The translations under genes and the position numbers were made by a program. This document shows, one piece after another, positions 1 to 38,996 of a DNA stretch of 38,996 bases. Position 1 is the stretch's first letter. Each line of letters begins with the position of its first letter. The notes beneath the pieces are model-generated. The model was not told the DNA's origin and made no database searches. It saw only the letters and a list, made by a program, of their open reading frames with translations. The stretch is taken from contig NZ_MRBY01000034.1 of the NCBI RefSeq assembly GCF_001904615.1, forward strand, positions 5,028 to 44,023, given 5' to 3'. The stretch comes from [Limnothrix rosea] IAM M-220 (GTDB lineage: Bacteria > Cyanobacteriota > Cyanobacteriia > Cyanobacteriales > MRBY01).

Positions 1-35
1 TGGCTACATTCTTATCCATAACTGACGTTAAATTA

Positions 36-989
36 TTAAACCAACGCCAGTTCTCCAACAACATCGAGACGCTTATAGGGACTGAGGGATAAAAATTGCT
101 CAGAAAGTGTATCGGAAACCGCTGGCGAAATCCAACCGAGACGAGTAAGGAGGTATAACGCCACGGCGTACTTTGCCCGCTTCGCGCCGTCTTGAACCTT
201 AATGGCTAAGCCTAAACCTTCGCCCACGCGACCGATACATTGAATACCCTCTGCACCGGATTTACTAACGATTTCCCCCTCAGACAGGCGCATTAGCTCC
301 GTATCAAAGCCCCCTTTGCCAGCGACCATTGTGGGGTGATAGGTCATCGCTCTCACGACCCGTTCTACATCAAGGCGATCGCCGGATGCGAGGTGAGCAT
401 AAAGCGTTGCCATCTGGCGCAGCTGCATCAGATAAGTGGGCACACCACAGTCATCCTTCGCCGCAATAAACTCTTGGGGCGGCATTTTCAAAAGTTCCGC
501 CACCTTATTCAAAATCAACTCTTGCACCGGATGATTTTTTTCCATGTAGCTACTCAAGCTCCAATTGCAATGCTTACAAGTGAGCAACATCCCGGCGTGC
601 TTACCAGAACAGTTGTGTTCTAGGGCGCTATCTTTGCCGTGGGGAATCGGACACTGTAAAACCTGAGATTCGAGATCCGCTTGCCATAAAATGCGAAAAA
701 CTTGGCGAGCATGCTCCTTTGTACCCTTGTGAGAACTGCAAATCACGGCCAAGTCCTTATCGGTTAGCTTGTAATGCTCGATACTCCCTGTGCCAACCAC
801 TGCAAGGGCTTGGAATGGTTTAAGGGCAGAGCGGATAAAGGCAGAGCTTTCGCCATCACCTGCGACTGAGAGCACGCGACCCTTCGTATCACACACCACC
901 GCTTCGGCAAGGTGTGTCGATTCCTTGAGACCCTCCCGTAGCAGACTGATTTCAAGTTTCGGAGATTTTATGCGATTGCCTCTGGACAT
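36..989 (-). CDS. L-asparaginase, ReAV-type (asparaginase II family)
   Basis: This 317-residue protein matches the PF06089 asparaginase family, which hydrolyses L-asparagine to aspartate and ammonia in the cytoplasm. It is unrelated to the E. coli AnsA/AnsB fold. Visible motifs are SSHKGT near residue 85, giving the Ser-x-x-Lys catalytic pair (S85, K88), CSGKHAG with C127 and K130, and DDCGVPTY with C181. The last three match the Cys-Lys-Cys zinc ligands known from Rhizobium etli ReAV. A conserved GGFDTELM segment follows. The length is normal for the family and no signal peptide is seen. The start is an ATG at 989. The downstream side is cut by the window start only after the stop codon, so the gene is complete. 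The Ycf36-like gene lies 49 bp upstream on the same strand and could be cotranscribed. Confidence 0.9.
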   Translation of the reverse strand: MSRGNRIKSPKLEISLLREGLKESTHLAEAVVCDTKGRVLSVAGDGESSAFIRSALKPFQALAVVGTGSIEHYKLTDKDLAVICSSHKGTKEHARQVFRILWQADLESQVLQCPIPHGKDSALEHNCSGKHAGMLLTCKHCNWSLSSYMEKNHPVQELILNKVAELLKMPPQEFIAAKDDCGVPTYLMQLRQMATLYAHLASGDRLDVERVVRAMTYHPTMVAGKGGFDTELMRLSEGEIVSKSGAEGIQCIGRVGEGLGLAIKVQDGAKRAKYAVALYLLTRLGWISPAVSDTLSEQFLSLSPYKRLDVVGELALV

Positions 990-1038
990 AATGTTTTGGG
1001 ATGTGAGGTGAACTGAAAAACGATAGGGAGAAGTGAAA

Positions 1039-1539
1039 TTAGAGTAAAAATAACGCCGTTAAACAAGCCGCTGCGATCGCCAGAACAATTAGACTCGTTT
1101 GCAAAATCCGCTGGAGAATGGGCGCAATCTCGTAGGACACAATCAAGCGATCCCGTTGTAGAACCGAAGCTGGTTTCCGCCAAATTTGGCCGTCGTACCA
1201 GCCAGACTCTTCATAGAAAAGATTTTCCGTGTGGAGGCGATCGCGAATATAACGCCAACCCAAGTATAAACGTACTAATACCAAGCCAAGTAAAAACATA
1301 CCACCGAGGCTGGCACTAAGAACGAGCTTCGTTGGATAACGATCTAGGGGAAAACTTGCCCAAGCAATAGGAGTCACAATTAAAGTCGCCCACAGCCAAA
1401 TCCAAGCAACCTTACGAATATAGATCAACATTTCGCTTGTGCCCCAGCTAAAAAACCAAGACTCCTTCAGTTGGCTATATTCATTTAGAGGCTGTTGCTC
1501 ATCGGGAACAGGGCAAAAAGTTGTTTGAAAATCGTTCAT
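1039..1539 (-). CDS. Ycf36-like (CGLD27/DUF1230) membrane protein
   Basis: This 166-residue protein starts with the CPVPDEQQPLNEY signature typical of the Ycf36/CGLD27 (DUF1230) family, found in cyanobacteria, red algal plastid genomes and plant nuclei. Two hydrophobic segments lie near residues 45-65 and 75-95. A third at the C-terminus (about 145-166) ends the protein without a tail. A soluble stretch with EESGWYDGQIW separates them, and that WYDGQ(I/E)W motif is also characteristic. The plant homologue has been linked to plastid iron/copper homeostasis; here the function is unknown. The ATG at 1539 gives the family N-terminus directly. The gene faces away from the DUF2997-Ycf35 cluster across a 391-bp gap. 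Confidence 0.8.
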   Translation of the reverse strand: MNDFQTTFCPVPDEQQPLNEYSQLKESWFFSWGTSEMLIYIRKVAWIWLWATLIVTPIAWASFPLDRYPTKLVLSASLGGMFLLGLVLVRLYLGWRYIRDRLHTENLFYEESGWYDGQIWRKPASVLQRDRLIVSYEIAPILQRILQTSLIVLAIAAACLTALFLL

Positions 1540-1930
1540 GGATGGCGGCGCTGAAAAGAAAAACCTTTTTGTGACAGTGTAACTTTTTTTATACTTGTGG
1601 GGGATTACAGAGCATTAAGTCAAAAAAAATCTGAGGCGATCGCCACCATGGCAGTTTTTTGGCATTTCATTTAACCCCATCAACACCGGCTTTATCGTTA
1701 GTGGTAAAGCGATTTTTAGGCAACATAGCCAGAAATTCAGAGTCACACCCAAACTTTTTCTTAAGAAAAGCAAGAAATTTTACGATTTTCTTAAGTAGGC
1801 TACCCTCAAATTATCTAGATTTGTTAAACTGCTACAAATGCAATTGCATAGGCGTAAATGGAGAATTACCGAACTAATCAGTCGATAATTCCCTATACCT
1901 TTACACCCTGCGGATGAGGAGAATCAGTCC
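1540..1930. other. Divergent intergenic region
   Basis: This 391-bp gap separates the leftward Ycf36-like gene from the rightward DUF2997 gene and should carry both promoters. It holds one HIP1 site near 1636, poly-T/A runs near 1565-1630, and a GAGGA ribosome-binding site at about 1916-1920 that supports the DUF2997 start. A 72-codon open frame inside it has no ribosome-binding site or recognisable motif and is not called. Confidence 0.5.
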
Positions 1931-2143
1931 ATGAACATGGAGACATTAGAATTCATCATCTACCCCGACGGTCGAGTCAAAGAGAAAGTCACGGGTATCG
2001 TCGGCGCTTCGTGTCAAGAGGTTACTGCTGCAATTGAAAAAGAGTTGGGCATCGTAATGTCCACCGAAAAAACATCTGACTATTATGCCCAGTCGGTTGA
2101 ACAGTCCGCTGAAACAACCAATTCTGTGCAAAGTAGTTGGTAA
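1931..2143 (+). CDS. DUF2997 family small protein
   Basis: This 70-residue protein begins METLEFIIYPDGRV, a hallmark of the DUF2997 family. The family pattern is I-x-x-x-I-x-P-D-G-x-V followed by a conserved G(S/A)SC segment, here GASCQEVTAAIEKELG near residues 25-41. The cysteine in that segment is present (about C28). The C-terminal 20 residues are Ser/Glu-rich and probably flexible. DUF2997 genes typically sit next to DUF1257/Ycf35 genes in cyanobacteria, and that holds here: Ycf35 starts 59 bp downstream. The biochemical function is unknown. The ATG at 1931 follows a GAGGA site at good spacing; an in-frame ATG two codons later is an alternative. Confidence 0.8.
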   Translation: MNMETLEFIIYPDGRVKEKVTGIVGASCQEVTAAIEKELGIVMSTEKTSDYYAQSVEQSAETTNSVQSSW

Positions 2144-2202
2144 TTTTTTTTATTTCAACAATAAAAAATAATCTTTAACTCAAATCAACCCGTAAAAAGC
2201 CT

Positions 2203-2586
2203 ATGTCTCACTTCAGCAACATCAAAACCAAAATCCGTAATCTGTCTTCCCTAAAAGCAGCTCTTAAGGGCATGGACATTGACTGGAAAGAAGGCCCAAC
2301 ACCCGTCCGCGGTTACCAGGGACAAACCCAAACCGCTGAAGTGGTCATCGAGCAAGACAATGCCTATGACATCGGCTTTAGCTGGAATGGCAGCGAGTAC
2401 GAGCTCGTCGCTGATTTACAGTACTGGCAACAGCCCCTTACGGTAGATGGTTTTCTCAATCGCCTCACCCAAGGCTATGCTCTGCACACCATTCTCGATG
2501 AAACCAATAAGCAAGGCTTTCAAGTGAGCGAGCAACAGAAAAACGAAGATGGCTCTATTCGTCTTGTGGTTCAGCGTTGGAGCTAG
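2203..2586 (+). CDS. ycf35: Ycf35 (DUF1257) protein
   Basis: This 127-residue protein opens MSHFSNIKTKIRNL, the recognisable N-terminus of Ycf35/DUF1257, conserved in cyanobacteria and in red algal plastids. Other family features are the VRGYQGQ and ADLQYW segments, the latter at about residues 66-74, and a C-terminal ending in VVQRWS. It has no membrane segment or signal peptide and no assigned reaction. It sits between DUF2997 and a 4Fe-4S ferredoxin gene that begins three bases after its stop codon. This strongly suggests one transcript and a shared process, probably one needing electrons. That role is inferred from gene order only. Confidence 0.88.
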   Translation: MSHFSNIKTKIRNLSSLKAALKGMDIDWKEGPTPVRGYQGQTQTAEVVIEQDNAYDIGFSWNGSEYELVADLQYWQQPLTVDGFLNRLTQGYALHTILDETNKQGFQVSEQQKNEDGSIRLVVQRWS

Positions 2587-2589
2587 GTT

Positions 2590-3015
2590 ATGACCTTTGA
2601 TCCTGCCCCCCAGCGTTCTGGTCAAGAGCCAGAGTTGGGGGGATTTCTGAGAAATAATGATGAGCGGTCTGGTTTTGAGCCAGAGCTTGGTGGTTTTTTA
2701 CGCCAAAAAGGTGTTTATGTTGATGAAACAACCTGCATTGGCTGTAAGCATTGTGCCCATACGGCTCCTAATACTTTCTATATAGAGGAAGAGCATGGTC
2801 GGGCTAGGGTTTTTCGTCAAGATGGTGATGCTGAGGATATCATCCAAGAAGCTGCGGACACTTGTCCGGTAGATTGTATCCATTGGCTGGATTACACCGT
2901 CGTGCAAGAGAAAGAGACGGCAAGGAAGTATCAGGTTGTGCGTCCCCTAGGATTGCCTCAGGAAGGGGCAAGTCAGGGTAGTTTGCATAATCAGTCATCG
3001 ACGAAATTTCCTTAG
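2590..3015 (+). CDS. 4Fe-4S ferredoxin with duplicated N-terminal motif
   Basis: This 141-residue protein carries a single 4Fe-4S ferredoxin domain at about residues 42-100. The likely ligands are C49, C52, C55 (CIGCKHC) and C92 (CPVDC), with an extra cysteine at C96. Ahead of it the 13-residue motif RSGxEPELGGFLR occurs twice, at residues 9-21 and 26-38, a 17-residue period. The C-terminal 40 residues are low in complexity. It is a soluble electron carrier and its partners are unknown. The start lies three bases after the ycf35 stop, so translation is probably coupled; no strong separate ribosome-binding site is visible. The repeat suggests a docking or linker element rather than part of the cluster fold. 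Confidence 0.88.
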   Translation: MTFDPAPQRSGQEPELGGFLRNNDERSGFEPELGGFLRQKGVYVDETTCIGCKHCAHTAPNTFYIEEEHGRARVFRQDGDAEDIIQEAADTCPVDCIHWLDYTVVQEKETARKYQVVRPLGLPQEGASQGSLHNQSSTKFP

Positions 3016-3112
3016 GATCTGAAGGCGAATGCAGCTAATGGTGTGATATTGGTTGCAAAGTTGTTGGGGGTTAATGAGGGGCGATCGCCGCCTGATTTTT
3101 TAGATTAATTGT

Positions 3113-3592
3113 CTAGGGGGCTGATGGCAGTTCCTTCTCTTTGTCTTGACAATAGTTATTTAGGGATTCACCCGTGGTTTTCTCAAGTTGTCCGGCTGTT
3201 TGGGCGCGTGCTTGGGCGGCCATGGCTTTTTCTAGATCTTTTTTTTGCCAAGCTTCAACCATGGTGTAGGTGGCTTGGGCTTGTTCGTTATAGATATCGC
3301 TCACTTGGGTCTGGTAATTTTGAAGTATGGAATCATCGATATTGACGTTGGCGATCGCCTCGGAGCCTTTACTAAGGATGTCAGCTGCTTGGAGCCAGAT
3401 ATCTAGATTTGGTTCTTCGCCCTCGGCCATTTGTTCTGATTGAGTAATGGTTTGGGCTTCGATGACAACGTTATTGATAGTTTCGAGTAGCTCCTGGCAT
3501 TCATAGACGACAGGGTCAATCCTTTGGCAAGCCATAAGGGCGAATAGGCTAAAGGTAGAGCAGCAGGAAAGGGAAAGGTGGCGTAGGGTCAC
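3113..3592 (-). CDS. Putative lipoprotein, unknown function
   Basis: The product is not recognised. Read from a GTG at 3592 it is about 159 residues. It begins with a basic N-terminus and a hydrophobic stretch ending LFALMAC, a plausible lipobox, so an outer-surface or periplasmic lipoprotein is likely. The mature part is helical and rich in Gln, Glu and Ala, with several Asn-x-Ile heptad-like stretches, suggesting a small coiled-coil or helical bundle. The frame stays open to an upstream ATG at 3667, but that longer version would put 25 extra residues before the signal and overlap the methyltransferase start, so the shorter form is preferred. No strong ribosome-binding site marks either start. 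Confidence 0.6.
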   Translation of the reverse strand: MTLRHLSLSCCSTFSLFALMACQRIDPVVYECQELLETINNVVIEAQTITQSEQMAEGEEPNLDIWLQAADILSKGSEAIANVNIDDSILQNYQTQVSDIYNEQAQATYTMVEAWQKKDLEKAMAAQARAQTAGQLEKTTGESLNNYCQDKEKELPSAP

Positions 3593-3665
3593 AGAAATAA
3601 TTCGGCAAAGGAGTCTTGGGTAGTGTACAAAATTGACAGCGCTCTTTGTGTTTGGACATAAGCTC

Positions 3666-4331
3666 ATGGCAATTGTACGTATTTTAGAACCGGAAGTGAT
3701 GGATGATCCTGCCGAGGCGATCGCCTACGATGCGATGGATTTTTCCGATGTTAACCAAGATTTTGCCAACCTCGTTGTGCAGACCTATGGTGGCGAAACG
3801 GCAAAGGTTTTAGATTTAGGGACAGGCACTGCAAGAATTCCGATTTTTGTGGCTCAGCAGCGCCCCCAGTGGCAAATTATTGCAACTGATTTAGCGCCAT
3901 CAATGTTAGCGGTCGGCCAAAAAAATATTGAAGCGGCTAATGTCACCGGGCAAATTCAGCTACAGCTTGCAGACTCGAAGCAGTTACCGTTCGGCGATCG
4001 CACCTTTGACGTGATTATGTCCAATAGCTTAATTCATCATTTGCCAGATCCGCTGCCCTGTTTTCAGGAAATGCGACGATTATTAAAACCCCAAGGCGTT
4101 ATTATTTTGCGGGATTTATTTCGTCCCACCAGTGTCGCCAAAATTGATGACATTATCGCCGGCGTTGACGACGCAGATTTTGATCCACACCAACTAAAGT
4201 TATTTCGAGACTCGTTATTTGCCGCCTTTACCGTTGAAGAAATTCAGGCGATCGCCGACCAAACAGGGTTAGCCACAGCCAAAGTCGAACAAACCTCTGA
4301 GCGCCATTGGACATTAGTGTTTGTAGATTAA
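3666..4331 (+). CDS. Class I SAM-dependent methyltransferase
   Basis: This 221-residue protein has the class I methyltransferase order. Motif I is VLDLGTGTARIPI (about residues 44-56), the acidic residue after beta-2 is in IIATDLAPSM, and motif IV-like VIMSNSLIHHLPDPL leads to LLKPQGVIILRDL. This is the Methyltransf_11/25 type and would transfer a methyl group from S-adenosylmethionine to an unidentified small molecule. There is no membrane segment. The frame is open from a TTG at 3633, but the ATG at 3666 is preferred because the earlier start adds residues without family resemblance and overlaps the divergent lipoprotein region. It converges on the DUF697 gene with only 11 bp between stop codons. 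Confidence 0.85.
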   Translation: MAIVRILEPEVMDDPAEAIAYDAMDFSDVNQDFANLVVQTYGGETAKVLDLGTGTARIPIFVAQQRPQWQIIATDLAPSMLAVGQKNIEAANVTGQIQLQLADSKQLPFGDRTFDVIMSNSLIHHLPDPLPCFQEMRRLLKPQGVIILRDLFRPTSVAKIDDIIAGVDDADFDPHQLKLFRDSLFAAFTVEEIQAIADQTGLATAKVEQTSERHWTLVFVD

Positions 4332-4342
4332 TTGGGTGAAGT

Positions 4343-4906
4343 TTAAATGCGCGAGAGTAATTCCGCCTTTTTTGTTTGAAACTCTTCCTCTGTGAGAACG
4401 CCCTGTTCCTTGAGCTGGCCTAGTTTTTCAAGGGTTTGGTAAATATCTGCCGCCTTGTCACCCTCTTCCTTTTCGAGGTCTGAAACATAGCCTTTTCCTT
4501 TTTCGAAAGCACTATCATAGGCTGATTTTACTTTTTCTTCGACAAAATCAGAGAGGGAACCGCCCGTCTCAAAATGATTAATCACCACTTGCCCCACCGC
4601 GTAGGTGGAAGCACCAGAGGTGATGGACATGGACGCACCGCCGATCACCGACCCAATTCCCGGAATCGCCTTAATAAAACTAGCGCCTAAACGAGCTAAG
4701 GTCGTCCCCGTTAGCGCTGAGACAAAGGTTTTGCCCATACTGCGCGAGTAGTTAACACCATAGAGTTGGGCGAGCTGCTGGATCATTTCTAATTGAATGG
4801 CTGTTACAGCCGCAAAATCTACTAGGGGAATGGGAATCAGACCACCGCCCATCGCCCAGATAACGTGGGATTTAATGATGGCCGTTGCCTCGGTTTTGTT
4901 ACTCAT
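4343..4906 (-). CDS. DUF697-type membrane protein with SHOCT tail
   Basis: This 187-residue protein resembles the DUF697/YcjF-like family. Residues about 10-60 contain the IIKSHVIWAMGGGLIPIPLVDF segment (split here: IIKSHVIWAMGGG then LIPIPLVDF) that is conserved in these proteins. Further glycine-rich hydrophobic stretches follow around 65-110. The last 28 residues, LGQLKEQGVLTEEEFQTKK and onward, are a textbook SHOCT (short C-terminal) module, usually involved in oligomerisation. DUF697 domains are often fused to or associated with Era-like GTPases, but no GTPase gene is visible next to this one. The ATG at 4906 is the only sensible start. Confidence 0.78.
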   Translation of the reverse strand: MSNKTEATAIIKSHVIWAMGGGLIPIPLVDFAAVTAIQLEMIQQLAQLYGVNYSRSMGKTFVSALTGTTLARLGASFIKAIPGIGSVIGGASMSITSGASTYAVGQVVINHFETGGSLSDFVEEKVKSAYDSAFEKGKGYVSDLEKEEGDKAADIYQTLEKLGQLKEQGVLTEEEFQTKKAELLSRI

Positions 4907-4998
4907 GGCTAGATCTCTACTCGTGCTTAAGGGTCTTTAGTTCCATGGTAGTCAGCAAAAAATTGCTTTTAGAAAAGTCTTAATTTTTGGTTGTATTT

Positions 4999-5034
4999 AT
5001 ATCTGTTTGAATATCTGTTCGAATATCTGTTTGC
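4999..5034. repeat. 12-bp tandem repeat, three copies
   Basis: Three head-to-tail copies of a 12-mer lie at 4999-5010, 5011-5022 and 5023-5034, of the form ATATCTGTTTGA with one or two substitutions. They lie in the 307-bp non-coding gap 4907-5213. Just downstream is a 19-bp direct repeat, AATAAAGGCGATCGCCCTA, at 5037-5055 and 5103-5121, centred on HIP1 sites. No gene is visible in the gap. Confidence 0.75.
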
Positions 5035-5213
5035 CCAATAAAGGCGATCGCCCTACCCTCCTAACAGAGTGTTCAAGCCGAATGGCTTATTGAAGAAAAT
5101 CAAATAAAGGCGATCGCCCTAGGGTGATGGTTCGGTTGTCTACATTGCAGAATGCTTTTAAATATGCCTAGGATAAAAAGGCGTAACATTAAAATCTTTA
5201 CCTGTATTTAGTG

Positions 5214-5351
5214 ATGACTAAGGCACAAACAAAGCAATCACAATCCCAGCAATCTGAAGAACAAGAAAAAATCCTCTGCCCCCATTGCAAGCGCACGGCA
5301 ACAAATGGCATTAAATGCAAGGGCATCTGTGTTGCAGATGATGATTACTAA
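5214..5351 (+). CDS. Small zinc-ribbon protein (45 aa)
   Basis: A 45-codon frame encodes a Gln/Ser/Lys-rich N-terminus of about 18 residues. A compact four-cysteine unit follows: CPHC at residues 22-25, then C35 and C39 in CKGIC, ending VADDDY. The C-x2-C ... C-x3-C spacing, with an H in the first knuckle, suggests a single zinc ribbon or metal-binding knuckle. The acidic aromatic terminus looks deliberate rather than random. The ATG at 5214 is directly preceded by a GTG that could also start translation. It is too short for most gene callers. The function is unknown; nucleic-acid or protein binding is an inference from the zinc-ribbon look only. Confidence 0.65.
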   Translation: MTKAQTKQSQSQQSEEQEKILCPHCKRTATNGIKCKGICVADDDY

Positions 5352-5415
5352 TAGAAATTATTGATGCTAGTTGTGCCTAACTAGTGCACTTTTTGTTTGG
5401 ATATTTTCGATTTAC

Positions 5416-5736
5416 TTAGACAAAAAAGAGGGCAATATTAAGCATAATCAAGACCCCTAATAAGGTCAGGTTAATTTGAATTTCCCTGCGACTTTCCGTG
5501 ATTTTATTCCCTAATATTTTTTTCGTTTTATCTTTGAGATAGCGTTGAAGAAAAAAAGGTAGCCGATCAAAGTACTTTTTGTACTTTAAAATCGAAACCA
5601 CCACATTGAAAACATTAAATAAAGTAATGCCAAGCATTGCCCAGCGGTACAGGCTATAAAAATTTAGATTGCCATCAAAAGATAATAGAATCTGTGGAAA
5701 AAAATTGGTGATTTCAATAGAGGTTGGCATTTCCAT
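5416..5736 (-). CDS. Small membrane protein, unknown function
   Basis: The product is not recognised. It has about 106 residues with two hydrophobic segments: residues about 28-48 (RWAMLGITLFNVFNVVVSI) and the C-terminal LLGVLIMLNIALFFV. Between them is a strongly basic loop rich in Lys and Arg, likely cytoplasmic. The annotated ATG at 5736 follows an in-frame TTG at 5739; a third possible start is the ATG at 5730. It is convergent with the zinc-ribbon gene and stands alone. Codon use is A+T rich compared with its neighbours. Confidence 0.55.
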   Translation of the reverse strand: MEMPTSIEITNFFPQILLSFDGNLNFYSLYRWAMLGITLFNVFNVVVSILKYKKYFDRLPFFLQRYLKDKTKKILGNKITESRREIQINLTLLGVLIMLNIALFFV

Positions 5737-5889
5737 CAATGTTGACTTTCTGTGGTACTAAAGCAGATCTCAATCAATGATCAATTAACAAATCGCGTGA
5801 ACCCGCACCTATTTAGGTTCGGTTCTACAGGTTCTTTTTTTTGCGGAATGCACTTATTATCAACCTAGCTTGGTCGAGAAAACAGTTTT

Positions 5890-7290
5890 ATGAATGCAAA
5901 TTTTGAACTAGATCAGTTAGAAATCAGTAAGACGATTAGTTCTGTGCTGCGGCATGCAAATGAAGATTGTGATGACCAGCCAATTTCGGTAAATCAGCGT
6001 CGTCGCCAGTGGCGTGGGGCGATCGCCGCCCTAGAGAGATTATTACAAGATCAAGATCCCCAAAAACATTCAGCTGGCATGGTGCTCTCAAGTCCTAGCC
6101 CAATGTTCTGCGATCGCCAAATTTCGGAGCATTATCAGCAGGTTGTCTTTGCCCCCAAAAGTCTCCAAGAAGTTGCCATTAGTACGCTACAGCTAACGGG
6201 CATTGTGGAAGATTGTCCAAGTACTGCGACCCATAGCTTTTTAGAATTTCCCATTTTTGCTAACGATCCGCTGCATCAAGAACGGTTTTGTCTCGTGCTC
6301 ACGCCGCAGTTTAGTTTTGCCATGGTCTCCGCCGATGAGGGGGGCTTCCAATTTTCCTTTGACCCGGCAGTATTTAATGAATTGTGGCAAATGTTGCGCT
6401 GGCGTATGGCGCTTACACAACCCTTTCAATTTCAAACCATTCAGCAATTGTGGCGACAGTTTGCACCCGTTGCGCCGGATTATCGCTTGGTGTCACGTTT
6501 TAGTCAGTTGATGCTGCGATCGCTCCCGGATATGAATCTCGTTACGGCCACACCGAAAACCAAACCCGTTAAAGAAAAAGTATCGGTCTCCCGGGATATT
6601 CAACCTGAGTTGGAATTGTTGCAAGCCCTGACCCACGAGATTCGGACACCCCTGACAACGATTCGCACCATGACCAAGCTATTACTAAAAAAGAAAAAGC
6701 ATTTAACAGGAGATATCGTCAAGCGCATTGAAACCATTGAGCAAGAATGCAACGAGCAGATTCGTCGTATGGAGTTAATTTTCCGAGCCGCCGAACTGGA
6801 AACGCCTTCCCACTGTCGCGAAGTTCAGCTCATTCCGACTTCCCTCGAGCAAATTTTTTACAATGGTATTCCTCTGTGGCAGAAGCAAGCCCAGCGTCGC
6901 AATGTTGATTTGCAAGTGATTTTGCCCCAAACGCTTCCCCATGTGGTGAGTGACCCTGCGATGCTCGACCAAGTGCTTTCTGGCCTGATTGAAACCTTTA
7001 CTCGACGCTTGCCTTCTGGTTCTGAGGTGCAGATTCATGTGTCGACTGCTGGTAATCAGTTAAAGCTAGAGGTTCAATCCCAAGGGATTGGGCAAAAATG
7101 TCTCGAAAAGGCGATCGGACAGTTATTGATTTTCCAGCCTGAAACGGGTAGCCTGAGCCTAAATTTTAATGTTACAAAAAATCTTTTCCATGCCCTAGGT
7201 GGTAAGCTGCGCATTCGCCAGCGCCCTTCTGGGGATGATGTTTTTACGATCTTTTTACCCCTCGGCAATAATATTTCTTTAACGGTTTAA
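5890..7290 (+). CDS. Sensor histidine kinase with degenerate ATPase domain
   Basis: This 466-residue protein has a cyanobacterial-type N-terminal region (about 1-225) with no membrane segment and no PAS or GAF pattern I can name. A Pro/Lys linker precedes a clear HisKA helix at about 240-305 with the H-box ALTHEIRTPLTT and phospho-acceptor H249. The C-terminal HATPase region is atypical. The N-box reads DQVLSGLIETFTRR, lacking both usual asparagines. The G1 motif is SQGIG, with Ser in place of the adenine-contacting Asp. A GGKLRI and a final FLPL strand are still present. The protein may have weak or no kinase activity. No response regulator is adjacent. It converges on the next gene with 12 bp between stops. 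Confidence 0.82.
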   Translation: MNANFELDQLEISKTISSVLRHANEDCDDQPISVNQRRRQWRGAIAALERLLQDQDPQKHSAGMVLSSPSPMFCDRQISEHYQQVVFAPKSLQEVAISTLQLTGIVEDCPSTATHSFLEFPIFANDPLHQERFCLVLTPQFSFAMVSADEGGFQFSFDPAVFNELWQMLRWRMALTQPFQFQTIQQLWRQFAPVAPDYRLVSRFSQLMLRSLPDMNLVTATPKTKPVKEKVSVSRDIQPELELLQALTHEIRTPLTTIRTMTKLLLKKKKHLTGDIVKRIETIEQECNEQIRRMELIFRAAELETPSHCREVQLIPTSLEQIFYNGIPLWQKQAQRRNVDLQVILPQTLPHVVSDPAMLDQVLSGLIETFTRRLPSGSEVQIHVSTAGNQLKLEVQSQGIGQKCLEKAIGQLLIFQPETGSLSLNFNVTKNLFHALGGKLRIRQRPSGDDVFTIFLPLGNNISLTV

Positions 7291-7302
7291 GTCTGGCAAG
7301 CT

Positions 7303-7896
7303 CTAGAAAATATTGAGTTGTTTGGGTTCGCTGGCTGCTGCAATAATGCGATCGCAGCCGGAGTCTGGGTGCGCCCAACGGTAATGGCATTCTTTGGGAT
7401 TTCCCCAACATAGGGCAAGGTAAACTTCGTCGCGTCCGATATCAATTTCTGCCCATTCGGCCAGCTGGGCTGCAAGGTGAATTTTATCGATGGTTAGGGG
7501 ATAGGTTTCGTGATTTTTTAGCTCCCAAAACTTTAGTCCAGAGGTGATTTGCCACCAAAATTGTAGAACTTCTGCTTTGGCGTTCTGCAAAATGATTTTG
7601 TCGGATTCAATGGCAATGAGCTGTTGGTGAATTTCTGGCAGCCGGAGGTGATGTTCTCCGACAATGAGTTCGCGCCAGATAATGCCTGACACCCCTTGTT
7701 CTAGTTGGTATTTATGGATTTGTTGGGTGAAATCTTTGCAGGCAAAGACTTTGCCCGCTTGCTCTAGATCTAGAGCCATGCTGACAATGGGGACTCCTAC
7801 ACGATCTTCCGAAGATAATAATAGGCGATCGCCCCGCCATGCGGCTTTAAGTTCTTGGTCGAGAATCCGAATGAGATCTTGGGTACTGTAGGTCAT
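7303..7896 (-). CDS. Conserved hypothetical protein
   Basis: The product is not recognised. It is a 197-residue soluble protein beginning MTYSTQDLIRILDQELKAAW. Tryptophans are frequent (for example in WRGDRLLL, WWQITSGLKFW and CWGNPKECHYRW). Two Cys near the C-terminus lie in ALCWGNPKEC, and a third in SGCDRII. The stable secondary-structure pattern and normal codon use indicate a real gene. The frame is open six codons further to a TTG at 7914, but the ATG at 7896 gives a more natural N-terminus. It is seven codons downstream of the DUF4335 gene's end on the opposite side and may be read separately from it. Confidence 0.6.
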   Translation of the reverse strand: MTYSTQDLIRILDQELKAAWRGDRLLLSSEDRVGVPIVSMALDLEQAGKVFACKDFTQQIHKYQLEQGVSGIIWRELIVGEHHLRLPEIHQQLIAIESDKIILQNAKAEVLQFWWQITSGLKFWELKNHETYPLTIDKIHLAAQLAEWAEIDIGRDEVYLALCWGNPKECHYRWAHPDSGCDRIIAAASEPKQLNIF

Positions 7897-7921
7897 GACT
7901 TCCGAGCTAGTCAATGTATTT

Positions 7922-9334
7922 CTAACGATACCCTGCCCAAGGACTGACTTCCACTACACCATTTGGTCTGAAAACAACATTTACTTGGGTTAAAGGCTCT
8001 TGGGGAATAATACTTTGACCCGGAATAATGCCTGCTGCATCGGGCTGTATCAATTCTGGTAAGGGCGTTTCATTGACTGCAGTCTCCGCCGCACCATTTC
8101 CTGAAACATAGAAGGCGATCGCCCCGTCGTCAGTCACCCCAATGCTATAGCGAAGCGCCGTATCAGTGGCAACGGTTCTACCATCTAAAGCACTGGTAAT
8201 ATCACGACGCACACTAGCTATCAAATCGCGCAGTGCATCACCGCGAACGGCACTTGTATCAAAGGCAATTTCGCGGTCATAACCGTTCCAAGGGCTGACT
8301 TCTAAAACCTTGTCGTTAAAGACAACTTTAAATTGACCCACTTCTTCTGAGTTGGCGATCGCCTCATCCACCGAAGAATAAGCCAACTGCGGTAATGGCG
8401 TTGAATTAACCAAATCCTCCGGTGTATTCTCAATCGGTTGATAACCAACAATCGCGCCATCCGTTGCCATCGATAGACGATAGGCCGCCATTTGATTGTC
8501 TGGACGATCAGTCCAAGCCTCATTCAGCGTCTGGTAAAGATAAGTTTGCATCATCGCTAAACTTAAACCATCATCAATTTCCGGTACCGCCGTCAGTAGC
8601 TGGTCTAATTCCTCATCAGAAACCACAGCCTCTTCCGGTACTGTTGCGTTCGGGTCATTTTCCGCCAAGCCCGGTGGCGTTGCACCATCCGTTGAATTTT
8701 CCGCTGTTTGTTCAATATTTTCTGTACCACCATCATTGGCTGCCTCCTCCACAGGGCGAGTTGCTTCGGGTATCGGCGCAAAAAAGAGCGCAAAAGCAGT
8801 AAGGGCAAAACCACTAACACCAATTAGAGGGGGCGTGACGCGCTCCGCTAAAGATTGTTCAGGAATGCTATAACGACGACTGAGGGGCTGTAACGATAGA
8901 CCAAAATTCGGCAAGGTGAGACCGTCCGCTAAAAATTGGTCGATCGCCTCAGTGAGATCAAACAATTCCGCCGTAGTGAGGTGAACTTCATTATGAGCTT
9001 GATCCGTCGCGCCGACATCGCCCTGTTGCCAGACAACACGGTGAATATTACTCGGTGCAATGGTTTCGATCATTACTTGACCATCCCCAGTCGTCCCCTC
9101 TGGATCAATGGGGTGCTGCATCCCACTTAATAAACCCTGGGCATATTCACTCACTGCCCGCACAAGATGGTCAAAAAAGACTTTGCCGCCATTAAGCACC
9201 TGCCGAGAAGTGACAAAGCGACATTCCACATTAGACAAGACAGCAAGGGTTTGTAGAGTGTCTCCCGTACCATCATCAAAACCTTCGAGGATCAAAGTGC
9301 AATTGGGGAGACTATATTGTCTGAGAATATTCAT
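7922..9334 (-). CDS. DUF4335 domain protein
   Basis: This 470-residue protein starts with the DUF4335 pattern: MNILRQYSLPNCTLILEGF, then ECRFVTSRQ, then FFDHLVRAVSEYAQ, in about the first 190 residues. A hydrophobic helix around 172-190 (LIGVSGFALTAFALFFAPI) is followed by an acidic, Thr/Glu/Pro-rich linker to about 240. Two related C-terminal blocks each contain a DGAI(V/A) segment and end in a VVFxxxVLEVSPWNGY-like strand. The second ends the protein at EVSPWAGYR. The architecture suggests a single-pass membrane protein with an extra-cytoplasmic or lumenal repeat region. The DUF3038 gene lies seven bases upstream, a pairing common in cyanobacteria. The role of the pair is unknown. Confidence 0.85.
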   Translation of the reverse strand: MNILRQYSLPNCTLILEGFDDGTGDTLQTLAVLSNVECRFVTSRQVLNGGKVFFDHLVRAVSEYAQGLLSGMQHPIDPEGTTGDGQVMIETIAPSNIHRVVWQQGDVGATDQAHNEVHLTTAELFDLTEAIDQFLADGLTLPNFGLSLQPLSRRYSIPEQSLAERVTPPLIGVSGFALTAFALFFAPIPEATRPVEEAANDGGTENIEQTAENSTDGATPPGLAENDPNATVPEEAVVSDEELDQLLTAVPEIDDGLSLAMMQTYLYQTLNEAWTDRPDNQMAAYRLSMATDGAIVGYQPIENTPEDLVNSTPLPQLAYSSVDEAIANSEEVGQFKVVFNDKVLEVSPWNGYDREIAFDTSAVRGDALRDLIASVRRDITSALDGRTVATDTALRYSIGVTDDGAIAFYVSGNGAAETAVNETPLPELIQPDAAGIIPGQSIIPQEPLTQVNVVFRPNGVVEVSPWAGYR

Positions 9335-9341
9335 CGTTTAC

Positions 9342-9980
9342 TTAACTAACTTCTCCATCAAATAAACTCACCCATAGTCGCTGGGTGCCAACGGTTCCAG
9401 TACAAAAAAGTAATTTCTGGAGTAAATCAAGGGCCAGTTCGTTGAGGTCTTGCTTGGACTGGTTGTAAAGCATCACCCGCACACGACGGGAGTTCATGCG
9501 ACTTTTGAAATGGGCGCGAAATCGCTCTAAATATTCAGATAAACGGAAATGGCTATCAAAGGGCAGCTGTCGGCTCCGAACTTGCTGTTCTGCCAAAAGC
9601 AGCTGGCGTAACAATGCTGTAAGCTGCTTCGCGCGATCGCCGACAATAAGCACTAAAGCCTTTGCTTGGGTGGGGGTCAAATCCCGGTGGGTGTGCGATC
9701 GCCGCCAAGGATTACTACACCGCAACCGCCAGAGAGCGACTCGATTGGTGATGATACTATCCAGCTCAAGACGTTTTGCCGAAGCAAGCATCAATTCTGA
9801 GCCACCTAGTTCGAGGGCTTCGAGAGCAAGCAGCAATAAATCAATTTGCTGTTGGGCACGTCGCGGAAAAGCCTTACCTTCCGGCAAAATATCCGGTAAA
9901 TTGCGCAGCAGATACGGTTGCTCCGATGTCGATAATTGAGATGGACTAGGGTTGGGCATTACGCTCACAGGATCATTCAT
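9342..9980 (-). CDS. DUF3038 domain protein
   Basis: This roughly 212-residue soluble protein matches DUF3038: ALELGGSELMLASAKRLEL (about 67-85), then NRVALWRLRCSNPWRR, and a C-terminal SRRVRVMLY segment. It is mostly helical. The ATG at 9980 is chosen over a TTG at 9992. The gene is immediately upstream of the DUF4335 gene with a seven-base gap, indicating one operon and probably a functional pair: this partner soluble, the other membrane-anchored. No reaction is known for either family. Confidence 0.82.
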   Translation of the reverse strand: MNDPVSVMPNPSPSQLSTSEQPYLLRNLPDILPEGKAFPRRAQQQIDLLLLALEALELGGSELMLASAKRLELDSIITNRVALWRLRCSNPWRRSHTHRDLTPTQAKALVLIVGDRAKQLTALLRQLLLAEQQVRSRQLPFDSHFRLSEYLERFRAHFKSRMNSRRVRVMLYNQSKQDLNELALDLLQKLLFCTGTVGTQRLWVSLFDGEVS

Positions 9981-10176
9981 GCTTACGGGCAAAAGTGCAC
10001 GGTTACGATATTGTTCGTCACTTCAGAAGACTAATCCGAAGAAAATCAGACGGTGACACCGTTCAAATCATAGATGACGACGTACTGATCGACGCAAATA
10101 TTAGCGGATCTGTTCGATCAGTGTAGCGCATGGTGCAAAGAAAATTTTATGGCTCAGATGAAGATAAAAAGCGGGT

Positions 10177-10476
10177 CTAGCCATCGGTCACTTCGCCAGT
10201 CACAAGCACAAAAGGCTGCACAATTAAAGTTGAGAATTTACGTCCTGCGACTCGACTCCAAGCCGTTAATTCTTCTGTCATGGGTTTACGCACCAAAGTG
10301 CCCTCCATCCACTGGCTGACCAGCGCGGTGTTATCCGTGGCGATCGCCTCACCAACCATCAACAAATCAAGGGAAGGATGAACGACAATAATCGCATCAC
10401 GAGCCGCATGGGGAGCAAGATCCTGCCATTCACTTTCCCCAAAACCCGTCTTTAATTGTTCGCGCAGATCTGACAT
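10177..10476 (-). CDS. DUF2288 family protein
   Basis: This 99-residue protein contains the DUF2288 signature: LREQLKTGFGESEWQDLAPH, then RDAIIVVHPSLDLLMVGEAI, then the Trp-containing QWMEGTLVRKPMTEELTAW. It is a small soluble alpha/beta protein found in cyanobacteria and some proteobacteria, with no known function. The frame stays open for 41 more codons upstream, but the ATG at 10476 gives the family's usual N-terminus, so the longer version is rejected. The tRNA-Gln gene lies upstream on the other strand. Confidence 0.82.
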   Translation of the reverse strand: MSDLREQLKTGFGESEWQDLAPHAARDAIIVVHPSLDLLMVGEAIATDNTALVSQWMEGTLVRKPMTEELTAWSRVAGRKFSTLIVQPFVLVTGEVTDG

Positions 10477-10629
10477 AAAACTATTGAGAGCAACTGTAAA
10501 GATGTACTGGATTTTCGAACTTTTGACAATAAAACCTGCTGATAACCGGAGTTCCCTCAACATGCCAAAACTTTTTTGCGTTATTTCTTGACAATCCAAT
10601 TTTGTCTGGATATATTAGTTAAGGCTTAA

Positions 10630-11068
<439 letters not shown>

Positions 11069-11600
11069 AATATTTTCCTCTGTTTTTATTTAGTATAAGC
11101 GGCTGATTTGTGAAGCAAAGAAAGCTGAAATCCCACGTTTTGGATAACGTTAATCGAGACAGTCCAACGCGCCAGACCAAAAATATTCTTCTTATTTTTC
11201 TAGAAAAATGATTGGGTGTCTTGCCCCACATACTGGGTCTGGGTATTCACAGGTGATGGCAAATCTTTAGTAGAGCAAAAAATCAATATTTTGACCCTAG
11301 CAAATCCATGCTTTCACCCTTACGGATCGATAAAATAGTACAACTTCCAGATAAGGTTAAGTCTTGTGTCGCTTGCTCTTCGGCACTTTGGCTGAGGTCA
11401 GACTGTTATTAAAAAATTACGATCAAGATATGTAATTTCAGCGCTCATTTATGGTTAACACGATGTTTAGGGATTGCTGCTTTGTTTCTTTAAACATTGG
11501 CAAGCAAGTTGTCTGAAGTGTGGCCGTAATTTTTTGACACAGGGTGTTGTAGGGATACCAACGAAGAAAAGGCTTGGAATCAAAAGGAAAATGTAACACG
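11069..11600. other. Intergenic region, 532 bp
   Basis: The gap lies between the divergent YbjQ and GAF-kinase genes. It holds the YbjQ ribosome-binding site at its left edge and presumably both promoters. I see no tRNA, convincing open frame, HIP1 site or clear hairpin terminator. The sequence is A+T rich. Two overlapping open frames within it lack ribosome-binding sites and are not called. Confidence 0.5.
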
Positions 11601-13025
11601 ATGAGAGCGATAGCAAACTCACCACTGGCGAATACCTATCCTGTCCCAGACAACGAATCGCAACGTCTAGAAGCTTTGCGTGACTATGGTATTTTAGACT
11701 CTTTGCCGGAACAAAGTTTTGATGATTTGACGGCGATCGCCGCCCAGATTTGTGGCACTCCCATTGCATTAATCAGCCTCATAGATGATGAGCGTCAATG
11801 GTTTAAATCTCACCTTGGTCTCAACAGTACAGAAACCCCGCGAGAACAAGCCTTTTGTGCCCATGCCATCATGCAGTCAGAACCAGTAATGGTCGTTCCA
11901 AATGCTTTAGAAGATAAGCGTTTTGCCGAAAATCCTTTAGTAACCGACGATCCCAACATTCGTTTCTACGCAGGAGCGCCATTGGTAAACTCCGATGGTT
12001 ATGCCCTCGGCACCTTGTGTGTCATTGATCAGCAGCCGCGCGAGTTGGATGTCTCCCAGAAGAACGCTCTAGCGGCCTTAGGTCGTCAAGTCATCGCTCA
12101 GCTAGAGCTGTCTAAGCAAACCCGACTTTTAAATCAAGAATTAGCAATATCAGATCAAAAACAAAATGAGCTGGCCAGTACTTTAAGACAGTTAAAACAA
12201 ACCCAAACAAGCTTGATCAATGCCGAAAAGATGTCTACTCTTGGGCATTTAGTCAGAGGCATTGCCCATGAAATCAATAATCCGATCAACTTTATTTACG
12301 GAAATATTCAAAGTCTAAAAACCTATACAAAAGAGTTACTAGAACTAATTGACTTGTATCAAAAAGAAGTCAAAGAACCATCATTAGAATTAACTACATT
12401 CAGCAAAGAAATTGACTTGGATTACCTGATCAATGATCTACCGCATTTATTTCGGTCGATGCAGAGTGGCGCTGAGCGTATTGAAAATATTGTAAAATCT
12501 CTTCGATTACTAGCTCATTTAGGCGAAAAAGGCCGGAAAAGTATTAATGTCAACACTAATTTAGAAGCTATTCTTGACTTATTGCAAGCTCAAATAGATG
12601 AACAAAAATTAGAGATTGAACTTGTGAAGGATTATGATGAAAAACTGCCCAATATCACTTGTGATGCTGGTGCTGTGAACCATGCTGTGATGCTGATACT
12701 TCATAATGCTATCGATGCTTTAAAGGAAGGGGTGGGAATCGAGCATTCAGAAGATGCGAAACCAAGAATTTCTGTATCTAGCCGGATAATTAATCCGGGT
12801 AAAATTTGTATTTCTATTGCAGACAATGCAATGGGAATTGAGCTTTCAAAACAGGAGAAGATTTTTGAACCGTTTTTTAGCACAAAGCCGATTGGGCAAG
12901 GTACAGGGCTTGGTCTAGCAATTTGTCGACAAACAATTGACCAGCATAATGGTGAATTATGTTGTTACTCTAGGGTGAATTTTGGAACCACTTTTGACAT
13001 CGTTTTACCTGTCAACAAAAGGTGA
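11601..13025 (+). CDS. GAF-domain sensor histidine kinase
   Basis: This 474-residue cytosolic kinase has a GAF domain at about residues 20-165. It includes the SLIDDERQWFKSHLGL and FYAGAPLV segments typical of GAF sensors that sit N-terminal to kinases and cyclases. A coiled-coil linker follows to about 205, then a HisKA region with GIAHEINNPINFIYGN, the H-box of the HisKA_4 type. The HATPase domain is intact: N-box ILHNAIDAL, G1 ADNAMGIE, F-box FEPFFSTK and G2 GTGLGLAI. It should autophosphorylate on His; the ligand and partner regulator are unknown and no regulator gene is adjacent. The ATG at 11601 is preferred to a TTG at 11574. Confidence 0.9.
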   Translation: MRAIANSPLANTYPVPDNESQRLEALRDYGILDSLPEQSFDDLTAIAAQICGTPIALISLIDDERQWFKSHLGLNSTETPREQAFCAHAIMQSEPVMVVPNALEDKRFAENPLVTDDPNIRFYAGAPLVNSDGYALGTLCVIDQQPRELDVSQKNALAALGRQVIAQLELSKQTRLLNQELAISDQKQNELASTLRQLKQTQTSLINAEKMSTLGHLVRGIAHEINNPINFIYGNIQSLKTYTKELLELIDLYQKEVKEPSLELTTFSKEIDLDYLINDLPHLFRSMQSGAERIENIVKSLRLLAHLGEKGRKSINVNTNLEAILDLLQAQIDEQKLEIELVKDYDEKLPNITCDAGAVNHAVMLILHNAIDALKEGVGIEHSEDAKPRISVSSRIINPGKICISIADNAMGIELSKQEKIFEPFFSTKPIGQGTGLGLAICRQTIDQHNGELCCYSRVNFGTTFDIVLPVNKR

Positions 13026-13122
13026 TTTTAATTTAGTGGTTAATGTTAGATTTTTTTTGCTGTGATGTCTGTAAAAAATAGATATTTAATTGTTGAAAAA
13101 GTCTTGGGTTAAGGTCTCAATA

Positions 13123-13578
13123 TTATGGGTTTTCTGTTTGGAGTGGTAGGACTCGGAATGTTTTACTTTGCAGAATAGGGTAGGTTTTGCCAACGGCTTC
13201 GTCAAAGGCTTTTTCTGCTGCTTGAATGGTGGCTTGGGTAATGGTTTGTTTATGTTGTATGCCTTGCCAGTGGTTGATCATGATTAGTTGGTTTGGCTGT
13301 CGGCTATCTTGCCAAATTTCTTTGCCTCGGTATTCTGGCGATCGCCGATTGATGGGATCCCAAATTTCGGTTTCTTTGGCGATAAATAATGCCTGTTCTT
13401 CTTGGGGAACTTCAAATTGTAACCACTCAATGATGTCCGTATCCTGTGATGCGGCAACGGGAGCTGCCCAATATAGGGCGACACCACCGAGGAAAATTAA
13501 GTAGCTAAGGCAACAGGCTACAAAGCTGCGTATTTTTTGTTGGGTTTTATGGGTTTTATGGGTTTTTAAATTATTCAT
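13123..13578 (-). CDS. TIGR03792-like secreted protein
   Basis: This 151-residue protein has an N-terminal basic stretch with a THKTHKT repeat. A hydrophobic signal segment ends near APVAAS, so it is probably exported. The mature domain starts IEWLQFEVP and continues with TEIWDP and KEIWQDS, then IMINHWQG. This matches the small cyanobacterial TIGR03792 family, which has an ABM-like ferredoxin fold. Function unknown. The ATG at 13578 lies inside the end of the upstream gene, overlapping it by eight bases (ATGAATAA), which implies translational coupling. The open frame continues upstream, but that would be entirely inside the neighbour. Confidence 0.72.
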   Translation of the reverse strand: MNNLKTHKTHKTQQKIRSFVACCLSYLIFLGGVALYWAAPVAASQDTDIIEWLQFEVPQEEQALFIAKETEIWDPINRRSPEYRGKEIWQDSRQPNQLIMINHWQGIQHKQTITQATIQAAEKAFDEAVGKTYPILQSKTFRVLPLQTENP

Positions 13579-14608
13579 CACCAATAATGCGTAGACGAAC
13601 ACTGGTTTCCCCTGATTCATCAAGGTCAACTTCAATGACTTCACCACTAAGAATTTCTAGGGAACCGAGGAGTGATCGCAGATAGGGATTACTTGCGCCA
13701 GTATCGACATAGAGGCGATCGGCGAGTTTACCCATGCGCTTCCACGTAGTAAAGAGTTTAACAACAGCCTGCTCCATTTGGGTCGCTTGTTTGACAAGGT
13801 CTGCGGCAGTGCCGAGACAATCTAAACGTAACGCTTCTTCTAGGGCCATTTCGAGGTCGATATTGGCTTTGCGCAAGGTTTGAACCTGGGAAGCGGAGTC
13901 CATATATTTCGCGAGACTTTTTGCCTCTGTGGTGACGCTTTTAACAGTGTCGGAGTCTGGTTTTTCGCGGATTTCTTCCTGAATTGCTGTGACGTGACTT
14001 TCCGGCAGTTTCTCCATTTCCTTGACGAGGGGCGAAAGAAAACGACTGGGTAATGCACCACTCGCAGCTTGTTCTTTGACTTCATCGGGCAGCAAATCGG
14101 AGTTCATGGTTGTCCATTCATCGGAGAGTTGCTTCACTTCTCGGCGGGTAATGCGATCGCCCTTTTGAGCTGCTTCGGAGATCAATTGCTGAATTTCGGG
14201 GGAGGATTTTGCGGTTTCAACGAAGGCATTTTTACTGAAATTATTAATGCTCGTTGCGTCTAGCTGGCCATCGGCGAGTAATGTGTCGGCACTATTGGCC
14301 AGTTCGATCAAATTGTAGGCTTGGCTTTTGGTGATTTCCCGCTGTTTTAGCCAGTTTAGAAATCCTGCACCGCGACCTTCGCCGCCTTTCTTTTCGCGAT
14401 CGCGCACCGCCCGCATAATTCTGCCGCGCCAAATATCGGTCTGGAGATCAAAGCGATCGCAGACTTGCCATGCCCGCTCAATCTGACTTTCAAACTCTGC
14501 CTCATGGAGCTTATCGTCCTCTGGATCTGGTAGCTCAAATCCAAACTCGTTGCTGGTCATTGCTGCTGCCGAAAGGTCTTCTGGTGCGATCTCAGTGAAG
14601 CTAGTCAT
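13571..14608 (-). CDS. Hypothetical protein, possible HTH DNA-binding
   Basis: The product is not firmly recognised. It is a 345-residue soluble, charged protein. Residues about 80-110 read GFLNWLKQREITKSQAYNLI, which resembles the helix-turn-helix of DUF3102-type phage and plasmid proteins (a GEWLPWLEENFGISERTAQ-like pattern). Long helices follow, with a probable coiled coil around 235-275 and a C-terminal acidic VDLDESGETSVRLRIIG strand. A DNA-binding regulator or partition-like factor is possible, but this is inference. The start is the ATG at 14608. It overlaps the TIGR03792-like gene by eight bases, so the two are coexpressed although no shared role is obvious. Confidence 0.6.
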   Translation of the reverse strand: MTSFTEIAPEDLSAAAMTSNEFGFELPDPEDDKLHEAEFESQIERAWQVCDRFDLQTDIWRGRIMRAVRDREKKGGEGRGAGFLNWLKQREITKSQAYNLIELANSADTLLADGQLDATSINNFSKNAFVETAKSSPEIQQLISEAAQKGDRITRREVKQLSDEWTTMNSDLLPDEVKEQAASGALPSRFLSPLVKEMEKLPESHVTAIQEEIREKPDSDTVKSVTTEAKSLAKYMDSASQVQTLRKANIDLEMALEEALRLDCLGTAADLVKQATQMEQAVVKLFTTWKRMGKLADRLYVDTGASNPYLRSLLGSLEILSGEVIEVDLDESGETSVRLRIIGDE

Positions 14609-14711
14609 AAATATCCGATATTTTTCCCGTAAGCCTCAATAATCTTAGAAGCGTAGACCCAATTCCGACAAGAAATTTGTTGAGATTAGCCTAATTGTCA
14701 CTGGTAGGTTT

Positions 14712-14776
14712 AGATCCCCGACTTCTTGAAAATTTCTGCGACAGGCTAGGGTTACTGCGTCAGAAATCAGGGATCT
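14712..14776. repeat. Small imperfect palindromic element
   Basis: AGATCCCCGACTTCTTGAAA at the left side and a CAGAAATCAGGGATCT-type sequence at the right form an imperfect inverted repeat across about 65 bp. The left arm matches a short dispersed palindrome common in cyanobacterial genomes. It lies in the non-coding gap 14609-14877, which also has one HIP1 site near 14862. No coding frame is seen there. Confidence 0.45.
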
Positions 14777-14877
14777 TGGCGATTATCTCCCGGAAAGTTT
14801 ACGGATGGCTTGATCGGTTGATCTATAGAAATAGGCATATGGGATTGTATTTTTTATAGGCGATCGCCATGTTGTCG

Positions 14878-15804
14878 CTAAAAGACCTTACGGCGAATTT
14901 CACCAATAATATTTAGGCCGCCCCTAGTATCGCTACAGGATTTGGCGAAACTGATCTGGTAACGGCGATCGCCGTGGAAAATAGCCTTAATATGTTTTCC
15001 TTTATCAGAAACAAGAAAACCAATTTTGGTAAGTTGCTTTTTATCTTGGGAACTAAAACTTTTAATACCTTTAAAGATATTTTCCAGCTCACTTAGAAGA
15101 TCACTTTTATGATCAACTTTTTGATTATGCTTGAGGAGATCCACCAGCAGGTCATACCGTCTACTGCCTTCTATCGTTTTATGAACCTGTTCCTCTAGGA
15201 TTTCTAAAACTAAATCATGCTTTTCATGGTCATAATAATCGATTTCTGAAGATTTTAAAATTAGATCCGTTGTGCGTACAACCTGATGAAATTGCCCTTG
15301 GGCCGTAATATCTTCCGTTAGAGTTTTTAGCTGAAATTGCAATAGTTTACTTTGCTCTGCGATCTGATTCTTCTCTTGTTTTAAATGTTCAATAACCCGT
15401 TGTGTATCTGCTTGTTCGCTACGCAGAATATTATTTTGAGCCTGTAATTTTTTGCGCTCACTGTCGAGATCGAAGTCAAGCATAAACTGCTGTAACTCTT
15501 TCTCGCTCTTCTCTAGTTTTTCTTGTAACTCTTGATTGTCCGAGGCAAGTTGCTGATTCGCTGCCCGTAAACCTTGTATTTCAGCCCGTAGCTCATCTAT
15601 GTGCCCTGTCTCGCTAATCGGTGAACCTTTAGAAATATCCTGAGTCTGTGTTCTAGTTTGAGCTTCGGTCTCTTGTAAATCAGGATGTGCAATAGCCATA
15701 GGTTTAGGTGCTATGGCAGACCGTCGAAATGTCTGTCGTATAACCGGTCCGATTAAGAGGCCAACAGCCATACCGAGCAAAACAGGAATGAGTGATTTCA
15801 ACAT
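14878..15804 (-). CDS. Membrane-anchored coiled-coil protein
   Basis: The product is not recognised. It has 308 residues: an N-terminal transmembrane helix (LIPVLLGMAVGLLIGPVI, about 4-22), a short Ala/Pro/Gln linker, and a long coiled coil from about 68 to 165 rich in Glu, Gln, Lys and Leu. A C-terminal domain of about 130 residues begins around TTDLILKSSEIDYYDHEKHD. It includes a helical segment with RRYDLLVDLLKHNQ and ends in beta-type sequence with DRRYQISFAKSCSDTRGG. The shape suggests an anchored scaffold or sensor with a globular head. The ATG at 15804 puts the helix directly at the N-terminus. Confidence 0.6.
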   Translation of the reverse strand: MLKSLIPVLLGMAVGLLIGPVIRQTFRRSAIAPKPMAIAHPDLQETEAQTRTQTQDISKGSPISETGHIDELRAEIQGLRAANQQLASDNQELQEKLEKSEKELQQFMLDFDLDSERKKLQAQNNILRSEQADTQRVIEHLKQEKNQIAEQSKLLQFQLKTLTEDITAQGQFHQVVRTTDLILKSSEIDYYDHEKHDLVLEILEEQVHKTIEGSRRYDLLVDLLKHNQKVDHKSDLLSELENIFKGIKSFSSQDKKQLTKIGFLVSDKGKHIKAIFHGDRRYQISFAKSCSDTRGGLNIIGEIRRKVF

Positions 15805-16274
15805 AATTAGTCAGCACACAAGAGACCAAGCTGCAACATAGTAGATAGGTCTATGCTACAAAAAAAATCACAAAGTTGGTTTGCTACACACTATCTCGAC
15901 GAAAAAAGTTTATGGGGAGAGCAAGATAATATGATTTTTTGATCGTCGGATAAAAAGGGTTTGCTTAATATTTTTGGTTAGGTTATTTTGCTCAATTTTA
16001 TTGACTATCGCCTAGTATTTTTGCAAGGTTAGATTCGAGTGAACATCGTTATTTTTAGAGAGAATATTCACCTAAGAATTTTTGAAATATCGTGTTTTGA
16101 TCTACTTTGTCAAAATATGGGTAATGTCCAAGTAAGTGATTTTTTTCTAGCTATGCCATACCTTTATTGAAAATATCGATATAGGGGCGATCGCCTTACC
16201 TCATAGTGGTAATTTTGGTGCGACTTTTAAGTTCATAGTCACTCTACGATTTATCTGAACTTTAAGGGAAGTAT
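15805..16274. other. Intergenic region, 470 bp
   Basis: The gap lies between two leftward genes. It is A+T rich, has one HIP1 site near 16188, and an imperfect inverted repeat TTAAGTTCA ... TGAACTTTAA at about 16225-16264 close to the permease stop that could slow or end transcription. No open frame or RNA gene is recognised. Confidence 0.45.
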
Positions 16275-17495
16275 TTATGCAACAAAATAAAGACAGATAC
16301 CACTCACTAGCCAAATATAAGCGGTGATCGCAAGATAGAACAAAATCCTTTCGACAACACTGCGTTCTCCATGATGATGACCACTCATGTGATCCGCTGA
16401 GGTTTTGAGCCAGAAAAAGACACTAGTGATGGCAAGAAAAATAATATTGAGAAAAAATGTGTAATCAATTTGAAAGCGCTCGCCTGTAGCCCCTCGCGTC
16501 ATTACCTGCTCTGGCAAAATATCTAGTGAAGCAAAACTATAATGAAGCACTAAAGATGTTGCAATCAGGGAGCCAAAGAGCAATGCCAAGATATACAAAG
16601 CCATTTTCCAGCCATAATATTTCGCATTGACTCTAATAACAGGAAAGACGACTAAATCACTAAAAATAAACGCCATCACACCGCCAAAACTTACGCCATT
16701 GTTATATAAAATTGCAGCCAAAGGAATATTTCCCATGGAACCAATGAATGTAAAAAAAGCAGCAATCGGCCCAACAATAACATTGGCAAGTACGGCAAAA
16801 AAACTTGGATTAGATTGACCTGAACCGATGAACAAGGTTTCAAAAAATACTGTTGGAACAAACACTGCAATGATACCGGCTACAGTAAACCCAATCGTGA
16901 CATCTTTCCAAACCATTCCCCATTCCATAAAGTATTTTTGTGCCACCATTTGCCAAGTCTGTAATTGCATCATCTTCTGATACAATAACTGTTTTTTTTT
17001 ATCAGCGCTATGATGACTGATTTGTTCGTTCTGAAGGCGATTGCGAGTATTCCGAATTAACCTTTTGAGGGGTTTTATGCGGTAAAGAACCCACACAAAG
17101 AAAATCAATAAAACACCACCAAGATATTCTCCAATGACAAATTCCCAACCTAAGAAAATAAAAATAATTACCCCTAGCTCAACAACTAGATTCGTTGATG
17201 CTAAAAGGAATGCCATTGTAGGAATAAAACCTGCGCCTTTTTGAAATAAAGACTTTGTCGTTGCTAATGCAGCAAAGCTACAGGAACTAGAGATAAAACC
17301 GAAAAATGTTCCTAAGACTACGCTACTTCGACCCGCGTTTCCCATTGCACCTTGGAGTTGATCTTCGGTAACAAATACTTGAATTAAGCCACTAATAATA
17401 TAGCCTAGGATAAATGCCCAAAGGGCTTTCCAAAAAAAGCCTAGGGATGTTAGGGCGGCATCACTACATAAACTCCAAAAATTGGCATCTAGCAT
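16275..17495 (-). CDS. ArsP/DUF318-type permease
   Basis: This 406-residue membrane protein has about eight to ten hydrophobic segments. The family signature is at residues about 45-75: GTFFGFISSSCSFAALATT then a G-A-G-F-I-P-T-M-A-F stretch, with a related GSMGNIPLAAILYNNGVSFG repeat near 255-275. This is the PF03773 permease family, some members of which (ArsP) export trivalent organoarsenicals; others are uncharacterised. A central cytoplasmic loop, about 138-190, is basic and helical. A His-rich MSGHHHGE lies near the C-terminus. The substrate cannot be read from sequence. An ArsA-like gene is 1.1 kb away but not in the same transcription unit. Start ATG at 17495. Confidence 0.82.
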   Translation of the reverse strand: MLDANFWSLCSDAALTSLGFFWKALWAFILGYIISGLIQVFVTEDQLQGAMGNAGRSSVVLGTFFGFISSSCSFAALATTKSLFQKGAGFIPTMAFLLASTNLVVELGVIIFIFLGWEFVIGEYLGGVLLIFFVWVLYRIKPLKRLIRNTRNRLQNEQISHHSADKKKQLLYQKMMQLQTWQMVAQKYFMEWGMVWKDVTIGFTVAGIIAVFVPTVFFETLFIGSGQSNPSFFAVLANVIVGPIAAFFTFIGSMGNIPLAAILYNNGVSFGGVMAFIFSDLVVFPVIRVNAKYYGWKMALYILALLFGSLIATSLVLHYSFASLDILPEQVMTRGATGERFQIDYTFFLNIIFLAITSVFFWLKTSADHMSGHHHGERSVVERILFYLAITAYIWLVSGICLYFVA

Positions 17496-17645
17496 TAATA
17501 ATTAGTTCTTTAGTTCTGAGAATGATCATAACGGAGATCTTGTCTTACTTAGATTGGGCATCAGTAAGATATTTATCTATATCAGAAGTAAGACTTTTTT
17601 GGGATTTCCATATCGATTGTGTTTAATAGATGTGAACTTTCCTAA

Positions 17646-17813
17646 TTAAACTAAGTGCCAATTAAAGAGATAGCGATACATCTCGGTATTTTTCGCTTTC
17701 ATTGCTATTGCTGCATTGATTATGGTAGTGACTTGGGAGATAGTGATTGCCGCTGGATGATGCCGTAATATGTAGCTTAAAAATTTACTCATCACGACCA
17801 AATCTAACTGCAT
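17646..17813 (-). pseudogene. Chimeric relic: kptA 5' end fused to DUF4870 3' end
   Basis: From an ATG at 17813 the frame encodes QLDLVVMSKFLSYILRHHP, the N-terminus of a KptA/Tpt1 RNA 2'-phosphotransferase. KptA is normally about 180 residues with a conserved S-K-x-L-S-x-x-L-R-H. After about 23 residues the similarity stops. The frame then continues into INAAIAMKAKN and MYRYLFNWHLV, which copies the end of the DUF4870 protein encoded just upstream (INAAMKAKN, MYRYPFNLRLL). At the DNA level about 100 bp (17650-17756) match 17870-17965. Neither the phosphotransferase core nor the membrane part of DUF4870 remains. An AAGG site precedes the ATG, so a 55-residue chimera could still be made, but it should be non-functional. 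Treat as a pseudogene. Confidence 0.7.
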
Positions 17814-17862
17814 GGCGATCGCCTTTTCACCGGGGAAAACACAAACTTTTGTAAGTTGAAAA

Positions 17863-18324
17863 TTACAATAATCGCAGATTAAAAGGATAGCGATACATTT
17901 CGCCATTTTTTGCTTTCATCGCTGCATTAATCACTACAATGACTTGGAAGATGGCGATCGCCAGCATCAGACCAACAGCCAAGATAAAGCCAAAGCCCGT
18001 AACAAAGCTAAGTAGAACGGCGAAGAAATTACCTTCTGTTGCACCGACGATTAAAAGAAAAAAGATAAAAATACCAATCAGCACCATAAAAGCGATGCCC
18101 GCAACAACACCATAAATCGCCATTGAAATTTGAAAATTAGTAGACTCTTTGCCATGCTCATCAATGAGCTTAGACTCGTCTTTTTTGAGATACCAAATGA
18201 CCGCTGGGGCGATGATATTGAGAAATGGAATAGCACCAATCCCAATTAGCGACAATGGAATCCATGCCAAGCTCGCCGCATGACAGGCGATCGCCCAATT
18301 TTTTTCCTGTTTTACGTCCATCAT
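17863..18324 (-). CDS. DUF4870 membrane protein
   Basis: This 153-residue protein matches DUF4870 (Tic20-like small membrane proteins). It has NWAIACHAASLAWIP at the start, then FLNIIAPAVIWYLKKDES, an ESTNFQISMAIYG segment, and two C-terminal hydrophobic stretches ending AIFQVIVVINAAMKAKNG and RYPFNLRLL. Three to four transmembrane helices are expected. Function unknown. The start is ATG 18324 or the immediately following ATG at 18321. A degenerate copy of its 3' end lies 100 bp downstream inside the kptA relic. Confidence 0.82.
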   Translation of the reverse strand: MMDVKQEKNWAIACHAASLAWIPLSLIGIGAIPFLNIIAPAVIWYLKKDESKLIDEHGKESTNFQISMAIYGVVAGIAFMVLIGIFIFFLLIVGATEGNFFAVLLSFVTGFGFILAVGLMLAIAIFQVIVVINAAMKAKNGEMYRYPFNLRLL

Positions 18325-18590
18325 GGGTATTTTGCCAACTCAACTTTCCAAGTCTAGGATAAATAAAAAATCTCTCCATCCCCAATTCGGACAGAGAGAC
18401 GCAATATTATTTAGTGAATTGAACGAATTTTATGGGCTACTGCACAAGAGAGGGCGATCGCCCAAACTGAACCCCCTAATATTCCTAATATTCAATATAT
18501 TTGTGAGACGACTGAAAAACTCAAGTCCCCCCCACAAAAGAAGATTTAGGAGAGCTTATACCCCAGACAAAATTGAACAAGCTATCGTTA

Positions 18591-19766
18591 CTAAGCCGCA
18601 AACTTAATCTTGAGATAATCCTCTTCGATCTTCGCACCAGAAGGATTAAGCGCCGCTAGCGCCTGGGGCAAAACAAGATTGCGACGGTGATTACCAATGC
18701 GAATATTGAGTTCATCACCAGTCTTATTTAGCTGAATCTGCTCCTTCGGAATCCCCGGCAAATAAAGCTCAAGACTATAGCTCTGATCATGTTGGATCAT
18801 CCGCATCGTATCTTCCTTGTAATAAACTTGGGTCGGATCTTCATCCGCATAGAGAGTATGCTTCAACCGCTCCAGCGCCTCTAGGCCGCATAGCTCCTCT
18901 TGATATAACGGCACTTCCTTCACAGGTAAAGGCAAGAAATTATCATGGATTTCCTGCTTATACGTTTGTTGATTTTCCTTCCACTGCTTAAAAAACGGGT
19001 CTTCAACAGTGTCTGGAATAATCCGGTTTGCCACAACCATATCCGTCGCAACGTTATACAAACTTAAATAGGCATGGGCGCGTAAAGACTCCTTAATCAC
19101 CATCCGCTCAGGATTCGTCACCAGACGCACAGAGGTGACAGTGTTGTCCGTTAGCACCTTTTCAAGAGCTTCAATCTGCTCATAAAATTCGTAGGGCGCA
19201 TCCATCACTTCTTTATCAGGCAAAGAAAAACCCACCAAAGGCTTCCAAATAGGTTCCACAAGGGGACGTAATGCCACAGACATACCCTGAAGCGGCTTAT
19301 AAAAACGGCGCATATACCAGCCCCCAACTTCCGGCAAACTGAGGAGGCGTAGCGCTGTGCCAGTGGGGGCAGAGTCAATAATGAGAACGTCGTAAGTGCC
19401 TTCGTCATAGTGACGCTTCATGCGGACGAGGCCAAAAATTTCGTCCATACCGGGTAGGATCGCGAGTTCTTCTGCCTGCACACCATCTAAACCCCTAGCC
19501 TGTAGGACTTCAGTAATGTAGCGCTTTACCGCGCCCCAGTTTCCTTCGAGTTCGCGGAGAGCATCAAGTTCTGCTCCCCAAAGATTTTCTTTGACTTTGA
19601 TGGGATCATGACCGAGCTCTATATCAAAGCTATCGGCAAGGGAGTGAGCTGGATCGGTACTCAGAACAAGGGTTTTGTAGCCAAGCTCGGCACAGCGTAA
19701 ACCAGTGGCTGCTGCGACAGAGGTTTTACCAACACCTCCTTTTCCAGTCATTAAGATTACGCGCAT
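18591..19766 (-). CDS. ArsA-like ATPase with HSP20-like tail
   Basis: This 391-residue protein is an ArsA/GET3-family P-loop ATPase. It has the deviant Walker [10 protein letters not shown] at the N-terminus, [13 protein letters not shown] (the family's switch I region), and [14 protein letters not shown] (the family's DSAPTGHTLR site). It is a single-domain form of the sort widespread in cyanobacteria and not tied to arsenite export. From about residue 310 the chain becomes [17 protein letters not shown] and ends with EEDYLKIKF, an ArsA-type HSP20-like beta-sandwich. A targeting or chaperone role is more likely than ion pumping. The ATG at 19766 ([11 protein letters not shown]) is preferred because homologues begin there; an in-frame ATG lies five codons upstream. 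Confidence 0.85.
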
Positions 19767-20030
19767 AGTGCGTTTTTCCATTAGATGAGAGTTTTTTACA
19801 TTTCTTCATTAATTATCTCTTACATGCTTGACTTTGCGCTATGGGTATAGGGATAAAGAGGCTTGATTTTACTTTGATTCACCCTTGTTCTCGGTAAAGT
19901 CAGTAAAATTAACGACAGAATTCGTAACTAAGATTTCGCTGAAGTGAGATGGTTGGTGGCGAAAAGAAGGGTATTCCTGAATAGAGGGATCAGCATGAAT
20001 TTTGTCAGTGTAAGGATCAGCCAAACTTAA

Positions 20031-21479
20031 ATGAAGCGATCGCCCCTATTGCGTAAGCTTAGGTTTTTCCTGCGTCGTCTTGTTGCCGAGCAAATTGTTC
20101 TGGTTTTGACGCTGTTATTTTGTGTTGGCGCAACGCTAACCGTTGTGAGTGTATGGCAATTATCGGAGCAGTTGATCCAATCCCAAGCGCAGCAAAATGC
20201 GGCAACCTCCGTGCAAAATCTGCAAATGGCGCGCACTCTCTACAGCGACAGCGTTGTGGGTCGTATTCGAGAACAAGCAGGCATTACGGCCACCCATGAC
20301 TATCGAAATATTGCTGGAGGCATTCCGTTACCAGCGACTTATTTTATTGAGCTAGGGGAGCAAATTAGTTCAAATCAAGCGGGTGTTGGGGTGCGGTTAT
20401 ACAGTAACTATCCTTTTCCTTGGCGAAAGGAAACGGGTGGTGCGAGGGATCAGTTTGAGCGGGAGGCGATCGCCTTCCTAGAGCAACACCCTGAGCAAAC
20501 CTTTGCCAATGTTGAAACCTTTGCTAACCGTTTATCTCTACGTTATGCCGCAGCAGATGTGATGAAGCCGAGCTGCATTGCTTGCCATAATAGCCATCCA
20601 GATTCTCCGCGCAGAAATTGGCAAGTAGGCGATGTGCGAGGCGTTGTCGAAGTGATTCAGCCCCTTGATAGCTTGGTGCAAAAGACCCAGTGGAATTTAG
20701 TGGGTTTGTTGGGTTTATTGTTAACGCTATTTATTTTGGGTTTATCGGGATTGGTGATTGCCATTCGTCGCCTCAACAATATTTCTCAAAATTTAGAGCT
20801 AGAAGTGATTGAGCGTACCGCTGATCTTGTTAATGCCAACCAAGAACTGCTTTTTGAACAGGAAAAATCCAATAGTTTATTACTCAATATTTTGCCGCCA
20901 AAAATTGCGCGACAGCTAAAGGACGGTAGTAAACCCGTTGCTGATGGTTTTGGTAATGTCACTATTTTATTCGCCGATATTGTGGGGTTTACTAAGTTAT
21001 CGGAAAGCTATCCACCGCGCGAATTAGTTGATTTATTAAATGAAATTTTTTCTGCTTTTGATAATCTCTGTGAAAGTCTGCGTCTAGAGAAAATTAAAAC
21101 CATTGGTGATGCCTATATGGTTGCGGCTGGCCTACCAGAACCCCGCGAAGACCATGCCGCGGCGATCGCCGAAATGGCATTAGCAATGCAACGAGAATTA
21201 ATGAAAATTAATGTCGCCAAAAACATCAATATTACGTTGCGTATCGGGATTAATAGCGGCCCCGTTGTCGCAGGTGTGATTGGTAAGAAAAAGTTCATCT
21301 ATGACCTTTGGGGCGATGCCGTCAATACAGCAAGTCGCATGGAATCCCACGGGCTACCCGGACAAATTCAAGTCACAGAATCAACCTACGAACTCCTAAA
21401 AAATCAATATCACTTTGAACCAAGAGGTGCGATTGAAATTAAAGGAAAAGGAAAAATGCAGACCTATTTTCTTCAATAA
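20031..21479 (+). CDS. Adenylate cyclase with haem-binding Tll0287-like sensor
   Basis: This 482-residue protein has a membrane segment at about 19-41, an outside sensor domain to about 215, a second segment at about 222-246, a short linker helix, then a class III nucleotide cyclase domain (about 303-480). The sensor contains CIACH at 182-186, the c-type haem motif of the DUF3365/Tll0287-like family. The cyclase keeps the two metal-binding Asp residues (D316 in FADIVGF, D360 in IGDAYM). The base-selecting residues are K356 in KIKTIGD and D425 in YDLWGD, the pair that specifies ATP over GTP. It should make cAMP in response to a redox, light or gas signal sensed by haem. Start ATG at 20031. Confidence 0.9.
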   Translation: MKRSPLLRKLRFFLRRLVAEQIVLVLTLLFCVGATLTVVSVWQLSEQLIQSQAQQNAATSVQNLQMARTLYSDSVVGRIREQAGITATHDYRNIAGGIPLPATYFIELGEQISSNQAGVGVRLYSNYPFPWRKETGGARDQFEREAIAFLEQHPEQTFANVETFANRLSLRYAAADVMKPSCIACHNSHPDSPRRNWQVGDVRGVVEVIQPLDSLVQKTQWNLVGLLGLLLTLFILGLSGLVIAIRRLNNISQNLELEVIERTADLVNANQELLFEQEKSNSLLLNILPPKIARQLKDGSKPVADGFGNVTILFADIVGFTKLSESYPPRELVDLLNEIFSAFDNLCESLRLEKIKTIGDAYMVAAGLPEPREDHAAAIAEMALAMQRELMKINVAKNINITLRIGINSGPVVAGVIGKKKFIYDLWGDAVNTASRMESHGLPGQIQVTESTYELLKNQYHFEPRGAIEIKGKGKMQTYFLQ

Positions 21480-21520
21480 TCTTTTGATCTGTTAATCAAC
21501 AGCGGCAGCGAGGACATTTT

Positions 21521-21667
21521 GTGGAAGAAGATATTGCCCTTGAGGAAAGTCGTCGAAAGACTTTGTTCGATAGTGGCGGAAATTTATCATCTTACACCGA
21601 TGAGAGTTGGCCTCCCAAGCATGGCGCGGCGATCGCCCCCGTGGTTGAGCCAGACCAAACACTCTAA
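21521..21667 (+). CDS. Possible small protein or gene fragment (48 aa)
   Basis: Not recognised. A GTG at 21521 follows a GAGG ribosome-binding site at seven bases' spacing. The 48-codon frame encodes an acidic N-terminal helix (EEDIALEESRRKTLFD) then a Gly/Ser/Tyr stretch and a Pro-containing tail ending VVEPDQTL. The composition looks like real protein, unlike an overlapping longer frame (21519-21887) that is rich in Arg, Pro and Trp and begins with TTG. It lies 41 bp after the cyclase stop. It could be a small gene or the surviving tail of a lost gene. The remaining gap to 21956 holds two HIP1 sites and the peroxiredoxin promoter. Confidence 0.35.
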   Translation: MEEDIALEESRRKTLFDSGGNLSSYTDESWPPKHGAAIAPVVEPDQTL

Positions 21668-21956
21668 GATCCGTATTTTTCCAACCTCCATAGCCCAGGC
21701 TAGCAAGATTAGTACAAAGGCCTTGGAATTCAAAAATCGGAGATTTTCAAAAGGTTTGACTTACTTCGCTAAAATTTCACACATCCCTAACTTTGCCCTT
21801 CTAAACCCATGGGCTTTGACTCTATTTTTCACGGCGATCGCCGCAGCCTTGCCAATCCCAACCAAATTATTCTTGACTTATTCCTAAATAAGAATTATTC
21901 TAGCCTTTGGAAAGTAGCAAACTTTCGACTGTTATCAAACCATTAACGAGGTCAAC

Positions 21957-22520
21957 ATGGCTAAGGTACCCGACGTAGTTTTTAAAACCCGCGTACGCGA
22001 CGAATCAGTAGGCGGACCAAACCCTTACCGCTGGGAAGACAAAACTACTGCTGACATTTTTGGCGGCAAAAAAGTTGTTATTTTCTCCCTTCCCGGTGCT
22101 TTTACACCCACCTGCTCCTCCAACCACCTTCCCCGTTACGAAGAGCTCTATAGCGAATTTGCAGCCCAAGGCGTTGACGAAATTATTTGTATCTCCGTAA
22201 ACGATGCCTTCGTGATGTTCAAGTGGGGCAAAGAAATCGGCGCTGACAAAGTCTTCCTGCTCCCCGACGGTAACGGTGAGTTCACTCGTAAAATGGGTAT
22301 GCTTGTCGACAAATCTAACCTCGGCTTCGGTATGCGCTCTTGGCGTTATTCCATGCTCGTCAACGACGGCGAAATCGAGAAAATGTTTGTTGAGCCAGAC
22401 TTCGCTGACAACTGCCCCACAGATCCTTTCGAGGTTTCTGATGCAGATACAATGCTTGCCTATATTAAAGGCGAGTCCGCTCCCGGCGTTTCTGACCCCG
22501 TCAAAGAATTTGTTGGCTAG
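21957..22520 (+). CDS. Type II peroxiredoxin (Prx5-like)
   Basis: This 187-residue thiol peroxidase reduces hydrogen peroxide and organic hydroperoxides. The peroxidatic cysteine is C53 in [14 protein letters not shown], the Prx5/PrxII active site. A second region [14 protein letters not shown] holds the conserved Arg. Another Cys in [10 protein letters not shown] near residue 150 could be a resolving residue, as in other PrxII proteins. Length and motifs fit the essential cyanobacterial PrxII group. The protein has no signal peptide and is cytosolic. A GAGG site precedes the ATG at 21957. The gene has no HIP1 site inside it. It ends at a hairpin terminator, and a disulfide reductase-like flavoprotein gene follows. 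Confidence 0.93.
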
Positions 22521-22562
22521 TTTTCCACACTAACAGCCATTGATGAAATGTTACTAGACTAG

Positions 22563-22596
22563 AAGCAGGGGCTGCACAAAGGCTTCCTGCTTTTTT
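22563..22596 (+). terminator. Rho-independent terminator after peroxiredoxin
   Basis: AAGCAGG at 22563-22569 and CCTGCTT at 22586-22592 form a stem around a 16-base loop, followed by a T run to 22596. It stands 42 bp after the peroxiredoxin stop and separates it from the next gene. Confidence 0.7.
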
Positions 22597-22691
22597 GTCC
22601 ATATCGATTGAGTTTGGTTTAGGCTTATTGGTGTTGATGCAGCACTCGATTATTTAGTTATTTTTGTTTATTTCGTGGGGGAATATAGACG

Positions 22692-23684
22692 ATGAAGCTC
22701 TCCAGTAAAAATCTCGAATCACGTCTAGATACGATTTATGACGCAATTGTCGTCGGTGGCGGTATGGGAGGTTTATCGGCGGCTATTTATCTCGCGCGAT
22801 ACGGTTTGAAGTGTCTCATCGTTGAAAAGGGGCGTGGGCGATCGCTGTGGATGCAAGAAGTCCGAAATTACGTTGGGTTAGATCCAGAAACCCCCGGTCG
22901 CGATGTGCTAAATCAAAGTACCAAACAAGCGATTGAATGGGGGGCAGACCACCTCAGAGCCTACGTGGAAGACGTTACCGATGAAGGTGAAACCTTTGCC
23001 GTTAAAGTAAAAGTTGGTCGCAAAGATAGTACCTACTACACCTTTCGCAGTAAATATGTAGTAGCAGCATCGGGCATTATGGACAATCTGCCTAAAACTG
23101 ACGACATGCAAAATGTCTATGACTACGCAGGCTATACGCTCCATGTCTGCATGATCTGCGATGGCTATGACATGTGGGATCAAAAGGCGGTTGTCATCGC
23201 TGGCACAGAGGGTCAAATCAATGCAGCCTTTGTTTTAAATTGGTTTACGCCTTATCTTTCTGTTTTGACCCATGGTCTTGTGGATGTGAGTGACGAAATG
23301 AAGGCAAAGCTTGCTGACTATGGCTACCCACTATATGAGCAAAAGATCGTTAAATTCCACGGTGAAAATCACAAAATGAGTGGTGTGGAGCTTGAAGACG
23401 GCACTATTGTCGAAGCAACGACTGGCCTCATTAATATGGGATCTATTTATCACAACCACTATCTCAAAGGCATTGAAGGCTTAGAGTGGAATGGCGAAAA
23501 TCTTGTCACTAATGATATGTGTCAAACCAGCCATGAACGTATCTTTGCTTTGGGGGATCTCAAGCAGGGTTTAAATCAGGTGTCTGTGGCCGTTTCTGAT
23601 GGGACTTTAGCTGCTACCCAGATTTGGCGCAATATCCGTCGTGCGGCAGCGCCTCGTAAGTGGGAAGAAAATATTTCTGCTTAG
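22692..23684 (+). CDS. Thioredoxin reductase-like flavoprotein, DDOR-type
   Basis: This 330-residue protein has the two-domain fold of low-molecular-weight thioredoxin reductases. It has an FAD motif GGGMGGLSAA at about 21-31, a redox CxxC (C153-M-I-C156, followed by DGYD) and a C-terminal FAD site ALGDLKQG (about 286-293). The NADPH motifs do not fit: GGGDSA is replaced by AGTEGQINAA, and the basic HRR motif by SVLTHG. This matches the cyanobacterial diflavin-linked disulfide oxidoreductases (DDOR), which lack NADPH binding and are thought to take electrons elsewhere. The family assignment rests on those replacements. Its neighbour, a peroxiredoxin, is a natural but unproven client. Start ATG at 22692. 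Confidence 0.8.
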   Translation: MKLSSKNLESRLDTIYDAIVVGGGMGGLSAAIYLARYGLKCLIVEKGRGRSLWMQEVRNYVGLDPETPGRDVLNQSTKQAIEWGADHLRAYVEDVTDEGETFAVKVKVGRKDSTYYTFRSKYVVAASGIMDNLPKTDDMQNVYDYAGYTLHVCMICDGYDMWDQKAVVIAGTEGQINAAFVLNWFTPYLSVLTHGLVDVSDEMKAKLADYGYPLYEQKIVKFHGENHKMSGVELEDGTIVEATTGLINMGSIYHNHYLKGIEGLEWNGENLVTNDMCQTSHERIFALGDLKQGLNQVSVAVSDGTLAATQIWRNIRRAAAPRKWEENISA

Positions 23685-23754
23685 ATTAGATTCGAAGGGT
23701 TTAGTTAGAGGTTTGGGGCGATGCTCTCTCTGACTATTTTTGGTGATATTAAGT

Positions 23755-23785
23755 AAACCTTTCCCCGGCTGGGAGAGGTTTTTTT
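23755..23785 (+). terminator. Rho-independent terminator after DDOR-like gene
   Basis: AAACCTTTCCC pairs with GGGAGAGGTTT (one G-U pair), with a four-to-five-base loop, followed by a T run. It lies 70 bp past the flavoprotein stop. The rest of the gap to 24043 contains one HIP1-like site and no recognisable gene. Confidence 0.8.
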
Positions 23786-24043
23786 GTGATGACAAAATTT
23801 TGTGGTGACGCAGGGGATTTTGGAGAGGACGATCGCCGCGGAGCTGAGGGGAAGACCTAAAATTTGGCATTAAAAAGCCCCAAAAACCTAAATAATAGAG
23901 ACATTGGGACTTGAGCAACAATTTCTTTCTCATTGGTAAATTTATCGGATTTCCCTAAGATTCACCACGGTGATAATACGTATAAATGAATTACAAAATG
24001 ATCATAGACTGATGTTTATCCAAATGATTGGAGTTTTTAGGTC

Positions 24044-24517
24044 TTAAATGAGGGTGTTTAAAAAGCTGTCATCTAGCTCGTAGCCTAACATCTGGGCGAT
24101 CGCCTTAACGCGAGACTGGGGCTGAATCCCCAATTGGGGTAGAGAGTTGCTTAGGGCAAAAACTTTACTCATTACAAAAATTTCGAGGGCTTCGGGATTA
24201 AATTGGATACCTTCGGTGCGATGAAACTGGTGGGGAACTAACATCGCGGTATAACGGGCGAGTTCTCCGGCTTTCCAGTCGAGCAAAAATAAAAACCAGG
24301 GAAATAGGGCATCGAGGCGCACAAACCACAGACGTATTTCTGGAATTTCTGAGAGTTCGCGGGGGTCATTTTCGTCTAGGGGAAAGTCGATAAGTAGGCG
24401 ATACTTTTGTTCAGAATCGGCCAGTTGCTCCTCGACTAAAATTGATTGCACTAGGGTTTGAATGGGCTCAAGGTTGAGGGCGAGGATATCTTTTTGGGGG
24501 ATTCTAATGTCTGCCAT
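24044..24517 (-). CDS. CRR6-like (DUF1817) NDH-1 assembly protein
   Basis: This 157-residue soluble protein resembles the Chlororespiratory Reduction 6 family (DUF1817), which in plants and cyanobacteria helps mature the NdhI subunit of the photosynthetic NDH-1 complex. Signature stretches are MADIRIPQKDILALNLEPI at the start, LWFVRLDALFPWFLFLLDWK and ELARYTAMLVPHQFHR in the middle. Its 5' end overlaps the ABC ATPase gene by 14 bases, so it is the third gene of the fur operon. The ATG at 24517 is preferred over a TTG at 24532. NdhI carries 4Fe-4S clusters, so its presence beside iron genes is plausible. The family call is by pattern, not search. Confidence 0.7.
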   Translation of the reverse strand: MADIRIPQKDILALNLEPIQTLVQSILVEEQLADSEQKYRLLIDFPLDENDPRELSEIPEIRLWFVRLDALFPWFLFLLDWKAGELARYTAMLVPHQFHRTEGIQFNPEALEIFVMSKVFALSNSLPQLGIQPQSRVKAIAQMLGYELDDSFLNTLI

Positions 24518-25529
24518 GTCCGCTTTGGTCAACAGTGTTCATATTGTACGCTTGGAGATGGGTGCTTAGCTCACCGAGGCTCTGAAATTTTAGGGGGCGA
24601 TCGCCGCAGTTCAGGATCCACAAGTCAGGATTGCTACGCACTTCGAGCACTAAATCCGTTGCTTCTGTCGTGATTTCGTAGCCTAATCTGGTCAAGGCTC
24701 TAGCTGTCCAAGTGGTGACTAATCCTTCACCCTGGAGCTGAATGGGCGATCGCCGCTGATAATTCAATTGAAACTGCCCACTGACTCGGTCAAATTCAAA
24801 CCGATCACTGCCAAAAGTGGCACCAAGAGCACCCTGTAAAACCAACTCTTCCGGTGTGCCCATCACCAGATCCCTCGAGGCCGTAACCAGCCACAGCTGA
24901 TCGGCACTACGCAGAGCTAAATCTAGATCATGGGTCGACATCAAAACAGATCTATTTTCTGTATGGGCAAGGGAACGCAATAGTTGCATCACTTCCACTC
25001 GTCGTGGCAAATCTAAATAGGCCGTGGGCTCATCCAAAATCATTAATTCTGTCTGTTGGGCTAGGGCGCGGGCAATCATCGCCTTTTGCCGTTCCCCATC
25101 ACTGATCTGGGTAATCGATTTTTGTCGAAGTTCCGTTAAACCCACGGCGGCGATCGCCCGTCGCACAATATCACGATCCCCTGCCCCTAAACGCCCCTGC
25201 CAGTCCGTGTAGGGATGCCGTCCTAAACTCACCAACTCCTCAACCGACAACCAATCCAACTCAAGGCGATCCGTCAGTACCATACTTAGGTGCTTTGCCC
25301 GCTGCTCCGGTGGCAGTTGATGGAGATTTTGTTCCCGAAAAAAAACCCTGCCAGCTAAAGGCTTTTGTAATCCCGCGAGGGTTTTGAGCAAGGTTGACTT
25401 GCCCGCACCATTCGCACCGATCAAACAGACAAAGGCCTTTGATCGTAGACATAGAGATAAAGACCCAAACAGTAAACGCTGACCGTAACCAACCGTTAAA
25501 TTTTTAGTAATGAGCAGTGGCACTCCCAC
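24504..25529 (-). CDS. Iron/siderophore ABC transporter ATPase
   Basis: This 341-residue ATPase is of the FecE/FepC/BtuD type. Walker A GANGAGKST is near residue 38, signature ISDGERQKAMIARALAQQ at about 140, Walker B LMILDEPTAYLD at about 160, and the H-loop in STHDLDLA. Beyond the normal 250 residues it has an extra domain of about 90 residues with QLQGEGLVTTWTARALTRLG. That domain is unusual but not unique in cyanobacteria. The start is a GTG at 25529 sharing one base with the fur stop (TAGTG), so translation is coupled. No permease or binding protein is seen here, so they must be encoded elsewhere. Iron uptake is inferred from the fur linkage. Confidence 0.85.
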   Translation of the reverse strand: MGVPLLITKNLTVGYGQRLLFGSLSLCLRSKAFVCLIGANGAGKSTLLKTLAGLQKPLAGRVFFREQNLHQLPPEQRAKHLSMVLTDRLELDWLSVEELVSLGRHPYTDWQGRLGAGDRDIVRRAIAAVGLTELRQKSITQISDGERQKAMIARALAQQTELMILDEPTAYLDLPRRVEVMQLLRSLAHTENRSVLMSTHDLDLALRSADQLWLVTASRDLVMGTPEELVLQGALGATFGSDRFEFDRVSGQFQLNYQRRSPIQLQGEGLVTTWTARALTRLGYEITTEATDLVLEVRSNPDLWILNCGDRPLKFQSLGELSTHLQAYNMNTVDQSGHGRH

Positions 25530-26038
25530 TACAAGCTATCCTGTGCCTTAACCCTTGAACAAACCCAATCGTGGGGCAAGGCCGAAGGCCAACCCATCAG
25601 TCGCGCTTCTGGACAAATGGTGGTGATCGTTAACTGACAATCAATGAGCTCAAAGCCCTGTTGCTGACATTGTTCAATGCTGTGCTTATTAATCGAAACA
25701 TCTTCAAATTCTAAAGTCTTATTACATTGCACACAGACGAGGTGATGGTGATGTTCTTGGGACTGATTAAGTTCGTAGTGTTTGTGACCTTCAGCCAACT
25801 CTAGCTCCCGCAAAATGCCCATACGAGTCATGAGTTTGACGCTACGGTACACCGTCGACAGGCTGATTTTTTCGCCTTGCTCCAAAAGCTTCATATGCAA
25901 ATCCTCTGCACTGAGGTGATGGCCTTGGGTCAAGTGCAAAAATGTATTAAGGATTTTTTCCCGTTGGGGGGTGAGCCGCCATCCTTTAGCATTTAGCTCA
26001 GCTTTTAGCGCACTAACATCGTAGGAAGGTACAAGCAT
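25529..26038 (-). CDS. fur: Fur-family metalloregulator
   Basis: This 169-residue regulator has a winged helix (LKAELNAKGWRLTPQREKIL to the SLSTVYRSVKLM recognition helix at about 60-71) and a metal-binding core with EGHKHYE and HHHHLVCVQCNK (CVQC near residue 101). A later CPEA stands where many FurA proteins have a second CxxC, so only one CxxC remains. It is closest in pattern to cyanobacterial FurA/Fur. It is expected to repress iron-uptake genes under iron sufficiency. The ABC ATPase and CRR6-like genes are cotranscribed with it. The start ATG at 26038 is followed upstream by two Fur-box-like sites. PerR-like or Zur-like roles cannot be excluded. Confidence 0.85.
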   Translation of the reverse strand: MLVPSYDVSALKAELNAKGWRLTPQREKILNTFLHLTQGHHLSAEDLHMKLLEQGEKISLSTVYRSVKLMTRMGILRELELAEGHKHYELNQSQEHHHHLVCVQCNKTLEFEDVSINKHSIEQCQQQGFELIDCQLTITTICPEARLMGWPSALPHDWVCSRVKAQDSL

Positions 26039-26062
26039 AGATTTTCAACAAGTTCTGCTTAT

Positions 26063-26125
26063 TGACAATGATACTCGCAGATATTTATTTTGGCAATAAA
26101 CTGCCCTTATTGAGAATCATTCCTT
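26063..26125. promoter_or_regulatory. Two Fur-box-like operators
   Basis: Two sites upstream of fur resemble the consensus GATAATGATAATCATTATC. One is TGACAATGATACTC at 26063-26076. The other is TGAGAATCATTCC from 26111, close to a TGATAAT-N-ATTATCA half-site pair. They sit 25-87 bp from the start codon, where they could mediate autorepression. No direct match to a known promoter is claimed. Confidence 0.5.
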
Positions 26126-26607
26126 TCAGCTTGGCTGCATAATAATTTTTTTTATTGGATAATTTTTGGGGATCAGTTTGTCGAATAAAACGATTGAGAT
26201 GATTGGATGATGTCAAGGCGATCGCCCCCATTGCAACACGTTAAATTTCGGCTTCATCAGAGATGGTGTGAGCTAGGATGCGAGAAATCTTGTTTTTGGG
26301 GATTAGCCCAGACCCTTTGTGCATCACCTCAGAACCGGCGAAAACTTATTTTGGGTGTCTATTTGAATATAACTATGTTAGGTAACTGTACGCTGCCCCG
26401 GCCGAAAAAATAGAGCGCCTACGCGATCAAAAAAAACGTTAGTCTTAAAATATTCCTCCTAAATCCACGCGCATGAAAAATTAGAAAAAGCACCTATAGA
26501 GAAGCTATTTGGTGTTATTTAGTGACAATGCTGGGTTGGTGGCGATCGCCGCTATACAATCAGTGATATAACCGATAAAACCGACGCATATAGAATCAGG
26601 AAAGCCC
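26126..26607. other. Divergent intergenic region
   Basis: Between fur and the GH19 gene, 482 bp after the Fur-box-like sites. It contains two HIP1 sites (near 26220 and 26542) and an AGGA ribosome-binding site just before 26608. A 68-codon open frame at 26207-26413 has no ribosome-binding site and a random-looking composition, so I do not call it. Nothing else is seen. Confidence 0.5.
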
Positions 26608-29313
26608 ATGGCAACCCAACGTCCCGTCCTCCGTCGTGGAAGTGGCATTGAAAACAGAGAAGAACGTGATGACGTAAAGTATCTCCAGTCTTTTCTGAAA
26701 GAAGCAGGCTTTTTACCCTCCACAGCGAAAGTTGACGGCCTGTTTGGGATGATCACCGAGTCAGCCGTAAAAGCATTTCAGCTTTCAAATAAACTCACCA
26801 ACGACGGCATCGTCGGTGCGGTAAGTTGGGAGGCGATCGAAACCTATCGTCGCCTATTCCTCGACCAGAAACCCACTTTGCGGTCTGGTGACGGCTTTGG
26901 TTCCGTTGCCCTGCGCGATGATGTCAAGGTTCTACAAACACTCCTTGTTAAGGGCAAATTTTTGCCCCCTGAGACGGCGATCGATGGCTTTTTCGGGTTA
27001 CAAACAGAACGCGCCGTTGAAGCATTTCAAAAGGAAAAAAAATTACTGGTCGATGGCATTGTCGGCTCAAAAACTTGGAACGCCCTAGAAGACTACGTTC
27101 AGCAATCCTCCCAAAATCCTCAGTCAGCTCCGACCAAAGATCCGAGCTTTGTGATTAAACCACCAGCCCCAGCCCCGACCCCTATCCCAACACCCAGTCC
27201 AACGCCAACACCAACGCCAGCGCCCATTCCTAGCCCCCCACTCCCACCAACTCCTGCCCCTGTTGCTAGCAGCAACCAAAATCCTGTTTTACGCCTTGGT
27301 GATGGCATGAATTCTCCAGAGAAGCGACCAGCGGTAAAGCGATTACAAATCCTTTTGCAAAAGGCTCGCTATTATTCCCGTAACGCAGAGGTTGATGGCA
27401 AATTTGACGGCAGCGTGGATGCTTCAGTGAAAGCCTTTCAGCGAGATACAGCGCTATTCGTGGATGGCATTGTCGGGCCAAACACATGGCGGGAACTAGA
27501 AGAACTAGTTTTGGATATGGGTGAAACCTTACCCCCTGCCACAATTACGACACCAACGCCAACGCCAACACCAATTCCCACCCCAGCTCCTAACAGTAAT
27601 TATCCTGTGCTGAAATATGGTGATGGAGTAAACAGTTCTGACAAAAAAGAAGATGTGCGCCGTTTGCAAATTCTTTTACAAGAGGCACGGTTTCTATCGG
27701 TAAAAGCGACGGTGGATGGGGAGTTTGATCAAAGTGTGAGAACTTCAGTGCTGGCCCTACAGAACTTTATGGACCAAGAAGCCGACGGGATTGTTGGTGC
27801 TGAAACTTGGCAAATTTTGGAGCAGTTGGCTGCGGAGGAGAAGCGTAAGCAGCCTGTGTTACAGTACCGCGATGGTATTGATTCCCAAGAGTATCTTGGG
27901 GAGGTCAAACAGCTCCAAAGGTTATTGATCCAAGCGAGATATCTGCCTGCCAATAGTGTGGTTGATGGATTATTTGGGAAAGGCACTGAAGCGGCAGTGA
28001 AGGCTGTGCAGCGGGAGTATGGTTTGTTAGCGACTGGTGTGGTTGATGAATCAACTTGGAAAGCGATTCGTAAGGCGATCGCCGCCACAGACAATGCCCC
28101 TGTGGTCAGCCCCACGCCGACCCCTTCACCCACGCCGACCCCTGCGCCATCTCCTGCCCCAGTCACACAGATTAACCCCAATATTCCCAAGCCATTGTTG
28201 AGACGGGGAGCAGGCATCGAAACTCCCCAACTCCGCGAAACGGTGAGCTATCTGCAAACCTTGCTCCAGCGTGGTTTATTTATTCCAGAAAAAGCCGTGA
28301 TCGATGGGCAATTTGGGCGGCAAACTGAAAATGGGGTGAAATTTTTCCAAGTGCGCCAAAAACTGGTGGCCGACGGGATTGTTGGGCCTTCAACTTGGCG
28401 TTCCCTTGAGACGTTTATTACCCAAGTAGAAGCTGCGGCAACCCAATGGTCAGTTACGGTGCCTCCGAATACACCCGTCAGTATTCCGAGTAATCCCAGT
28501 AGCCGCAGTTATCCCAGCCTCCAAAAGGGCGATGGTATCTCTGCCCCCAACCTCCGACAGGACGTTAAATTATTGCAGTTGCTCTTAAAACGAGATGGTC
28601 TCTTATCATCGACCGCATCCGTTGATGGTCTGTTTGGCTCCGGTACAGAACAAGCGGTTCGGTCATTGCAGGAACGGCGAAATTTAATTGTTGACGGTTT
28701 AGTGGGGCAACAAACTTGGATGAGCTTATTCCAGCAGTGGGTCAGTGTTTACCAACCGCCGCGTCCTTTGCTTTTTTATAGCGATCGCCTCGTTGCTTCC
28801 TTGCCCGATGGTGGGATGCGCCGCTATGCCGCTTCGTCTATTCCCCTCATTCTGGAAGAGTGCCAGCGGGATGGTGTTGTGGATTTAGGGCAAATCGCCT
28901 ATATTTTGGCCACCGCACGCCATGAATCACGTCTGGGGCAATGGATGTTGGAATTTGCCAGTGGTGCAGCCTATGAAGGACGTTCGGATCTCGGCAATAC
29001 CCAACCCGGTGACGGCGTTCGTTATAAAGGCCGTGGCTTTGTGCAAATTACTGGACGACTAAATTACACCCGTTGGAGTGATCGTGCTGGCCTTGATCTT
29101 CTTGGCAATCCTGAGCTTACCCAAGAGTATAATATCGCTGCTATAATCTTGGTTCTAGGTATGCGGGACGGTTCCTTTACGGGACATAAGCTCGACGATT
29201 ATATTTCCGGCGATCGCCGAGATTTCGTCAATGCCCGCCGTATTGTGAACGGCATGGATAAAGCCCAGCTGATTGCCGGATATGCCAGAGATTTCCTAAA
29301 GGTGATGTATTGA
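26608..29313 (+). CDS. Seven PG-binding repeats plus GH19 hydrolase domain
   Basis: This 901-residue protein has seven PG_binding_1 repeats of about 75 residues. They start near residues 5, 86, 225, 332, 415, 528 and 635, each of the form PxLxxGDG...VKxLQxLL...VDGxFGxxTExAVKxFQ...VDGIVGxxTW. Three Pro/Thr-rich linkers (about 170-222, 310-330 and 500-525) separate groups. The C-terminal 170 residues are a GH19 chitinase/lysozyme-like domain with ARHESRLG (E773 as likely acid), [16 protein letters not shown] and [15 protein letters not shown]. Expected action is cleavage of peptidoglycan or a chitin-like polymer. There is no signal peptide, yet the ATG at 26608 has an AGGA site. Its stop overlaps the map start by three bases. 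Confidence 0.9.
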
Positions 29314-30149
29314 GACAGTTATTAAATCTTCTTTTACCCCCCAAAAAAGAACAAACAGGCTTACCCCGTCGCCGCAAAAAAAGCAAAGTTAAGATTAAAA
29401 CGGCCGAGGAAATCGCCATTATGCGCCAATCCTCACGGATTGTGGCAACCGTTCTCAAGGAAGTCGGCGAAATAATGAAGCCCGGCATGACAACGATGGA
29501 TGTTGATCACTATGCCGAGCAGCGCATTCGGGAAATGGGTGCAATCCCTAGCTTTAAAGGGTACTACGGCTTCCCTGCCTCGGTGTGTATCTCAGTCAAT
29601 GACGAAGTAGTTCACGGCATTCCCCGCAAAGATAAACGCATTCACCAAGGGGACATCGTAAAAGTTGACACAGGCGCATTTTTCGAAGGCTACCACGGCG
29701 ATTCTTGCATTACTGTTGGTGTGGGCAAAAAAATAAAACCTGCCGCCAAGCGACTGATGAAAGCCGCAGAAGAAGCACTTTACCAAGGCATTGAACAGGT
29801 TAAGCCGGGCAACTCTTTATTAGATATTGCTGGGGCTGTAGAAGACCATGTAATGAGCTATGGTTACTACGTTGTGGAAGATTTTACTGGCCACGGTGTC
29901 GGGCAAGATCTCCATGAGGAACCCTCTGTGTTTAACTTTAGGACTCGCCAGCTTCCCAATGTAATTTTGCAACCGGGTATGGTTTTGGCGATCGAGCCTA
30001 TTGTGAATGCCACGACAAAGGAAACGATTACCCTTGATGATCAGTGGACTGTCATTACCCCAGACAAGTCTTTATCTGCACAATATGAGCATACGGTGCT
30101 TGTGACTGATGATGGTTATGATATTTTGACTGACCGTACCCTAGTTTAG
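29310..30149 (+). CDS. map: Methionine aminopeptidase, type I
   Basis: This 279-residue enzyme removes initiator methionine from nascent proteins. The two-metal site is intact: [13 protein letters not shown] (two Asp), FTGHGVGQ (His), LAIEPI (Glu) and YEHTVLV (Glu). The start is a TTG at 29310 in the sequence TTGA, overlapping the upstream stop, with an AAAGGTGAT ribosome-binding site. No ATG occurs before the conserved [14 protein letters not shown], and an ATG inside that motif would truncate the domain. The N-terminal 28 residues are basic, as in the extended MetAP type of cyanobacteria. The overlap with the GH19 gene suggests coupled translation, although the two proteins have no obvious shared job. 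Confidence 0.93.
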
Positions 30150-30211
30150 GGTTCTCATTACTCAAGAAAATTTGTTTATCCTGTGAATAGGTAGTTTTCA
30201 GGATAAAGCAT

Positions 30212-30763
30212 ATGGCGATCGCCCCTCCGAATATACAGATTATTGATGCAGGACAAGCAACAACAGCAGAAGCCCTCGCATTATTCGACAGCCTTGCACC
30301 TGTAAGCCTCGATTTTATGTGGGGACGTTGGCGCGGCGAGGGGATTGATACAGGTCACCTGATGGACGGCATGTTGGAAATGTCCAATTGGTACGGCAAA
30401 GAATTTATCGATACAGAGACAGTTCATCCCCTACTATTTGCCAACAGACGCGGTGAAATTTTTAAAGTTGCTCCCCTTGCCTCTGCGATGGATATGGTAT
30501 TAAAACTGCCAATGCCCAACAATCCTTCTTTCAAACCATTACTCATTGCCCTCACTTCTCTATTCAACACAGATAAAAGTCAAGCACGCTTACGCATGAT
30601 GGAAAATCGCGGCAAAGTGACCGCAACGATGATTTACGATTACTTGCCCATCAACGACTCCTTTAGAAAGCTAGATGAAAATCGAGTTTTTGGCATTATG
30701 GATTTCAAAAAAATTCAGCAGCCCTTTTTCTTCGTTTTAACGCGTGATCAAGTCAAACCCTAA
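30212..30763 (+). CDS. GXWXG/DUF4334 domain protein
   Basis: This 183-residue protein begins with the GXWXG segment DFMWGRWRGEGIDTGH (about 34-49), followed by LEMSNWYGKEFIDTETVHPL. Its C-terminal half matches DUF4334: MMENRGKVTATMIYDYLPI and NRVFGIMDFK. The protein has a lipocalin-like look and is found in bacteria and plants. A lipid- or small-molecule-binding role has been suggested for related proteins but no substrate is known. AGGA precedes the ATG at 30212. It converges on the GGDEF gene with 14 bp between stops. Confidence 0.85.
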   Translation: MAIAPPNIQIIDAGQATTAEALALFDSLAPVSLDFMWGRWRGEGIDTGHLMDGMLEMSNWYGKEFIDTETVHPLLFANRRGEIFKVAPLASAMDMVLKLPMPNNPSFKPLLIALTSLFNTDKSQARLRMMENRGKVTATMIYDYLPINDSFRKLDENRVFGIMDFKKIQQPFFFVLTRDQVKP

Positions 30764-30777
30764 CTGGCTGTCTAAAA

Positions 30778-32631
30778 CTACTTGAGAGGAGGAAGATTCT
30801 GATAGGGCTGATATTTCGCTTGGTTACGACCTTCAGCTTTGGCTAAATATAAAGCGCGATCAGCACTAGCAATGAGCTCAACAGGACTAAGTTGGGGGTG
30901 GGCTTGAACGCTGGAAACGCCACAGCTCACCGTCACAAAAGAAGATGTCAAAGATTTTTCATGTGCGACTTTAAGGTCTACAACTTTATCGCAAATACGC
31001 TCGGCAACGTGGCTTGCTCCAGCTTCATCGGTATTCGGCAGGACGATAATAAATTCTTCACCACCATAACGTGCCACAAGGTCACTATCCCGTAAGCTTT
31101 GCTGGATACTGGCAACGACTTGTTGTAGGCAGCGATCGCCCACTTGGTGACCATAAAAATCGTTATACAGTTTAAAATGGTCAATATCACACATTATCAA
31201 AGAGAGAGGTTTGCCATCGCGCTCGCACTTCCACCATGTTTGGTATAAATATTCTTCAAAATAACGGCGATTTGCCACTTGGGTGAGAGCATCTAAAGTT
31301 GCCATTTTTTGCAACTCATGGCTGTAGTAACTTCCCATAATTAAAGATGCCGTCACAAAGCCGCAGACAGCGGGGATTGCGGGCATCCACCATCCCAGTA
31401 GAAAAGCACCATAGGAACAACTCACAATAATTGCCGTGCCCACACCCAGATAACCCACTAAAAGCAAATTGTGGATCGCCATGCGTCGCGGTAAGCCGCG
31501 CACATTTAGCATTAACCAACGACCACTAGCCCCGGCGATCGCCCAAACAAATACCAACAACCATTCTCCCTGTTGCGGCATCATCTTAAACAAAGCCCGA
31601 CCGTTCACCGCCCCTTGAACCAACTGACTCACAATATGAGCATGAATAAACACACCCGGTGTTGAAGACGTTTGTTGATGCGAGACATTTAGCTGATTGC
31701 CCTGCGCACGATTATAAGGTGTCAATAATTGAGCACCATTACTATCACTCGTAATCCCAATAATAACGATTCGATTCTTGAGAGGCAGCTTATCGACACT
31801 TTCCACCAATTCCGCTGGAATATCCCCAGCCATCAGATCCCGCATCGAAACCGTATAAAAATGTTGAGGACCACCACCACGATAATTCAGCATCACTTGA
31901 TAGCCACCATTGTCGACTCGAACATAGCCGCCATCATTACTTTCAAGTAACCGAAATTGCGTTTTGCCTAAACGAGCATATTCTTTATTGATGGGATTGC
32001 CGAGTAATGGCAGCGTAAATTTTGGTTGCTCAAGTTCAATGGAAATACCTTCTTGTTCCAGATAGTTCAGAGCCACTTGAAGTGCAAAACTACCTTCCAC
32101 CTCTTGACCTTCCCCAGATCGCACCGACAATAACGCCCGTCGTGCCACACCATCAGCATCCACAATAATGTCAGAAAAGCCAACCTGGTCTTTTTTTTCG
32201 AGAACTTCTGGTGCCGCAACTTTCGTCCCAATGGTTTTGTTCGTACCAATTAAATTAGGAATAGTTCGAAAAGCTTCATTAAGTGCGGTTTCCCCTTCGC
32301 CGACGGGAAGATTGCGAAATAAATTAAGACCAATAACTTTCGGTTCTTGCTGGTCAATGATTTGCAGTAGTTCAGCTAAAGCTAAATCTGAGAGAGGCCA
32401 TGTTCCTGACGCTGTTGCCTCGGCCTCATCGATAGTCACCACGACAATCTCAGGATCTTTAACCTCGTAGGAACGCCAAATAAAATACCGATCCCACAGT
32501 GACCATTCTGCACCTTGAAAAATCCCAGTTAAGGTTGCTAAGACTGTAAAAATAGACGTACCAATGGCAACCTTCGCAACTTTAAGGATTCCTAGCTTGG
32601 AATGAAATGTATGCACTTGATTCGAGGCCAT
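30778..32631 (-). CDS. CHASE2-GGDEF diguanylate cyclase
   Basis: This 617-residue membrane protein makes the second messenger cyclic di-GMP. It has an N-terminal transmembrane helix, then a CHASE2 extracellular sensor (about 40-345, with WSLWDRYFIWR and VVVTIDEAEA), then three more helices at about 360-440. A cytoplasmic GGDEF domain occupies the last 170 residues, with DALTQVANRRYFEEYL and an intact ARYGGEEFIIVL active site. The inhibitory I-site RDSD sits five residues before GGEEF, so product feedback is expected. The start is the ATG at 32631. Two tiny secreted-protein genes and a CHAT gene lie upstream. CHASE2 and CHAT genes often sit together in cyanobacteria. Confidence 0.92.
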   Translation of the reverse strand: MASNQVHTFHSKLGILKVAKVAIGTSIFTVLATLTGIFQGAEWSLWDRYFIWRSYEVKDPEIVVVTIDEAEATASGTWPLSDLALAELLQIIDQQEPKVIGLNLFRNLPVGEGETALNEAFRTIPNLIGTNKTIGTKVAAPEVLEKKDQVGFSDIIVDADGVARRALLSVRSGEGQEVEGSFALQVALNYLEQEGISIELEQPKFTLPLLGNPINKEYARLGKTQFRLLESNDGGYVRVDNGGYQVMLNYRGGGPQHFYTVSMRDLMAGDIPAELVESVDKLPLKNRIVIIGITSDSNGAQLLTPYNRAQGNQLNVSHQQTSSTPGVFIHAHIVSQLVQGAVNGRALFKMMPQQGEWLLVFVWAIAGASGRWLMLNVRGLPRRMAIHNLLLVGYLGVGTAIIVSCSYGAFLLGWWMPAIPAVCGFVTASLIMGSYYSHELQKMATLDALTQVANRRYFEEYLYQTWWKCERDGKPLSLIMCDIDHFKLYNDFYGHQVGDRCLQQVVASIQQSLRDSDLVARYGGEEFIIVLPNTDEAGASHVAERICDKVVDLKVAHEKSLTSSFVTVSCGVSSVQAHPQLSPVELIASADRALYLAKAEGRNQAKYQPYQNLPPLK

Positions 32632-32784
32632 AAAACCAACAAATAACTATAGTTAGGCACAACGAGGTGATTGATGAAGACAAAAGAAGTGCCTAATAAT
32701 ATTATTGAATGCCTCCGAAGGTTAACTAACGAAGTAAAAATATTTTAGCTCTGTTTTTTTTGTTGGTACTGCCTCATGAAAGGC

Positions 32785-33027
32785 CTAGATGTGCTGAAAA
32801 ACTGCGCGAGTGTTTTCTGGCTTGGGTGTACCATTTCCCGGGGGGGGATCGAGCACTAATTTTTTAGCGGATATTAGGTCTGTAGCTAAAGGTTGCTGTA
32901 ACGATGGGGAGGATAGTTGGCTAACTGTTGCAGTTTTGGCAGAGGCTACTGTTCCCGTAGCGCAGACCCCAACAAAAGCGACAAATAAGAGAGTTGTTTT
33001 AGTAGCGGTAGATTGAAATCCCTTCAT
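32785..33027 (-). CDS. Small secreted protein with GTP-TR tail
   Basis: Not recognised as a named family. This 80-residue protein has a signal peptide (basic MKGFQSTATK then TTLLFVAFVGVCATGTVASA, cleavage near AKTA) and a mature part of only about 50 residues. It ends VLDPPPGNGTPKPENTRAVF. That tail resembles the PxRGTPGRR-TR motif near the N-terminus of cyanobacterial DUF928 proteins, which sit beside CHAT and CHASE2 genes. A GGGTGA ribosome-binding site precedes the ATG at 33027. It lies 153 bp before the CHASE2-GGDEF gene on the same strand. The coding frame is short, but signal, ribosome-binding site and motif together support a real gene. Confidence 0.6.
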   Translation of the reverse strand: MKGFQSTATKTTLLFVAFVGVCATGTVASAKTATVSQLSSPSLQQPLATDLISAKKLVLDPPPGNGTPKPENTRAVFQHI

Positions 33028-33295
33028 GCTTAAGTCACCCTAGATAGCACACATTACAAATCATTTACATCTATTTTAGGGATTCTAAAAGTACTTGAAA
33101 ACAGCTGTTTTACTGAATTCTGGGTTTTTCTAGACCTAAGGATTCTCAGTGAAAATACCGAGTTTGTGTGATTGTTTTGTGTTGCGATCTATCTTTTCAA
33201 TGTTGTTTGTTCTGTTGAAAAGGTGGGGGTTGCCAGAAGAATCGTTCAATGGGCACTATGTAAACGCTTGGTAAAGTTTTACTCGTTGAGGGGGT

Positions 33296-33517
33296 TTAAC
33301 TAAGGTTCTGCATATTAATTTGTAATCCAGAACGTGTTGTACCGCTCATGGTGCTGTCGGGCTCTCCTTTTTCACCGGGGTTTAAAGGAACGCTGGCGAT
33401 CGCCGCCGTTGGTGAAGACAGTGTAGAAGTGGAAAATGTTGTCAGACGTACAGCAAAAGATGTGTTGCCTAAACAAACAGCTGTGAGTAAGAGAAAGAAT
33501 GTTTGACGGATAAACAT
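33296..33517 (-). CDS. Small secreted protein, similar tail motif
   Basis: This 73-residue protein starts MFIRQTFFLLLTAVCLGNTSFA, a clean signal peptide. It continues with a Thr/Ser-rich mature chain and the sequence LNPGEKGEPDSTMSGTTRSG. The shared pattern with the neighbour at 32785-33027 is L-x-P, G-x-P, then T-R. The ATG at 33517 has an AAGGA site at good spacing; the longer open frame upstream adds 42 residues that would mask the signal and is rejected. Function unknown. It is probably transcribed with the mini-protein to the left. The gap between them, 33028-33295, shows nothing else. Confidence 0.58.
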   Translation of the reverse strand: MFIRQTFFLLLTAVCLGNTSFAVRLTTFSTSTLSSPTAAIASVPLNPGEKGEPDSTMSGTTRSGLQINMQNLS

Positions 33518-33701
33518 AGTGATGTCCTTAATAGGGCAATACCAAAAATGACTGCCGAGATGTACTAAATCCGACCGCAATAAAATTTGCAGATCGTGTT
33601 TTTTAGACGTACTTCGCCCGTCTTGATATTTGTATCTTCTCAAGCCTCAAATGGCTTTCGGGAGAAAATCCAAACTTTTATTGATAATGGGTGAATTGTT
33701 G

Positions 33702-34167
33702 GGAGAGTTAGACGTAAGCCGGGTTCTGTTCTTGGGCAATGCCAAGGGCAGTTATCTATCTGGGATGGCTGTTACCAGTCACCTCTAGCGGTTCTCCATC
33801 ACTGGGTAGGGAAAAGACCAACCTTGTCCCACCGACCTTGCTCCCCACCGGGGTTTACCAAGCCAGTACCTCTCGATACTGCTGGTGCGCTCTTACCGTC
33901 ACCTTTGCACCCTTACCTTTTCAGGTTTCAGTTATCAGTTATCAGTTATCAGTTATCAATGTTTGTCCCACTGGATTTCCACTGTTCACTGTCCCCTGTT
34001 CACTGTTCACTGTTCACTGTTACGGCGGTATGTTTCTGTGGCACTATCCTCACGCTCACGCGCACTGGGGGTTACCCAGCAAGTTTGGTCTTTTGGGAGC
34101 CCGGACTTTCCTCGGAGATAGATCCAAATTGCTTTGGTCTATTCTGCAACTGCCGCGCTAACTCTCC
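33702..34167 (-). ncRNA. rnpB: RNase P RNA
   Basis: The minus strand carries the bacterial type A RNase P RNA that processes tRNA 5' ends. The 5' GGAGAGTTAG and 3' CTAACTCTCC ends pair as P1. The GAGGAAAGTCCGGGCTCCC core lies near the 5' end, AGAACCCGGCTTACG near the 3' end, and the GTAAGAGCGCACC helix region is present in the middle. About 466 nt is longer than many cyanobacterial rnpB genes. The extra length is largely two arrays of heptanucleotides in the P12 area. Three open frames overlapping this stretch are artefacts of the RNA sequence. Boundaries are approximate by a few bases. Confidence 0.95.
33929..34021. repeat. Two heptanucleotide (STRR) arrays inside rnpB
   Basis: Four perfect copies of CAGTTAT occupy 33929-33956. 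Six copies of CACTGTT, two of them imperfect, occupy 33980-34021. Between them is 23 bp of unique sequence. Such short tandemly repeated sequences in rnpB are known from heterocyst-forming cyanobacteria. They lie in the variable P12 region and should extend or distort that arm without touching the catalytic core. Confidence 0.9.
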
Positions 34168-34365
34168 TATCTTTTAGTTTAGGGAATTATCTGGAAAATG
34201 TTGAGGGTATTCTTGGAATTGGTTGGCGATCGCCGCCCGAACTTTTTCGGCATGGTTGCGTCAGTAGTGCTACTCTCTTCTGCGCTGGCGACTTTGTCCT
34301 GAAGCTACTTCTCTAACGTAGGATGTTGAGTTCACTATTTTTCTTTTTAGTAAAAGGTCACGACT

Positions 34366-35871
34366 GTGATGATCCGCGCAAAGTTGCTTTTTTTCTTTCT
34401 TCTCGCGATGGGTTTGACTATTATTCTAAACTCTCCTTTATTTTTTCAAGATGTTCCAGCTGCCAATGCGATGACAAGTCCTGAAACTCATCAGGTGAGG
34501 CCGGAGATGCAGCCGGCGGCGGAAAATGCTGCGCTCATGGCTCAGTTTGGGTTGGGTGATATTTTTAAGATTGAGGAGACTATTGATAATCGCATTGACC
34601 GATTTGAGTCGAGTATCCGCAGTCGTGTGCCCAATATTTTGCAGCCTTTGCTCCCTGATGATTTGTTGTCTTTGGAAAATCAGCGAATTTTTGAGTTTTC
34701 TAATTATTTTGATAAAGAGTTACCGGAGTTTGAGCGGCAGCCGGAGGATATCCAAGACATTTTAGAGCGAATTACGCATGCGACTGGGCAGCGCCATGGG
34801 ATGGTCTATGTATCTTATCCAGAGGAAGGGGAAGGGTTGAATTTTTTGCTGTTTGCGCCGAATACGCCTCCCCAGACGCTCTATACGGAGGAACGTGGTC
34901 ACAAGGAAATTACAGCGCTTGTTGACAAGTTTCGGGCAGATTTAGTGATGTCGCTCCGCAGAAAAAATGTGGATTATAAAAAGACTAGCCGCGAACTTTA
35001 CGATATTGTGATCGCGCCCATTGTGCCCTATCTACAGGCGAGTCAGATTGATAGCCTCATTTTTTCTTTGGATGAAGGTCTCCGGAGTTTGCCGATTGCG
35101 GCGCTCTATGATGGCGATCGCTACCTTATTGAAAAGTATAGTTTGGCGGTCGTTCCCAGTTTTTACAACATTAATAGCAGCTACATGTCCTTAAAAAAAT
35201 CGCCGGTTTTAGCGATGGGGGCGGATAGTTTTAAGGAGCTTGATCCATTGCCGGGTGTCGAAGTGGAAGTTGGGGCGATCGCCAACCTTACCCAAGGCCA
35301 GAGCTTTCTCAATGAAACCTTTACGGTAGAAAATCTCAAACAAACTCGTCAAAGCCAGAGATTTCCGATTGTCCATCTGGCAACCCATGCACAATTTAAT
35401 TCTGGCAAGCCGAAAAAATCTTCGATTTATCTCTGGAATGATGAGCTACGCCTCAGTGAATTAGATAAACTCAATCTCGATAATCCCCCCTTAGATTTAC
35501 TGGTACTCTCTGCTTGCCAAACGGCCCTGGGTAGTCGCGATGCAGAGCTAGGATTTTCTGGCCTGACCATTGCCTCTGGTGCCACCTCTGCTTTGGGGAG
35601 TCTCTGGTCTGTGAGCGATGCCGGTACTTTAGTTCTAATGCAAAATTTTTACCAAAAACTCCAAACAGAACCGACAAAAGCGGCAGCTCTACGCCGTGCC
35701 CAGTTGGAAATGTTGCATGGGGATTTACAAATCGTTAACGGACAAGTGCGTTTAGCGTCTGGTCTCTCTGCAAATATCCAAATCTCTGAAAAAGTGGAAG
35801 CGGTCACCACGAATGACCTCATGCATCCCTATTATTGGTCTGGTTTTACCCTTGTGGGGCGACCTTGGTAA
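34366..35871 (+). CDS. Secreted CHAT-domain (caspase-like) protein
   Basis: This 501-residue protein has a signal peptide (LLFFFLLAMGLTIILNSPLFF, likely cleavage after PAANA near 36), a helical region to about 185, then a CHAT domain to the C-terminus. The catalytic dyad of the caspase-like fold is present: H341 in VHLATHAQF and C384 in LSACQTALG. A GATSALGSLWSV block and the terminal PYYWSGFTLVG motif are also typical. It is expected to be exported and may be a protease; substrates are unknown. The start is GTG 34366 (AAAGG at nine bases), with an ATG immediately after. No tetratricopeptide repeats are found, unlike many cyanobacterial CHAT proteins. Confidence 0.9.
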   Translation: MMIRAKLLFFFLLAMGLTIILNSPLFFQDVPAANAMTSPETHQVRPEMQPAAENAALMAQFGLGDIFKIEETIDNRIDRFESSIRSRVPNILQPLLPDDLLSLENQRIFEFSNYFDKELPEFERQPEDIQDILERITHATGQRHGMVYVSYPEEGEGLNFLLFAPNTPPQTLYTEERGHKEITALVDKFRADLVMSLRRKNVDYKKTSRELYDIVIAPIVPYLQASQIDSLIFSLDEGLRSLPIAALYDGDRYLIEKYSLAVVPSFYNINSSYMSLKKSPVLAMGADSFKELDPLPGVEVEVGAIANLTQGQSFLNETFTVENLKQTRQSQRFPIVHLATHAQFNSGKPKKSSIYLWNDELRLSELDKLNLDNPPLDLLVLSACQTALGSRDAELGFSGLTIASGATSALGSLWSVSDAGTLVLMQNFYQKLQTEPTKAAALRRAQLEMLHGDLQIVNGQVRLASGLSANIQISEKVEAVTTNDLMHPYYWSGFTLVGRPW

Positions 35872-36003
35872 CGGTTCTTTTCGCTTTGTCTTTTTATTGT
35901 TTCGTTTCGTCACATCATTTTAAGGGCGATCGCCAAATCTTGTGTACTAGACAGCATGATCCAGAGGTTTCTCCCTAAAAGTGGTGTTAAAATCTATAGC
36001 CAT

Positions 36004-37493
<1,490 letters not shown>

Positions 37494-37506
37494 TCTTCAT
37501 AAATTG

Positions 37507-37544
37507 ATAGAGGTCATTACATGGTTAATGCCCTCTATTTTTTT
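37507..37544 (+). terminator. Rho-independent terminator after thiC
   Basis: ATAGAGGTCATTAC and GTTAATGCCCTCTAT form a long stem with a few mismatches or G-U pairs, followed by a T run. It begins 14 bp after the thiC stop and isolates thiC from the next operon. Confidence 0.75.
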
Positions 37545-37583
37545 ACACAATTATGATCATTAAGAAGAAAGGAAAAAGATTGA

Positions 37584-37889
37584 TTGGATAAAATAGCGAT
37601 CTCTAGAAATGGGGTAAGCATTCGTCTGCCACATGAGCGTTGGCAACATATCATAGAGAGACATGGGGGATTAGATGATAAACAAGATTTTCTCCTAGAG
37701 GCGATCGCCAATCCAGACAAAATCATCACGGGAAATGATGGTGCTTTGATGGCAATTAAAGAGTTAGAAGTCGGTAAAGTTTTAGTGGCTGTGTATAAAG
37801 AAGAAACGGCAGAAGATGGTTTTGTCATTACAGCATTTCCAACGCGTCGTCTTAACTCGCTAAATCGGAGGATTCAAATATGGCCGTAG
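37584..37889 (+). CDS. Putative BECR/PBECR-like toxin
   Basis: This 101-residue protein starts from a TTG at 37584 after an AAAGGA site. It contains RLPHERWQHIIERHGGL, then LLEAIANPDKIITGN, then VGKVLVAVYKEE and ITAFPTRR. The W-x-H-I-x-x-R-H start, the KVLVAVYKE strand and the T-A-F-x-T-R-R end resemble the PBECR nuclease-fold proteins found with DUF2283 partners; the catalytic pair would be one of the His residues and the Arg-Arg. Its stop overlaps the next start by 10 bp. A toxin role is inferred from that layout and not shown. If the call is wrong it is simply a small protein in an operon with two DUF2283 proteins. Confidence 0.55.
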   Translation: MDKIAISRNGVSIRLPHERWQHIIERHGGLDDKQDFLLEAIANPDKIITGNDGALMAIKELEVGKVLVAVYKEETAEDGFVITAFPTRRLNSLNRRIQIWP

Positions 37890-38134
37890 TTGAAGAAAGT
37901 CTGGACTATCTCAAGTTTGTACCGTTATTGCAAGACTTACCAAAGCGTCCTTTTTTGTTGCTTTACGATGCTGAAGCGGATGTTCTTTATATTGATTTCC
38001 ATAATCCGCCTATCTCCAGTGATGATACAGAACTCACCGATGATGATGTGGTGATTCGGTATGGCGAAAATGATGAAGTCGTTGGTTTAACTGTTCTCCA
38101 TGCAGGCGATCGCCCTCTACCCAAACTGGCTTAA
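37880..38134 (+). CDS. DUF2283 protein (putative antitoxin), copy 1
   Basis: This 84-residue protein has a helical leader (ESLDYLKFVPLLQDLPKRP) and the DUF2283 strand pattern LLYDAEADVLYIDFHNPP, DDVVIRYGENDEVVGLTVL. DUF2283 domains are small beta-rich modules common as antitoxins or as partners of small toxins. A GGAGG site lies eight bases before the ATG at 37880, inside the upstream gene. The start overlaps that gene by 10 bp, which should give coupled translation. The third gene starts after three bases. Confidence 0.72.
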   Translation: MAVVEESLDYLKFVPLLQDLPKRPFLLLYDAEADVLYIDFHNPPISSDDTELTDDDVVIRYGENDEVVGLTVLHAGDRPLPKLA

Positions 38135-38137
38135 GGG

Positions 38138-38329
38138 ATGAAAATTCGGTATTTTCAGGATACAAATACTATCTACCTAGAATTTAATCAGAATCCGATT
38201 GAAGAAACTAAAGATGTCAATGAAAATATGTTGGTTGATTTAGATCGAGGTGGAAAAGTTTATGCAATAACTATTGAATATACCCAAACTCCAAGCAACT
38301 TATACCAAATCGAAAAAAGACAACGATAA
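38138..38329 (+). CDS. DUF2283 protein, copy 2
   Basis: This 63-residue protein is a more compact DUF2283 module: MKIRYFQDTNTIYLEFNQNP, then MLVDLDRGGKVYAITIEY, with a basic tail. It lacks the leader of the previous copy. It begins three bases after that gene's stop, so the three genes form one unit. Two DUF2283 proteins in tandem is unusual; one may neutralise the putative toxin and the other may bind DNA or be a duplicate. The base composition becomes A+T rich from here. Confidence 0.72.
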   Translation: MKIRYFQDTNTIYLEFNQNPIEETKDVNENMLVDLDRGGKVYAITIEYTQTPSNLYQIEKRQR

Positions 38330-38527
38330 ATTTAAATTTTTGCGCTCATTGCCTCCCTTTAAAGAGAGGTGGCGAAGCCAGAGGGATCTCCATATGTTGC
38401 TGTAATAAATTGACTCGGTATTAAATGTTTTTTCTTTTCAAGTACATTCTTAGATAGAACTAATGCTTGGTAGAATTTTAAGCAAAGAAGAATTAGTACA
38501 AATTCAATCTTAACCTAGAGAGTATTA

Positions 38528-38659
38528 GAGGTTGTCTGAAAAGGGTCTTGATGTAACTTTTGTCGCCTTGAGCCGAACGAGAAGATAAGGCTTGCAGGCT
38601 ACTAGAACTGTGAAAAAACCTAGAGATGCATCAATAAAATAGACTTTTTAAACATCCTC
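38528..38659. mobile_element. 132-bp MITE with TTA target duplication
   Basis: The left end GAGGTTGTCTGAAAAG at 38528 and the reverse complement of the right end, GAGGATGTTTAAAAAG ending at 38659, form imperfect terminal inverted repeats, 13 of 16 bases matching. TTA flanks both ends (38525-38527 and 38660-38662). There is no open frame inside. The TNA target and GAGG-type end suggest mobilisation by an IS5-family transposase encoded elsewhere. The surrounding gap 38330-38919 is otherwise A+T rich with no gene recognised. Confidence 0.65.
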
Positions 38660-38919
38660 TTAGCTAAGTGATACGTATTTCACGAATAAAAAGTGTAGTA
38701 TTTTTCATTAATTCTGCCCACGGCTTGAACTCATAAAAATCATGTTATTCATAGTTTAACTTTATAAGAATCACCTTTTCATTCGTCAACATATGACTTC
38801 GTTAAACCAGTGATTTTTTTGACTCTAGATTGATGTCTTGATAGTTTCAAATGGGTATGTTATTAAAAACTTAGTTGATTTATGAGCAGGGTAATCGCAT
38901 CAAAAAAAGAGGTCAAAAT

Positions 38920-38996
38920 ATGCCCGAATCAGCAAGGATCTGGCTCTCCGGGATTGACTATGCAGCGTTGGTAGGAAAATGCCAACAAATGAGACA
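38920..38996 (+). CDS. Partial open frame at window edge
   Basis: An ATG at 38920 preceded by AGAGG at seven bases' spacing opens a frame that runs to the window end for 25 codons (MPESARIWLSGIDYAALV...). It could be the 5' end of a gene that continues beyond the window. Nothing can be said about its function. An overlapping frame in another phase stops within the window and lacks a ribosome-binding site. Confidence 0.4.
   Translation, partial: MPESARIWLSGIDYAALVGKCQQMR

Follow-up and report, generated by a model that had tools for sequence, protein, structure and literature searches.

Template switching and short tandem duplication are models for the pseudogenes that arise when DNA is rearranged at short homologies. 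In cyanobacteria, Gupta et al. are said to have described, in 1993, a deletion associated with the palindrome HIP1 at the metallothionein (smtB) locus of Synechococcus PCC 6301, and Robinson et al. reportedly described HIP1-promoted excision in 1997. HIP1 as a promoter of deletions is an older idea and not a new one. An excerpt of one later paper, which cites both reports, states that HIP1 had been proposed to promote gene rearrangements (PMC6331805), and an excerpt of another reports some sign of site-specific recombination at HIP1 and no evidence tying it to homologous recombination (PMC4390886). The DUF4870 family (PF09685) is named HOTT, and linked to Tic20, in an excerpt of a third (PMC11628618). 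Here we describe a locus at which the first codons of a kptA gene, of the KptA/Tpt1 family (PF01885), are joined to a second copy of the end of a neighboring DUF4870 gene. We regard it as probably a nonfunctional relic, left when one lineage lost kptA, with a joint that was presumably made by short local copying.

The locus lies in the window, by which we mean the whole stretch of 38,996 bases that was analyzed, and it is listed there as an 86-aa open reading frame (ORF) on the minus strand (17646-17906). In this ORF, 23 kptA codons are fused in phase to a diverged 3' end of DUF4870 of about 100 nt. The ATG that derives from kptA is at 17811-17813; the listed start at 17906 reflects a frame that happens to be open. 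The kptA stub (MQLDLVVMSKFLSYILRHHPAAI; 17745-17813, minus strand) is identical to the kptA gene of G005, a genome of the same genus, at 57 of 69 nt and 19 of 23 amino acids, and its alignment score of 237 was reached by none of 500 dinucleotide shuffles (mean, 77). The decayed copy (17646-17750, minus strand) corresponds to the last 99 nt of DUF4870 including the stop codon, overlaps the stub in the joint zone, and carries a tandem duplication of 6 nt (AGCAAT twice; 17701-17712, minus strand). Its score against the intact DUF4870 gene was 260, with 0/500 shuffles as good (mean, 87). The intact gene (153 aa; 17863-18324, minus strand; PF09685, E 5.7e-32) provides the source of the copied tail at 17863-17961, and the spacer between it and the kptA ATG occupies 17814-17862 (minus strand). 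A repeat finder reports part of the duplication as a direct repeat with 79% identity over 63 nt (17644-17706 and 17861-17923). These results demonstrate that the in-frame chimera of kptA and DUF4870 sequences that was noted in a preliminary description of this DNA is real, with both of its parts beyond the reach of the shuffles. The repeat was likewise placed there correctly to within a few bases (17650-17756 and 17870-17965, here re-placed at 17646-17750 and 17863-17961).

Neither part of the ORF scores above the curated cut-off of its family. Residues 37 to 56 match positions 4 to 23 of the 177 positions of PF01885 (E 0.037; 14.5 bits, cut-off 26), and residues 15 to 86 match PF09685 (E 0.019, 15.4 bits, under the curated cut-off of 25; the intact neighbor scores 110.4 bits). 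The relic thus holds neither a full-length KptA domain nor a DUF4870 domain that scores above the curated cut-off. It has the mark of a pseudogene in that most of the parent is missing, with 23 of 181 kptA codons remaining. On the 3' side of the relic stop codon, in the spacer that leads to the next gene (17496-17645, minus strand), the matches to kptA and to the spacer between DUF4870 and kptA were no better than shuffles (144/500 and 295/500 as good, respectively). A comparison of phage records with positions 17500-18600 of the window gave no match, and a comparison of Rfam with positions 14000-20000 gave nothing at the gathering score.

The preliminary description had proposed that kptA once stood here, and had suggested an alignment with relatives that keep an intact kptA or two DUF4870 genes. 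The first kind of relative was found in G005, where arsA is followed by DUF4870 (74% aa identity) and then by an intact kptA, which starts with an ATG 62 nt past the DUF4870 stop codon. The gene order in the window is arsA, DUF4870, kptA stub, and this synteny, along with the nucleotide identity of the stub, indicates that the relic descends from a kptA at the same locus. In G004 the DUF4870 orthologue (64% aa) also adjoins arsA, and kptA is found on another contig (L063), beside short ORFs that resemble an AbrB/PIN pair. A search for the kptA family gave no match in G001 to G003 or in the genome of the window. When the G005 KptA protein was compared with this genome at permissive E values of up to 10, the stub alone was matched, by residues 1 to 26. 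The distribution of kptA is patchy, with matches in 2 of 6 genomes of the genus and in 35 of 60 relatives, these six included. Because of the synteny with G005 and because no other kptA was found in the genome of the window, the sequences support the view that kptA once stood at this locus and has since been lost. We infer that the ancestor common to the lineage of the window and G005 had kptA here.

The new neighbor of the relic is an ArsP-type permease gene (16275-17495, minus strand; PF03773, E 9.8e-55), whose best plasmid match is 56% identical (Alteromonas macleodii), and beyond it lies a gene of 308 aa (14878-15804, minus strand) with weak Pfam matches below the cut-off. Neither of the two genes gave a match at E <= 0.001 in the other genomes of the genus (0/5 for each). 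They occupy the interval between two blocks that are distant from each other in relatives: the gene at 13571-14608 and DUF4870 are about 257 kb apart in G005, more than 1 Mb apart in G001 to G003, and on different contigs in G004. Window positions 3131-14688 align with one region of G005 in three pieces, and the window from 17,739 rightwards aligns with another, in the opposite orientation. With flanking blocks that are distant in relatives and two genes between them that were not found in the five other genomes of the genus, the relic thus stands at the boundary of a lineage-specific rearrangement. To judge from these searches, the ArsP-type permease gene may have been acquired.

The other side of this rearrangement could not be traced. 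The G005 sequence beyond kptA gave short matches alone in the genome of the window (up to 110 nt), and the far sides of the G005 regions gave one further match of 222 nt besides a known gene, together with kinase domains of up to 42% aa identity. An inversion traced on both sides was considered and was set aside, because so little of the far sides of G005 is left in this genome. Further differences between the two genomes were also seen. By blastn, window positions 7272-13179 (about 5.9 kb, with a tRNA-Gln gene at 10648-10721) match nothing at the equivalent site of G005; there the sequences that flank them are separated by about 100 nt (L113, 5312 and 5412). The single gene at 20031-21479 of the window aligns with two adjoining cyclase-like genes of G005 (L061, 2-814 and 1033-2502), to which it is 79% and 69% identical at the amino acid level by tblastn. 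To the right of the G005 orthologue of the gene at 13571-14608 lie several ORFs that are presumably transposase-like (L113, 7612-11777), and G005 may also have been rearranged near these positions.

The joint itself can be narrowed to a zone of 13 nt (GGCAATCACTATC; 17739-17751, minus strand) that fits both kptA (GGCAATCGGTATC in G005) and DUF4870 (GGCGATCGCCATC). The kptA side was read from G005 as a proxy, as the kptA lost from the lineage of the window can no longer be read. With G005 kptA and the DUF4870 gene of the window as the parents, 10 of the 13 positions agree, a level attained by 22 of 20,000 joints placed at random. When the width was varied from 6 to 20 nt, an equally good match was seen for 8 to 152 of 6000 such joints. 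When the DUF4870 gene of G005 itself was used, 7 of 13 positions agreed, which 3% of position pairs also reach. Short homology at the joint is therefore likely on this comparison. On the donor side it includes a HIP1 site (GCGATCGC; 17954-17961, identical on both strands) that is present at the same place in all six genomes of the genus. On the side of kptA, G005 reads GCAATCGG, which is off HIP1 at 2 of 8 bases. The relic reads GCAATCAC at the joint, with GCAATC at 17745-17750. The HIP1 site of the intact copy and the GCAATC of the relic are both as given in the preliminary description, and the HIP1 sites that it suggested looking for at the breakpoints are there on the DUF4870 side and not on the kptA side, where HIP1 was found at this position in none of 30 kptA genes (those obtained from the 35 genomes with a kptA match). 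A deletion between HIP1 sites would have HIP1 at both parental breakpoints and leave one at the joint, and this arrangement was not found. HIP1 is common here, with 58 occurrences in the 38,996 bases and 5.6% of DUF4870 positions within 6 nt of a HIP1 center, so that a joint falling on HIP1 is mild evidence. Another HIP1 site (17815-17822) lies in the spacer, directly 5' of the kptA start codon, both in the window and in G005 (L061, about 4585), although the spacers of the two genomes differ over much of their length.

That HIP1 sites may promote deletions in general, as was also suggested, gained nothing from a comparison of indels between two relatives, G002 and G003 (200 kb each; 181 kb aligned at 89.6%). 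HIP1 was at the end of 0/9 indels of at least 20 nt (0.5 expected), 1/33 of at least 9 nt (about 1.6 expected) and 1/66 of at least 6 nt (2.8 expected). There is no excess of HIP1 in this comparison, which has low power and in which the random sites were unmatched for coding and spacer sequence.

How could such a joint have been formed? Either a template switch or a short tandem duplication would suffice, and, taking the two together, we think it rather probable that one of them, and not the duplication of a whole gene followed by a deletion, produced the fusion. During DNA synthesis through kptA, a strand end at GGCAATCG would have re-paired about 210 nt back with GGCGATCGCC in DUF4870, and the re-paired strand would have copied the DUF4870 tail a second time. 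The template switch may have been part of the rearrangement that introduced the ArsP side, which would make one complex event. Alternatively, a tandem duplication of about 210 bp may have arisen, and a second, complete kptA would later have been lost with the rearrangement, which would make two events. In either case HIP1 would be one side of a stretch of short homology, and a whole second DUF4870 would be unnecessary.

The preliminary description offered a different history, with a tandem duplicate of DUF4870 and a later deletion. Spelled out, the whole gene, alone or together with kptA, would first have been duplicated in tandem, and the deletion would then have joined a HIP1-like stretch of kptA to the HIP1 site of the second DUF4870. 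These two steps would yield exactly the same joint, they would start from a donor-side HIP1 site that all six genomes keep, and a HIP1-associated deletion is already in print, to judge by the title under which Gupta et al. reportedly described it. The DUF4870 copy may also predate the stub. Divergence on its own branch is 19/93 in the copy against 7/69 in the stub (Fisher p 0.09; p 0.41 with ambiguous sites), and 13/66 against 4/46 at codon positions 1 and 2 alone (p 0.18). We put no weight on this difference; if real, it would fit an origin of the DUF4870 copy before the fusion, as was supposed. The tandem gene itself is not in evidence, however. At E <= 0.001 each of the five other genomes of the genus has one DUF4870 match, with no tandem pair, and the second match in the genome of the window is the relic, which matches by the tail alone. 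Of the 60 genomes searched at this threshold, 27 had matches, among which there was no tandem pair. A wider search of contigs, from which records near the genome of the window may be excluded, yielded 25 DUF4870 genes, all of them distant and none from a record with a cyanobacterial title. No relative with two neighboring DUF4870 genes was found, so the joint alone fits either a deletion or a local duplication. The absence of HIP1 from the kptA side, in G005 and in the other kptA genes, also counts against a deletion between such sites, as does, with little power, the lack of a HIP1 excess at indels. This history needs at least two events and the loss of the remainder, at least one step beyond what a short duplication requires. 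As a whole, duplication and deletion together, we consider it possible and rather unlikely.

It is improbable that the fused ORF, of 56 to 86 aa, is a functional short protein. What invites this reading is a frame that is open and in phase and that retains the stop codon of its source, together with changes in the stub that fall mostly on third positions (1:3:8 by codon position against G005) and a pairwise dN/dS of 0.21/0.78 between the copy and its source. The corresponding value for the two intact genes of the window and G005 is 0.085/1.0, and these differ at 7:0:11 sites by codon position. On the branch of the copy alone, the changes are spread evenly (5:6:6, with 6 sites ambiguous, from five outgroups; 5:7:7 with G005 as the single outgroup). 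Unconstrained drift can account for this pattern. In simulations of the 90 nt beyond the joint (1500 runs per setting, with variation of the transition bias and of the synonymous changes on the intact branch), 146 to 1018 of 1500 runs, according to the settings, gave the observed 10 amino acid changes or fewer, and 743 to 984 of 1500 runs stayed free of stop codons, so that the open frame of the copy is unremarkable. The copy is compatible with the absence of constraint, and 90 nt are too short to rule against weak constraint. The stub has 1:2:4 changes on its own branch, 3 more being ambiguous, which are too few to judge constraint, and it has replacements of its own at three positions where G004 and G005 agree. 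The 6-nt tandem duplication in the tail also speaks against a function, and joining in phase is expected in one-third of cases by chance. A short ORF conserved under selection in relatives, which would have spoken for a function, was not seen: among the matches listed for the other five genomes of the genus, none spans the joint of kptA and DUF4870. The sequences, little as there is of them, support the view that the relic is dead rather than a selected short ORF.

A broader possibility is that HIP1 palindromes are landing sites for template switches and that HIP1-rich cyanobacteria continually make in-frame chimeric ORFs from neighboring genes. We hold this to be very improbable. HIP1 encodes Ala-Ile in one frame and could link two frames in phase.

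An import of the DUF4870 tail from another genome hardly deserves credence. In its favor is the divergence of 25% between the copy and the local gene (72/96 nt identical). Against it, the local gene is the best match by a wide margin, with 52 to 59 of 96 nt identical in the five other genomes of the genus, 71.6 bits by blastn against 34.6 for the next best of the loci compared, and AAAAAT codons that the copy shares with none of the six genes but the local one. On these similarities the donor of the tail was most likely the DUF4870 gene of the window itself.

The locus looks like an ordinary gene relic and not like a new system, and it leaves the knowledge of KptA and of HIP1 unchanged. It documents the loss of kptA in one cyanobacterial lineage, with an intact relative for comparison, and it separates two claims, namely, a gene loss with a short local copy, which is well supported, and a deletion caused by HIP1, which is not shown. 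It is also a warning that an intergenic open frame of 86 aa may turn out to be a fused relic.

Compared with the KptA/Tpt1 RNA 2'-phosphotransferases (PF01885), the relic retains 23 codons from the start of a gene of this family and lacks any counterpart to 158 of the 181 residues in the G005 protein. Its tail derives from a neighboring member of the DUF4870 family and comprises merely the last 32 codons, in decayed form. The smtB deletion of PCC 6301 and HIP1-promoted excision reportedly share with it a cyanobacterial rearrangement endpoint at HIP1. Unlike those cases, the relic has one HIP1 endpoint, the other being off at the two bases noted above in the proxy parent, and its product includes a duplication. 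The relic also resembles pseudogenes formed at short homologies, which are likewise copies of parts of genes, with a joint at a short homology, located beside a change of synteny, and with changes spread evenly over the codon positions. The relic differs from a typical pseudogene of this kind in that one of the homologies is a HIP1 palindrome and in that the joint happens to be in frame.
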